A stretch of DNA of 42,683 nucleotides from positions 1 to 42,683 of the IMG/VR virus record IMGVR_UViG_3300032213_000855; one strand, written 5' to 3'. The notes under the pieces were generated by a model. That model made no database searches, was not told the origin of the DNA, and saw nothing but the letters and a program-made list of their open reading frames with translations. A program made the translations under genes and the position numbers. The DNA is from a virus. Each line of letters starts with the position of its first letter. Positions within the stretch are counted from its first letter, which is position 1. Of the stretch, positions 1-42,683 are shown one piece after another.

Positions 1-1313
1 ATGTAAATGCTAAGGGGAAAGTAGTTTCTACAGGAACAACAGTTCCTAAGACCCCTAAGGTAACAACTGCTCCAGATATAGACATTTCAGTTAGAAGAAA
101 CGATGGCAATGTTCCTGGACCTTCTTTTGGGAATGCTCCAAAGGCTACAAGCCAAGAACTTGCAAAAATGAATGCTGCTGTTGCTCTGCCTACCTCTCTT
201 GAATACCAAGCAAATGCGGTAGCAGATAATCCAAATGCTTTTGCCAACTGGTCTACTAAGCAGATTGCTGCCTGGAGAGGTCAAAAGTCTGACCAAGGAT
301 ATAATAATAAGTGGGAAGAAATTCAAGTTTTATTAAGGCAGACAAAAAGAAGTAAGGGTGTTGGACCTTTAGGTTTAGTAGACGATTCTGATTTAAATGG
401 TCTTAGAACAGCATACAGAGAAGCAAAATCTGGTGGCGTTTACTTAGATTTCCAACTTGCTCAAGACTACGCCTTTAGAGCCCAAAACGGACTTCTTGCT
501 GGCGGTCCTGGCGCAGTAACAAAGACTATAACTACTTCTTTAAAACTGCTTGATGTTGGTGACGCTTCTGATAAACTTTCTAATGCATACTACAAGGCTT
601 ACGGAAGATACCCTACTCAAAAGCAAATAACAAGTTTTAAAGACCAATGGAATACTGAAGCCAGAAAACAACAGGCTCAAGGAACATCATACCGCTCTAA
701 GGGTTTAAACAGAGATATTACAGTTGGTGAAGGATTTACTGAGTCAGAGCAAAATGCTTTCTTAAACCGTTATCTTGTTAAGAATCTTAAGATGGATTCT
801 ACTAACCTTGGTGGAGATACCAAAAGAATTTACGACGAACTACGAACAATTTACAGAGAGAACTTCTTGCCTGAGCCTGAGTTTGCTCAAGTTGCTGGTG
901 TAGTTAAAGACCTTATCGGAACTGCTGACACTAATGTATACAATACAAAAGTAGCACAGGTGAAGCAAACTGTTGGAAAGCAGGCTGCTGCATTCTATCC
1001 AAGCATCGGTGAGGCTTTGTTAAACGGAGATAACGTAGAGACCTACGCCTCTGTTTACAGAAACACACTTGCTACTAAGTGGGGAGTTACTGCTGAAAGT
1101 CTTAAGTATGACAAGGAAGCCCAAGACCTTGTTAAGACAGCCGTTAATTATAAAGGCGCTGATAATAAACCAAGACTTATGGATAACAATGAGTTTAAGT
1201 CGCTTGTCCAGTCAACTAATCGTTGGAAGGCAGGCGAAGAGGCATTTACAAGTTATAGTAATATTGGCGATAAACTTATCGCTGCTTTCAACTTACAGGG
1301 TGGTGTTAAATAA
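1..1313 (+). CDS. Virion protein near portal/capsid genes, 3' part (5' part at the other end of the window)
   Basis: The frame is open from base 3 with no start codon at the left edge, so this is the C-terminal part (437 residues) of a larger protein. Joined to the open frame at 42341-42683 it makes a 551-residue protein without frame change. The sequence is rich in Ala, Asn, Gln and Lys, mostly helical in character, with no signal peptide, membrane segment or catalytic motif that I recognise. It lies between the giant 1922-residue protein and another Ala/Pro-rich protein, all upstream of the scaffold, so an internal or ejected virion protein is the best inference. The stop overlaps the next start as TAATG, suggesting coupled translation. 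An internal ATG at 168 is not the true start. Confidence 0.8.
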   Translation, partial: VNAKGKVVSTGTTVPKTPKVTTAPDIDISVRRNDGNVPGPSFGNAPKATSQELAKMNAAVALPTSLEYQANAVADNPNAFANWSTKQIAAWRGQKSDQGYNNKWEEIQVLLRQTKRSKGVGPLGLVDDSDLNGLRTAYREAKSGGVYLDFQLAQDYAFRAQNGLLAGGPGAVTKTITTSLKLLDVGDASDKLSNAYYKAYGRYPTQKQITSFKDQWNTEARKQQAQGTSYRSKGLNRDITVGEGFTESEQNAFLNRYLVKNLKMDSTNLGGDTKRIYDELRTIYRENFLPEPEFAQVAGVVKDLIGTADTNVYNTKVAQVKQTVGKQAAAFYPSIGEALLNGDNVETYASVYRNTLATKWGVTAESLKYDKEAQDLVKTAVNYKGADNKPRLMDNNEFKSLVQSTNRWKAGEEAFTSYSNIGDKLIAAFNLQGGVK

Positions 1314-2596
1314 TGGCGGCTAAAAAGCAGGCAACTCCAAAGGCAACTCCAAAAGCAAGCCCATTAACAACACCATACCCAACAACATCAGTGGCTGATT
1401 TAAATAAAGCAAATGTAGCAGCACGTAAAGCAACAGAAGCCTGGGCTAGTCCATTCTCTACAGCATTTGGTGGCACTGCTCCTTCTACAACTCTTGATTA
1501 TGTTCGACAATATGCTAGCCCTTCTTCAGATATATTCGGTGGAACTCAAAGTTCTGCTTTGCCGTATTCACCTTCTGCCATGGTTAATCCAGTTACTGGG
1601 CAACCTGCAGCACCTATGGCTGGATACCAGTTTCCAATTGTAACTCCTAAACCTGCTGGTAAGGACTTGACTAATCAGATTTATATTTTGATTGCTAAGT
1701 TAAAAGCGGTAGGAATTCCAGAATCACTTGCGAATAGAGCAGGAGCGTTTTTCACCGCTCTTCAAGATGATGGTATTGACGATGAAGATAATATGATTGA
1801 TATATTTTTAAATACTAAATCCTATAAGTCTAAAAAGACTGGTCAGGAAATAATATCTCCTTACTACACAGATTTTGGCAAGTTTAATGACGGACTTTCA
1901 TCTGCTAAACCACCTTCAATATTAGTTCCTTGGGTATTAGGATTAAGAGATACAGTCAAAAAATATGATACAGATGGCAGTTTATCTTTGTATTCTACTG
2001 ACGAATCTATACAAAAGTATTTAAAAAATAGCGTTAAAGTTTCTGACCTTGACAGCAATTTAAATCAGGCTCGCCTAAGAGGCATCACCGCTGACCCTGT
2101 TTACGTTGATACTCTTACTAAAATGGGTTTTATTAAAACAGCAGCAGATTTAACTGGCTTCTTTGCTAGTCCAGAACTAGGACAGCAACAACTTGAACTT
2201 AATCGTAATTCTGCTGCATTTGGAGTAGAGGCTCTTCGCCGTGCTAAAGAAGGCGGAGTTCAACTTGATACTGAATTTGCTAAGAAACAAGCCGCTGCTT
2301 TAACCGCTCAAGGTTACAACGAAGCAGGAGTTTCCTCTGTTGCTGAAAAGGGCTACCAAGCAATTGCTCGTAACATTATGCCAACAGTTAAACTATCTGG
2401 AGTCTACCAAGGAGCACAAGCCGCTAACGCAGCAACTGTTCAAAGTGGACTTCAGCAACAAGAGTTTATGGGCGTGGACTACGAAACTGCTACAGTGGTT
2501 GGTGGACAAGAAATCGGTGCTTTCCAGGGTTCTGCTGGAAACATCCGTTCACCAAGAATCTCTTCATACAGAGACGATATAACAGGACAAATATAG
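1313..2596 (+). CDS. Putative internal virion protein, 427 aa
   Basis: A hypothetical structural protein whose family I do not recognise. The first ~110 residues are low complexity, rich in Pro, Thr, Ala and Lys. The middle (~120-260) is mixed helical with an acidic stretch of repeated Asp/Glu. The C-terminal ~150 residues are Ala/Gln-rich and look helical. No enzyme motif, signal peptide or membrane span was seen. The start overlaps the upstream stop as TAATG. The position between the portal-side giant protein and the scaffold, with its 551-residue neighbour, suggests a set of proteins packed in the head and ejected with the DNA. A role in connector assembly is an alternative. Confidence 0.75.
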   Translation: MAAKKQATPKATPKASPLTTPYPTTSVADLNKANVAARKATEAWASPFSTAFGGTAPSTTLDYVRQYASPSSDIFGGTQSSALPYSPSAMVNPVTGQPAAPMAGYQFPIVTPKPAGKDLTNQIYILIAKLKAVGIPESLANRAGAFFTALQDDGIDDEDNMIDIFLNTKSYKSKKTGQEIISPYYTDFGKFNDGLSSAKPPSILVPWVLGLRDTVKKYDTDGSLSLYSTDESIQKYLKNSVKVSDLDSNLNQARLRGITADPVYVDTLTKMGFIKTAADLTGFFASPELGQQQLELNRNSAAFGVEALRRAKEGGVQLDTEFAKKQAAALTAQGYNEAGVSSVAEKGYQAIARNIMPTVKLSGVYQGAQAANAATVQSGLQQQEFMGVDYETATVVGGQEIGAFQGSAGNIRSPRISSYRDDITGQI

Positions 2597-2712
2597 AATC
2601 CTTGTAGGGACTATCGGACCTACTTGCGTAAAATACCGATAGCACGAGCCAATGAGAATCCCCATTCTTTGTTGAGGCGTGCGACAACTACTAATAAAGG
2701 GAGAGGTTGCAA
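2597..2712 (+). other. Intergenic region with hairpins before the scaffold gene
   Basis: This 116-base gap is one of the larger ones in the late block. It holds a 7-bp inverted repeat (CTATCGG at 2611-2617 with CCGATAG at 2636-2642) and a smaller hairpin AGAAT-CCCC-ATTCT followed by TTTG. It ends in a strong ribosome-binding site, GGGAGAGG, just before ATG at 2713. It could be an RNA processing site, a weak terminator that lowers read-through, or a 5' leader for high scaffold and capsid expression. The sequence alone does not decide. Confidence 0.4.
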
Positions 2713-3195
2713 ATGAGCAACAACCGCGAAAACATATGGGAAGATGAAGACGAAGATGATGTCTCTTTCGAGAACCAATTCGACACAGACACAGACCTTG
2801 TTAAGAAACTACGTAAAGCCCTAAAGGCTGAACAGCGTCGAACCAAGGAGTTGGAAACCAACTATTCTGAACTCACCAAAGCCCAAAAAGAGCGGATTTT
2901 AAAAGATGCCTTGGCATCTCGTGGCGTTAATCCAAAAGTCGCCGCATTCGTTCCATCAGATATCGAGGCATCTGAAGATGCTATCGCTGCTTGGCTAGAT
3001 AACAATGCTGACGTGTTCGGCATACCATCTAAAGAAACCAAGTCTGTCAATAATCAAGATATCGATTCTCTAAAGAAAATGGACAATGTTCTGACTGGAT
3101 TAGAATCGCCAGGAACTTCTAATGACCTTGAGCGCAAACTTGCTGCTGCAAATTCAGAAGAAGAAATAATGTCCTTACTAAGCGGCAACCTCTAG
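2713..3195 (+). CDS. Capsid scaffolding protein
   Basis: A 160-residue acidic protein directly before the coat gene, where scaffolds usually lie. The N-terminus has a run of Asp/Glu (residues ~8-17). Residues ~30-60 form a charged coiled-coil-like helix (Lys/Arg/Glu rich). The segment with SRGVNPKVAAFVPSD and the following Asp/Ala/Trp/Leu pattern resembles scaffold-like proteins seen in many actinobacteriophages. Scaffolds guide coat assembly and are absent from the finished head. The ATG at 2713 is preferred over the in-frame TTG at 2707 because GGGAGAGG lies 6-7 bases upstream of it. Identity rests on position, coiled coil and composition. Confidence 0.8.
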   Translation: MSNNRENIWEDEDEDDVSFENQFDTDTDLVKKLRKALKAEQRRTKELETNYSELTKAQKERILKDALASRGVNPKVAAFVPSDIEASEDAIAAWLDNNADVFGIPSKETKSVNNQDIDSLKKMDNVLTGLESPGTSNDLERKLAAANSEEEIMSLLSGNL

Positions 3196-3234
3196 TTCGT
3201 CGCATAACCCTAACAAGAAAGGAGATGTCAGCAA

Positions 3235-4422
3235 ATGCCTGATATCTACTCAACTACCACCTCTGGTGTTGGTTCCAATCTTGTCACAATGGCGTATGAT
3301 AAGTTAATCGAATTAAACCTTCGTTCAACTCCTCAATTCCGCGCTATTGCAGATAAGAAAATTGGTTCTCCAACCCACGACGGTTCTTCAATCCGTTTCC
3401 AATTCTACAACGATATTGCTGACACCACAATTGCTGGTGCAACACTCGCTGAGACTGTTGACCCAGATGTAGTTGCTATTCCAGCAACTACAACTCTTGA
3501 TGTCACACAGGTAGAACTTGGTCGTGTAGTAATCCCTACACGTAAACTATCACTAATGTCACTTTCAGATGTTGACCCTTGGATTGCTAACGCTGTTGCG
3601 TTCAACATGGCAACAACACTAGACAACGGCGTATCCGCTGTTCTAGATGCTGGAACTAACGTTATCCGTGAATCTGCTGGTGCTCTTTCAACAACTGCTG
3701 CTAAGTCAACAATTGTTTCATCAGACACAATCAAGGGTCGCGACATTCGTTACGCAGTAACAAAGTTACGCGCTGCAAATGTTAACACTCGTGGCGGAAT
3801 GTATGTTTCATACATCCACCCAGAAGTTTCACACGACCTTCGCACAGAAACAGGCAACAACATCTGGCGCACACCTAACGAATACCAAAACTACGGTAAT
3901 CTAATGGCTGGCGAAGTTGGCGCATGGGAAGGTGTTCGTTTCATCGAAACACCACGTATGACAAATACAATCTCAGGTGGAGCCCTAACAGCACTTGCTA
4001 CTGCTCCTGCAGTAAGCGGTGCTTCAGGTGCATTCACAATCGTTGCAGCAAATGCTGCTTTCGGTGGTCTTGCTGAGGTTGGAGACGCTATCAGCGGAAC
4101 CAACGTAGGTTCAGGTGCTTTGATTACAGCAATCGATGTTGGCGCTACAAACACTACATTCACAGTGTCTGTTGCTAACTCAGGAACTGTTGGAACAAAC
4201 ACACTTACAGTGACTCCAAAGGCACGTGTTTACAACACCTACGTATTGGGACAGCAAGCACTTGCTGAAGCAGTATGGAAGGAACCAGGCATTGAGTTTG
4301 GTAACATCTCAGACAAGTTGAACCGCTTCCGCCCTGTCGGCTGGCACGGTATCATCAACTGGGCTGTATATCGTCAAGATGCTCTATATCGCATTGAAAC
4401 TGCTTCGTCAGTTCGTGCATAA
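3235..4422 (+). CDS. Major capsid protein, N4 gp56-like, with inserted domain
   Basis: A 395-residue coat protein. The order of motifs fits the N4 gp56 / HK97-fold coat family: an N-terminal region with SSIRFQFY, a central YIHPEVSHDLR, then GEVGAWEGVRFIETPR, and a C-terminal segment YNTYVLGQQALAE followed by GWHGIINWAVYRQDALYRIE. Between the ETPR motif and YNTYV there is an extra Gly/Ala/Thr/Val-rich stretch of about 85 residues (~243-329) that looks like an all-beta surface domain. The gene has a strong AAAGGAG site before its ATG and a hairpin terminator candidate after its stop, as expected for the most abundant late protein. Confidence 0.9.
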   Translation: MPDIYSTTTSGVGSNLVTMAYDKLIELNLRSTPQFRAIADKKIGSPTHDGSSIRFQFYNDIADTTIAGATLAETVDPDVVAIPATTTLDVTQVELGRVVIPTRKLSLMSLSDVDPWIANAVAFNMATTLDNGVSAVLDAGTNVIRESAGALSTTAAKSTIVSSDTIKGRDIRYAVTKLRAANVNTRGGMYVSYIHPEVSHDLRTETGNNIWRTPNEYQNYGNLMAGEVGAWEGVRFIETPRMTNTISGGALTALATAPAVSGASGAFTIVAANAAFGGLAEVGDAISGTNVGSGALITAIDVGATNTTFTVSVANSGTVGTNTLTVTPKARVYNTYVLGQQALAEAVWKEPGIEFGNISDKLNRFRPVGWHGIINWAVYRQDALYRIETASSVRA

Positions 4423-4439
4423 ATAGTAACTAATTGGTT

Positions 4440-4464
4440 GGGGCGGTTATGCCGCCCCTTCCTC
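4440..4464 (+). terminator. Hairpin with pyrimidine tail after the capsid gene
   Basis: A perfect 7-bp stem, GGGGCGG (4440-4446) and CCGCCCC (4452-4458), closes a 5-base loop and is followed by TTCCTCTT. The very GC-rich stem and T-rich tail fit an intrinsic terminator, probably partial, that would limit read-through from the capsid gene into the small genes downstream. It could instead stabilise the 3' end of the capsid mRNA. Confidence 0.6.
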
Positions 4465-4479
4465 TTCTAAGGGGAGCGC

Positions 4480-4731
4480 ATGGCATATTATTTTACAACA
4501 CCTACAGTAAGTGAGGGACCACTTGCTGACGGGCCGTTATTCAGCCGTTACAGGCTCACTAAGGGTGTATCAGTGATTAAGGAAGACGGAGTATACCGCG
4601 AACTGCAAAGCCCGTCTAGCGAGGAAATAGAGGCTTCTGAAGCCTTTTACCTTGGAGGCATAACCTATGAGGTTAACCTTGCGGAGAAAGCCAGTTTAGA
4701 GGCTGCAGGATATACGGTGACTACTGTATGA
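4480..4731 (+). CDS. Hypothetical head protein, 83 aa
   Basis: A small acidic protein directly after the coat gene. It has no membrane span or Cys cluster. The C-terminus (GGITYEVNLAEKASLEAAGY) is a pattern I associate with small proteins following coat genes in actinophages, of unknown function. The start is supported by AAGGGGAG a few bases upstream. The end overlaps the next gene as ATGA, implying translational coupling. A head-completion or decoration role is possible but not shown. Confidence 0.75.
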   Translation: MAYYFTTPTVSEGPLADGPLFSRYRLTKGVSVIKEDGVYRELQSPSSEEIEASEAFYLGGITYEVNLAEKASLEAAGYTVTTV

Positions 4732-5048
4732 AGCATTGGGAATATCATCCAGTTCCTGAAGATGACTGTTTTGGATGTAAGGCTTTAGGACTACAAATTA
4801 ATACCGGTGATGCGAAGGCTAGTAATGGTAGCCGTATGACTAACAAAGAGTGGGACAAGGAATTGGATGCTTACGCCTCTGCTCGCAAGCAAGGCATTCA
4901 ACCAGCAGGAACAAGCATGAAAGCAATCAGAGAAGCGCACAGAGCCTCAGAGGCTATGGGCAAGGCTTACCATGCAGATACAATGATAGATAGCAAAGTC
5001 ATAAATAATAAATCCGTATCAACACTAAAAGAATTGGGGCAACTATAA
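4728..5048 (+). CDS. Conserved small phage protein with CxxC, 106 aa
   Basis: A hydrophilic protein with an N-terminal DDCFGCKALGLQ motif (Cys ~14 and 17) followed by INTGDA, and a Lys/Glu/Ala-rich helical remainder. I associate this CFGCKALGLQ motif with small actinophage proteins next to the coat gene, without a known role. Two cysteines alone do not make a full zinc site, unless it dimerises. It starts inside the previous stop (ATGA) and its own stop overlaps the next start (TAATG), so it belongs to a tightly coupled run. Confidence 0.75.
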   Translation: MKHWEYHPVPEDDCFGCKALGLQINTGDAKASNGSRMTNKEWDKELDAYASARKQGIQPAGTSMKAIREAHRASEAMGKAYHADTMIDSKVINNKSVSTLKELGQL

Positions 5049-5218
5049 TGTCTAAAATGGGCGAAAAGTATTCAAGCAAGAAATCAAAGATGAAGCACGA
5101 AAAAGGCGAAAGCAAGAAAGAACGCAAGATGGAATATGGTTCAGCATCTGGTGGACTATTTGGAACAAAAAAGAAAACCGCTAAGAAGGCTACTACAAAA
5201 AAGATGGGAAGCAAATAA
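5048..5218 (+). CDS. Lysine-rich small basic protein, 56 aa
   Basis: This reading frame has TAATG junctions at both ends. Roughly one third of the residues are Lys, with a C-terminal cluster of KKK/KKT repeats, and Ser, Met and Gly fill much of the rest. There is no fold that I recognise. Its extreme positive charge suggests binding to DNA or to acidic virion surfaces. It is the first of five consecutive tiny basic proteins between the coat and connector genes. Confidence 0.65.
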   Translation: MSKMGEKYSSKKSKMKHEKGESKKERKMEYGSASGGLFGTKKKTAKKATTKKMGSK

Positions 5219-5346
5219 TGCCAAAAGTAGGAATGAAAGAATTCTCATACACAGCAAAAGGTATGGCAATGGCAAAGAAGGAAGCCAAGAAGACTGGCAA
5301 GAAGATGGTTGTTAAGCCTATGAAGAAGATGGGCAAGAAGAAGTAA
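5218..5346 (+). CDS. Lysine-rich small basic protein, 42 aa
   Basis: A 42-residue frame joined to both neighbours by TAATG. The start MPKVGMKEFSYTAKGMAMAK resembles very short basic proteins known from cyanophages and pelagiphages near the head genes. The second half is nearly all Lys, Met and Gly. A nucleic-acid or capsid-associated role is inferred from charge only. Conserved junctions and codon flow make a real gene likely in spite of its size. Confidence 0.65.
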   Translation: MPKVGMKEFSYTAKGMAMAKKEAKKTGKKMVVKPMKKMGKKK

Positions 5347-5606
5347 TGAAGAAGTCAACACAAACTCCTAAGCCAATCTCTAAGAAGATTGCCCCTAAGA
5401 TGCCAGGTATGGGACCAGCAGCCAAGGTTGCGTCTAAGGCTAAGCCTAAGGCTACACCAATGCCTAAGTTTAATGATAAGCAAATCCAAGATATGCTTAC
5501 TGGTAAAACTCCTGTAACACTTAATGGCAAAAAGCCTAAAACCGCTCAAGAATTAAAAGAAGCCATTCGTATAAAAACTGGCAGATATCCAAATACTTCA
5601 AGATAG
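5346..5606 (+). CDS. Lysine/proline-rich basic protein, 86 aa
   Basis: The N-terminal ~45 residues are a Lys-Pro-Ala-rich disordered tail. The C-terminal half (FNDKQIQDMLTGKTPVTLNG followed by an Ala/Glu/Lys helix and GRYPN) looks like a small folded domain. That layout, a basic tail plus compact domain, fits a DNA- or virion-binding accessory protein. Its start overlaps the upstream stop as TAATG. Function unknown. Confidence 0.65.
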   Translation: MKKSTQTPKPISKKIAPKMPGMGPAAKVASKAKPKATPMPKFNDKQIQDMLTGKTPVTLNGKKPKTAQELKEAIRIKTGRYPNTSR

Positions 5607-5621
5607 CGAGAGCAGGAAATA

Positions 5622-5879
5622 ATGCAAGACCCAAGACTAAAGCGAGCAGGAGTGTCAGGTTTTAATAAGCCTAAGCGCACACCTAGCCATCCAAAGAAGA
5701 GCCACGTTGTTGTCGCTAAAGAAGGCAGCCAGGTTAAGACTATTCGCTTTGGTCAACAGGGCGTTACAGGCGATAGGCAACCAACTGCCCGCCAAAAATC
5801 TTTCAAAGCACGTCACGCAAAAAATATCGCTAAAGGCAAAATGTCTGCAGCATACTGGGCAGATAAGGTGAAATGGTGA
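5622..5879 (+). CDS. Conserved basic phage protein, 85 aa
   Basis: A basic protein with the pattern RLKRAGVSGFNKPKRTP, a central VAKEGSQVKTIRFGQQGV and a C-terminal KGKMSAAYWADKVKW. I associate this pattern with a short protein found near head genes of aquatic T7-like and related phages, still without an assigned role. The end GKMSAAYWAD is its most recognisable part. A GAGCAGGA ribosome-binding site precedes ATG at 5622. It overlaps the next frame by seven bases. Confidence 0.75.
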   Translation: MQDPRLKRAGVSGFNKPKRTPSHPKKSHVVVAKEGSQVKTIRFGQQGVTGDRQPTARQKSFKARHAKNIAKGKMSAAYWADKVKW

Positions 5880-6034
5880 AGAAGAAAGCATTTTGGGATA
5901 CAAAGAATCCAAAGAAGAAATCTACTCCTTTGACACCAGCGCAGAAGTCCAAGGCTAAAGCCCGTGCTAAAGCAGCCGGAAGACCTTACCCAAATTTAAT
6001 AGATAACGCAGCAGCGAAAAGAAAGGCTAAATAA
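5873..6034 (+). CDS. Lysine-rich small basic protein, 53 aa
   Basis: The frame is MVKKKAFWDTKNPKKK..., Lys/Ala-rich, with a C-terminal KAAGRPYPNLIDNAAA segment. I associate the AFWD and GRPYPNL elements with a tiny aquatic-phage protein. ATG at 5873 and GTG at 5876 are both possible starts; the first is chosen. The stop overlaps the connector start (TAATG). This is the fifth and last gene of the basic run. Confidence 0.65.
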   Translation: MVKKKAFWDTKNPKKKSTPLTPAQKSKAKARAKAAGRPYPNLIDNAAAKRKAK

Positions 6035-6936
6035 TGCCGAGCACATATGGAAACATTATTGATGAGGTTGCCTCCAACCTTGCTGGTTACACAATGCGTC
6101 AAGATAGGGCTACCCATTTAACTGCAGATATAAACTCATCTGTTGTTTCTTTGCCCTTGGCAGATACTTCTAATATTGGTAAAGGCGTGGTAGAAATTGA
6201 TGAAGAACTATTATGGATTGATTCCTATGACCGTATTTCTTCAACCGCTGCTGTCCCACCTTATGGTCGTGGATATCAAGGCTCTACTGCTGCTGCTCAT
6301 ACGAATGGCACAAAGGTAACAATTGCTCCTACATTTCCTCGCACAACAATCAAGAAGGCTATCAATGACACTATTGATGCAGCCTTCCCTAGTCTCTTTG
6401 GTGTAGCAACCCACACATTTGCTTTCAACTCAGCAAAGACAACTTATTCAATTCCTGCAAACGTAGAGTCAGTCTTGTATGTATCTTGGCAAGATGTTGG
6501 ACCTTCAGGAGAATGGCTACCGGTTAAGTCCTGGAACCACGACCCTCTTGCTAATGCTTCTACATATGCTACAAATAATACTATCTCAGTTTATGACCGT
6601 CAAATTATTCCTGGTAGAACTGTTCAGGTTTATTACATTAAGAAGCCAGCACTTCTATCTTCAGTTTCAGATGTCTTTGAGACCACAACTGGACTTCCTT
6701 CATCTTGCAAGGATGTAATTGTTTATGGCGCTGCTTACCGCTTAGCCTCATTTATTGACCCAGGTCGTTTGAACTATCAATCTGCTGATGCAGACCAAGC
6801 CGATACCAAGATTCAATACGGCTCTGGTGCATCTACTGCTCGTTTCCTTCTTGCTCTATACCAGCAACGCCTTACTGAAGAAAGCAAAAAACTACGTGAC
6901 CAATACCCATCCCGACCACACTACACGAGGTATTAA
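6034..6936 (+). CDS. Putative head-tail connector / tail tubular protein A-like
   Basis: A 300-residue protein placed where T7-like phages keep the adaptor that joins portal to tail. Residues 1-20 read as a helix (IIDEVASNLAGYT). Residues ~30-95 look beta-rich with an LPLADTSNIGKGVVEIDEEL segment and GRGYQGSTAAAH, a pattern also seen in phage proteins with small beta domains. The C-terminal ~110 residues (KDVIVYGAAYRLA to RLTEESKKLRDQYPSR) form helices typical of adaptor proteins. No catalytic site was seen. Assignment rests on position and general shape. A different head-completion protein is possible. Confidence 0.55.
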   Translation: MPSTYGNIIDEVASNLAGYTMRQDRATHLTADINSSVVSLPLADTSNIGKGVVEIDEELLWIDSYDRISSTAAVPPYGRGYQGSTAAAHTNGTKVTIAPTFPRTTIKKAINDTIDAAFPSLFGVATHTFAFNSAKTTYSIPANVESVLYVSWQDVGPSGEWLPVKSWNHDPLANASTYATNNTISVYDRQIIPGRTVQVYYIKKPALLSSVSDVFETTTGLPSSCKDVIVYGAAYRLASFIDPGRLNYQSADADQADTKIQYGSGASTARFLLALYQQRLTEESKKLRDQYPSRPHYTRY

Positions 6937-6939
6937 TAA

Positions 6940-9096
6940 ATGACTACTCGTCTTTACTCATCCATATCCCAAGAAACTACTCTTACAGCAGCACTATCTT
7001 CTAGTGCTTCTACTATGGTGGTTGCCTCCTCTACGGCGCTTCTTACTGGTATTACCATTGCTGCCGGTGAAACTTTTACTGTAGTCATTGACCCAGATAC
7101 AGCCCTTGAAGAAATTGTAGATGTTGTCTCTCCCAGTTCGACTGGCAGCCTAACATTAACTATTCAACGTAACATTGATTCTTCTACCGCTATTGCTCAC
7201 TCACCAGGAGCCAAGGTTCGCCACATGGCTATCAGCCGTGATTTCCGTGAAGCCAATACTCACGACAACGGGAACCTAACTCAACATGCATCAACAACAT
7301 CCGCTGAACTTCGCGGTATCATCTCTGATGAAACAGGAACAGGTTCTTTAGTATTTGGAACTAGTCCAACTATTTCTAGCCCAACCATTACTGGCACAGG
7401 TGCGATTGCTGGAACATTTACAGGTAACCTTACTGGTAACGTAACTGGTAACGTATCTGGAACTGCAGGCAGTGCAACAGGAAATGCTGCTACTGCAACT
7501 ACTTTGCAAACAGCCCGTAACTTTCAATTACTTGGAGATGTAGAGGCCTCAGCCGTATCATTTAATGGTTCTGGTAACGTAAACTTAACTACCTCTATTG
7601 CTACTGGTGCTATTGTTAACGCAGATATTAATGCATCTGCTGCTATTTCATATAGCAAGTTAAACCTTGCAGGAACTATTACATCTGCCGATATATCAAA
7701 CGGAACAATTGTTGCTGCTGATATAGCCGATGGAACTATTACTGCTGCCAAGATGGTTACTGACCCTTATGCTCGCGCTAATCATACTGGCACTCAACTA
7801 GCATCAACCGTATCAGACTTTGATACACAGGTTCGCACATCTCGTCTAGACCAAATGGCTGCACCTACTGGTTCAGTATCTGTTAATAGCCAAAAGATTA
7901 CCAACCTTGCAACACCAACTGCTAACGCAGATGCCTCAACTAAACTTTATGTAGATACATCTATCAGCAACCTTATTGCTGGTGCTCCATCTACTCTTGA
8001 TACTCTTGATGAGATTGCTGCAGCCCTTGCTGACACAGCCAACTTCTCAGACACAGTAGTCCTTAAGTCAGGTTCTACAATGACTGGAGCCTTGACTCTT
8101 TCAGGTGCTCCTTCATCTAACCTACACGCTGCTACAAAGGCTTATGTAGATGCAGTTGGAAGTGCTGTAAGCGCAGACGCTGCTGCTGCTGCAGCCAGTG
8201 CTACTGCTGCTGCTGCTTCATACGATTCATTTGATGATAGATACTTAGGCGCTAAGTCATCTGCTCCATCTGTAGATAATGATGGAAATGCTTTAGTTGC
8301 TGGTGCTCTTTATTGGAATACAACTACTGGTGCTATGCAAGTATGGAATGCCGTAGCATCCTCTTGGGGAAATATTACATCAGCCGTTACATCTACTCGC
8401 TGGAGCAAAACTGCAGCAGGTGGTGAAACCACACTTAACGGCGCAGATGATAATTCAGTATCACTATCTTACACAGTAGGATACGAACAACTTTACATAA
8501 ACGGTGTATTGCAATCAAGAGGTGGAGACTACACAGCCTCTACTGGTTCAAGCATTACAGGTATAACTGCTCTTGCAGCGAATGACATTGTAGAAGTTTT
8601 ATCTTGGACACCATACAGTGTTTCTAATGCTGTTGTAGCAACAACGATAGATGCTAAGGGTGACTTACTTGTTGGAACTGCTAACGACACAATTGGCAGA
8701 CTAGCAGCAGGAACTAATGATTTTGTCTTAACTGCTGACAGTGCTCAAACTACTGGGTTAAAGTGGGCTGCTGCTGTATCAACATTAGACCTAACTCTAA
8801 ATGACCAGACTGGCACTACATATACCACAGTGGCTGGAGATAGAAACAAACTTGTTACACTTACAAATGCGTCAGCAATAACATTAACCCTTCCACCTTC
8901 CGTGTATACCGCAGGACAACAAATACACTTTGCTCAACTTGGCGCAGGTCAAGTTACCTTCGCACAAGGTGCTGGTGTAACTATTAACTCAACTGGTGCT
9001 ACTGCTACTGCTCCTAAAATAAGAGCACGATATGGAACTGCTACCGCAATTTGCACAGCAAGTAATACTTTCTTAGTGATTGGAGATATAGCCTAA
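6940..9096 (+). CDS. Tail fibre protein, 718 aa
   Basis: A long, Thr/Ser/Ala-rich protein with typical fibre features. The N-terminus (~1-110) is a beta-rich attachment part. Residues ~150-190 carry short GNLTGNVTGNV repeats. The centre has the fibre-type repeat KITNLATPTANADASTKLYVD, with a related copy ending in ATKAYVDA, and an Ala-rich stretch before SFDDRYLGAKSSAP. The C-terminal ~100 residues (TAGQQIHFAQLGAGQVTF ... APKIRARYGTATAI) form a domain that is repeated in the next gene. It most likely binds the virion at its N-terminus and the cell surface at its C-terminus. Confidence 0.85.
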   Translation: MTTRLYSSISQETTLTAALSSSASTMVVASSTALLTGITIAAGETFTVVIDPDTALEEIVDVVSPSSTGSLTLTIQRNIDSSTAIAHSPGAKVRHMAISRDFREANTHDNGNLTQHASTTSAELRGIISDETGTGSLVFGTSPTISSPTITGTGAIAGTFTGNLTGNVTGNVSGTAGSATGNAATATTLQTARNFQLLGDVEASAVSFNGSGNVNLTTSIATGAIVNADINASAAISYSKLNLAGTITSADISNGTIVAADIADGTITAAKMVTDPYARANHTGTQLASTVSDFDTQVRTSRLDQMAAPTGSVSVNSQKITNLATPTANADASTKLYVDTSISNLIAGAPSTLDTLDEIAAALADTANFSDTVVLKSGSTMTGALTLSGAPSSNLHAATKAYVDAVGSAVSADAAAAAASATAAAASYDSFDDRYLGAKSSAPSVDNDGNALVAGALYWNTTTGAMQVWNAVASSWGNITSAVTSTRWSKTAAGGETTLNGADDNSVSLSYTVGYEQLYINGVLQSRGGDYTASTGSSITGITALAANDIVEVLSWTPYSVSNAVVATTIDAKGDLLVGTANDTIGRLAAGTNDFVLTADSAQTTGLKWAAAVSTLDLTLNDQTGTTYTTVAGDRNKLVTLTNASAITLTLPPSVYTAGQQIHFAQLGAGQVTFAQGAGVTINSTGATATAPKIRARYGTATAICTASNTFLVIGDIA

Positions 9097-9707
9097 TGAC
9101 CCGCGCTAGAACTAATGCGGACAATGCCTTAGCAGATATTACTGGGGTGACAGCCAGCACAGGTCTGTCTGGCACAGCCACAAGCGGAACCGCTACGCTT
9201 AGTATTGACTCAACTGTTGCCACCTTAACTGGTAGCCAGACACTAACTAACAAGACGTTAACCACTCCTGTTATTTCTACTATCAGTAATAGCGGAACAG
9301 TTACACTTCCAACTGGTTCAGTAACTTTAGCAACACTAACCGGAACTGAAACGCTAACTAACAAAACATTGACTGATGCAAAAATCAATCTTGGTTTTGA
9401 CCCTGAAACTGCTTCTTATACCGCTGTCTTGGCAAACAATAGCCAAGTAGTAACGATGAACAACGCATCTGCAAATACTTTCTCTATCCCAACAAATGCT
9501 TCTGTTGCTTTCCCAGTTGGCACTCAAATAAATATTCTTCAAATTGGCGCAGGTCAAACAACTATTCAAGCAGTAACAAGTGGCACTACAACTATTCAAT
9601 CAAATGCTACTGCTACTGCTGCGCCAAAAATACGTGCTCGCTATAGTATGGCTACTGCAATTAAAGCAGACACCGACCTCTGGTATGTAATAGGAGATAT
9701 CGCCTAA
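9096..9707 (+). CDS. Short tail fibre / receptor-binding protein, 203 aa
   Basis: The C-terminal ~100 residues are clearly related to the end of the preceding fibre: both share the core GAGQ(V/T)T, then ATA-APKIRARY, and both end in VIGDIA. The N-terminal half has two copies of a LTGSQTLTNKTLT / LTGTETLTNKTLT repeat, a common fibre element. The gene starts at a TAATG junction. It looks like a shortened duplicate of the fibre tip, possibly a second adhesin or a tip that docks on the long fibre. Confidence 0.8.
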   Translation: MTRARTNADNALADITGVTASTGLSGTATSGTATLSIDSTVATLTGSQTLTNKTLTTPVISTISNSGTVTLPTGSVTLATLTGTETLTNKTLTDAKINLGFDPETASYTAVLANNSQVVTMNNASANTFSIPTNASVAFPVGTQINILQIGAGQTTIQAVTSGTTTIQSNATATAAPKIRARYSMATAIKADTDLWYVIGDIA

Positions 9708-10279
9708 TGCCAATTCTTGGAACTATTGCCTCTCAAATAACAGGCAAATTATCTACTTTTGAACTTGCTGGTAATTACGATGCACTTGGCACAGTAACCG
9801 TTCCTAGCGGTGGACTATCTAGTATCACCTTTGCTGGCATTCCACAGACTGGTTATAGCCATTTGCAATTAAGAATGATACATCGTTCTTCGGATGCTAC
9901 AACAGATGACAATGTTGTTGGAACCTTTAATGGAGATACAACTGGAAGTTATGTAACCCACTATCTTTCCTCGGCAGGCAGTGGCGGAGTTCAAAGTGCA
10001 ATAGTTGGAGTTGGGGCTAACGTAATTTTCTTTTCAAGAAGGCCAGGCGCTTCTTCTGGAGCCAATCGATTTGGCGGTGGTGTAATTGATATTCCTGATT
10101 ATACAAACCCTAACAAAAATAAAACACTTAAAAGTTTAAGTGGTTGGGATGGAAACGGAACTGGACAGTTATGGTATTGGTCTGGCGCTTGGTTAAAAAC
10201 TGATCCAATTACATCAATTACTATTAACGGGAACTATTCTCAATATTCTCAATTCGCACTTTACGGGGTGAAAGCATAA
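9707..10279 (+). CDS. Tail fibre-associated adhesin, 190 aa (no Gly-rich tail)
   Basis: First of three tandem paralogues. It shares with the next two a beta-strand block of the form (S/V)-(I/V)-(T/V)-F-x-x-I-P-Q-T followed by a conserved aliphatic strand, here ITFAGIPQTGYSHLQL, and an end in LYG. Unlike its two neighbours it stops after this jelly-roll-like domain and lacks the glycine-rich extension. It starts at a TAATG junction and is followed without a gap by the next gene. Probable role: cell-surface binding or fibre capping. Confidence 0.75.
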   Translation: MPILGTIASQITGKLSTFELAGNYDALGTVTVPSGGLSSITFAGIPQTGYSHLQLRMIHRSSDATTDDNVVGTFNGDTTGSYVTHYLSSAGSGGVQSAIVGVGANVIFFSRRPGASSGANRFGGGVIDIPDYTNPNKNKTLKSLSGWDGNGTGQLWYWSGAWLKTDPITSITINGNYSQYSQFALYGVKA

Positions 10280-11614
10280 ATGGCAACTAATACTTATGTA
10301 GCATTAGATACTAAAACGCTTACCTCTGCTACTACTTCGGTAGTATTTAATTCTATTCCACAAACTTATACTGATTTAGTTTTAATTTCAAACACAAAAA
10401 ACGCATCAGGTCTTGATGGTGGAATAACTTTGCAATTTAATACAGATACATCTCCGTCTGGAACTAATTATTCTGCTACTTTTTTTTACGGTGATGGTTC
10501 TTCCGCTATTGCTTCAAGGCATGCTAACTATCCTTTTATGGTAGCAGGGCGCTCAAATGCTTCTAACTGGGGTAACGGCATAACACATATAATGAATTAC
10601 GCAAACACAACCACTAATAAAACAGTTATTAGCCGAGGAAATTCTGATGGTTTAGTTATTGCTTATGTTGGTTTATGGAGAGCAACACCTCAAGCAATAA
10701 CAACTATAACTATTGGTAACGAAGCAGGCGCAAATTTTGTCGTTGGCTCAACCTTTACTCTGTATGGCATAGCCAACAGCAACATCGGCGCACCTAAAGC
10801 ATTTGGTGGAACAATCACACAAGATGCTACTTATACTTATCACACCTTTGGTGCATCAGGCACATTCGCTCCACAACAATCATTGACTGCTGATGTGCTG
10901 GTCATTGCAGGTGGTGGTGGCTCAGGCAGAACTGGCGGTGGCGGCGGTGCTGGAGGTCTAAGAGGTTTAACTTCTCAATCTATGACTACTACTGCCTACA
11001 CAATTACTGTTGGTAGCGGTGGGTCAGGTGCTACTGCTGATGGAACTAATGCTACAAACGGTATTAATTCCTCTATTGCTGGCTCAGGATTTACAACTAT
11101 AACCGCATCAGGTGGCGGTGGCGGTTCATCATATAACAATAGCGGAACAAGTATTGGTTCATCAGGTGGCTCTGGTGGTGGCGGTGGAACCGGTGATGGA
11201 AACAGTTATTCAAGAACTGGCGGAGCAGGTAACTCAGGTTCTTATTCTCCAGTAGAAGGTTTTGCTGGTGGTAATGGTGTTAATAGTAGAGGTTCTGGTG
11301 GTGGTGGCGGTGCTACTGCTGTTGGTTCTAACGCACCATCTACAAATAATGGTGGCGCAGGTGGCGCAGGTTCATCTGCTTATTCATCTTGGGGTTCTAC
11401 TACTGGAACTGGACAAAATTCAAGTGGAACTTATTACTATGCTGGCGGTGGTGGTGGTTCAGGTTTATCAGCCAACGGCGCAGGTGGTCTAGGTGGCGGT
11501 GGAACTGGAAACAATGTTGGAACAGTCAATACTGGCGGTGGCGCAGGTGGAGCAAACAATTTGAACGGCGCTGCAGGCGGCTCAGGTATTGTCATTATTA
11601 GATATGCGAACTAG
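10280..11614 (+). CDS. Glycine-rich tail adhesin, 444 aa
   Basis: Second tandem paralogue. Residues 1-165 form the shared beta domain (VVFNSIPQTYTDLVLIS, ending FTLYGIA). After a linker with TYTYHTFGASGTF and LVIAGGGGSG comes a ~240-residue region made of many GGGG/GGSGG runs with Ser, Thr and Asn, ending GGSGIVIIRYAN. Polyglycine segments of this sort form compact sheets in known phage adhesins such as the gp38-type tips of T-even phages. This suggests that the region recognises a surface glycan or protein. The frame starts one base after the previous stop. Confidence 0.85.
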   Translation: MATNTYVALDTKTLTSATTSVVFNSIPQTYTDLVLISNTKNASGLDGGITLQFNTDTSPSGTNYSATFFYGDGSSAIASRHANYPFMVAGRSNASNWGNGITHIMNYANTTTNKTVISRGNSDGLVIAYVGLWRATPQAITTITIGNEAGANFVVGSTFTLYGIANSNIGAPKAFGGTITQDATYTYHTFGASGTFAPQQSLTADVLVIAGGGGSGRTGGGGGAGGLRGLTSQSMTTTAYTITVGSGGSGATADGTNATNGINSSIAGSGFTTITASGGGGGSSYNNSGTSIGSSGGSGGGGGTGDGNSYSRTGGAGNSGSYSPVEGFAGGNGVNSRGSGGGGGATAVGSNAPSTNNGGAGGAGSSAYSSWGSTTGTGQNSSGTYYYAGGGGGSGLSANGAGGLGGGGTGNNVGTVNTGGGAGGANNLNGAAGGSGIVIIRYAN

Positions 11615-11622
11615 GAGATAAT

Positions 11623-13005
11623 ATGCCAGCAAATTATGTATTACTAGGTGAAGTAACCCTTGGTGCTAGTGCTGCCTCTGTTGTTTTTTCTAACATACCT
11701 CAAACTGGATATACCGATTTGAAAGTTGTTGGCTCTTTAAGAACAGATAGAGCAACTGGTTCAGTTGCTATTGTTTCTCTTAAATTAAATTCCACTACAA
11801 CTTCTGTTTATTCTTCTAAAGAATTAGGCGGAACTGGCAGTGCTTCTGATTATGGACAGTATTCTAATGTTGCCCCAACTGCATTGTATGTTGGCAGAGT
11901 ATCGCAGTCTACAGATACCGCAAATACTTTTGGAAGTTTAGAGGTTTACATTCCAAACTATGCTGGCTCAACTGCTAAATCAGCAAGTTGCGAATCAGTG
12001 CAAGAGAACAACGCAACTGCCGCTTTTGCTCAAATGACAGCGTGGCTTTGCACAGATACCGCAGCAATACATACATTAACTTTTACAACAAACTCAGGAA
12101 CAAACTTTGTTGCCAACTCAACCTTCTACCTATACGGACTAGCAGCAGTCGGCACAACTCCAGTCATTGCTCCGTTTGCTAGCGGTGGAGATATCATCAC
12201 CAACGATGGCACATACTGGATTCATACCTTCTTGTCGTCAGGAACATTTACTCCTGCCAAGGCATTGACTTGTGATGCACTTGTAATTGCTGGTGGTGGA
12301 GGTGGTAACGCAGGTTATGCTGGAGGTGGTGCTGGTGGTTATCGCACTACTATTGGTGGAACTCCTTTATCTGTAACCGCAATTCCTTACTCTGTAACTG
12401 TAGGTTCAGGTGGTGCAGGTGGTGCTGCACAAAATGGAAATCCCCCAACTGCTGCTAATGGAACATCATCAATTTTTAGTTCTATCACAACATCTGGCGG
12501 TGGCGGTGGTGGCGGTGGAGCAGGTCCTAACAGTGGCGCAGGCGCTGCTGGTGGTTCAGGTGGTGGTGGCTCACCTGGTGCCGCAGGAGGTGCTGGAAAT
12601 ACAGGTTCTTATTCACCAGTTGAAGGCTATGTAGGTGGAGTAGGTTATGCAAGCAATCCAGTTTACATAGGTGGTGGTGGCGGTGGAGCGGGCGCAGCAG
12701 GTGGTGCATCTAGTGGTTCTGTTGCTGGTGCTGGCGGTGCTGGCTTGGCTTCATCTATAACTGGAACTTCAGTAATGCGTGGCGGAGGCGGTGGTGCAAC
12801 TGCACTTTACAATTCTCCTACTAGCGGTGCTGGCGGAGCAGGTGGAGGTGGTGCTGGTGGTGCTGCTTTGACTGCTGGAACTGCTGGAACTGCAAATACT
12901 GGTGGAGGTGGTGGTGCGGGTGCCGTTGACCCTAGCAACCCTAATAACAGAGGTGGCGGTAATGGCGGTTCAGGTGTAGTAATTATTCGTTACCCAATAG
13001 CGTAA
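11623..13005 (+). CDS. Glycine-rich tail adhesin, 460 aa (paralogue of preceding gene)
   Basis: Third tandem paralogue. The N-terminal beta domain (VVFSNIPQTGYTDLKVVG ... FYLYGLA) and the glycine-rich half (LVIAGGGGGN ... GSGVVIIRYPIA) align in order with the previous protein, including a shared GSYSPVEG element. The loops between glycine runs differ, as expected for receptor-binding surfaces that diversify. AGGAGATAAT precedes the ATG. The repeated, near-identical glycine codons could also allow recombination between the two genes. Confidence 0.85.
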   Translation: MPANYVLLGEVTLGASAASVVFSNIPQTGYTDLKVVGSLRTDRATGSVAIVSLKLNSTTTSVYSSKELGGTGSASDYGQYSNVAPTALYVGRVSQSTDTANTFGSLEVYIPNYAGSTAKSASCESVQENNATAAFAQMTAWLCTDTAAIHTLTFTTNSGTNFVANSTFYLYGLAAVGTTPVIAPFASGGDIITNDGTYWIHTFLSSGTFTPAKALTCDALVIAGGGGGNAGYAGGGAGGYRTTIGGTPLSVTAIPYSVTVGSGGAGGAAQNGNPPTAANGTSSIFSSITTSGGGGGGGGAGPNSGAGAAGGSGGGGSPGAAGGAGNTGSYSPVEGYVGGVGYASNPVYIGGGGGGAGAAGGASSGSVAGAGGAGLASSITGTSVMRGGGGGATALYNSPTSGAGGAGGGGAGGAALTAGTAGTANTGGGGGAGAVDPSNPNNRGGGNGGSGVVIIRYPIA

Positions 13006-13015
13006 AGGAGAAACA

Positions 13016-13351
13016 ATGTCACATTGGGCAGAGATAGACGAGAACAAAATTGTTCTTAGAGTGCTAGTTGGCAACAACAACGAAGCAGATGAAGGCGAAT
13101 CCTTTATGAATTCGCTAGGCGGAACTTGGGTAAAGACAAGTTACAATGGCAATATCAGAAAGAACTTTGCAGGTATTGGTTATCAATACGATGACACCCG
13201 TGATGCTTTCATTGCACCTAAGCCATACCCATCTTGGGTATTAAATGAAGATATCTGTCAATGGGAAGCACCAGTTGCTTATCCAACTGACGGCGTTATG
13301 TATGTATGGGACGAAACTACTACCGATTGGAAGGCTATCGTAAATGACTGA
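13016..13351 (+). CDS. Conserved tail-region protein, 111 aa
   Basis: A small acidic protein beginning MSHWAEIDENKIVLRVLVG and containing GGTWVKTSYNGNIRKNFAGIGY and PYPSWVLNED. I associate this pattern with short proteins adjacent to fibre genes of many marine and freshwater phages. Its role is not known; a fibre-associated or chaperone-like role is an inference from position. AAAGGAG precedes its ATG. It overlaps the following gene by eight bases. Confidence 0.8.
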   Translation: MSHWAEIDENKIVLRVLVGNNNEADEGESFMNSLGGTWVKTSYNGNIRKNFAGIGYQYDDTRDAFIAPKPYPSWVLNEDICQWEAPVAYPTDGVMYVWDETTTDWKAIVND

Positions 13352-13577
13352 TACACCTAAGAAACTAATCGTGGACATTGCCAAAGGCACACACGAATAT
13401 GTAGACCTAACTCCTGCAGAGATTGCAGAACGTGACCAGATGGCTGCTCAAGCAGCAACTGACCGTGCTGCACGTGAAGCAGAAGAGGCAGCAAAGGCTG
13501 ACGCTAAGTTAGCAGCGCAGGCAAAATTGGCTGCACTAGGATTATCTGGCGCAGAAGTTGCTGCGATTACTGAATAA
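13344..13577 (+). CDS. Putative fibre-associated small protein, 77 aa
   Basis: An Ala/Glu/Lys-rich protein with LTPAEIAERDQMAAQAATDR and a long predicted helix, then KLAALGLSGAEVAAITE. Such helical proteins often lie next to tail-fibre genes and may act in fibre assembly, but I cannot name a family firmly. It starts within the previous gene. After its TAA the same frame stays open for 24 more codons (see 13578-13652). Confidence 0.65.
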   Translation: MTDTPKKLIVDIAKGTHEYVDLTPAEIAERDQMAAQAATDRAAREAEEAAKADAKLAAQAKLAALGLSGAEVAAITE

Positions 13578-13652
13578 TTGATATACGAAACCTCAGATAT
13601 ACAACGAACTATTGACGATTCAGTAGACGAAATAGAAGCATCAATAATTTAA
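13578..13652 (+). other. In-frame open extension after a stop, or mini-ORF
   Basis: Directly after the TAA of the 77-residue gene, the same frame continues TTG ATA TAC ... for 24 codons (LIYETSDIQRTIDDSVDEIE plus four more residues) to a second TAA. It reads as a plausible acidic helix. It may be a mini-gene with TTG start, stop read-through, or a remnant of a longer gene. No good ribosome-binding site is visible before the TTG. Confidence 0.25.
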
Positions 13653-13661
13653 GGAGCATAC

Positions 13662-15899
13662 GTGGCAGGTCAAGATATTACCGAGGATATCCCGTTAAAC
13701 ATTGGTAACCCTGCAACAAGTGGTTTATGGAATAATACTGCCGAAAACTACGATGTAGCAATTGGTGGACTTCCATTTATCCTCGCTCCAACTGACGCTA
13801 ACCCTTACGGTAGAGGAACTGCTCCATACCGTAAAGACCAGTTTGATAGTTCTAAAGAACCCGGCGAGCAATCACTAACTGGTTGGTGGATTCGTTCTCA
13901 GTCATCATTTCACGGTGGCGCTGGAATTAAGTTCTATGACCCTTCTGCAGGTGAAACTATCCCTTACCGCTATCTTGACTCTCAAGGTATCAACGTATGG
14001 ACAAAAGGACAGGCTACATTATTAAAAGATACAACTCAGACTCATATTACTACAGGTTACTTAGATGCCAATAGTAGACCAAAGCAACACCTACGTTCAA
14101 TTAAATGGACTACATCAGGAGTAACCTATCAAGGTGTATTGCTTCACGATGAGTTTGATGTTGATAAAATTGATAGTGATGGCGCTCTGACCAACTACAT
14201 TGACTATAACGCCGGGTCAGCAGAAGCCGTATATGCTATATGTGACGATGGCGTAAATGCTTATTGGGTTACAAATGCTGTTGCCGGTGGTGCTAACAAA
14301 ATGCATCTATTTAAAAAGCCATTGTCTGGCTCATCAGCAAGCACAGCAGACGAAACAACTATGTTCACTGCAACAGGTGTTCTTATTACAACAGCAGTTA
14401 TGGAATTTGTTAAAGACCGCATTGTTCTATGTGTTAATAACGCGGTATATGAAATAGCACCTAATGCTACATCTTTACCAAGCCCTGTCTATACTAACCC
14501 TAATACAAATTATGTATACACAAGTATTGCTGCATCAGGTCCTGCTATCTACACATCTGGTATCTCTGGGCTTTATTCAACTATCCAAAAGTATACTCTT
14601 GTAACCTCTACCGGTAATATGCCGGTTCTCAGTTCTGCTTCTGTTGCTGCTGAATTTCCAGCCGGCGAAGTAGTTCATAGAATATTTTATTATCTTGGAT
14701 ATATGCTTATAGGAACTAACCGTGGCGTTAGAGTAGCCGAGATTAACGACCAAGACGGAAGCCTAAGTTATGGTCCATTGATTGCGGAAGATAACACTCA
14801 AGCCGTTTATGATTTTGCTGCCCGTGACCGTTTTGTATGGGCTGCAACAGGTGTTGGTAATCTATATTCAGGTCTTACTAGAATTGATTTAAGTGCATCT
14901 ATTGAAGGTGAACCTCTAAGATTTGCTTATGCAAATGACTTGCAAGCAACGCACGATGTTAACTATATAACAACTTCTGTTAGTTTTATTGGCAACACTA
15001 ACCGTCTTGCTTATTCAATTTCTTCTGCAACAGCAGGAACTAACGTAACCAACAAGCAACTGACTTCAAACGTTGCCACATTAACTACTCAAACTGCTCA
15101 CGGTTTAGTAGTTGGCGACAAGGTATGGGTAGAAGGCGTTGGCTCTCCATTTGATAGCACAACTGCTGAATATACAATTGCTAGCGTTCCAACTACAACT
15201 ACCTTTACTTATGCCAGAACTAACACCAATATTGCTTCAACTGCAGTAACATCTGCAGCAGCAAAAGCAAATAAGGTTGGGCATATCTACCTAGAGCACC
15301 CAACTAACTTAGTATCTACTGGCTATCTACAAACTGGTGCTATTCGCTATGGGACTCTAGAGCCTAAAAACTTTAAGTTTATTCGTGGTCGTGGTTTATT
15401 TGCTAATGGTGCTATGGATATTCAATCTATTGATGACTTAAATAATAGTTACAATGTTATGACTTATAATATTAACGCAGGTAATCCTGAAGCAGCAACA
15501 ACTCAGCCTGAAGGTCCTCAAGAATTCATATCATATAAATTTACGCTCTCACGTAGCGCAAGCAATAACACCCTAGGCCCTGTATTTAAGGGTTATCAAG
15601 TAAAAGCACTTCCAGCAACTAAGCGCCAACGGTTGATTCAGTTCCCGGTATGGTGTTTTGACGTGGAAAGCGATAGATATAAAGTAATGGCGGGTTATGA
15701 AGGCCGTGCGTGGGAGCGTATACAACTGCTTGAAGAAATCGAAGCCAATGGTGACATCGTTAACATTCAAGATTTTACAACTGGAGAGCGTGTTCAAGGT
15801 CTAATCGAGAACATTACATTTAGTCGCAAAACCCCTCCTAGTGACCGTTACAGCGGTTTTGGTGGTCTTCTAACAATCACTATCAGAACGGTTTTATAA
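13662..15899 (+). CDS. Large tail protein, nozzle/hub candidate, 745 aa
   Basis: A 745-residue beta-rich protein starting at GTG with AAGGAG six bases upstream. Residues ~30-150 hold YGRGTAPYRKDQ and GWWIRSQSSFHGG. Residues ~150-400 show repeated strand patterns with Asp/Gly turns suggestive of a beta-propeller (for example FAARDRFVWAATGVGNLYSG). Residues ~480-520 form an Ig-like module (LTTQTAHGLVVGDKVWV). The C-terminal ~100 residues (QFPVWCFDVESDRYKVMAGY ... FTTGERVQGLIENITF) resemble hub or distal tail domains. In a short-tailed virion this would be the nozzle (tubular protein B place). In a siphovirus it would be a minor tail protein. Confidence 0.6.
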   Translation: MAGQDITEDIPLNIGNPATSGLWNNTAENYDVAIGGLPFILAPTDANPYGRGTAPYRKDQFDSSKEPGEQSLTGWWIRSQSSFHGGAGIKFYDPSAGETIPYRYLDSQGINVWTKGQATLLKDTTQTHITTGYLDANSRPKQHLRSIKWTTSGVTYQGVLLHDEFDVDKIDSDGALTNYIDYNAGSAEAVYAICDDGVNAYWVTNAVAGGANKMHLFKKPLSGSSASTADETTMFTATGVLITTAVMEFVKDRIVLCVNNAVYEIAPNATSLPSPVYTNPNTNYVYTSIAASGPAIYTSGISGLYSTIQKYTLVTSTGNMPVLSSASVAAEFPAGEVVHRIFYYLGYMLIGTNRGVRVAEINDQDGSLSYGPLIAEDNTQAVYDFAARDRFVWAATGVGNLYSGLTRIDLSASIEGEPLRFAYANDLQATHDVNYITTSVSFIGNTNRLAYSISSATAGTNVTNKQLTSNVATLTTQTAHGLVVGDKVWVEGVGSPFDSTTAEYTIASVPTTTTFTYARTNTNIASTAVTSAAAKANKVGHIYLEHPTNLVSTGYLQTGAIRYGTLEPKNFKFIRGRGLFANGAMDIQSIDDLNNSYNVMTYNINAGNPEAATTQPEGPQEFISYKFTLSRSASNNTLGPVFKGYQVKALPATKRQRLIQFPVWCFDVESDRYKVMAGYEGRAWERIQLLEEIEANGDIVNIQDFTTGERVQGLIENITFSRKTPPSDRYSGFGGLLTITIRTVL

Positions 15900-16096
15900 T
15901 GACAGCAATGGAATGGGCTGGGTTGGCAGTCGCAGTAACAACTATAGTAGCAAGTTTTGTAGGTTCAGTTAGATGGCTTGTAAAGCATTATCTAAGTGAA
16001 CTTAAAATAAATGGGGGCAGTTCCGTTAAAGACCAAGTGAATCGATTGGAAACCCGCGTTGACCAAATTTATATCCTTCTTTGCGAGAAAGAATAA
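15899..16096 (+). CDS. Small membrane protein with coiled coil, holin-like
   Basis: A 65-residue protein. A hydrophobic helix at residues ~5-27 is followed by a Lys/Asp/Glu-rich helix (VKDQVNRLETRVDQIYILL) that looks like a coiled coil. This layout occurs in small phage membrane proteins next to lysis genes, often annotated as holin or holin-associated. The start is coupled to the tail gene by TAATG. It overlaps the PA14 protein by 38 bases. Could be a holin, an antiholin, or an anchor for the neighbour. Confidence 0.65.
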   Translation: MTAMEWAGLAVAVTTIVASFVGSVRWLVKHYLSELKINGGSSVKDQVNRLETRVDQIYILLCEKE

Positions 16097-17456
16097 CCGC
16101 CTACTAGTAGTATTATTTTTAACATTTACCAGTTTACTCTTTGTGCCAACTTTGGCAAAGGCTAGTGGTGATTTAACAGTAGAAGTCTATGATGTTCTAG
16201 GTCAGAACAACGCACCGGAATTACCTGAAGGTGCAGTTCCTATATACGAAGGAACAACTGATGACCTTGTTCACGACTTTGATTCTGAACCACTAGGTGG
16301 AATTACAGAAGATTTCATTGTTAAATACCAAGGGGTAATCTCAACACTCGAGGATTCTAATGTGCTATTTATGGCACAGGCTGATGATGGAGTTCGCCTT
16401 TATATTAACAATCATTTAATTATTGATGACTGGTTTGATAAAGGTGGCGGAGGTTCCGTTAGTGAACCCCAACAATTTACTGCAAATACACCATACGAAT
16501 TAACACTTTGGTATTATGAAAATGGTGGCGGTGCTTGGCTACAAACTTGGTGGGAAGTTAACTACCAATGGGAGATTATTCCGTCTTCGGCTTTTGGTTC
16601 TCCTGCGGTAAATCCCACGCCAAATCCTTTGCCAATCGTGCCTGAACCCGAACCTGTTCCAGTTGAACCAGAGCCAACTCCTTCTCCAGTTCCTGAACCA
16701 ACTCCAGTTGATGAGTCAACCCCAGAGAGTAACCCAGAACCAGAGCCCCAACCAGTGCCAGTAGAACAACCGTTACCTCAACCATTACCTTCTCCAATTC
16801 CTGAACCTGTTGTAGAGGAACCAATTGTAGCACCAGAACCTCCGGTTGTGGAGCCAGAACCACCCGTGGTGGAACCTGAACCTCCAGTAGTAGAACCTGA
16901 GCCTGTAGAAGAGCCTCCTGTGCCTGTTGAGGAACCTCCTGTAGAAGCAGAGGAACCACCGGTAGAGGCTGAAGAACTACCACCGGTAGAGGAAGAACCT
17001 CCTGCCGTGGAAGAAGAAGCACCTTTAGTGGCAGATGAAAACTCTACTGAGGAAGAAAAAGAATTAGTCGCTGAGGCTTTGATAGAAGCAGCAGAAGGTG
17101 AAGCAGTAACTGCAGAAGCAATAGCAGAAGCAGGGCTTACTTATGCTGACCTACCACCTGAGACACCGGTTGAAGTTCGTGTAGATGCTAATGGAAACCA
17201 AGTAATTATTACTGCTGAAGTGGCAGCAGCACTTACAGTGCTAGAAAGTCCAGCAGAATTATTGAACGCAATCTTTACTGACCCAGCCCAAGCCCTCCTA
17301 GCCTTAGGAAGCATTGGCGCTGATATGTCAGAAGAAGAACGTGCAGAATCAGAAAAAACAATTGTTGCAGCAGTAATCGTGGGTGGCATAGCCACACAGT
17401 CCGCTTTGGCTGCAGCAGCATCGGTGGGGACCGTAGCGTATAGGAGAAATCACTAA
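16059..17456 (+). CDS. Secreted, membrane-anchored PA14-domain protein with Pro/Glu repeats
   Basis: A 465-residue protein. Residues 1-35 form a clear signal peptide (basic start, hydrophobic core, cleavage after AKA). Residues ~40-175 match a PA14 domain: FIVKYQGVI, MAQADDGVRLYINNHLIIDD, then LTLWYYENGGGAWLQTWW. Residues ~180-330 are a long Pro/Glu/Val repeat of PEPPVVEPEPPVV type, typical of wall-spanning stalks. The C-terminus (~430-460) is a hydrophobic Ala/Val segment followed by YRRNH, which fits a membrane anchor. PA14 domains often bind glycans. TTG at 16059 is the only reasonable start that keeps the signal peptide. It resembles a host surface protein more than a virion part. It might block superinfection or modify the surface during lysis. 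Confidence 0.75.
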   Translation: MTKFISFFARKNNRLLVVLFLTFTSLLFVPTLAKASGDLTVEVYDVLGQNNAPELPEGAVPIYEGTTDDLVHDFDSEPLGGITEDFIVKYQGVISTLEDSNVLFMAQADDGVRLYINNHLIIDDWFDKGGGGSVSEPQQFTANTPYELTLWYYENGGGAWLQTWWEVNYQWEIIPSSAFGSPAVNPTPNPLPIVPEPEPVPVEPEPTPSPVPEPTPVDESTPESNPEPEPQPVPVEQPLPQPLPSPIPEPVVEEPIVAPEPPVVEPEPPVVEPEPPVVEPEPVEEPPVPVEEPPVEAEEPPVEAEELPPVEEEPPAVEEEAPLVADENSTEEEKELVAEALIEAAEGEAVTAEAIAEAGLTYADLPPETPVEVRVDANGNQVIITAEVAAALTVLESPAELLNAIFTDPAQALLALGSIGADMSEEERAESEKTIVAAVIVGGIATQSALAAAASVGTVAYRRNH

Positions 17457-17629
17457 TGAAACATTGGTTATCGGATTTCCTAAGTCAGGCTTGGACCTTA
17501 CTTGGAATGTTCGTGGCTTGGGTTGTCCTTGACGGCTCAGCAAAAACAGTTGTTGGTTACGCCATTGTATTTACGATGGTTATGTGGTCTGCAACCTATT
17601 GGTTACGTAACCCAAAGGATAAAGAATGA
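17456..17629 (+). CDS. Putative holin, 57 aa, two membrane spans
   Basis: This frame encodes MKHWLSDFLSQAWTLLGMFV... with hydrophobic spans at ~12-26 and ~31-50 and a charged C-terminus (RNPKDKE). Two short spans with a basic tail fit small class II holins. It starts at a TAATG junction after the PA14 gene and overlaps the next membrane protein by ATGA. The location two genes before the endolysin supports a lysis role. Confidence 0.65.
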   Translation: MKHWLSDFLSQAWTLLGMFVAWVVLDGSAKTVVGYAIVFTMVMWSATYWLRNPKDKE

Positions 17630-17871
17630 AAAACTTTAAGAACATCTTTATGAGAATCGTGGCAGTATTTGCTGCCTCAGGTCTTTCAGTTATTGGTGCT
17701 GGCGCAGTTGTCGGTATCAGCACAGCCAAGGCAGTAATCCTGGCTGGAACATTAGGCGTAGCAACAGTCGTCGAAAAACTAGCCCGTGCTTTCCTAGATG
17801 ATGGGAAACTTACCGCGGCTGAGATTAACGAGGCTTTTGCTTCAGTAGATAAACGAGCGAAGAAGGACTAA
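17626..17871 (+). CDS. Putative holin/antiholin, 81 aa
   Basis: An N-terminal basic stretch (MKNFKNIFMR) is followed by two hydrophobic helices (~9-30 and ~34-50, Gly/Ala/Val-rich) and a charged helical tail (LTAAEINEAFASVDKRAKKD). The tail resembles the cytoplasmic end of small phage holins. It is translationally coupled to the preceding membrane gene and ends one base before the endolysin start. One of the two adjacent membrane proteins could act as antiholin. Confidence 0.65.
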   Translation: MKNFKNIFMRIVAVFAASGLSVIGAGAVVGISTAKAVILAGTLGVATVVEKLARAFLDDGKLTAAEINEAFASVDKRAKKD

Positions 17872-17872
17872 C

Positions 17873-18391
17873 ATGGGACAAAAAGAAGACTTCCTTAAAG
17901 TAGCCGAAGGCGAAGTAGGAACTGTAGAAGGACCTAAAGACAACGAGACCAAGTATGGCAAGTTCACAAAGGCGAACTTCCAACCTTGGTGTGGTTCGTT
18001 CGTAATGTGGGTGGCTAACGAAGTGAAACTCAAACTTCCTAACTGCGTCTATACCCCTGCTGGTAAAGCAGGATTTCAGGGAACTGGTGCTTGGAGCGCT
18101 GCTGAAACTGCAAAGCCTAAACCAGGAGACATTGTGTTCTTTGACTTTGTTAAAGGTGGAGCAGCAGTTGAGCACGTTGGAATTGTCCTAAAGGACAACG
18201 GTGATGGAACAATCACCACCATCGAAGGCAACACCGCAGGAGATAAAAAGAAAAGCAAGAGCGAAGCCAACGGAGGCGAAGTGGCTATTAAGACACGTGC
18301 TTACAAGGCTAAGAACAAGCGCGGCTTGCTACCTTTTGTGGTAGGCTTCGGAAGACCTGCTTTCAAAGCAGAATCAAAGGAGATAAAATGA
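17873..18391 (+). CDS. Endolysin, CHAP-type amidase/peptidase
   Basis: A 172-residue cell-wall hydrolase. The CHAP signature is visible: Cys40 in QPWCGSFVMWVANE, a PKPGDIVFFDF strand, His101 in VEHVGIVL, and Glu118/Asn120 in IEGNT. These are the expected Cys-His-(Glu/Asn) catalytic residues that cleave peptidoglycan amide or peptide bonds. No signal peptide is present, so it needs a holin to reach the wall. There is no separate binding domain; the Lys-rich C-terminal ~50 residues may help wall contact. It sits between membrane-protein genes, the classic lysis cassette. Confidence 0.88.
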   Translation: MGQKEDFLKVAEGEVGTVEGPKDNETKYGKFTKANFQPWCGSFVMWVANEVKLKLPNCVYTPAGKAGFQGTGAWSAAETAKPKPGDIVFFDFVKGGAAVEHVGIVLKDNGDGTITTIEGNTAGDKKKSKSEANGGEVAIKTRAYKAKNKRGLLPFVVGFGRPAFKAESKEIK

Positions 18392-18597
18392 ACACAGAAA
18401 AACTAAAGCAAATCGGGTTGTCTTACCTTCGTGCAGCAGCAGCCTCAGTGGCTGCGCTTTACATGGCTGGACAGCATGACCCAAAGACTTTGGCAACTGC
18501 ATTCCTTGCTGGTCTCATCGGACCAATCCTCAAGGCTCTTGATGCCTCTTCACCACAGTTTGGCCGGGGCAGTAAGACAGCCCAGGATGCCATTTAA
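18388..18597 (+). CDS. Holin-like membrane protein, 69 aa
   Basis: A 69-residue protein with a hydrophobic helix at ~12-27 (LRAAAASVAALYMAG) and a second at ~35-50 (LATAFLAGLIGPILKAL) joined by HDPKT, then a polar tail QFGRGSKTAQ. This two-span pattern is common for holins adjacent to endolysins in aquatic and actinobacterial phages. It overlaps the endolysin stop by ATGA. It is the last gene of the late transcript, followed by a terminator. Confidence 0.75.
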   Translation: MNTEKLKQIGLSYLRAAAASVAALYMAGQHDPKTLATAFLAGLIGPILKALDASSPQFGRGSKTAQDAI

Positions 18598-18626
18598 ACG
18601 CCTTTAAAGGCTGATTTAAAGCAATT

Positions 18627-18670
18627 AGACCCTCTAACTTAGTATCTATACTAGGTCGGAGGGTCTTTTT
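18627..18670 (+). terminator. Intrinsic terminator ending the late transcript
   Basis: AGACCCTC (18627-18634) pairs with GAGGGTCT (18659-18666), immediately followed by a T run (to 18670). The loop contains an extra perfect stem, TAGTAT-CT-ATACTA (18640-18653). The position 30 bases after the last lysis gene and the T tract make this a convincing rho-independent terminator for rightward late transcription. It also lies at the 3' end of the leftward zinc-protein pair. Confidence 0.85.
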
Positions 18671-18675
18671 GTGGT

Positions 18676-18849
18676 TTATTGGAGGACAATTCCTCTGTCT
18701 CGCTCCACATCAGCGTCGCAGGTGCGACACTTTATGAAGTAACAGTGTCCGGTTTTGTTGTGAACACAGAGTCCTGACCACCAAATCTTGTATGACTCAG
18801 TATCTTCGCACCAAGTCTCATCCCCATTGGGTCCTGCTAGATGCTTCAT
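18676..18849 (-). CDS. Cys-rich zinc-binding small protein, 57 aa
   Basis: The frame reads MKHLAGPNGDETWCEDTESY... with Cys14, Cys28, His30, His35, Cys36, Cys41 and Cys44, including a C-x2-C pair in KCRTCDADVERDRG. Several zinc-site arrangements are possible. It overlaps the FmdB-like gene upstream by ATGA (18846-18849), so the pair form a leftward operon facing the late terminator. No family was recognised; a small regulatory or RNA/DNA-binding role is inferred from the zinc-like pattern and from the paired gene. Confidence 0.65.
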   Translation of the reverse strand: MKHLAGPNGDETWCEDTESYKIWWSGLCVHNKTGHCYFIKCRTCDADVERDRGIVLQ

Positions 18850-19022
18850 TTCTTGTTATCCGTTGAATAGTAGCCTGAACCCTTGAAATGGACAGGTGTT
18901 GTTGTCCAAAGACGTGTCATACTTCCGCTCTGGCAACAGATTGGTAGGCTGTCATCACCATAGGCTTTTTCATACTCTACGGTCATCCCACAGGCGCTAC
19001 ATAAGAAATCATATTTAGGCAC
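18846..19022 (-). CDS. FmdB-family zinc-ribbon regulatory protein
   Basis: A 58-residue frame from GTG with a strong GGAGG seven bases upstream. It starts VPKYDFLCSACGMTVEYEK, continues with a CC pair (~29-30) and a SMTRLW element, and ends VHFKGSGYYSTDNKK. The two-part zinc ribbon plus FKGSG(F/Y)YSTD ending is the signature of the FmdB putative regulatory family, which is widespread in Actinobacteria. It probably acts on transcription, although its exact target is unknown. It runs leftward against the flanking late and early blocks. Confidence 0.82.
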   Translation of the reverse strand: MPKYDFLCSACGMTVEYEKAYGDDSLPICCQSGSMTRLWTTTPVHFKGSGYYSTDNKK

Positions 19023-19172
19023 GATGCCCCTCCTTTTTCATCAGCAGAATCATATCACATATGTTACAGTTCTTGGGCGAGCAATCGTGGGGCAGAAACT
19101 TCAAATGACGGATGACGGCATAGCCAGTTCCTGACCTCCCTGAACCACCATAAATTTTATGGGGGGAGGGGG

Positions 19173-19211
19173 GGCATTTCTTAAAATCGGGATTCAGGCA
19201 TAAGAAATGCC
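19173..19211. repeat. Perfect 11-bp inverted repeat, operator-like
   Basis: GGCATTTCTTA (19173-19183) and TAAGAAATGCC (19201-19211) are exact reverse complements separated by 17 bases. No T run follows, so it is not a typical terminator. The two half-sites lie ~28 bp apart centre to centre and ~40-80 bp upstream of the early promoter. This fits a dimeric regulator site or a looped RNA element. Confidence 0.6.
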
Positions 19212-19246
19212 GTTACCGTCGGGACACGCCGAGAAGGCGTGCTAGG

Positions 19247-19263
19247 TATGGTATAGTTCTTTT
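19247..19263 (+). promoter_or_regulatory. Early promoter giving a leaderless transcript
   Basis: TATGGTATAGT contains TATAGT (19252-19257) as -10, preceded by TGG as an extended -10. The start codon of the nuclease gene is at 19264, only six bases after the -10. Transcription would then begin at or next to the A of ATG, giving a leaderless mRNA, common in Actinobacteria. No Shine-Dalgarno sequence is visible before this ATG. No good -35 is present, so the extended -10 or an activator may compensate. Confidence 0.6.
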
Positions 19264-20061
19264 ATGAATATAAACATAGATAAATTACCTAAACATATAA
19301 GTTACTCATCATTGAATACTTGGTTGGAATGCGGTTGGAAATACAACCTGACCAAGTTACAAGGCGTTCCTGAAAAACATGCGGTTTGGTTTACAGGAGG
19401 GTCAGCCGTTCATAAGGCTACAGAACGTTGGGACAAGGGTTCCTATGGCGTTACCTCAGGACCAGTTGAACTTTGGAATGAAGTTTGGTTCACTCAAGTC
19501 GAAGAAGACGAAGCAGCCAATGGAGATATGTCTGATTGGCAATATGCCAAGAGGGAAGATATTTCTTGGTGGTATGGCGAAGGTCTCTGGATGTTTGAAC
19601 GCTGGATTAATTTTACTAACCCTGACAATGGTTGGAAGGTCTATGAAGACTTCATTGAAAAAGAATATGAGATTCCAGTAGGAGATACTACTATCAAGAT
19701 GGCTATTGACCGAGTTATGGTTGATGGTTCTGATGGCAAGTTAGTTCTACTAGATATCAAAACTGGAGCATCTGCTCAACGCCATCCTCTTCAACTTGCT
19801 ATCTATGCCTGGGCTTTACAGAAGCAAGGCGTAATGATTGACAAGGCTGGATACTGGGATGCTCGGACTGGGCATATCTCACTATGGTCTATTGAACACT
19901 TAGGACCTGAGAAGATTGAAGAAATGCTAACCACATTTGACAAGGCTCGTAAGGCAGAAATCTTTCTACCTAACTTGAGCAATTGTGGTCGTTGTGGTGT
20001 AATATCGTATTGCAAATGGATGAACGGAAGACACACAGAAACGGAGCAAGTAAATGGCTAA
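19264..20061 (+). CDS. Cas4/RecB-family PD-(D/E)XK exonuclease
   Basis: A 265-residue nuclease. It starts HISYSSLNTWLECGWKYNL, the typical N-terminus of this family with Cys23. The catalytic core is visible as IDRVMVDG then LVLLDIKTG (Asp ~164, Lys ~166) and the RecB-type QLAIYAWAL motif. Cys241, Cys244 and Cys250 near the end complete a four-cysteine set like the iron-sulfur cluster of Cas4 and AddB. Such phage enzymes process DNA ends for recombination. The gene opens the early operon behind a leaderless-type promoter and overlaps the next gene by eight bases. Confidence 0.85.
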   Translation: MNINIDKLPKHISYSSLNTWLECGWKYNLTKLQGVPEKHAVWFTGGSAVHKATERWDKGSYGVTSGPVELWNEVWFTQVEEDEAANGDMSDWQYAKREDISWWYGEGLWMFERWINFTNPDNGWKVYEDFIEKEYEIPVGDTTIKMAIDRVMVDGSDGKLVLLDIKTGASAQRHPLQLAIYAWALQKQGVMIDKAGYWDARTGHISLWSIEHLGPEKIEEMLTTFDKARKAEIFLPNLSNCGRCGVISYCKWMNGRHTETEQVNG

Positions 20062-20494
20062 TGCCACATACCAAGTAAGCAGCAAGATGAACGATGGTCG
20101 CATCTTTCTTATTGCTGGAGATACCTACGATGCATTCGTAGCAAACCTACAAGCCGCTTTAGGCGAAGCAGGTGCTAGTAATGTATTGAATACAATGGCT
20201 GGTTCATTGGAAGGTGCAGCGTTATCAACGTATGCCCAACCATCGAACTTTGAAGGAGCAGTTGCTAACCTAGCAGCGGGTCTTGGCGCTTCACCAGCAG
20301 GTCCAACACAAACATTTACGCCAAGCACTGGACCTACCGACAAGCAATGTAAGCACGGCTCAATGACCAAGCGCACCGGCGCAGGGGCTAAGGGTCCTTG
20401 GAAGGCATATATGTGTCCTTCTCCTAAGGGAACACCTGACCAATGCGAGCCTGTATGGGTTCGTCGTCATGATGCAGATTGGAACAGTTTCTAA
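20054..20494 (+). CDS. Hypothetical protein with Cys motif, possible ssDNA-binding partner
   Basis: A 146-residue protein. Residues 1-50 look like a small alpha/beta domain (YQVSSKMNDGRIFLIAGDTY). Residues ~60-95 are an Ala/Gly/Pro/Thr linker. The C-terminal ~45 residues have Cys and His positions (QCKHGSMTKRTG, YMCPS, DQCEPVW) that fit a zinc-ribbon-like module with Trp and Arg residues suited to nucleic-acid contact. Its position between a RecB-like nuclease and a RecA/DnaB-type ATPase suggests a recombination or single-strand DNA role. No OB-fold was recognised with certainty. Confidence 0.65.
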   Translation: MANATYQVSSKMNDGRIFLIAGDTYDAFVANLQAALGEAGASNVLNTMAGSLEGAALSTYAQPSNFEGAVANLAAGLGASPAGPTQTFTPSTGPTDKQCKHGSMTKRTGAGAKGPWKAYMCPSPKGTPDQCEPVWVRRHDADWNSF

Positions 20495-20497
20495 CCA

Positions 20498-21286
20498 ATG
20501 AGAACTCTTGCTCGTGCAGTCGGAAGTAAGGACATAGGTGGAGAACCAATTCCACACGTGTTCCGCTCTTTCGAGGTTAACAAAATTGTTATACGCAGAG
20601 CAGAAGTGTCTATGATTGCTGGCACTCCAGGGGCAGGCAAGTCAACGCTTGCCCTTGCGATTGCCTTACGGTCTAAGGTTCCAACTCTTTATATTAGCGC
20701 AGACACTAATGCTCATACAATGGCTATGCGCCTGCTATCTATGATAACTGGGCAAGCACAAAGTGTGGCTGAGAAAGCACTTATAGAATCTGTTGAAGAT
20801 TCACGTAGAATTATTAATGAAAGTTCGGGGCATATCTTCTGGTCATTTGAGTCAGCACCTACTCTTGCTGATTTGGATATGGAAGTATCTGCTTTTGAAG
20901 AACTATGGGGTTGTCCTCCAACGCTAATCGTTGTAGATAACCTTATGGATATTGCTGGTGATAGTGGTGATGAATTCGGTAGTATGCGTTCTAATATTAA
21001 AGAACTTAAATACTTAGCACGAGATACTAATGCTGCAGTTCTAATCCTCCATCACACTAAGGAATCATATGTCGGAAATCCTTGTCAGCCACGCTCTGCA
21101 CTACAAGGTATGGTGGCACAACTACCTGCTTTAATTTGCACAGTAGGCTCTAATGCTCCTGGTTATATTGCTGTTGCTGCGGTTAAGAACCGCTATGGCA
21201 AAGCAGACCCATCAGGAGATACTTCTTTTTGGCTAACATTCAACCCTGAAGTAATGGAAGTAGCCGATATACCCGAAAGGATATAA
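20498..21286 (+). CDS. RecA/DnaB-type AAA ATPase (RepA-like helicase)
   Basis: A 262-residue ATPase. Walker A GTPGAGKST lies at ~42-50, Walker B LIVVDNLMD at ~142-150, and AAVLILHHTKES follows, as in hexameric RepA/DnaB-like helicases and KaiC-type ATPases. There is no N-terminal primase-binding domain, so it is the minimal helicase form common in actinophages. It probably loads on the fork and works with the primase encoded ~1.8 kb downstream. A DNA-repair role is an alternative. Confidence 0.85.
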   Translation: MRTLARAVGSKDIGGEPIPHVFRSFEVNKIVIRRAEVSMIAGTPGAGKSTLALAIALRSKVPTLYISADTNAHTMAMRLLSMITGQAQSVAEKALIESVEDSRRIINESSGHIFWSFESAPTLADLDMEVSAFEELWGCPPTLIVVDNLMDIAGDSGDEFGSMRSNIKELKYLARDTNAAVLILHHTKESYVGNPCQPRSALQGMVAQLPALICTVGSNAPGYIAVAAVKNRYGKADPSGDTSFWLTFNPEVMEVADIPERI

Positions 21287-21287
21287 A

Positions 21288-21374
21288 ATGGATAAGAGAG
21301 AATTAATTCCTCAAGTCATTCCCGATTGGTCGCCTACTGATGGCGACGATTGGAATGAAGAAGATGACGAGTAA
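21288..21374 (+). CDS. Tiny acidic protein, 28 aa
   Basis: ATG at 21288 directly follows the helicase stop with two bases between. The product, MDKRELIPQVIPDWSPTDGD followed by DWNEEDDE, is strongly acidic at its C-terminus. It overlaps the next frame. The spacing and codon pattern suggest a real micro-gene, possibly a DNA mimic or a peptide that modulates the helicase. That role is speculation from charge. Confidence 0.45.
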   Translation: MDKRELIPQVIPDWSPTDGDDWNEEDDE

Positions 21375-21579
21375 AGATATCTGGGAATTACAACCAGACT
21401 ATAAAGAAAGCATGGACCTGCGGGGTGAACCTACCAAGGTTTGTCCTTGCGGGTCTTTTTTATGGAAGTTACTGGTCGAGTGGGACCAGGATAGTGATAC
21501 GATAAGTTCTTACTTTACTGATATGGAGTGTGCTGTTTGTGGTTCCAAAGCAACAGCCCCCACAGAGGAGAGATTATGA
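21364..21579 (+). CDS. Actinophage zinc-ribbon protein, 71 aa
   Basis: Conserved pattern VCPCGSFLWKLLVEWD ... YFTDMECAVCGSKATAPT: two C-x-C / C-x2-C knuckles separated by a beta hairpin, forming a complete four-cysteine zinc ribbon. I associate this exact layout with a small protein of unknown function in many actinobacteriophages. The start MTSKDIWEL (21364) is preferred to earlier in-frame ATGs at 21340 and 21355 because it overlaps the stop of the tiny upstream gene. Likely nucleic-acid or protein binding. Confidence 0.78.
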   Translation: MTSKDIWELQPDYKESMDLRGEPTKVCPCGSFLWKLLVEWDQDSDTISSYFTDMECAVCGSKATAPTEERL

Positions 21580-22004
21580 AAATAGAAAACTGGAAAGTAT
21601 GGGTAGCATGTATTGTAGTCTTTGCGGTTATGTCGCCGCAAAATGCGGTTGCGTCACTGATGAAAGCCCCAACTTTTATGCAGGTTAAATTCTGCATGGC
21701 TAAGCAACAGTCGATGGCTTACATGAAACAAATTGCTAAAGACTATGGAAGACAACGTGTTAAACAATTAGGTTGGAGTAAGAAAGAATGGAAAGCATTA
21801 CTTACTCTTTGGAATAAAGAATCTCGTTGGGATTACAAAGCAGATAACCCTAAGTCAACTGCTTATGGAATTCCTCAGATTCTTGATTTACCTGAGCATC
21901 TATCCATATCGGAACAGGTTGAAGCAGGGCTGAAATACATCCAACATAGGTATAAAACGCCTACTTCAGCGCTTGCCCACCATCACCGCAAAGGCTGGTA
22001 TTAA
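21576..22004 (+). CDS. Secreted lytic transglycosylase-like protein, 142 aa
   Basis: Residues 1-27 form a signal peptide (MKIENWKVWVACIVVFAVM, cleavage near AVA). The C-terminal part carries the lysozyme-like transglycosylase signature: Glu82 in LWNKESRWDY, then NPKSTAYGIPQI, and VEAGLKYIQHRY with a final HHHRKGWY. These enzymes cut the glycan strand of peptidoglycan and yield anhydro-sugars. The start at 21576 is chosen because GGAGAG lies upstream and it keeps the signal peptide intact. It is unusual to find it inside the early replication block, away from the lysis cassette. Confidence 0.8.
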   Translation: MKIENWKVWVACIVVFAVMSPQNAVASLMKAPTFMQVKFCMAKQQSMAYMKQIAKDYGRQRVKQLGWSKKEWKALLTLWNKESRWDYKADNPKSTAYGIPQILDLPEHLSISEQVEAGLKYIQHRYKTPTSALAHHHRKGWY

Positions 22005-22370
22005 GTGGCTAATCCCAATGGGAGAAAAGGCTCACTCTTTGAAACATCTGTGCTCAAGTGGTTACGGACTAAAGCCGTAACCGCTGAGCGTTTAACTAAA
22101 GCCGGTGCTAAAGATGAAGGTGACATTGTTGTAACTGCTAATGGCAAGGTTTATATCCTTGAACTGAAAGCAACTAAAGCAATTAAGTTACCGGAGTATT
22201 GGGCAGAGGCAGTCATCGAAGCGCAACACTACGCAGAGGCAAGAAACCTCAGCGAGATACCACCGTCATATGTTATGCTTAAGCGTAGAATGGCAGGTAT
22301 CGAGAAGGCTTGGGTGATAGAAGATGCGGAACAGTGGATTCAAAGAATCACCGCGTGCAAGTGTAATTGA
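22005..22370 (+). CDS. Holliday-junction resolvase-type PD-(D/E)XK nuclease
   Basis: A 121-residue protein starting at GTG right after the previous stop. GRKGSLFETSVLKWL (Glu13), GDIVV (Asp40) and YILELKAT (Glu53, Lys55) match the E...D...ExK catalytic pattern of Hjc-like and related small nucleases. It probably resolves branched DNA before packaging or during recombination. It overlaps the primase zinc-finger gene by 47 bases. A VRR-NUC-type nuclease is an alternative label. Confidence 0.75.
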   Translation: MANPNGRKGSLFETSVLKWLRTKAVTAERLTKAGAKDEGDIVVTANGKVYILELKATKAIKLPEYWAEAVIEAQHYAEARNLSEIPPSYVMLKRRMAGIEKAWVIEDAEQWIQRITACKCN

Positions 22371-22713
22371 TATTGCGCCTATACTTGAACATTATGGAGC
22401 GAAAGTTCCTATTCGTAGTGGTTGGAGCAGCATACGCTGCCCCTTCCACGACGATACTCACAAGTCAGCAACTGTGAATACAAGTGAAAATGTATTTGCT
22501 TGCTTTGCTTGTCAGGTAAAAGGCAATACATATAAAATTATTATGGACACGGAAAGGTTGGACTTTAATGAAGCAGTCAAGTTCGCAGAAAGAATCTCTG
22601 GGCAAAGCCGCAAAGTATTACGCAACAGCCATAGAGGAAGCGTCGGAATACCTAGAAGAACGCGGAATCAGTCTGGAGACGGCTCGGAAGGTCGGATTAG
22701 GCGTGGTTCTTGA
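22324..22713 (+). CDS. DNA primase, CHC2 zinc-finger part
   Basis: A 129-residue frame. Residues ~35-75 are a CHC2 primase zinc site: Cys39, His42 (RCPFHDDTHKSATV), Cys60 and Cys63 (FACFACQVKGN). The following segment DFNEAVKFAERISG is the usual post-finger helix. After about residue 90 the frame becomes Arg/Ser-rich and unlike a primase, while the expected continuation is found in the +1 frame (next entry). Either two subunits are made from overlapping genes or a +1 frameshift joins them. Confidence 0.82.
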   Translation: MRNSGFKESPRASVIDIAPILEHYGAKVPIRSGWSSIRCPFHDDTHKSATVNTSENVFACFACQVKGNTYKIIMDTERLDFNEAVKFAERISGQSRKVLRNSHRGSVGIPRRTRNQSGDGSEGRIRRGS

Positions 22714-23191
22714 CCCAATGACAGGACACGAACAATATGAGAATCGCTTATCAATCCCTTACGTCACACGCACAGGTGTGGTTGACATTAGGTTCCGGGC
22801 AATGGATGCGTCAGAACCGAAGTATATGGGGTTGGTTGGTGCAAACACACACCTATACAATACCCGCGCTTTTTTCAGGGCGAGTGATTACATATGTATT
22901 TGTGAGGGTGAGATTGACACGATTACGTTGGATTTTGGTTGTAATCTCCCGTCGGTTGGTGTTCCTGGAGTCAACAACTGGAAAAAGCATTACACCAAAC
23001 TCCTAGCCGACTTTGATAAAGTCTTTATGTTTGCCGATGGCGACCAAGCAGGACACGAATTCTCCAAATCTCTCACACGGGAACTCGGAAATGTTGTTAC
23101 AATTCAGATGCCAGATGGCGAAGATGTTAACTCCATATACATCAAACGAGGTGCTGAGTTCTTCACTCAAAAGATTGAGAGTTCGAGATAA
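22568..23191 (+). CDS. DNA primase, TOPRIM catalytic part
   Basis: A 207-residue frame in the +1 phase relative to the zinc-finger part. It has ASEYLEERGISLETARKVGL, then RLSIPYVTRTGVVDIRFRA, and a TOPRIM domain with Glu113 (CEGEIDTIT) and Asp157/Asp159 (MFADGDQAG). This is the RNA-primer synthesis core of DnaG-type primases. ATG at 22568 has GGAAAGG about ten bases upstream, so independent initiation is possible. The 146-base overlap with the CHC2 frame is long for two unrelated genes. Confidence 0.85.
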   Translation: MKQSSSQKESLGKAAKYYATAIEEASEYLEERGISLETARKVGLGVVLDPMTGHEQYENRLSIPYVTRTGVVDIRFRAMDASEPKYMGLVGANTHLYNTRAFFRASDYICICEGEIDTITLDFGCNLPSVGVPGVNNWKKHYTKLLADFDKVFMFADGDQAGHEFSKSLTRELGNVVTIQMPDGEDVNSIYIKRGAEFFTQKIESSR

Positions 23192-23547
23192 TGCTAATGC
23201 CTGACGAAGATGGCGTATTTAGTTGCGAGGACTGCGATTATAAAAGCCCTGATGTATTTGACTTGCTTTCACATTGCGAAACAGATTTCTTCTGGAGCGT
23301 AAAGTTGTCACGCAGATATTCATTTGACTTATTCCAATTCTTGCAGGCTGTTGATGAACTGGCTGACGATGGTGATATAGACCACATTAAAGATTTAACT
23401 CAGGCAGTAGCCCTTGCCTTTATTAATTCATCTGAGGGCAACGATACATTTAATAAGTTTATCAACGAGAATATTGTTCGTAGCAATATTGATTCAGTTA
23501 TAAAGGAACTAGAGGAAATGCTAAAGGATGAAAATGAATCACGATAA
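23191..23547 (+). CDS. Zinc-finger-like acidic protein, 118 aa
   Basis: The N-terminus shows a C2HC-like finger, FSCEDCDYKSPDVFDLLSHC (Cys, Cys, His, Cys). The remaining ~95 residues are acidic and helical. The start overlaps the primase stop as TAATG. Its placement after primase suggests a replication accessory or a regulatory protein. No family was recognised beyond the finger. Confidence 0.65.
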   Translation: MLMPDEDGVFSCEDCDYKSPDVFDLLSHCETDFFWSVKLSRRYSFDLFQFLQAVDELADDGDIDHIKDLTQAVALAFINSSEGNDTFNKFINENIVRSNIDSVIKELEEMLKDENESR

Positions 23548-23941
23548 AGATATGGCTGACTGGTTAAAAAAAGACAGAGAACGTATGAGAAAAGCCGTTC
23601 CTCCTAAGGAAACAAAACCTTACCTACCTTTGCCAGTTAATAAGTTAAGTGATACCGAACCCTCAAAGTTCGAGTTAGCACTATGGGAATTAACTGACGA
23701 ACTGGCAGAACTACTACTAAAGAAACACAAGGACTATGGTCCAAAGAATATTGCAGATGCACCTGGCGGTGCTCTCAATGGACTAAGAGTTCGCATACAC
23801 GACAAGACTGCTCGCATCAATAACCTAGTTGATTCGGGTGCTAAGCCAGAGAATGAATCACTTGAGGATTCCTTTAAGGACTTAGCGAATTACGCAATCA
23901 TAGCGCTTATGGTGCTACGAGGACAATGGAGTAACCAATGA
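23528..23941 (+). CDS. DUF1599 / MazG-like nucleotide-associated protein
   Basis: A 137-residue protein. The helical core LLLKKHKDYGPKNIADAPGG, then RVRIHDKTARINNLV, and ESLEDSFKDLANYAIIALMV fits the all-alpha DUF1599 (nucleotide-modification-associated domain 1) group, related in shape to MazG/dUTPase-type pyrophosphatases. The Glu/Asp/Lys pattern suggests metal-dependent nucleotide handling, but the exact substrate is unknown. The N-terminal ~40 residues are charged and extra. The gene overlaps both neighbours (20 bases, and ATGA). Confidence 0.75.
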   Translation: MKMNHDKDMADWLKKDRERMRKAVPPKETKPYLPLPVNKLSDTEPSKFELALWELTDELAELLLKKHKDYGPKNIADAPGGALNGLRVRIHDKTARINNLVDSGAKPENESLEDSFKDLANYAIIALMVLRGQWSNQ

Positions 23942-24213
23942 AAATATTCGGACCATACAAAGGGAGTGAACAGAATGGCGGTAGGAAAATATATGTCATC
24001 AAGCGCAAGAAAAAAGATGGCACTACTGTTACTACTTCTACTAATAAGGCTCGGTTGGACTACAAAAAAGCAACGGGCAAAAAACTAAAACGTGACCAAG
24101 AAGTAGACCACAAAGACAATGGTGGTCGCAAAGGTAATGATAAAATATCTAACCTAAGAGTCCTATCCAAGAAAAAAAATGTAGGCTTAGAGAATAAGAG
24201 AAGAGCCAAATAA
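23938..24213 (+). CDS. Small HNH endonuclease
   Basis: A 91-residue basic protein. The HNH signature is visible as QEVDHKDNGGRKGNDKISNL followed by RVLSKKKNVGLENK, with Asp-His, Asn and the final Asn in the expected places. The N-terminal half is a Lys/Thr beta part. HNH proteins of this size are either DNA-nicking enzymes or homing-type elements. Because it is overlapped by its neighbours (ATGA and TAATG), it is integrated in the operon rather than a recent insertion. Confidence 0.75.
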   Translation: MKIFGPYKGSEQNGGRKIYVIKRKKKDGTTVTTSTNKARLDYKKATGKKLKRDQEVDHKDNGGRKGNDKISNLRVLSKKKNVGLENKRRAK

Positions 24214-24953
24214 TGAAAACCATCGTCTGTATTTCTGACTTGCAGGTGCCTTACCACGATGTAGAAGCCACGAAGGCTGTGGCTAAATTTATTAAGGCTT
24301 ACCAACCAGATACTGTCGTATCTTGTGGTGATGAAATGGATATGCAGACAATCTCGAAATGGAGTAAGGGAACAGAGTTAGAGTTTGAACGCTCTATTGG
24401 GCGTGACCGAGACTTAACTCGTCAGGTTCTATATGACTTAACTGTTGAACATATGGTTCGCAGTAATCATACTGACCGCTTATTTAATACTGTTGCTATG
24501 CGTGCTCCGGGATTACTTGGATTACCTGAACTGCAACTAGAAAACTTCTTAGGGCTTAAAGAACTTGAGATTGAATACCACACAGACCCATATCAATTAG
24601 CCCCAGGTTGGCTTCTAATGCACGGAGATGAAGGCAACGTTCAACCTACTGCCGGCGCTACTGCATTGGGCTTAGCGAAGCGCTCAGGTATGTCAGTAGT
24701 CTGTGGGCATACGCATCGCATGGGCTTAACTCATCAGACTCAAACATATCGTGGTGGTAAGCCTAAGACTATTTGGGGTATGGAACTTGGAAACCTCATG
24801 GATTATCGTAACGCAAAATATATCAAGGCTGGATTGTTTACTTGGCAACAAGGCTTTGGCATACTTAAAGTGGATGGCAGCAATGTATACCCGTCGCTCG
24901 TGCCTATCGTAAACAATTCATTTACCGTGGAAGGCAAAACCTGGCGATGGTAA
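24213..24953 (+). CDS. Calcineurin-like metallophosphoesterase
   Basis: A 246-residue enzyme. Metal-binding motifs in order: ISDLQVPYHD (Asp9; the usual D-x-H is D-x-Q here, with His15), SCGDEMD (Asp ~40), RSNHTDR (Asn/His), LLMHGDEGN and CGHTHRMG. The set is complete for a two-metal phosphoesterase. Phage members are often tied to DNA or nucleotide phosphate removal and repair, but the substrate cannot be named. It starts at a TAATG junction and overlaps the sigma-like gene by seven bases. Confidence 0.83.
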   Translation: MKTIVCISDLQVPYHDVEATKAVAKFIKAYQPDTVVSCGDEMDMQTISKWSKGTELEFERSIGRDRDLTRQVLYDLTVEHMVRSNHTDRLFNTVAMRAPGLLGLPELQLENFLGLKELEIEYHTDPYQLAPGWLLMHGDEGNVQPTAGATALGLAKRSGMSVVCGHTHRMGLTHQTQTYRGGKPKTIWGMELGNLMDYRNAKYIKAGLFTWQQGFGILKVDGSNVYPSLVPIVNNSFTVEGKTWRW

Positions 24954-25612
24954 TTGAAGCGTATGAGAATCTAGTATCAGCCATTGCTAGCGAGTTTGCT
25001 CGTAAGTATAAAATGGTTGAGGCTTCTGACTTGCGTCAGGAACTTTGGATATGGTTTCTCACACATCCTAACAAAGTAAAGCATTGGGAAGATACACTCA
25101 ATCATAAACAGGCAACTAAACTTGTTGCTCGTTCATTGCGTAATGCTTCTAAAGATTATTGCCAGAAGGAGAAGGCAGCCACACTTGGCTATCGTGTAGA
25201 GGATAACTATTATTACGATAAGGAATTGTTAGAAGCAATCCTTCCTGCCGTGTTGACTGGTGATAGGAACGCACCTTCTACTGATAACTTGAGTTTTACT
25301 AATACGAAGAAGGTTGCCTCAGAGGGCAATAACTGGTTTGCTATGTGTGCTGACGTTGAGAAGGCACTCGGAAAACTCGTGAAAGAACAGTATTGGATTA
25401 TCAATCTATGCTATGGTTTAGGCATGGATAGTGCTGCGGTATCAGTCGAAATGGATATCTCACAAGATGCTGTGCGTATGCGTAAGAACAGAGCATTGAA
25501 TAACCTATTGAATATACTTGGCGGGGAAAGACCACGCAGAGAACGGGACTACACAGGACAGGAGAACGACGTTGAGCGAACCTCAGATGAACAATTCCTT
25601 GATAGCGAGTGA
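24947..25612 (+). CDS. Sigma-70-like factor
   Basis: A 221-residue protein. The N-terminus (YENLVSAIASEFARKYKMVE followed by DLRQELWIWFL) resembles sigma region 2 helices. The C-terminal ~60 residues (LVKEQYWIINLCYGLGMDSA then AVSVEMDISQDAVRMRKNRA) form a region 4-like helix-turn-helix. The final ~30 residues are charged. Such small phage sigma-like proteins can direct host RNA polymerase to late promoters. There is a segment between the two regions without clear homology. Its place near the end of the early operon fits a switch from early to late transcription. Confidence 0.7.
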   Translation: MVIEAYENLVSAIASEFARKYKMVEASDLRQELWIWFLTHPNKVKHWEDTLNHKQATKLVARSLRNASKDYCQKEKAATLGYRVEDNYYYDKELLEAILPAVLTGDRNAPSTDNLSFTNTKKVASEGNNWFAMCADVEKALGKLVKEQYWIINLCYGLGMDSAAVSVEMDISQDAVRMRKNRALNNLLNILGGERPRRERDYTGQENDVERTSDEQFLDSE

Positions 25613-25934
25613 GGATTTAGAGAAGCATCTTTTAATCCTGCGTAACAAGTTAGATGATGAAGCGTGGGTGGCACAGCAAGATATAGAATTCGTAAGTGCG
25701 TTGGCACACGGGCTAATGGTTATCGGGTTTCTTTCAGAAGAAACACACAGGATTTTACAAGCAGCATTTATTTTTATGAATGAAGTGGCAGAATCTCCAC
25801 TCGTAAAGCCGGTTGACAGCGATGTATCAACTGCTCCAACACAAACTTCTGGCTCGCGTGCCACGCGTCGTGCGCGTGAGCGCGTGAAGAAGGCTCCCGT
25901 GTATACACCTAGTAGAGGAGCAGAGAACGCGTGA
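25572..25934 (+). CDS. Hypothetical protein with basic C-terminus, 120 aa
   Basis: Starting at TTG (25572) with AGGAG seven bases upstream, or at ATG 25587; a longer frame from 25518 would overlap the sigma-like gene much more. Residues ~10-75 are helical (ASEDLEKHLLILRNKLDDEA and so on). The C-terminal ~30 residues are basic, with ATRRARERVKKAP. No family recognised. Tight overlap with the sigma-like gene and a GTGA overlap with the next gene suggest coupled expression. Confidence 0.6.
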   Translation: MSEPQMNNSLIASEDLEKHLLILRNKLDDEAWVAQQDIEFVSALAHGLMVIGFLSEETHRILQAAFIFMNEVAESPLVKPVDSDVSTAPTQTSGSRATRRARERVKKAPVYTPSRGAENA

Positions 25935-26080
25935 TATGTAAACCTTGCCTAGAGGGTGGAACTATGAACTCATACGGACACACGCAGTTAGCACTAGAGA
26001 GGCATAACGCGTGTGAGTATCCTGATTGCTATTGCCAGCATCGGGTCGGTGAAGGCATAAAAAAACCCCCACGCGATTAA
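25931..26080 (+). CDS. Cys/His-rich small protein, 49 aa
   Basis: GTG at 25931 overlaps the previous stop as GTGA. The product begins ICKPCLEGG (Cys3, Cys6) and continues with RHNACEYPDCYCQHR (Cys28, Cys33, Cys35, His37). This makes a plausible zinc site and matches a style of small actinophage protein that starts with a C-x2-C knuckle. The stop codon lies within the terminator hairpin, so this is the last gene of the operon. Confidence 0.65.
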   Translation: MICKPCLEGGTMNSYGHTQLALERHNACEYPDCYCQHRVGEGIKKPPRD

Positions 26081-26100
26081 CGCGTGAGGGTTTGTATTTT
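26058..26100. terminator. Bidirectional terminator between convergent operons
   Basis: AAACCCCCACGCG (26063-26075) pairs with CGCGTGAGGGTTT (26081-26093), 13 bp with one mismatch, around a 5-base loop. A run of eight A lies on the left and a T-rich tract on the right, so both strands have a T tract after the stem. It separates the rightward replication operon from the leftward amidoligase operon, which end on either side. Confidence 0.85.
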
Positions 26101-26254
26101 ATATCAGGTTAATCAAGGCACACACAATAAACAATACGGCTATGCCTGACCATATAACTATCTTGAGAATCTCACCCACGCTAGGCTCAAGGAACTCGTA
26201 ATCCTTGAACTCATCGTCAGGCTCGTCATACTCGCTGAAGTAACTATCACTCAT
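26099..26254 (-). CDS. Small single-span membrane protein, 51 aa
   Basis: Start ATG at 26254 with AAGGAG about seven bases upstream. The N-terminal ~25 residues are very acidic with Tyr, Phe, Asp and Glu. Residues ~30-51 are a hydrophobic helix (ILKIVIWSGIAVLFIVCALI). This is a C-tail membrane anchor with an acidic cytoplasmic face. It is the last gene of the leftward operon and overlaps the WhiB gene by eight bases. Function unknown. Confidence 0.65.
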   Translation of the reverse strand: MSDSYFSEYDEPDDEFKDYEFLEPSVGEILKIVIWSGIAVLFIVCALINLI

Positions 26255-26591
26255 ACGTATCTCCTTGATTCAGTATGGCTTCCGCACGTAGGTCGCTAAC
26301 ATACACGGATTGTAAGTTAGTCATATTCAGATTACGCTGAATCTCAGCGCGTTCATACCTATCGTGTGATGCCCATATCCCTTGTAAGTTATCAAATTGT
26401 ATTGCGTAATCAAAACATTCTTCATACGCATCACAGTTCAAGCATACACCCCTAGCACGCAAACCTTCTTGCGTATACGAGTAGTTGTATTTGATGTATG
26501 CCTTAGTGCCTAACTCCTCAGGAAACCAATCCTCAGGAGTCAGGCTACCAGCACACGCAGGAACTTGTGTGAACTTAGGCAAGTTACTCAT
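26247..26591 (-). CDS. WhiB-family iron-sulfur transcription factor
   Basis: A 114-residue protein with the four conserved cysteines Cys13, Cys50, Cys53 and Cys59 (C-x36-C-x2-C-x5-C) and the GIW turn at 71-73 followed by a basic tail. These features define WhiB proteins, which bind an Fe-S cluster and act with the host main sigma factor. WhiB proteins occur in Actinobacteria and their phages, so this is the strongest host clue in the window. In phage TM4 a WhiB homologue alters host septation and superinfection; a similar role here is inference. The start overlaps the previous stop by ATGA. Confidence 0.9.
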   Translation of the reverse strand: MSNLPKFTQVPACAGSLTPEDWFPEELGTKAYIKYNYSYTQEGLRARGVCLNCDAYEECFDYAIQFDNLQGIWASHDRYERAEIQRNLNMTNLQSVYVSDLRAEAILNQGDTYE

Positions 26592-26935
26592 AGCACCCCA
26601 CCGCTTAGCAGGAATACTCTGAATACACAGAGCGCGTTATCTCCGGTGCATGGCTTGTTTCGTTTCGCACCACAAGACTTACACGGATACTCAAGCGCGT
26701 TATCAAGGTCAAACTCTCCGCTTGGCAGGGGTCTATATTTGACGCGTGTGTGTTTATCGTTTTCTCGATATGTGATGATAGCACGCACCGGACCTTCGAT
26801 TTCCCACCCGAGTTCGATGAATAGATATTCTCCTGCGAGTAATGATATATCGGCAACCCGTGTATCGGTTCCGTCAATGTATCTCCACTCGAGAGTATCC
26901 CACTCATATTTTCTTTCCCGTATATCGTGCGTCAT
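26588..26935 (-). CDS. Hypothetical protein with C-terminal zinc knuckle, 115 aa
   Basis: An N-terminal beta-rich part (VADISLLAGEYLFIELGWEI) is followed by a knuckle YPCKSCGAKRNKPCTGDNALC near the C-terminus. The C-x2-C...C...C pattern looks like the small zinc modules found in actinophage proteins. The overlapping frame at 26605-26907 has a closer start spacing but reads as non-protein-like. ATG at 26935 is kept. The gene is in the middle of the operon, just before WhiB. Confidence 0.65.
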   Translation of the reverse strand: MTHDIRERKYEWDTLEWRYIDGTDTRVADISLLAGEYLFIELGWEIEGPVRAIITYRENDKHTRVKYRPLPSGEFDLDNALEYPCKSCGAKRNKPCTGDNALCVFRVFLLSGGVL

Positions 26936-27074
26936 CCGGTATTTCTCCTAGTCTACTCATAGCGCAAGTGTAACAGTAATTTCGGACTTCGCTATAATCG
27001 TATAGCGGAACCCAGATAGGTGTGTCGCACGCATGACAGCGTGTTTCCACACACTTAGTAGTAGTTTGCGACAT
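26904..27074 (-). CDS. Zinc-ribbon small protein, 56 aa
   Basis: The frame from ATG at 27074 has ETRCHACDTPIWVPL and NYCYTCAMSRLG, giving Cys13, Cys16, Cys34 and Cys37: a complete C-x2-C / C-x2-C zinc ribbon. A longer frame from 27230 has no sensible protein character and would cover the previous gene, so it was rejected. It overlaps both neighbours. Probably nucleic-acid or protein binding. Confidence 0.7.
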   Translation of the reverse strand: MSQTTTKCVETRCHACDTPIWVPLYDYSEVRNYCYTCAMSRLGEIPDDARYTGKKI

Positions 27075-27303
27075 CATCGGAATCCTCGCACTCATGGTCA
27101 TCTTCGACACGCTCCTCGTTGCAATCATCACATACCAGCCATTGGTCGGTGATGCGTGTGTCCTCGATAGAAGCCCTATGCGATTCGTCATAGAACATCT
27201 TAATCGCTTCCTCTCTTGCTTCTGAGGCACGCGTGGCTTCTATCTCCTCACTCGTGTAATGAGCGATTACTTCAATCTCGTAACGCATAGTTAGCGTAGC
27301 CAT
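27055..27303 (-). CDS. Acidic Cys-containing small protein, 82 aa
   Basis: An alpha/beta N-terminus (MRYEIEVIAHYTSEEIEATR) is followed by a helix and then LVCDDCNEERVEDDHECED, a possible zinc loop with Cys, Cys, His and Cys. The C-terminal end is very acidic. The start overlaps the upstream stop as TAATG. No family was recognised. One of several small zinc-like proteins in this operon. Confidence 0.65.
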   Translation of the reverse strand: MATLTMRYEIEVIAHYTSEEIEATRASEAREEAIKMFYDESHRASIEDTRITDQWLVCDDCNEERVEDDHECEDSDDVANYY

Positions 27304-27473
27304 TATTCCCCCTCGTTATCGTATATGAATTGACCCGCAAGGTTGCGATAGTAGTGAGCGCGCTTGATTAGCGCACTCGCCTTCTCCTTCTCATCGTTGG
27401 CTAACGCACGCTGAGCGTCAGCCTCGAACATGTCGGCACGCTTGCCGTAGTAATACTGCGTAGGCACTCCCAT
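27303..27473 (-). CDS. Hypothetical helical protein, 56 aa
   Basis: ATG at 27473 overlaps the stop of the amidotransferase as TAATG, which decides the start against a GTG at 27494. The product MGVPTQYYYGKRADMFEADA and the following Ala/Lys/Glu-rich helix has no Cys, no membrane span and no recognised motif. Coupling to the amidotransferase suggests a possible partner or adaptor of that enzyme. Confidence 0.6.
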   Translation of the reverse strand: MGVPTQYYYGKRADMFEADAQRALANDEKEKASALIKRAHYYRNLAGQFIYDNEGE

Positions 27474-28507
27474 TACTTCACCGCCTTTTTCCACACGCTC
27501 TCAGGTATCTCCTGCGAGTTGCCGTCTAAGAGTAGCCACTTACGCTGTTCGCTACTCCATTGGATACTAAACTCACGCTCACTTTCGGGAACGCTTCTTG
27601 TGTATTCATACATGCCTTTTGGAAAATCATCTACCATGATAGTTTCCTTAGGCTCGTGTAACTTGCTACCCTTAGGCTTCTTGTAGCACATACACGCTTC
27701 TACGTTCATCGAGCATAGTTGGCATGACTCGCAGAACACACAGATATACTGTGTATTTTCTAACTCGTCAGCATCTAATACAGCCATACACATGTCGCAT
27801 TGGTATTTGCTATCGTCATACACTTGCGTGGGACTTTTGGAACTACTCGGTGTGTATGAATCCATACCCCACGCGGAGTTGCCCCATTCGCTATCGTAGT
27901 AGCCGTTGTATTTCATAGGCGCAGGCTTAGCGTAGTAGTTAAGGTCGCATGAATCATTCGACCACCACACACCGGTATCATCTACGTTACCCTTGTTTTC
28001 GTGTAGTAGATACAGGTCATACTTGGCACGCGGGTCTACTGTGAGAACCGCTATCTTAGAACCCGTAGAGAAGTCCTCAAGCATGTTGTATATCTGAGGA
28101 TTATCTAACGCAGTAACACCGCCGATTCTTGCGAGAATATCTTCCGCAAAGATACGTGTGTCGCTACGTAAGTCACCCTTGAGTTCCTCGGTAGGTAGCA
28201 CGCCGTTGTGTGCTAACACAGTAAGTCCGTCTGAACCTACATAGAACGGGTGGCAGTTATCTAAGGTAGTCGAACCATGAGTGGCGTATCTTGCGTGCCA
28301 TATGGCGTAACCTTCTGGATACTTAGCACGCATCGCTAGGAAAGCGTTGATGCTATCGTCTGCGCTCATGGTGCGCTCAACGTGTATCCTGTTCTCACTC
28401 GGAATTGCTATCGCAAACCCGAAGCCGTCAGGATTATTAAGCGCAGAGTTTTCTAACTTCTCACGAGAAGGTAGGACTTGCGGTGGGATTACACATAACA
28501 TACACAT
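27473..28507 (-). CDS. Class II glutamine amidotransferase with zinc-ribbon extension
   Basis: A 344-residue Ntn-type amidotransferase. Cys2 directly after the initiator Met is the expected nucleophile, which fixes the start at 28507. Further signature blocks are NNPDGFGFAI (24-33), HARYATHGSTTLDNCHPF (71-88, with Arg73 and the N-x-HPF loop) and AHNGVL (99-104). This domain releases ammonia from glutamine. The C-terminal ~130 residues are an extension with CDMCMAVLDADEL, CVFCESCQLC and MCYKKP, probably two zinc sites. It follows the amidoligase stop by three bases, so the two enzymes likely act together. Confidence 0.88.
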   Translation of the reverse strand: MCMLCVIPPQVLPSREKLENSALNNPDGFGFAIAIPSENRIHVERTMSADDSINAFLAMRAKYPEGYAIWHARYATHGSTTLDNCHPFYVGSDGLTVLAHNGVLPTEELKGDLRSDTRIFAEDILARIGGVTALDNPQIYNMLEDFSTGSKIAVLTVDPRAKYDLYLLHENKGNVDDTGVWWSNDSCDLNYYAKPAPMKYNGYYDSEWGNSAWGMDSYTPSSSKSPTQVYDDSKYQCDMCMAVLDADELENTQYICVFCESCQLCSMNVEACMCYKKPKGSKLHEPKETIMVDDFPKGMYEYTRSVPESEREFSIQWSSEQRKWLLLDGNSQEIPESVWKKAVK

Positions 28508-28510
28508 AAC

Positions 28511-30127
28511 TTATACCTCGCTTCTAATGCGCTCTGATGCGAACGCTTCGTCTATGATTAGCATTAAATTCGGATACTGAATCTCATTATCCGTTACGAA
28601 CTTCACGAACCTTGACCAAGCAAATGGCGTGTGCTTAGCGACTATTTTCATGTTGCGTGTGTATTCACAAACAGCGTGAACGAACTCGATATTGGATAGC
28701 AAGCGTGCCTTGCGTAGCGAACCCTTGAATATCCGTATCTCGTAAGTGTGGTCGTTATACACATTGACTACCTCGTAACGCCCGTTACGTTGGTCGTTGT
28801 GTAATACCTTCCTGAGTATCTGACCCTTGTCTCCGAATGAAGCGTAATCGTTAGCCTTGCGACCTGCGATACGCTCTACTTGGTATTGGTTATCGTAGAT
28901 GAACTTGGTGAAGCGCATCTTGTGTGATACTTCTGCTTGGTATCCCGAAGGCGCATCGAAAGCCTTGCGTGATATGTGAACGTGGAAGCCACAGTTGCTA
29001 TTGTTCCACGATACGAAGTTACCGGATACGAGTGTGCTAAGGAATGACCAATCGAAATTGGTGTGGTATTCCTCTAGTGTGTGAGGGTGTGTAACTACCT
29101 CGAAGCCAGCCTCAAGCGAGCCGTCATACTTCATATACACACGCTCACGTAACTTGCCCTCGATGAGTGAGGCGATGTAGTTGTTATCCGCATCGTTCCC
29201 GTCTGATTCCTCGACTTCTAACTCGAAGCCTAAGTGATACTTACCAGCCCCAAAGAATTGCGCTCTAGGCTTGTATGTATATGAGTAGATAGTCTCGCCA
29301 TCGTTGCGATAGCACTCGTGGTCGTTGCCTTCTGCGTAATGATAATCGCACTCAGGACACTCGATAGGCTGACGATAGCAGTAATCACACAGATTACGTT
29401 CACGAGCATCTGAGTAAGTCAGACTATCTACGTGGTAATACTCGTTACATCTCTCGCAATCTGCGTATTCCTCGTCTAGCAACTTCACTTCAGCGCAAGT
29501 GTTACAATGCGCTTGTCTTTCGATTTGGCGAAAGGTTACGCGACCCTCACCTGCCCATTGGAAGTTGCCTTCACACACTTCGCAACGCATGATACATCTG
29601 GCGTGTGCGACTATCGTCTCGCCAAAAATATCTTTGGCTTGCCTCTCGTGGTCGGCGTGTATGTAATCACCGCAGTAACACATGAGTGGTTCAGGTTGCG
29701 TGGCGAGTGGCATATCCTCGCTAGTGAACATCTTGTATGAGGTGAATGATGATGCGTATTCTGCGTTGTTATACATGAATTGGCTAACCTCATCACGCTG
29801 ACATGAACGCATCTGAGCCTTGCGAACCACGCAGTTGTAGCAGAACTTGTAGTCTAGATTCTGCTCCCACGCTTCTGCGTGGATGTCTGTCTCGATACGC
29901 CGGTCTTGTGTGTAGTAATACACACGACCATAAGTGCTACACGATGAGCAGGTATTCCACTCTCCGTGTGGGTGATTGTAGAAGGTGATGCGAGCATAGG
30001 CTACGGCTACAAGGTTATCCATGTATTCCGCGCCCTCTGCTGTGATGCGTGCCTTCATTACTTCCACACGAGCATCTAGCCCGTCTGGAATCCACAAGGA
30101 TTCTTGTGGCGTTGCGTTATCTGTCAT
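28511..30127 (-). CDS. Amidoligase with N-terminal multi-zinc-finger region
   Basis: A 538-residue protein from ATG 30127 (TAATG junction). Residues ~35-270 hold a long string of Cys/His pairs such as CSSCSTYG, CYNCVV, CYCGDYIH, CEVCEGNF, CNTCAEV, CERCNEYYH, CDYCYRQ and CPECDYH, i.e. several zinc fingers. The C-terminal half is an amidoligase of the glutamine-synthetase-like fold: YHLGFELEVE (~298), GFHVHIS (~380) and YEIRIFKGSL (~462) supply the usual acidic metal-binding, His and Arg residues. The family forms amide bonds between a carboxylate and an amine using ATP. The adjacent class II amidotransferase suggests that ammonia or an amine is supplied. The target is unknown. Confidence 0.85.
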   Translation of the reverse strand: MTDNATPQESLWIPDGLDARVEVMKARITAEGAEYMDNLVAVAYARITFYNHPHGEWNTCSSCSTYGRVYYYTQDRRIETDIHAEAWEQNLDYKFCYNCVVRKAQMRSCQRDEVSQFMYNNAEYASSFTSYKMFTSEDMPLATQPEPLMCYCGDYIHADHERQAKDIFGETIVAHARCIMRCEVCEGNFQWAGEGRVTFRQIERQAHCNTCAEVKLLDEEYADCERCNEYYHVDSLTYSDARERNLCDYCYRQPIECPECDYHYAEGNDHECYRNDGETIYSYTYKPRAQFFGAGKYHLGFELEVEESDGNDADNNYIASLIEGKLRERVYMKYDGSLEAGFEVVTHPHTLEEYHTNFDWSFLSTLVSGNFVSWNNSNCGFHVHISRKAFDAPSGYQAEVSHKMRFTKFIYDNQYQVERIAGRKANDYASFGDKGQILRKVLHNDQRNGRYEVVNVYNDHTYEIRIFKGSLRKARLLSNIEFVHAVCEYTRNMKIVAKHTPFAWSRFVKFVTDNEIQYPNLMLIIDEAFASERIRSEV

Positions 30128-30279
30128 TATCCTGCCTTCCGTGTGAGTGAACGAGCCACAATCTTGTGGAACTCGCGTGCTTCCTGCCAACCATCACGAT
30201 TACCCATCTGATACGCTGAGTAACCTACTACGAGTGCTAGAATCAAGTCAATCAGGAGATTGAACCCGTTATAGAACAT
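30127..30279 (-). CDS. Small membrane protein, first gene of leftward operon, 50 aa
   Basis: ATG at 30279 is chosen; the upstream in-frame GTG at 30348 would lie inside the leader hairpin. Residues ~5-24 form a hydrophobic helix (GFNLLIDLILALVVGYSAYQ) followed by a charged helix with Arg and Lys. It is therefore a single-span protein with a cytoplasmic basic tail. Its stop overlaps the amidoligase start (TAATG), which suggests a link, for example membrane targeting of the enzyme. GGAAGGAAG lies ~11 bases upstream. Confidence 0.65.
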   Translation of the reverse strand: MFYNGFNLLIDLILALVVGYSAYQMGNRDGWQEAREFHKIVARSLTRKAG

Positions 30280-30308
30280 CACGATAGATACTTCCTTCCG
30301 TAGAAATG

Positions 30309-30357
30309 AAAAACTCCCCTGAGTGTCTAGAAAGGTCTTAACACACACTCAGGAGAG
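30309..30357 (-). terminator. Attenuator-like hairpin in the leader of the amidoligase operon
   Basis: On the minus strand a 13-bp stem (30345-30357 with 30314-30326; one G-T pair) closes an 18-base loop and is followed by TTTTT (30313-30309). It lies between the leftward promoter (~30382-30410) and the first gene (30279). An intrinsic terminator at this place would cut most transcripts short unless an antiterminator acts. A second small hairpin, ACCTC-TTTT-GAGGT (30360-30373), precedes it in the leader. Confidence 0.7.
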
Positions 30358-30381
30358 CAACCTCTTTTGAGGTCAAGGAGA

Positions 30382-30414
30382 ACCCTACCATAGTCCAATT
30401 TTGAACTCAAATTG
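30382..30414 (-). promoter_or_regulatory. Leftward promoter of amidoligase operon with overlapping inverted repeat
   Basis: Minus strand: -35 TTGAGT (30410-30405), 17-base spacer, -10 TAGGGT (30387-30382) preceded by TGG as extended -10. An inverted repeat CAATTT/AAATTG (30396-30414) overlaps the -35 and spacer, as expected for an operator. The -10 block ATGGTAGG is nearly the same as in the divergent rightward promoter at 30870-30900 and similar to the early promoter at 19247. Confidence 0.6.
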
Positions 30415-30494
30415 ACCTTAAAAAGCCCTTAGCAGAAGAAAAGAAAATACGTGGGTGCGTGGGTAATAGGTTCGTTGGTTAGTTCGTTCGTATG

Positions 30495-30592
30495 ACAGCC
30501 ATGTATGCCACGCGTGTGCGTCAGGGTGTGCGCTCGAGCATACACGTGTGTGCGTGCCGGTCAGGACAGCGATGTATCTCACGCGTGTGCGT
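30495..30592 (+). repeat. Pair of 27-base imperfect direct repeats
   Basis: Copy 1 at 30495-30521 and copy 2 at 30566-30592 share the frame ACAGC-ATGTAT-CACGCGTGTGCGT with three mismatches. The start-to-start spacing is 71 bases. Both contain ACGCGTG, a word that recurs in this part of the genome. They lie 80-180 bases from the DnaA boxes and look like iterons or binding sites for a phage initiator. Confidence 0.6.
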
Positions 30593-30671
30593 GCGTATCG
30601 TGCGTGCGTGCGTGTGCTTGCCTGGGCCTGGAATTTTTTTTCTACCCTGGGTCGCGTGGATCCGCGTAAAT

Positions 30672-30692
30672 TGTGGATAAAGTTGTGGATAA
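30672..30692 (-). promoter_or_regulatory. Two tandem DnaA boxes
   Basis: TGTGGATAA occurs at 30672-30680 and again at 30684-30692. Its reverse complement, TTATCCACA, is the perfect consensus DnaA box. The copies are 12 bases apart in the same orientation. Two exact 9-mers this close are unlikely by chance. With the flanking repeats they support host DnaA-dependent initiation of phage replication. Confidence 0.75.
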
Positions 30693-30869
30693 AAATGGAT
30701 CCGCGCACGCATGGCCGGACAGCAATCTAAGTTCTACACGTGTGTTCGTATATGCCCCGAACGGGCAGGTTTTCGCACGTTTCGATTCCCCTTCATGGCA
30801 AAAGTTCCCCAACACAAACCCCAAAAGATGCCCCAACACTCCCGACTTTTACGCTCAAAATAGGCTAAT

Positions 30870-30925
30870 TTGACACTTTCCCTTTTGGTCATGGTAGGAT
30901 TTTCTTAGTGGAAATTCCTCCACTC
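30870..30925 (+). promoter_or_regulatory. Rightward promoter and leader hairpin for the 145-aa gene
   Basis: A perfect -35 TTGACA (30870-30875), 19-base spacer, and -10 TAGGAT (30895-30900) with TGG extended -10. The leader has a small hairpin, AGTGGA-AATTCC-TCCACT (30907-30924), then AAAGG seven bases before ATG 30943. The core block ATGGTAGGAT mirrors the leftward promoter. This is the strongest consensus promoter that I see in the window. Confidence 0.7.
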
Positions 30926-30942
30926 AAACGAAAGGTCTAAAA

Positions 30943-31380
30943 ATGAACAAGAACGAAATCGCAAATATCGTGGCTCTATTCCCATTCGAGTCAGATACCG
31001 CTAAATCACTCGTGAACCGCCTAGAGTCAGCACTCACAAAAGACGGAACACCCTCAGCACGTCTCCGCATGGCATCATCATCACTTCTCGCGCTATCTGA
31101 CAAAGTTGATTCAGAGAGCCAAGATTCAGGAATGCTCATAGCACTCGGCTCTTTCCTTCTAATCGGCTCAGAAATCGCGAAGGAACAAGCACCAAAAGCC
31201 AGCACCACACAAGCACCAAAAGCACCAAAAGCCACACGCGAAAAATGGTTCGATGCGGATTCACCAGAAGCGAAAGCCATCACCACACCAAAGCCACGCG
31301 CAAAGAAAAACGCGCCAGCACCAGTAATCGCGGATGAAATTCTCGCGCTACTCGTTCAAGCGATAAACGCGGGCAAGTAG
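30943..31380 (+). CDS. Hypothetical protein, 145 aa, transcribed alone
   Basis: A protein with no recognised family. Residues 1-75 are Ser/Leu/Ala-rich helices (VALFPFESDTAKSLVNRLES, then a GSFLLIGSEIA helix). The middle ~75-120 is a Lys/Pro/Ala/Thr-rich linker with repeats of APKA. The C-terminal ~25 residues form a last helix. It has its own strong promoter, leader hairpin and strong terminator, so it is a separate transcription unit next to the putative origin. That position would suit an early regulator, an initiator or a small terminase, none of which can be shown from sequence. Confidence 0.75.
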   Translation: MNKNEIANIVALFPFESDTAKSLVNRLESALTKDGTPSARLRMASSSLLALSDKVDSESQDSGMLIALGSFLLIGSEIAKEQAPKASTTQAPKAPKATREKWFDADSPEAKAITTPKPRAKKNAPAPVIADEILALLVQAINAGK

Positions 31381-31400
31381 TCACCCGACACAAACCGGAG

Positions 31401-31481
31401 CCCGTTACGCGTGAACCTACGCGTGGCGGGTTTCCGCGTGTGCGCGCCGGGCTCTGCCCGGACCCGACGCCCTGCAGGCGT
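31401..31481 (+). repeat. Three consecutive GC-rich hairpins after the 145-aa gene
   Basis: Stem 1: CCCGTTACGCGT (31401-31412) with ACGCGTGGCGGG (31419-31430), 12 pairs including two G-T. Stem 2: CCGGGC-TCT-GCCCGG (31447-31461), perfect. Stem 3: ACGCC-CTGCA-GGCGT (31467-31481). The terminator stem follows at 31495. The segment is more GC-rich than its surroundings. It could be a structured 3' RNA that is cut out as a small RNA. Confidence 0.55.
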
Positions 31482-31494
31482 GGCTGAAAAATGA

Positions 31495-31534
31495 ACCGGT
31501 GGTCGCAAAAAGCGCGACCCCGGTGCTTATTTTT
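31495..31534 (+). terminator. Strong intrinsic terminator
   Basis: ACCGG and GGTCGC (31495-31506, one T bulge) pair with GCGACC and CCGGT (31514-31524), 11 pairs, loop AAAAAGC, followed by GC and a TTATTTTT tail (to 31534). A GAAAAA run lies on the left, giving some bidirectional character. It ends the 145-residue gene unit and insulates it from the TerL leader. Confidence 0.8.
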
Positions 31535-31806
31535 CTAACAACCCCCTATATACCACTATCACTTTATATTTTTTTACCATCCTTTTGCCATATAACTAGA
31601 CATTTCCGGGTATAAATGTATAAGTTTCAGGTTATAGCGTTCGCTTTACCCTATTTGAACGGGTTAGTATATATGTAGTGTAAAACGAACGGAAGTCCCT
31701 AGTGAGTTTTACCTGGCTAGTAGCAAGCCTTAATGGCTTGCCTCGAGGGGGTAGTGAGGCGCTCTAGAGAGCGCCGAACGAAGGGGGATAAACGGGGTGG
31801 TTTTAT
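31535..31806 (+). other. Structured non-coding leader before TerL; possible packaging site
   Basis: No gene is supported in these 272 bases. The left half is AT-rich with a T7 tract. The right half holds three perfect inverted repeats: GTAAAAC (31680-31686)/GTTTTAC (31706-31712), GCAAGCC-TTAAT-GGCTTGC (31723-31741) and GGCGCTCT-AG-AGAGCGCC (31758-31775). GGGGTGG six bases before ATG 31807 is the likely ribosome-binding site. The structures may form a regulated 5' leader of the late transcript, or include the recognition site for DNA packaging, which often lies next to terminase genes. Confidence 0.5.
31645..31673 (+). promoter_or_regulatory. Candidate late promoter upstream of TerL
   Basis: TTTACC (31645-31650), a 17-base spacer and TATATA (31668-31673) give a loose promoter match. 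It differs from the ATGG-TA class promoters elsewhere in the genome, which would fit reading by the phage sigma-like factor. Support is weak, because the match to consensus is only four of six in each hexamer. Confidence 0.3.
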
Positions 31807-33678
31807 ATGGGTGCTAAAGCGGGTGTTGAACACCACAGTGTTATTGCGCTAAGGGAAGCAAAGGCTAAAGTTCTGTCCTTTGTTGCCCAAGGATTATCTA
31901 TCCAAGATGCCATTATCAAGGCTGACAGAAAGCCTGATGTAATGAAGGACTGGAAGAAAGACCTAAAATTCATCAAGGAACTTGAGAAGGCCAAAGAGAC
32001 TGGCAACCAAGTTATGGATATGGTCACAGGTGATGCCAAGTATAAGATTGGCTTTGCTGAGTTCTCCAAGGAGTTCCTAGACTCACCTATCTTCCCTCAT
32101 CACCAGAACTGGATTGACATCCTTGAGGGCAACGAGCCATCTTGGCTCCACGACTCTATGGTCTATGAGAAGGCTTCTTCTAAACGCCTCCTAGTCAATG
32201 TGCCTCCTGAGCACGCTAAGTCTACAGTTATCACTGTGAACTATTGCGTCTATCGGATTGCCATGAATCCCAATGTCAAAATTACTATTGTCTCTAAAAC
32301 TCAAGAGCGTGCCAAGGAGTATCTCTACTCCATCAAGCAACGCCTGAGTCACGAACGCTGGGCTAAGATGCAGGCTGTCTATGGCTCCGCCGGTGGCTGG
32401 AAGGAAGACGCTGACTCTTGGAAGGCTGAGAGAATCTACATCTCTCGCGACTCTACTGAAAAGGACCCTACGGTCCAAGCCCTAGGTATCGGTGGTCAAA
32501 TCACCGGTGCTCGTTCAGACTTGATTATCCTTGATGACGTTGTGACTACCTCCAACGCTCATGAATGGGAGAAGCAACTCCTATGGCTCCAGCGAGATGT
32601 TATCACTCGTCTGGGTGATGCTGGTAAGTTGCTTATTGTGGGGACTCGTATTGCTGCTAATGACCTCTACCGAGAACTACGTCAACCTGAGCACTGGTCT
32701 TCTGGTAAGACTCCCTTTACATACATGCTGATGCCAGCAGTATTAGAAATTTATGAGAAGCCTGAAGACTGGGTTACTCTATGGCCTAAGTCCCATATAC
32801 CTTGGGAGGGCAACGAAGATGAAATTCAGCCAGATGAGAATGGACTCTACCCCAAGTGGGATGGTCCCGCCCTCTTTCGCAGACGCTCTGAAGTCTCTGC
32901 CTCTGCTTGGGCGCTAGTTTATCAGCAACAAGATGTGCAGGAAGATTCTATCTTCTCACCTCTATGTGTGCAAGGCTCCATTAATGGTATGCGAAAGCGT
33001 GGTCCATTAAAGCCAGGTGCTCCTGGTCATCCTGATGAAGTTCGCTCAGGCTACACCATCATGGGTCTAGACCCTGCTATGACAGGTAATACTGCAGCAG
33101 TGATTATGACTGTAGATAGAATTACTCGTAAGCGTTACATCCTTGACGTTGAGAATATGAAAGACCCTACGCCTCAGAAGATTCAACACTTGATTGAAGA
33201 CTGGGCTAGGAAGTATCGACCTAATGAACTTAGAATTGAAACTAACGCTCATCAGAAGGCTTATGCCCTTGATGATATCTTAAGAACTTTCCTCGCTTCA
33301 AATGGTATTCGCTTCTCTAGTCAGTTCACTGGCAAGAATAAATGGGATACTGGTTTTGGTGTGGCAGCGATGTCTGGACTATTCGGGACTGCTCGTAACA
33401 ATACCCACCAAGATGATAACTTAATAGAATTACCTTCTCAAGATGGCTCAGAAGGAATCAAGGCTCTAATCCAGCAATTGATTACTTGGAGACCTGACAC
33501 TAAGGGTAAGACTGACTGCGTAATGGCTCTATGGTTCTGCGAACTAAGAGCACGCGAGATAGTAAACAATAGCAAGATGAATCAAACTCACCTGTCAAAC
33601 AAGTGGGCTACACCAAGACAATTACAGTATCGCGGGTCCATTAACCTTAATGACTACGAGATGGAATATCAAGAATAG
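31807..33678 (+). CDS. terL: Terminase large subunit with N-terminal HTH-like region
   Basis: A 623-residue packaging motor. Residues ~15-60 (VLSFVAQGLSIQDAIIKADR and the next helix) look like a helix-turn-helix, as in small terminase subunits. The ATPase follows: Walker A-like LVNVPPEHAKST (~129-140), Walker B LIILDDVV (~239-246), and GKLLIVGTR. The C-terminal nuclease has MGLDPAMTG (Asp), ELRIETNAHQKA (Glu) and DCVMALWFCE (Asp), the RNase H-like metal triad. No separate small terminase gene was recognised, so this protein may carry both functions. The gene opens the late block after a structured leader. Confidence 0.92.
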   Translation: MGAKAGVEHHSVIALREAKAKVLSFVAQGLSIQDAIIKADRKPDVMKDWKKDLKFIKELEKAKETGNQVMDMVTGDAKYKIGFAEFSKEFLDSPIFPHHQNWIDILEGNEPSWLHDSMVYEKASSKRLLVNVPPEHAKSTVITVNYCVYRIAMNPNVKITIVSKTQERAKEYLYSIKQRLSHERWAKMQAVYGSAGGWKEDADSWKAERIYISRDSTEKDPTVQALGIGGQITGARSDLIILDDVVTTSNAHEWEKQLLWLQRDVITRLGDAGKLLIVGTRIAANDLYRELRQPEHWSSGKTPFTYMLMPAVLEIYEKPEDWVTLWPKSHIPWEGNEDEIQPDENGLYPKWDGPALFRRRSEVSASAWALVYQQQDVQEDSIFSPLCVQGSINGMRKRGPLKPGAPGHPDEVRSGYTIMGLDPAMTGNTAAVIMTVDRITRKRYILDVENMKDPTPQKIQHLIEDWARKYRPNELRIETNAHQKAYALDDILRTFLASNGIRFSSQFTGKNKWDTGFGVAAMSGLFGTARNNTHQDDNLIELPSQDGSEGIKALIQQLITWRPDTKGKTDCVMALWFCELRAREIVNNSKMNQTHLSNKWATPRQLQYRGSINLNDYEMEYQE

Positions 33679-33687
33679 GAAAATATT

Positions 33688-34098
33688 ATGCCAGGACCAT
33701 TAGTAGGAGCAGCCGCAGCAGCCGCTGCCAGATTAGTTGCTAAGAAGTTAGCGACCAATACAGCAAAAAAGACTATAACATCAGCAGCAAGAGTTCGCAA
33801 GAACACTAATGCTGCAGCAAAGGTTATTAAGACAGAATCACCTACTACTCAAAAAACTAGAATAATTCAAAAGAATAGTGTTAAAAAAATTGCTCCATCT
33901 CCTAAGGATTGGAGCGGTAAAGGTATTCCTCCTGCTACATCTGTTCGTAAGACTTCAATAAATTCCTTAGTTAAAGATGCTAAAAAAACTGTGGCTGTAA
34001 GAACAACTAGCGCTAAAAGTAAAAAATTAAGTGCTGCACAAGAACGTGCAATTGAAGCAGAAAGACGTTTTGGCTCGTCTAAATTTGACTGGCGCTAA
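33688..34098 (+). CDS. Basic Ala/Lys-rich protein between TerL and portal, 136 aa
   Basis: A strongly basic protein. Residues 1-20 are an Ala-rich helix (GPLVGAAAAAAARLVAKKLA). The middle is Lys/Thr/Ser/Val-rich and disordered in character, with KKIAPSPKDWSGKGIPP at ~70. The end LSAAQERAIEAERRFGSSKF is a helix. No family recognised. The position suggests a head or packaging-associated DNA-binding protein. A small AGGAAAATATT site precedes ATG 33688. Confidence 0.7.
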   Translation: MPGPLVGAAAAAAARLVAKKLATNTAKKTITSAARVRKNTNAAAKVIKTESPTTQKTRIIQKNSVKKIAPSPKDWSGKGIPPATSVRKTSINSLVKDAKKTVAVRTTSAKSKKLSAAQERAIEAERRFGSSKFDWR

Positions 34099-34131
34099 TT
34101 ACAATAATTTTTATCAACCGTTAGGAATCCA

Positions 34132-35895
34132 ATGGCTTTAGATATTGACAGCATAGCACGTAAGGTGCAGGTCCTTAAGGACAGGCACGCTGTTCGTGAT
34201 GCACGAATGGAAGTTATGCTTGCCATCCGTAAAGGAAATATGGTCACTACTTTTCCTGACCTATTTCCATCAGGCACAGATTCCTCAATGGTTGCAAACT
34301 TTATCGATGTTGCAGCACGCGACCTTGCTGAAGTTCTAGCACCACTTCCATCTTTTAACTGCTCAACAACTAATATTAACAATGATAGAGCGCGTGCCTT
34401 TGCTGATAAGCGCGGTATGCTTGCTAACAACTATGTTTATACTTCACGTCTTCAATCTCAGATGTATTGGGGAGCAGACTGGTATTTCACATATGGTTTC
34501 CTTCCCCTAATCATTGAAGCAGACTTTGAGAATAATCTTCCACGTATCCGTGTAGAAGACCCTATTGGTGCTTACCCTGAGTTTGATAGATTTGGTCGTT
34601 GCATCTCCTACTCAAAGCGTTACAACAAGACAATAGGCGAACTAGCAAATGATTATCCTGAGCACGCTAGTCAACTACTAGGTCCTTCAGGTTGGAACGG
34701 CAACACAGCAACTCCTGTTGAGATGATTCGCTACATGGATAAGAACACTATTGTTCTTTACATTCCTGAGCGTCAGAACTTAGTTCTATCACAGGCTAAG
34801 AATCCTCTAGGCAAGATGATGGTTTACATTGCCCGTCGTCCTGGAATTGATGATGAACCACGTGGACAGTTTGATGATGTAGTCGGCGTTCAACTAGCAC
34901 GTGCTCGTTTTGCTAACCTAGCAATGGAAGCAGCAGAGAAGTCTATCCAGGCTCCTATGACTATGCCTACCGATGTTATTGATATGCCTATGGGTCCTGA
35001 TGCTATTATCAGAACTGACTCACCACAAGGTGTAGGTCGCGTAAGACTAGATGTTCCTGCAGCAGCGTTCCAAGAACAAGCAACACTTGAATCAGAACTT
35101 CGTATTGGTGCTCGCTACCCTGAGGGTAGAACTGGAAACATCAACGCTAACATTATTACCGGTCAAGGTGTCCAAGCGCTGCTTGGTGGCTTCGACTCAC
35201 AAATCAAGGCTGGTCAAACAGTTCTAGCAGAAACACTTGAAGAAGTTATCAGTGGTTGCTTTGAACTTGACCAGATTCTCTTCGACGAAGAAAAAACAGT
35301 TCGTGGCGTTGCACAAGGTATGCCATATGAACTTAAGTATAAGCCAAGCAAAGACATCAAGAACGACTTCTCAATTGAAGTTCGTTATGGTCTTATGGCT
35401 GGACTCGACCCATCAAGAGCCCTAATCTTTTCACTACAAGCACTTGGTGCTGATTTAGTGTCAAAGGATTTCATTCGCCGCGAACTACCATGGAACGTAA
35501 ACGTTACATTGGAAGAGCAACGAATCGAAATAGAAAAAATGCGAGATAATCTCACAGCAGCAATCACAGCAAGCGCACAAGCCATACCCGCTATGGCAGC
35601 GCAGGGGCAAGACCCATCAAATCTAATAAAAAATATTGCTGATGTTATTGAACGTCGTCGCAACGGGGACAGCATAGAGGCTGCTGCTCTTGCAGTGTTT
35701 ACGCCACCGGCGCAAGCACCTGCACAGATGCAGCCAGAGACGGCTCCGATGGGCCAACAGGCTCCAGTTGAGCAGGCTCCCCAGTCCCCAGTCGCTCCTG
35801 GACAACCTCCCGTCGGAGCCCCTCAACAACCAGGACAACCACCTCAGGGTGGCGCTCCTGACTTAGCAACAATTCTTGCTGGATTGCAGGGATAA
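34132..35895 (+). CDS. Portal protein
   Basis: A 587-residue protein following TerL. The middle has the features of a portal: a DVAARDLAEVLAPLPSF segment, RIRVEDPIGAYPEFDRFGRC, LYIPERQNLVL, then helical stem and crown segments with QVLLGGF-like and RARFANLAMEAAE helices. The C-terminal ~75 residues are a Pro/Gln/Ala tail with repeated APQQPGQPPQ elements, probably disordered inside or around the head. It forms the dodecameric ring for DNA entry and exit. TTAGGAATCC lies upstream of the ATG. Identity rests on size, order after TerL and the overall pattern. Confidence 0.85.
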   Translation: MALDIDSIARKVQVLKDRHAVRDARMEVMLAIRKGNMVTTFPDLFPSGTDSSMVANFIDVAARDLAEVLAPLPSFNCSTTNINNDRARAFADKRGMLANNYVYTSRLQSQMYWGADWYFTYGFLPLIIEADFENNLPRIRVEDPIGAYPEFDRFGRCISYSKRYNKTIGELANDYPEHASQLLGPSGWNGNTATPVEMIRYMDKNTIVLYIPERQNLVLSQAKNPLGKMMVYIARRPGIDDEPRGQFDDVVGVQLARARFANLAMEAAEKSIQAPMTMPTDVIDMPMGPDAIIRTDSPQGVGRVRLDVPAAAFQEQATLESELRIGARYPEGRTGNINANIITGQGVQALLGGFDSQIKAGQTVLAETLEEVISGCFELDQILFDEEKTVRGVAQGMPYELKYKPSKDIKNDFSIEVRYGLMAGLDPSRALIFSLQALGADLVSKDFIRRELPWNVNVTLEEQRIEIEKMRDNLTAAITASAQAIPAMAAQGQDPSNLIKNIADVIERRRNGDSIEAAALAVFTPPAQAPAQMQPETAPMGQQAPVEQAPQSPVAPGQPPVGAPQQPGQPPQGGAPDLATILAGLQG

Positions 35896-35896
35896 A

Positions 35897-36139
35897 GTGG
35901 CTACGCCTAGGAAAAAGAAAATTGCTCCTAGCGATACAGTAGAGAGTAATTCATACAATCGTCTTGAGATGTATTGTATTTGGCTAAATGAATATTACAA
36001 CTCCTTGCTTAAGGCTGGCTTTAAAGCAGATGTAGCAATGACAATTATGATGGACAAGGAATCTTACCCTGACTGGGTTGAGTGGAGAATTCCTTCAACA
36101 AATGAAATATCAAAATATATGGATGAGGATGAGGACTAA
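35897..36139 (+). CDS. Conserved small protein after portal, 80 aa
   Basis: GTG at 35897 directly follows the portal stop with CAGGGA upstream and is preferred to ATG at 35876 inside the portal gene. The segment YCIWLNEYYNSLLKAGF followed by DVAMTIMMDKESYPDWV is a pattern I associate with small proteins adjacent to portal genes in actinophages. The acidic end (YMDEDED) overlaps the next start as TAATG. Function unknown; a head-assembly accessory is plausible. Confidence 0.7.
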   Translation: MATPRKKKIAPSDTVESNSYNRLEMYCIWLNEYYNSLLKAGFKADVAMTIMMDKESYPDWVEWRIPSTNEISKYMDEDED

Positions 36140-36573
36140 TGGCTGAAGTAGTTTCTGGTGTTGGCGCTGATTCCAAGAGAACCGATAATAACATTTCTGA
36201 ACGTGTAGCAAAGATTCAACGTGAAGCAAAGATTCAAAACTCAGTTGGCGGTGCTTACGAAGAAAGAAGCAACTTAACTTCTTTGGCTCAAGGCGCATCT
36301 ACAAATGTTCCTACTCCAACAATGGGTGCTGCACCTACTCCTACAGTTGCTAGAAATCCAGGTCCTCCTATTGATGTTTTTGGTCCAGGAGACCCTAATC
36401 TTCCAGAGACTGATGGTGCTCCAGGACTTACACCTGGTCGTCAACCTAACGAATTGAATACACCAATAGCAGGTCCTAATGAACTATCCGTTCTTGCCCG
36501 TGCTATTTACGCAACCAATCCAACTCCTATATGGAGACGAGTAGTTGAAGCGTTTGATGAAGAAGGGGTTTAA
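36139..36573 (+). CDS. Pro/Ala-rich virion protein, 144 aa
   Basis: Residues 1-50 are charged and helical (RVAKIQREAKIQ). Residues ~50-115 are Pro/Thr/Gly/Ala-rich (TPTMGAAPTPTVARNPGPP), unstructured. The last ~30 residues fold as helices (ELSVLARAIYATNPTPIWRR). TAATG junctions link it to both neighbours. No enzymatic motif. Probably part of the portal/internal protein assembly; a minor head protein is the safest label. Confidence 0.65.
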   Translation: MAEVVSGVGADSKRTDNNISERVAKIQREAKIQNSVGGAYEERSNLTSLAQGASTNVPTPTMGAAPTPTVARNPGPPIDVFGPGDPNLPETDGAPGLTPGRQPNELNTPIAGPNELSVLARAIYATNPTPIWRRVVEAFDEEGV

Positions 36574-39500
36574 TGGCTCAGAACCCCAATCTAAAGAACA
36601 GTCTTTACGAGGCTGGTAAACAATATCAATTTAGCGGTTTATGGGATGTAGACGTAATTGCAAAAGCAAATGCTAGAGCAATTGACAATGCTATTCTTAA
36701 TCTTGACCCAAAGATTCAAGATAACTTTGCATCACTAAGTCAAAGGTTTCCAAACCAAAGCAAAGACTATTTGCTCGGTGCTGCAAAAATGGGGCTTAAT
36801 TCAAATTCAAAAGGCATTGAAAGATTAGCCGCTGCCGACGGCATTGCACAACTCAAACAAGATTTAGCAAATGTAAATACAATTTCATCCGCAGCAAAAA
36901 ACAATAAAAATATTGGTGATGGTATTTACTCTCTTTTAAAGGGTGCTGTTCGTTATACATTTGCAGCAACCGCTCTTCCAAAAGAAGTTATTACTACGGT
37001 TGCCCGTGACTTATACTCAGGTCAGGCAGATAACATTGCTGGAAACGTTGGATTCTTTGGACTTAACTCCGAGTCTACAACAATAGGACAAATTCTTAAA
37101 GGCAAAGGAACAGGTTCTGGATTCTTTGTAAATCCTCAAACTGAGGCTGGTAAAGCACAGGCTAAGGCTATGAGTGCCTATGGTCGTATTAACGGTGAAT
37201 CATTCACGCTTGGTCGTCTTGCTATCAATGGTCTAGGTGTCCACCCTGAATCTACTCCTTACCGAGTTATGTCAGGTGTAATTGACGCAGTAAATGCTCT
37301 TGCTCTTGACCCTTTAACTTGGGTAGGACCAGGTTCTGTTAGCAAAATTATTAGACAGGGTGCTGAACGTAAAGGCGCTATTGCTGCTGCTGGAAGAGTT
37401 CTAACTGCTGAAGAAGATACTCTTTTAAAAGAAAGCAAGATACTCACACGTCAAGAACTTCGTGCTCAGAAGGCTATTACTAAAGAAGAAAAAGTTATCA
37501 AGCGTAATGCCGAAAACACTTATCTTAAAGAAGAACGTAAGTTACAGAAAGCAACTCTTGTTACAGGCACAGCACAAGTCAACCGTTTAGGAAAACTTCT
37601 TACTCTTGGAATTAAAAGTTCTGATGCTATTGCTGGAGATGCGCAGATTGCTTCAATTCTTGATAAAGGCGAAGTCGCTAAATTTGTAACTGAAACCATT
37701 TATGATGGTGGACAAGAAGCGCTAGTAGGAAAACTTGGGCAATTATCAGCAGACTACGACAATACTCGTGGCGTATTTATTGGAATTTACTTTGATGAAG
37801 TCCCTACTCCTGGACAATTAAATATCGGAGCGCAGGCTGACCAAGAATTCGTAGCCGGAATTAGCCAAGAACTAAATATCCTTGACCTGAATAAGACTTA
37901 TGGTGTCGGTGGGCTGGCTGCACGTGCTGCCGAAGTAGAGCGTAGAACAGAATTGTTTACTTCCCTAAGTAAATCAGCAGCAGATAAAAATATTCCAGAA
38001 GATACTCGTGCTGCTTTAGCAGAATTTTTACAGGGTGTCGGAAAAAGCGAGCAAGAATTAGTTGATACAATGGTATTTGGCAATGCTGCTGAATCATTGG
38101 CTTCTATAATTGCTAGAGCATCTGCAGTTGAAGACGAGAATGTAGCCTTAATACTAATTGAAGGCATTAAAGACATTTGGAAAGTTGACGGATTTTCAAA
38201 TATCCGTGCTGTTCACGGTGGTGTAGGTGGCGTAGTTGTTACAGATGGCGCTAAAATTGGAGCACGCAGAGTTTCATTGACTGATGTGCTACTAGATAAC
38301 CCAATGCCTCAAGTTAAACCTAGCACTTTAGCCCGTATTGAAGCAGATATTGCTAGAGACAGAGCATATGTAGACGAATTAACTGAATCTGTTAAAGAAG
38401 CAAAGCAGGCTGCTAAAAATACTGAAAGAAACTTGAAGGAAGTTGAAATCCTTCGTGACTATGCTTCTCAAGACCCTGATTTAATTGCTAAGATTGTAAG
38501 TGACCCACGTAACATTGGTATCCAAAAGTATGTGGATATGAATTTGGATATTGCCGAGAACCAATACCGTAGAGAATTCCTTCGCCAAGAAGTTGGTATG
38601 GTAAATGGCTTCGGTGGAGAACTAGCAACAGACTTAAAGAAGGCTGCTTCTTACATTCTAGGAAAGCGCTTTAATCAGATTGCCCAAATTGTAGCAAAAG
38701 AAACAGAATTTGCTAAATTGCACGCATTTTTTGGTCGCAAACTAGATGTTGAAATGACTAAAGAACTTGTTGATGCTACTACTACAGAACAAGTATTATC
38801 TATATTCTTAAAGCACTTGGCTTCACCAGAGAATGACCCTCAGGTATACCGCTCTCTAACTTTGAACGCACAGGCTTTAGAACTTGCTAAGAACAAGCCA
38901 TTATTTAAAATGGTTCTTCCTATGGACAAGACCTTTAATGCTATTAAAGTAATTGAAAAGATAGATAAGTTCTGGAGCAAGCAAATTGGAACACCATATG
39001 TTCGCCAGACTATTCTTCCTTTGGACAATTTAGACAGATTAATCTATGGCTTTGAAAACTGGATGGTTTCTGCAGGAGTTCCTAGAGATATCATTGATGA
39101 TGCTATAACAACTCTTGCTAAGACATCTACCAATGATGAACGTTCAAAGATTGCCTTTGATATTGTAGATAAAACACATGTTGCTATTGCTAAGCAAATG
39201 GCTCCAAATGACATTAAACTGCAAGATGAATTAAAAGAAGCATTTAGAATACAAGGCTTTGAAAATAATATTATTAAAGCGTATTATCCTGAAAGATTCG
39301 CTAAAGGCGAATTGCCACAAGTTGCTTTAGTTGATGGAAAACTCATAGACTTCGGTGGCGATAAGGCTATGTTTGAATTTCAGTTTCTAGACGATGTAAT
39401 TAAACTTCCGGATACTAAAGAAATTAAACGCGTTATTAGCAAGTATAATGATAACAAAGCGCTTTACGGTTCTAGAGTTGCCCTTTCTGGGTTTTCGGAG

Positions 39501-42341
39501 CAATTTGGTGATAGATGGAGAACTGCTCAATTAGCATTCCGCGGTGCTTACGTTCTACGTAACATTGGAGAAATGCAGTTCCGTCAACTATTCTCAGGAC
39601 ACGACTCATTATTTAATCACCCATTCGGTTATATTGCCATGATAGCAGCAGACCCTAATGGCAATACTTGGAGAAAGTTCCTTTCTAAAACCGCTAAGTA
39701 TCAGAATGACGCACTAGGTAATAGATTTATTACAAAGGATGCAGATGTTCAACAGGCTCTTTCAGAGGCAGTTGGAACACATTTAGAGTTTTTAACACGT
39801 CAGGTCAACAGCGGTGATACTCGTTATGGCTTTGTCGGCAAGATGTATGAAGTTATTACACCGGCTGATGATGCTTACTATAAGGGATTATCTAATACTT
39901 TAGTTCGCTTTGGCTCAGATAGATTTGTTCAAACTGTAGCAAATGCTGTGGACCCAAATAGTTGGGACCAGGTAATTGATGATATTATTAATCAACGCCA
40001 AGGCTACGAAGGAATGATTGAATCGTTAGTAAGTGGTGGTCGTCAGGGTCTGGATGGCAACAATTTTGCCAACTTGTTACTTAGAGATACTAAAAAAGTA
40101 GATGGCAAATATAATGTTTCTCCAACCAATGTAATTGCTGGAAACCTAAGAAACTATATGTTTGACCTTAATAGTAGTTCTGTATTAAGAGCAATTAATA
40201 ACATATCAGGAACTGGAGAGAACGCTCTCAATATCCGTTCCTTGCTTGCCGGCAATACAGTAGAAATTGCTGGAAAGCGAATAAAGATTCCTGCATATAA
40301 GCAATTAAAGAATGTTGCTGATATGACAGATGAAGATAGAGCCTTCAAAAGCGTTCTATCCAAAACATTTTCTAGAGATAGTTTAGTTAATTCACAAGTA
40401 ATCTTTGCTCGTGAAAAGCGTTTCTTACAACAAAATACTAGAGGACTTGATGCTGCGGTTGACTTCTTCTTCGGTTTTGCTACTAAACTAGAAAACGTTG
40501 TTAACTTTGGTCCTGAATACCGTATGGCTTACTGGGACTTTGTAGGTCGTTATGTTCCTACCCTAACCGATAAGGCTCTTAAAGAACTAGCACCTGAGGC
40601 TAGAAAGTCATTATTAGGTATGACTGTAGGTGGCAAGCAAATTGGTAAGCGCCGTCATCCGGTTCTTAGAGCAATTGACAAAGAGATTAAAGACCGTGCT
40701 GCTGGTAAAACCGCTAAAGGCAATTTGACTGTTACTGAAATAAATTCTCTTGCTTCTAAGAAAGCATCAGAATATACAAAGAATTTATTCTATGATGCTA
40801 CAAAGCAAAGCCAAGCGGCTAATGCTATACGTCTTATCTTTCCATTCGCTCAAGCACAATATAACACTATGGGAACTTGGTCTAAGTTATTCAAGGATAA
40901 CCCAGTTCAGTTCTACAAAGTTGGTCGCGCATTCAATGCTTTGACTCAACCAGGAACAAGTGCTATCTACGATTTAACTGGTGTTAAGTATGATGAGAAT
41001 CAAGGATTCTTTTACACAGATGAATTCGGTGTGCAACGCTTTAGATATCCTCTAGCAGGTTCTGTAATAGGAGCAATTGCTGGTAAGAGTGTAAGTGCTG
41101 GACAAGCACTACAACTAACAGCCCCCGTAGAAGCCCTTAACGTGGCTTGGGGTCAAGTTAATCCTGCTCTTCCTGGCTTTGGTCCAACAGGGCAATTTCT
41201 GTTTAAATTAAGTGGAAAGTCCGGGGCTTTTGGTCCAGGATACGATGCTCTTCGCAAAGTAATCTTTCCTTTTGGAGAACCAAAGAATGCTTTTGATTAT
41301 ATAGTTCCATCTTGGCTAAATAAATCATTCTTTGCTTTTCTAGGTAATGAATCAGCAACTGAAAAGAATGTCAAAGACTGGGCTTCATACTTAGCATCAA
41401 CTGGTGACTATGGTGATGACCCTCTATCTGACCAAGCAGCAAGAAATGAAATGTTTAATGATGCTCGTTCAATGTCTAAATGGGCTGGAATCCTTGGTGG
41501 ATTCTTCCAGTCAATTGCGCCAGCAACACCTTCACAAGAAATCTTTTCTAAAGATAAAGATGGAATGCTACGCACTCAGACATTAATGTATAGTCAATGG
41601 GACCAGATAGTTCAAAAGCATCCTGGCGATTACTGGGCTGCCGTAGGAGAATTCTCAGATACCTTTGGTATTAAAAACATCTTAAACATTATTGGTGCTT
41701 CGACTCGTGCTGTAAGAGGCACAGGAGATGCCTGGTCGTTCATTAATTCACATCCTGAAGTTGCAAACAAATACTCAGATGTAAACACAGATATCATTCC
41801 ATACTTTTTCCCTGGTGGAGAAGCAGCAACTGCTTATTACAACTGGCAGAAAACTACAGGTCGTCGTCGTCAATTGACTTCAGCCGAACTAGAAGCACAA
41901 GCAACTAACCTTGTTTATCAAATGGCTAAGTCTAGAATAACCGAAGAGCAGGCTGAACGTGGTTTTGATGACTTTTGGTATCGTGATGAGATAATTGCTC
42001 TAAACGAAAGATTTGGTGGCTCGGCCCCTGCTCTAGATGTAAAGATTGGTTCTTCTCAGGCAAAGATTGCTAAGGTTGGACAGGCTATTAAAGACCCTGC
42101 ATTTGAGGATTCTCCTATCTATCAAGAAACAAAAGAATTCTATAATGCTTATATAAGTGAATATAAGTATCTACAAGAAGTAAGAGTTTCTGCTGAACCA
42201 AGTTTATCAAGTTCCAACTGGGTTATAAGAGAAAGTGTTGACCGATTGAATACACTGGCTAATCAATTAATGCTGGCAAATCCGGCGTTTTCAAGAATGT
42301 ATTATGGCGTATTCGCTGGAGAGTTAAAGGTGAGTGAGTAA
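36573..42341 (+). CDS. Giant internal virion protein, 1922 aa
   Basis: The largest gene in the window, about 13.5% of the genome, located between the portal and capsid genes. The sequence is largely helical and mixed in composition, with a charged coiled-coil segment at ~280-330 and ~590-620, Gly/Ala-rich membrane-like stretches near ~1440-1500 (AGSVIGAIAGKSVSAGQALQ), and several Asn/Lys-rich linkers. I see no tape-measure-like repeat, no transglycosylase motif and no polymerase motif. In short-tailed phages proteins of this scale are packed in the head and ejected to form a DNA channel across the envelope. That role is inferred from size and location. TAATG junctions occur at both ends. Confidence 0.75.
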   Translation: MAQNPNLKNSLYEAGKQYQFSGLWDVDVIAKANARAIDNAILNLDPKIQDNFASLSQRFPNQSKDYLLGAAKMGLNSNSKGIERLAAADGIAQLKQDLANVNTISSAAKNNKNIGDGIYSLLKGAVRYTFAATALPKEVITTVARDLYSGQADNIAGNVGFFGLNSESTTIGQILKGKGTGSGFFVNPQTEAGKAQAKAMSAYGRINGESFTLGRLAINGLGVHPESTPYRVMSGVIDAVNALALDPLTWVGPGSVSKIIRQGAERKGAIAAAGRVLTAEEDTLLKESKILTRQELRAQKAITKEEKVIKRNAENTYLKEERKLQKATLVTGTAQVNRLGKLLTLGIKSSDAIAGDAQIASILDKGEVAKFVTETIYDGGQEALVGKLGQLSADYDNTRGVFIGIYFDEVPTPGQLNIGAQADQEFVAGISQELNILDLNKTYGVGGLAARAAEVERRTELFTSLSKSAADKNIPEDTRAALAEFLQGVGKSEQELVDTMVFGNAAESLASIIARASAVEDENVALILIEGIKDIWKVDGFSNIRAVHGGVGGVVVTDGAKIGARRVSLTDVLLDNPMPQVKPSTLARIEADIARDRAYVDELTESVKEAKQAAKNTERNLKEVEILRDYASQDPDLIAKIVSDPRNIGIQKYVDMNLDIAENQYRREFLRQEVGMVNGFGGELATDLKKAASYILGKRFNQIAQIVAKETEFAKLHAFFGRKLDVEMTKELVDATTTEQVLSIFLKHLASPENDPQVYRSLTLNAQALELAKNKPLFKMVLPMDKTFNAIKVIEKIDKFWSKQIGTPYVRQTILPLDNLDRLIYGFENWMVSAGVPRDIIDDAITTLAKTSTNDERSKIAFDIVDKTHVAIAKQMAPNDIKLQDELKEAFRIQGFENNIIKAYYPERFAKGELPQVALVDGKLIDFGGDKAMFEFQFLDDVIKLPDTKEIKRVISKYNDNKALYGSRVALSGFSEQFGDRWRTAQLAFRGAYVLRNIGEMQFRQLFSGHDSLFNHPFGYIAMIAADPNGNTWRKFLSKTAKYQNDALGNRFITKDADVQQALSEAVGTHLEFLTRQVNSGDTRYGFVGKMYEVITPADDAYYKGLSNTLVRFGSDRFVQTVANAVDPNSWDQVIDDIINQRQGYEGMIESLVSGGRQGLDGNNFANLLLRDTKKVDGKYNVSPTNVIAGNLRNYMFDLNSSSVLRAINNISGTGENALNIRSLLAGNTVEIAGKRIKIPAYKQLKNVADMTDEDRAFKSVLSKTFSRDSLVNSQVIFAREKRFLQQNTRGLDAAVDFFFGFATKLENVVNFGPEYRMAYWDFVGRYVPTLTDKALKELAPEARKSLLGMTVGGKQIGKRRHPVLRAIDKEIKDRAAGKTAKGNLTVTEINSLASKKASEYTKNLFYDATKQSQAANAIRLIFPFAQAQYNTMGTWSKLFKDNPVQFYKVGRAFNALTQPGTSAIYDLTGVKYDENQGFFYTDEFGVQRFRYPLAGSVIGAIAGKSVSAGQALQLTAPVEALNVAWGQVNPALPGFGPTGQFLFKLSGKSGAFGPGYDALRKVIFPFGEPKNAFDYIVPSWLNKSFFAFLGNESATEKNVKDWASYLASTGDYGDDPLSDQAARNEMFNDARSMSKWAGILGGFFQSIAPATPSQEIFSKDKDGMLRTQTLMYSQWDQIVQKHPGDYWAAVGEFSDTFGIKNILNIIGASTRAVRGTGDAWSFINSHPEVANKYSDVNTDIIPYFFPGGEAATAYYNWQKTTGRRRQLTSAELEAQATNLVYQMAKSRITEEQAERGFDDFWYRDEIIALNERFGGSAPALDVKIGSSQAKIAKVGQAIKDPAFEDSPIYQETKEFYNAYISEYKYLQEVRVSAEPSLSSSNWVIRESVDRLNTLANQLMLANPAFSRMYYGVFAGELKVSE

Positions 42342-42683
42342 TGGCTGAGACAACACCAGTTGGTAAAATTGATATTAATAGCCTTATGGCGGTGGCAAAT
42401 GCTGCTGCTGTCGCGAATAAAAATAGTCTTGCGCTATCCGAACAAACTGCGAAAACTAAAAAACTTCGCGATATGGTTGCACGTGTAGTTAACCTTAACA
42501 AACAGGAATCAAACGCTATTTCTGCAAAGGTTGCTAATCTTAAGTCATACATAGAAGCAGAAGCGTTAAGACAAGCGGAGACTGGAAAGCCAAATCTAAA
42601 GGCCCTTGAATCTTATATTAAATCATATAACTCTTTAGTTGAAAAACAGACCAAAATTGTCAATACTATTACTGGTCTATCAG
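42341..42683 (+). CDS. Virion protein, 5' part (continues at base 1)
   Basis: ATG at 42341 overlaps the giant gene's stop (TAATG) and the frame is open to the window edge: 114 complete codons plus one base. The missing two bases are supplied by positions 1-2, and the frame at base 3 continues without a stop to 1313. The 114 residues are Ala/Asn/Lys-rich with two helices (LMAVANAAAVANKNSLALSE and a Lys/Glu coiled coil). See the entry at 1-1313 for the rest of the protein and its likely role. Confidence 0.8.
   Translation, partial: MAETTPVGKIDINSLMAVANAAAVANKNSLALSEQTAKTKKLRDMVARVVNLNKQESNAISAKVANLKSYIEAEALRQAETGKPNLKALESYIKSYNSLVEKQTKIVNTITGLS

Follow-up and report, generated by a model that had tools for sequence, protein, structure and literature searches.

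An amidoligase with a zinc-like array and its class II amidotransferase partner in a freshwater actinophage-like lineage: a probable two-part amidation enzyme

Introduction

Neighbouring genes for an amidoligase and a class II glutamine amidotransferase have been described in phages, with a predicted role in cell-wall or metabolite chemistry (Iyer et al. 2009 and the genome paper on Marvin, cited through PMC10580990). In phiEco32, LUZ24 and RIO-1 the genes belong to what has been termed a ‘peptidoglycan modification cassette’ (Iyer et al. 2009; Hardies et al. 2013; PMC5498523 and PMC3890496). In the literature searched, we found no experimental demonstration of a peptidoglycan change brought about by the phiEco32/RIO-1 cassette, no paper testing a substrate of the phage pairs and no biochemistry for the family described in the following.

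The DNA analysed is IMG/VR record IMGVR_UViG_3300032213_000855, a possibly incomplete record taken as a whole (42,683 nt; the window). A sequence-only reading had singled out its amidoligase locus as an undescribed system, which is only partly right: such phage pairs were already described and their role predicted in the sources cited above, the predictions going back to 2009, and what is seen here is that the pair is part of a whole freshwater phage group.

Organization of the locus

Three minus-strand genes span positions 27473–30279 and encode a membrane peptide, a GS-fold amidoligase (AL) and a class II glutamine amidotransferase (GAT; table 1). They had been read as joined by TAATG or by a three-base gap, and the open reading frame coordinates and junctions agree: a TAATG holds both the stop codon of the membrane peptide and the start of AL, three bases lie between AL and GAT, and the ATG of AL was chosen as its start over an upstream TTG. 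Coupling extends past GAT, the stop codon of which overlaps the next start, again as TAATG; homologues of the small gene that follows gave 86 matches among the fetched relatives. More minus-strand genes continue to position 26099, including that of a WhiB-like regulator (118 homologous matches in relatives), and the operon with WhiB is divergent from the terminase gene. WhiB and a protein similar to gp49 of mycobacteriophage L5, also encoded in the window, point to an actinobacterial host; no tRNA genes were found in the window.

The leader contains a hairpin (RNA fold of 30280–30420, z −3.2 versus shuffles), similar hairpins being found in a few relatives (e.g. L135, L028 and L012). It has no match in Rfam and is possibly an attenuator.

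Table 1. Features of the operon and its surroundings; residues are in protein numbering.
Feature	Position	Strand	Description
Leader hairpin	30314..30357	-	about 14 bp, then TTTTT; 34 nt ahead of the peptide start codon
Membrane peptide	30127..30279	-	50 aa, begins MFYNGFNLLIDLILALVVGYSAYQ; single-span; first gene of the operon
AL, GS-fold amidoligase (Amidoligase_2)	28511..30127	-	538 aa; N-terminal zinc-like array
AL zinc-like array	29312..29950	-	C60 C63 C96 C99 / C150 C152 H175 C178 / C182 C185 C208 C211 / C224 C227 C247 C250 / C257 C260 H270 C272
GAT, class II glutamine amidotransferase (Ntn glutaminase)	27473..28507	-	344 aa; Cys2 nucleophile
GAT C-terminal zinc-like module	27686..27799	-	C237 C240 C256 C259 / C262 C265 C272 C274
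Gene after GAT (fam5)	27303..27473	-	56 aa from the coupled ATG; TAATG-coupled to GAT
WhiB-like regulator	26247..26591	-	PF02467, E 4e-8; near the operon end

The amidoligase and the amidotransferase

The assignment of AL as an amidoligase, made at first from its letters, is borne out by profiles, with 22.8 bits against Pfam PF12224 Amidoligase_2 (cut-off 22) and an E value of 8e-35 against the phage profile phrog_16683. The sequence-only reading would have fallen if the C-terminal half did not model as an amidoligase or lacked the acidic, His and Arg residues of the active site, and both checks, when run, came out in its favour. In the AF2 model (mean pLDDT 84, the core mostly above 90) the C-terminal half has the GS/carboxylate-amine ligase (amidoligase) fold: all 43 Foldseek matches in the PDB with E below 0.001 are GS, YbdK and a relative, GmaS, Dop or PafA, the best being YbdK, a gamma-glutamylcysteine ligase relative. 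The global TM-scores of these matches are low (0.21–0.30), as expected of a multi-domain query, and carry no information on the substrate. E302, E304, K333, D335, E343, H382, H384, R423, N455, E463 and R465 are invariant in 50 relatives; they include the ExE (E302, E304), HxH (H382, H384) and ExR (E463, R465) motifs, the residues of which we take to be equivalent to active-site residues of GS. A sequence search of the PDB for a solved relative of AL returned only weak matches of the zinc-finger type, and the distant alignments (A1 and A2) were too divergent for pattern scans.

GAT scores 28.6 bits against PF13230 GATase_4 (cut-off 23) and 5e-35 against phrog_25883. Its fold matches are the glutaminase domains of GlmS and PurF (GlmS glutaminase 1xff, E 9e-7), and C2, R73, T76, G78, N101, G102 and D116 are invariant in 49 relatives. 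The features of class II enzymes, namely the N-terminal Cys, the Ntn fold, the glutamine-binding Arg and Asp and the oxyanion Asn-Gly, are thus all found, and the class II assignment is upheld by profile, fold and active-site residues alike. EgtC, which belongs to the Ntn hydrolases and cuts a gamma-glutamyl amide instead of donating ammonia, is also among the fold matches; alongside this, the near-obligate adjacency to AL counts toward transfer of ammonia from GAT to a synthetase partner.

Zinc-like arrays

Both proteins carry Cys/His arrays that are inferred to bind metal. The ‘at least seven Cys/His pairs’ first counted in AL resolve into 20 Cys/His in five quartets, each position being Cys or His in 86–100% of 50 relatives, and the profile of the array resembles the LIM zinc fingers of CRP proteins (E 0.002). 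The zinc-like C-terminal extension ascribed to GAT is likewise real as a conserved module, consisting of eight cysteines in two quartets (Cys in 92–100% of 49 relatives) modelled at a pLDDT of about 73–89.

Zinc knuckles would fit binding to nucleic acid, and the array could accordingly hold DNA or tRNA while the pair amidates a carboxylated base, so as to evade restriction or alter translation. A DUF1599 (Nucleotide modification associated domain 1) protein is encoded at 23528–23941, and the clostridial pairs are carried on mobile elements alongside genes for relaxase, integrase and recombinase. Counter-defence genes are common in such mobile elements. However, the nearest profile is that of LIM fingers, which are mostly protein-binding, the DUF1599 gene is unlinked to the operon, and no base-modifying partner (of the thymidylate or hydroxymethylase type, or a glycosyltransferase) was found in the operon, all of which makes amidation of nucleic acids or nucleotides rather improbable.

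Conservation and distribution

The 77 AL loci with room among phage relatives were picked by similarity to AL alone, and GAT comes after AL in every one of them; in 75 it is the next gene on the same strand, at a gap of −14 to +36 nt, the other two being L076, with a start-site overlap, and L064, an apparent in-frame fusion. The fusion was rejected as functional, as the AL N-terminus is split off and GAT is without its catalytic Cys, which indicates an indel, a deletion or an assembly fault. Values of dN/dS against the close relative L008 are 0.28 for AL and 0.12 for GAT, and homologues of the membrane peptide with a YNGFN motif occur in a sister lineage, where all 55 pairwise comparisons of these peptides give pN/pS below 1. 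Selection, order and adjacency thus take the observation beyond chance.

When relatives were selected instead by terminase or by phosphoesterase and counted where at least 6 kb were available on the relevant side, both AL and GAT were present in 21 of 21 and in 32 of 32 loci, respectively. The presence of the same two genes in all 53 loci of this abundant freshwater, actinophage-like lineage makes the pair core, unlikely to be dispensable there and probably fixed equipment rather than optional cargo. In the sister lineage, where 13 records of 20–77 kb (some of them fragments) are without detectable AL, the pair is accessory. Beyond these groups it is found in Mycobacterium phage Marvin, in OM43 phages and in clostridial mobile elements; in bacterial loci with room AL and GAT are adjacent in about 80 of 82, and in the Clostridioides phage AR1086-1 AL is present and GAT was not detected nearby.

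That the pair travels in phages and integrative elements would also suit a phage-borne system, known or candidate, for anti-phage defence. Its core rather than patchy occurrence in the phage lineage speaks against such a role, which we regard as very improbable. A known system was rejected because none of the PADLOC models matched AL or GAT of the window, Marvin or clostridia at E 0.1 or below.

AL is not a host housekeeping protein: among 395 other genomes sampled from the phylum to which Actinoplanes belongs, one has such an AL. This near absence bears on the idea of an auxiliary metabolic pair, in which AL would synthesize an amide metabolite, gamma-glutamyl or other, and GAT would either work as an Ntn amidohydrolase or donate ammonia, in a manner comparable to EgtA/EgtC. 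Such a small-molecule pathway draws on YbdK and EgtC as fold matches of AL and GAT; it is unlike borrowed host metabolism in its distribution, leaves the zinc arrays without an obvious role for a small substrate, and is accompanied by no other recognised biosynthetic genes in the operon, and is therefore held to be unlikely.

The membrane peptide and the cell envelope

The peptide leading the operon, for which Pfam and PHROG gave no match, had been taken as a hint of action at the envelope, and at first it seemed a conserved member of the operon. The hint did not survive comparison, as 12 of the 23 helicase-selected relatives that gave no amidoligase have a single-span peptide of the same kind (fam8), which is therefore not specific to the pair; no such peptide stands directly upstream in Marvin, OM43 and other distant AL–GAT loci.

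Peptidoglycan is, nevertheless, the second-choice target, tentatively held and on balance doubtful. The pair would amidate the carboxylates of D-glutamate or meso-diaminopimelate in the stem peptide or in its lipid-linked precursor, and the changed wall would block other phages or control lysis. Peptidoglycan modification and superinfection exclusion are the published prediction for phiEco32- and RIO-1-type cassettes (PMC5498523 and PMC10580990, citing Iyer et al. 2009), to the AL and GAT of which (LUZ24/phiEco32) the window proteins are remotely related by profile. Furthermore, the gene adjoining AL in the sister lineage encodes an exported AggPromo/transglycosylase-like protein, with a homologue in the window at 21528–22004. 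This neighbour was discarded as evidence, since all 23 pair-lacking helicase-selected relatives with enough sequence have it in a similar position, upstream of the helicase, which makes its adjacency background; the occurrence of the membrane peptide without the pair weighs in the same direction. The markers of the phiEco32 cassette, namely RimK ATP-grasp, GGACT and COOH-NH2_lig, are likewise not detectable: PF14395, PF06094 and PF08443 have no match in the window, itself a possibly incomplete record, while PF14395, as positive control, matches LUZ24 and phiEco32. Membership of that cassette was therefore rejected. Pair-bearing phages infect both Gram-negative and Gram-positive hosts, which is neutral for peptidoglycan as target.

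Proposed reaction and target

The reading that we prefer, at a probability of roughly 0.65, is that AL and GAT form a glutamine-dependent, ATP-driven two-part amidation enzyme. GAT would lose its Met, exposing the N-terminal cysteine, and hydrolyse glutamine; the ammonia would be passed to AL, which would activate a carboxylate with ATP and convert it to a primary amide. A complex of the two proteins is presumed in this scheme, in which the zinc-like arrays (five sites in AL, two in GAT) probably serve both to join the two subunits and to dock a macromolecule as substrate. Within the WhiB operon, the pair is probably expressed early.

The target of this amidation enzyme is probably macromolecular, and our first choice, favoured at somewhat less than even odds, is a carboxylate group of a protein or peptide from the host (or the phage). 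A more specific proposal is offered as speculation: early in infection, a zinc-scaffolded glutamine-dependent amidotransferase might amidate carboxylates of a defined protein of the host, a post-translational change at side-chain Asp/Glu or at the C-terminus that would be needed by the freshwater actinophage lineage and shared with clostridial mobile elements.

Comparison with known systems

PafA and Dop act on protein carboxylates. They share the GS ligase fold with AL and are otherwise unlike it, the similarity being at the level of the fold only, with neither an amidotransferase partner nor a zinc array. In LUZ24 and phiEco32 an AL of the Amidoligase_2 type is followed by an adjacent class II GAT, as in the window; however, the phiEco32/LUZ24/RIO-1 cassette also includes ATP-grasp, GGCT and a second COOH-NH2 ligase, and its AL is without the N-terminal zinc array. 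The clostridial pairs (e.g. L206, L207 and L210) resemble the window in the Cys-rich AL N-terminus and in having GAT directly after, and differ in the mobile-element genes with which they are carried; identity is about 26–32%.

The OM43 (Methylophilales) phages MEP401 and MEP402 have adjacent AL and GAT genes in the early region (gp06 and gp07 in MEP402; PMC10580990), but with few CxxC motifs in the AL N-terminus, an incomplete GAT Cys cluster and a Gram-negative host. In Marvin (gp105/gp106) and other Marvin-like mycobacteriophages AL and GAT are neighbours in the same order, with 29–31% and 33–34% identity, respectively, conserved catalytic motifs, an AL N-terminus rich in Cys and a GAT C-terminus with CxxC motifs; unlike in the window, the AL N-terminus is shorter, 79 bp lie between the genes, and no clear single-span peptide stands directly upstream. 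Since Marvin can be cultured on M. smegmatis mc2 155, gp105/gp106 make the question of the target directly testable.

Operon and genome layout

The window (an IMG/VR viral record; 42,683 bases, GC 43.7%) carries the amidoligase (AL) and the class II glutamine amidotransferase (GAT) in a tightly packed minus-strand operon (30279-26099), divergent from the terminase gene, while the remaining genome is that of an ordinary tailed phage. The coupling claimed by the sequence-only reading is visible at the junctions, with TAATG joining peptide and AL, three bases separating AL from GAT, and a TAATG overlap linking the GAT stop to the start of the next gene, one of several small genes preceding the WhiB-like regulator. 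A strong hairpin (~14 bp) followed by TTTTT lies 34 nt 5' of the peptide start codon (30280-30360, minus strand) and could be a transcription attenuator; CACTC-type hairpins are likewise found 5' of the peptide gene in four related loci (L135, L028, L012 and L037).

Features of the window and their coordinates
Feature	Position	Strand	Remark
Membrane peptide, 50 aa	30279-30127	minus	first operon gene
AL, 538 aa	30127-28511	minus
GAT, 344 aa	28507-27473	minus
WhiB-like regulator	26591-26247	minus	after small genes downstream of GAT
Terminase	31807-33678
Portal	34132-35895
Major head protein	3235-4422
PA14-domain ORF, 465 aa	16059-17456	plus	TTG start; E 1.6e-9; possibly a carbohydrate-binding structural protein
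CHAP endolysin	17873-18391
Helicase and primase	within 20498-23191
Exported AggPromo/SLT-like protein, 158 aa	21528-22004	plus	signal-like N-terminus; beside helicase; homologue of lineage 2 protein
DUF1599 (Nucleotide modification associated domain 1) protein	23528-23941	plus	E 2.5e-7, over cut-off
Phosphoesterase	24213-24953
Sigma-like	24947-25612
Low-complexity GTGCGTGCGTG-like stretch	30460-30640		between divergent operons

Enzyme families, folds and zinc-like modules

In profile searches AL and GAT score above the Pfam cut-offs of Amidoligase_2 and GATase_4, respectively, and they fall into phage families without assigned function (phrog_16683 and phrog_25883). The AlphaFold2 model of AL, built with 50 natural sequences, has a mean pLDDT of 84 (>90 across most of the zinc array and the catalytic core), and all 43 of its PDB matches at E < 0.001 are GS-fold ligases (YbdK, glutamine synthetase, GmaS, Dop and PafA). 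The GAT model (pLDDT 82) matches the glutaminase domains of GlmS and PurF, with EgtC lower in the list. The expected active-site residues are invariant in 50 AL and 49 GAT sequences; the C-terminal half of AL is thus modelled in a GS-type fold and keeps the residues of such an active site, the points on which the amidoligase assignment had been staked beforehand.

The Cys/His pairs noticed earlier ahead of the AL catalytic half resolve into five conserved quartets (20 Cys/His) N-terminal to the ligase core, and the zinc-like C-terminal extension ascribed to GAT into two (eight Cys) beyond the Ntn core, each position being conserved at 86-100%. The AL array profile weakly matches LIM zinc fingers (E 0.002), and the modules of both enzymes would be expected to bind metal.

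AL and GAT as a unit

A scan of IMG/VR with AL alone retrieved 80 loci; each of the 77 that have room carries GAT directly after AL and in the same orientation, with a gap of -14 to +36 nt in 75. The same order is found in Marvin, MEP402, a spring-water podovirus, LUZ24 and phiEco32. In bacterial genomes, AL loci belong mostly to clostridial mobile elements that also carry integrase, relaxase and recombinase genes; of the 82 that have room, about 80 show GAT adjoining AL, counting listed AL/GAT overlaps as adjacency. The script tally of 61 'within 3 kb' against 21 'no GAT' is an undercount, because stop-to-stop frames were measured and larger overlaps discarded. Among the few exceptions, Clostridioides phage AR1086-1 (L005) has an amidoligase (3671-4783) with no amidotransferase detected nearby. 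In locus L064 one open frame (2446-4026) holds the AL core and a GAT that is 11 residues short at its N-terminus and has no catalytic Cys, likely through deletion or an assembly fault. AL and GAT form a unit of near-obligate pairing.

Relatives were also drawn by the window phosphoesterase and terminase, so as to avoid selection on AL. Wherever the relevant side offers 6 kb or more, both genes are present, in 32/32 phosphoesterase-drawn and 21/21 terminase-drawn loci, the two draws possibly sharing some contigs. The pair is core in the window lineage as sampled by these close relatives, which show about 61-97% identity in terminase and 92-98% in phosphoesterase. In a sister lineage, drawn by its helicase, the loci with enough upstream sequence divide into five that have the pair and 23 that lack it, and AL was not detected anywhere in 13 long records of that group. 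There, other genes fill the slot, which is flanked by the SLT-like gene and the helicase module; in L434, L479, L486, L490, L493, L451 and L445 it holds a gene that by eye is DUF932-like (~330 aa; at about 3.6-5.0 kb). Clostridial loci such as L223 likewise have a DUF932-like gene close to AL. Besides the seed genome, AL was found in 1 of 395 sampled genomes of the Actinoplanes phylum, which argues that AL is not borrowed housekeeping.

Mechanism and target

Families, folds, catalytic residues, Cys/His ligands, purifying selection and pairing make up the established part. From these, GAT and AL would act in one complex, GAT supplying ammonia and AL using ATP to amidate a carboxylate. A macromolecular target is favoured because of the AL zinc array, which is absent from AL of LUZ24 and phiEco32. 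A protein or peptide is the leading candidate (probability about 0.4); peptidoglycan comes second and not far behind, a small molecule is unlikely and a nucleic acid slightly less likely still.

The leading membrane peptide had been taken as a hint of action at the envelope. Indeed, most relatives encode a single-span peptide 5' of AL, of the fam8 type in lineage 1 and of the YNGFN type in lineage 2 and in the window; under a strict pattern it lies within 900 nt upstream of AL in 56 of 81 distinct loci, and on the opposite strand in none. Furthermore, an exported AggPromo/transglycosylase-like protein adjoins AL in lineage 2. Both clues were discarded: of the 23 relatives that lack the pair, 12 encode a fam8-type peptide and all have the transglycosylase-like gene on the upstream side of the helicase, and AggPromo/SLT-like homologues are widespread in related phages independently of the pair. 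Being not pair-specific, neither tells where AL and GAT act. The YNGFN type, in a small sample, turned up solely where the pair is present.

Comparison with known systems

Phage amidoligase/GAT-II pairs are already published predictions, having been reported in OM43 phages (PMC10580990), where the Marvin genome paper is cited alongside and Iyer et al. 2009 is cited for phiEco32, the cell wall and superinfection; related multi-enzyme cassettes have also been described (PMC5498523, PMC3890496). Profile searches, run with a positive control, detected no RimK, GGACT or COOH-NH2_lig in the window; the pair is therefore not a multi-enzyme cassette of the phiEco32 type. The earlier view of the pair as a candidate undescribed system thus holds only in part; the present analysis contributes the zinc anatomy together with its conservation, shows that the pairing is near-obligate and the pair core in its lineage, and removes the envelope argument. 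With LUZ24 and phiEco32 the window shares the AL-GAT order, whereas their AL does not have the zinc array found in the window AL.

Follow-up and report, generated by a model that had tools for sequence, protein, structure and literature searches.

A pair of exact DnaA boxes lies between two divergent genes on a phage contig of 42,683 nucleotides, the whole stretch of DNA analysed here and hereafter called the window. We tentatively read the pair as a binding site for host DnaA that may serve as an accessory regulatory cassette in a control region rather than as a self-sufficient origin of replication. This is the reading we prefer, at a little below even chances, on the strength of sequence comparisons. 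The evidence weighed for it comprises the rarity of the pair in simulated DNA, its match to host-type genomes, its recurrence upstream of the terminase large subunit gene (TerL) in related phages, and a precedent in phage lambda.

The boxes are within an intergenic region that has a minus-strand ORF (28511-30190), with a weak match to amidoligases, on one side and a plus-strand ORF (30943-31380) on the other. The relevant features are as follows.

30191-30942, no strand: intergenic control region between divergent genes; same layout in relatives L003, L006, L011, L014 and L075
30494-30521, plus strand: copy 1 of a conserved 28-nt repeat (GACAGCNATGTATNNCACGCGTGTGCGT), of which eight close relatives each have two copies
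30565-30592, plus strand: copy 2 of the repeat, 89% identical to copy 1
30634-30641, plus strand: T8 tract, within a segment unique to the window
30657-30666, plus strand: left TGGATCCGCG flank, none seen in relatives
30672-30680, minus strand: DnaA box 1, exact match to TTATCCACA
30684-30692, minus strand: DnaA box 2, exact match to TTATCCACA, in a 12-nt period with box 1
30696-30705, plus strand: right TGGATCCGCG flank, none seen in relatives
30718-30745, plus strand: degenerate third repeat copy (61%), placed by the alignment opposite copy 2 of the relatives
30943-31380, plus strand: conserved 145-aa ORF with 35-47% identical homologues in relatives
31807-33678, plus strand: TerL, our anchor when comparing relatives

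A sequence-only reading had described this locus as a candidate DnaA-dependent origin, with two exact consensus boxes 12 bases apart, framing direct repeats and a T8 tract, all in an intergenic region. Each of these elements is present, the 12 bases being the period from start to start, with 3 nt between the boxes. TerL starts 1.1 kb downstream of the pair. The 145-aa ORF had no match in a family search and is a possible small terminase. An open frame spans both contig ends, which makes a circular or circularly permuted contig probable.

Single boxes carry no meaning in this DNA, since the loose pattern TTWTNCACA occurs at chance level (five in the window versus 4.9 expected), and we discarded single loose boxes as a signal. 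The pair consists of two close TTWTNCACA matches in a short stretch and exceeds chance expectation. Simulated windows (n = 200) held 0.4 exact boxes each, a loose pair occurred in 0.5% of them, and an exact pair within 60 bp occurred in none. Duplicating a single 12-mer is enough to produce two perfect boxes, and the two box units are indeed 12-mers that are 92% identical. This similarity, the chance-level frequency of loose boxes and the lack of boxes in close relatives would all fit a duplicated 12-mer that merely happened to match the DnaA consensus. We nevertheless consider such an accident highly improbable, given the simulations and the same arrangement at related places in host-type genomes and distant relatives.

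The box is also the one expected from the presumed host. The window TerL is 58% identical at the amino acid level to that of Planktophila phage E7, and the window encodes a WhiB-like protein and a sigma factor; these genes place the phage in the E7/F5 family of freshwater actinophages (Nanopelagicales/G2). Phages E7 and F5 were isolated on 'Ca. Nanopelagicales' (PMC10202952), and the window phage presumably infects a Nanopelagicales bacterium as well. The TerL relatives in bacterial genomes, on four contigs of Streptomyces/Lentzea and on a single MAG contig with a beta-proteobacterium label, pointed to no direct host. The MAG contig (L377) carries a TerL that is 68% identical to that of the L148-type phage and is probably a misbinned phage contig.

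We compared the boxes with those of 14 host-type genomes of the class Actinomycetes (1.16-1.5 Mb, low GC, with dnaA regions of 40-49% GC), whose size, GC content and class suggest that they are Nanopelagicales. The predominant box of these dnaA regions is TTATCCACA, which accounts for 38 of 56 TTDTNCACA sites. Three of the 14 (L384, L385 and L393) carry a tandem TTATCCACA pair with a 12-nt period directly before the dnaA ATG. Under the presumptive host assignment, the phage box is therefore the host's own box.

The pair is not conserved among close relatives. Eight phages whose TerL is 82-84% identical to that of the window (L003, L004, L006, L008, L011, L013, L014 and L075) share the intergenic region, in which each has a repeat resembling GACAGCGATGTATGTAGCACGTGTGCGC twice. 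The alignment places the box segment in the window alone, opposite a gap in all eight; neither DnaA boxes nor TGGATCCGCG flanks nor the T8 tract were found in their shared region. The 28-nt repeats are therefore conserved, whereas the DnaA boxes are lineage-specific. The window phage probably picked up the pair recently, as an insertion, although the alignment alone fits either gain or loss. It is this insertion relative to the eight relatives that suggests an accessory role. Within the window's own TerL clade, TTATCCACA was found in 0 of 60 dereplicated upstream regions, which gives no sign of conservation for the window's copy and counts against our preferred reading. Close relatives of the minus-strand gene in IMG/VR amounted to one locus, on a contig that ends where the region would begin. 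The eight relatives instead have TCGGACA-type repeats slightly downstream; in L003, L006, L011, L013 and L014 such repeated motifs were noted near the position of the window's box segment. Streptomyces phage Manuel has similar motifs (AAATCGGACAT) within its terminal repeat.

The two 27-base iteron-like repeats of the sequence-only reading are real and kept across close relatives, with a length of 28 nt and a weaker third copy. Their likeness to iterons did not hold. Iteron origins have several phased direct repeats of 17-22 bp and a cognate Rep gene; here, two to three copies of 28 nt lie 44-153 bp apart, at spacings of 71 and 153 nt, and no Rep-like protein was found among the phage proteins scanned. 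The repeats are thus conserved, yet are not classical iterons. An exact search of IMG/VR with the window's 28-nt repeat pattern returned no match.

Divergent promoters, also proposed from sequence alone, are plausible by eye on both sides. One candidate is TTGACA-19-TAGGAT, ending at 30900, and its mirror candidate is ATGGTAGGGTTCTC on the minus strand at about 30378-30391. Neither was reported by the consensus scan, however, and the sigma-70 and terminator scans gave no signal above shuffled sequences. No Rfam match reached the gathering score in the window or the region. With about 180 bp between the pair and the closer of these putative promoters, simple occlusion of the polymerase is unlikely, a point against the regulatory reading.

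We next considered whether the pair could be the phage origin itself. Host DnaA would then open the DNA at the boxes, the phage helicase and primase would start forks and the host polymerase would be used. The boxes adjoin repeats inside an intergenic region, as this would suggest, and the gene content is compatible with it: the scanned proteins include a DnaB-like helicase, a primase encoded by two separate ORFs, a Cas4-like nuclease and a resolvase, and none was recognised as a polymerase, an initiator or DnaA. The lack of a recognised polymerase or initiator indicates that the phage needs host help. Arrays in distant relatives, moreover, hold as many as nine boxes in mixed orientation and lie near an AT-rich stretch that is conserved. 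We still regard an origin at the window's pair as unlikely. The GC skew does not turn near 30.6 kb, its extremes being at 26.1 kb (26,118) and 10.9 kb (about 10,890), although skew follows gene direction in this genome and is a weak test of origin. There is no AT-rich unwinding element beside the boxes: AT content is 39% at 30501-30600 (61% GC), 51% at 30601-30700 and 44% at 30701-30800. The region also has no DnaA-trio adjoining the boxes, even though the trio TACTACTAC was found in most host-type dnaA regions, and the strong boxes number only two. Finally, similar relatives and the isolated phage E7 lack the boxes and must replicate without them. Of the original proposal, the candidate host-DnaA sites remain credible, given the host consensus and spacing and the recurrence upstream of TerL, while the origin role is poorly supported. 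The two outcomes that the sequence-only reading had itself named as refuting an origin were both seen, one in the skew and one in the close relatives.

That recurrence was established by retrieving the loci of relatives on TerL similarity alone and dereplicating their upstream regions. Clusters of 2-9 DnaA boxes occur repeatedly upstream of TerL in distant relatives, and three patterns were seen across clades. In a clade whose TerL is about 47% identical to that of the window, TTATCCACA was present in 22 of 52 upstream regions, whereas its 1680 anagrams averaged 0.48. Across 167 kb of TerL genes and the DNA downstream of them in this clade, it did not occur. Among the 27,352 9-mers of the upstream regions TTATCCACA ranked 44th, other conserved motifs being commoner. 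In a second clade, only a few members carry arrays, with a maximum of nine boxes (L343). The window's own clade, as described above, shows the third pattern.

A separate scan of IMG/VR looked for the tandem pattern independently of TerL. Its listing is a sample, in which 11 of at least 117 loci belong to this TerL family. In all 11 of these among the matches listed, the tandem pair is at most 510 bp upstream of TerL, whereas a permuted control pattern found TerL-family phages in 0 of 42 cases. The commonest arrangement in these phages is two boxes on the same strand with 12-nt spacing. In several phages of the T196 clade, 10-12 nt separate the pair from the start codon that follows it, which belongs either to TerL or to a small gene upstream. 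Host-type genomes carry their pair at a similar place in the dnaA leader, and the arrangement looks like an operator. Tandem boxes likewise abut the start codon of TerL or a small upstream gene in L234, L242, L254, L265 and L218. A FastTree phylogeny of TerL with 151 sequences, of which 38 have clusters, gave at least 14 changes in box presence, a rough count because the set takes in truncated loci only where boxes were seen.

Larger arrays of four to nine boxes in mixed orientation are found upstream of TerL in L343, L332, L313 (about 3.2 kb upstream) and L154, and these are more origin-like than the window's pair. Near phage clusters, a TACTACTA/TAGTAGTA trio was found in three loci only, at -105 in both L343 and L332 and at -420 in L295, and in none of them beside the boxes.

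The placement of these clusters also bears on whether the pair is a decoy. Such a site would titrate or redirect host DnaA and slow initiation of the host chromosome, much like datA, with no effect in cis on the phage. Perfect boxes are predicted to be of the high-affinity type, the number of sites would rise with the many phage genomes present late in infection, and L343 has up to nine boxes. A decoy could work from anywhere in the genome, whereas the clusters are strongly restricted to the DNA upstream of TerL, and we consider a decoy improbable.

The DNA upstream of TerL carries signs of genome ends as well, with two conserved elements downstream of the control region.

31516-31530, plus strand: conserved element GACCCCGGTGCTTAT (GACCCC...TTAT/TTAAT), with a related motif in phage Manuel and in the overlaps of near-full-length contigs; probable signal for genome ends or packaging
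31656-31677, plus strand: conserved promoter-like motif TGAACGGGTTAGTATATATGTA, upstream of TerL

Streptomyces phage Manuel, which has a related TerL, possesses a 276-bp direct terminal repeat that ends about 385 bp before TerL and contains GGACCCCAGGGTTGTTAACG; a motif related to GACCCCGGTGCTTAT is near the boundary of this repeat. In relatives of the window phage, the GACCCCGGTGCTTAT-like element is as a rule about 110-530 bp before TerL. Three near-full-length contigs overlap at their ends, by 123 bp (exact, G008), 126 bp (identical, G004) and 116 bp (94.8%, G002), and the 1 kb upstream of TerL has an excess of contig ends (91, compared to about 8 per 500 bp farther out). These comparisons suggest that the genome ends or packaging site are probably near 31.5 kb. 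The identical terminal overlaps may instead be assembly overlap, and strain variation may break contigs in this zone.

The region could accordingly be read as mainly a packaging or genome-end locus, with the repeats as part of it and the boxes as a neutral or hitch-hiking insertion. Manuel's terminal repeat, the overlaps of the three relatives in this zone and the excess of contig ends favour this reading, which does not account for the repeated appearance of exact DnaA boxes in several lineages when permuted 9-mers seldom recur. As the window's boxes are also 0.8 kb from the likely end element, we find it distinctly unlikely. The leader of TerL (31629-31806) is conserved and consists of TGAACGGGTTAGTATATATGTA followed by hairpins; for 12 of the 17 predicted pairs, both partners vary among 24 relatives. 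It has no Rfam match and is a candidate structured leader RNA.

We therefore return to the regulatory cassette. In this reading, host DnaA would bind both boxes side by side, and bound DnaA would modulate the firing of the flanking divergent genes and/or the timing of phage replication or the late programme. DnaA action at lambda pR/pO and at host dnaA would be the model parallels. Because the window's pair is in a divergent control region and not in an operator-like position, the regulatory effect there is something we infer, as we do DnaA binding at the pair and the identity of the host.

A broader and more speculative proposal, fairly unlikely in our estimate, is that a family of freshwater actinophages repeatedly places the host's tandem dnaA operator before the terminase or late operon, or in a control region, which would tie packaging, late expression or replication to free host DnaA. 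The window alone is a modest find, and the recurrence across the family is more interesting than its own pair. The prey of these phages are among the most abundant freshwater bacteria, and if the proposal is true, a recurrent DnaA site beside the terminase gene couples the phage programme to the replication state of the host. The open-licence literature on DnaA boxes with phage terminases held nothing about this phage family.

Known systems resemble the window in part. The dnaA leader/oriC of small, low-GC Actinomycetes has the TTATCCACA consensus and the 12-nt tandem pair in common with it. Between dnaA and dnaN the host region has further boxes, and the TACTACTAC trio adjoins an AT-rich stretch in most host-type genomes; the phage region has none of these. 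Planktophila phages E7 and F5 (OX376640 and OX376641) share the TerL family, the WhiB-like protein and the sigma factor with the window, but the genome of E7 contains no DnaA-box cluster. Other freshwater phages, including L196, L234, L242 and L223, share the consensus, the 12-nt spacing and the neighbourhood upstream of TerL. Their pairs have the opposite orientation and adjoin a start codon or the end element, whereas that of the window is 1.1 kb from TerL in a divergent intergenic region. In phage lambda, DnaA boxes are found downstream of pO, and activation of the lambda origin is stimulated by DnaA (PMC3985674). Although lambda has its own initiator (O) and nearby iterons, none of which were recognised in the window, and the two are not homologous, lambda pR/pO has host DnaA sites near promoters in the control region of a tailed phage, a setting that the predicted sites and putative promoters of the window resemble.
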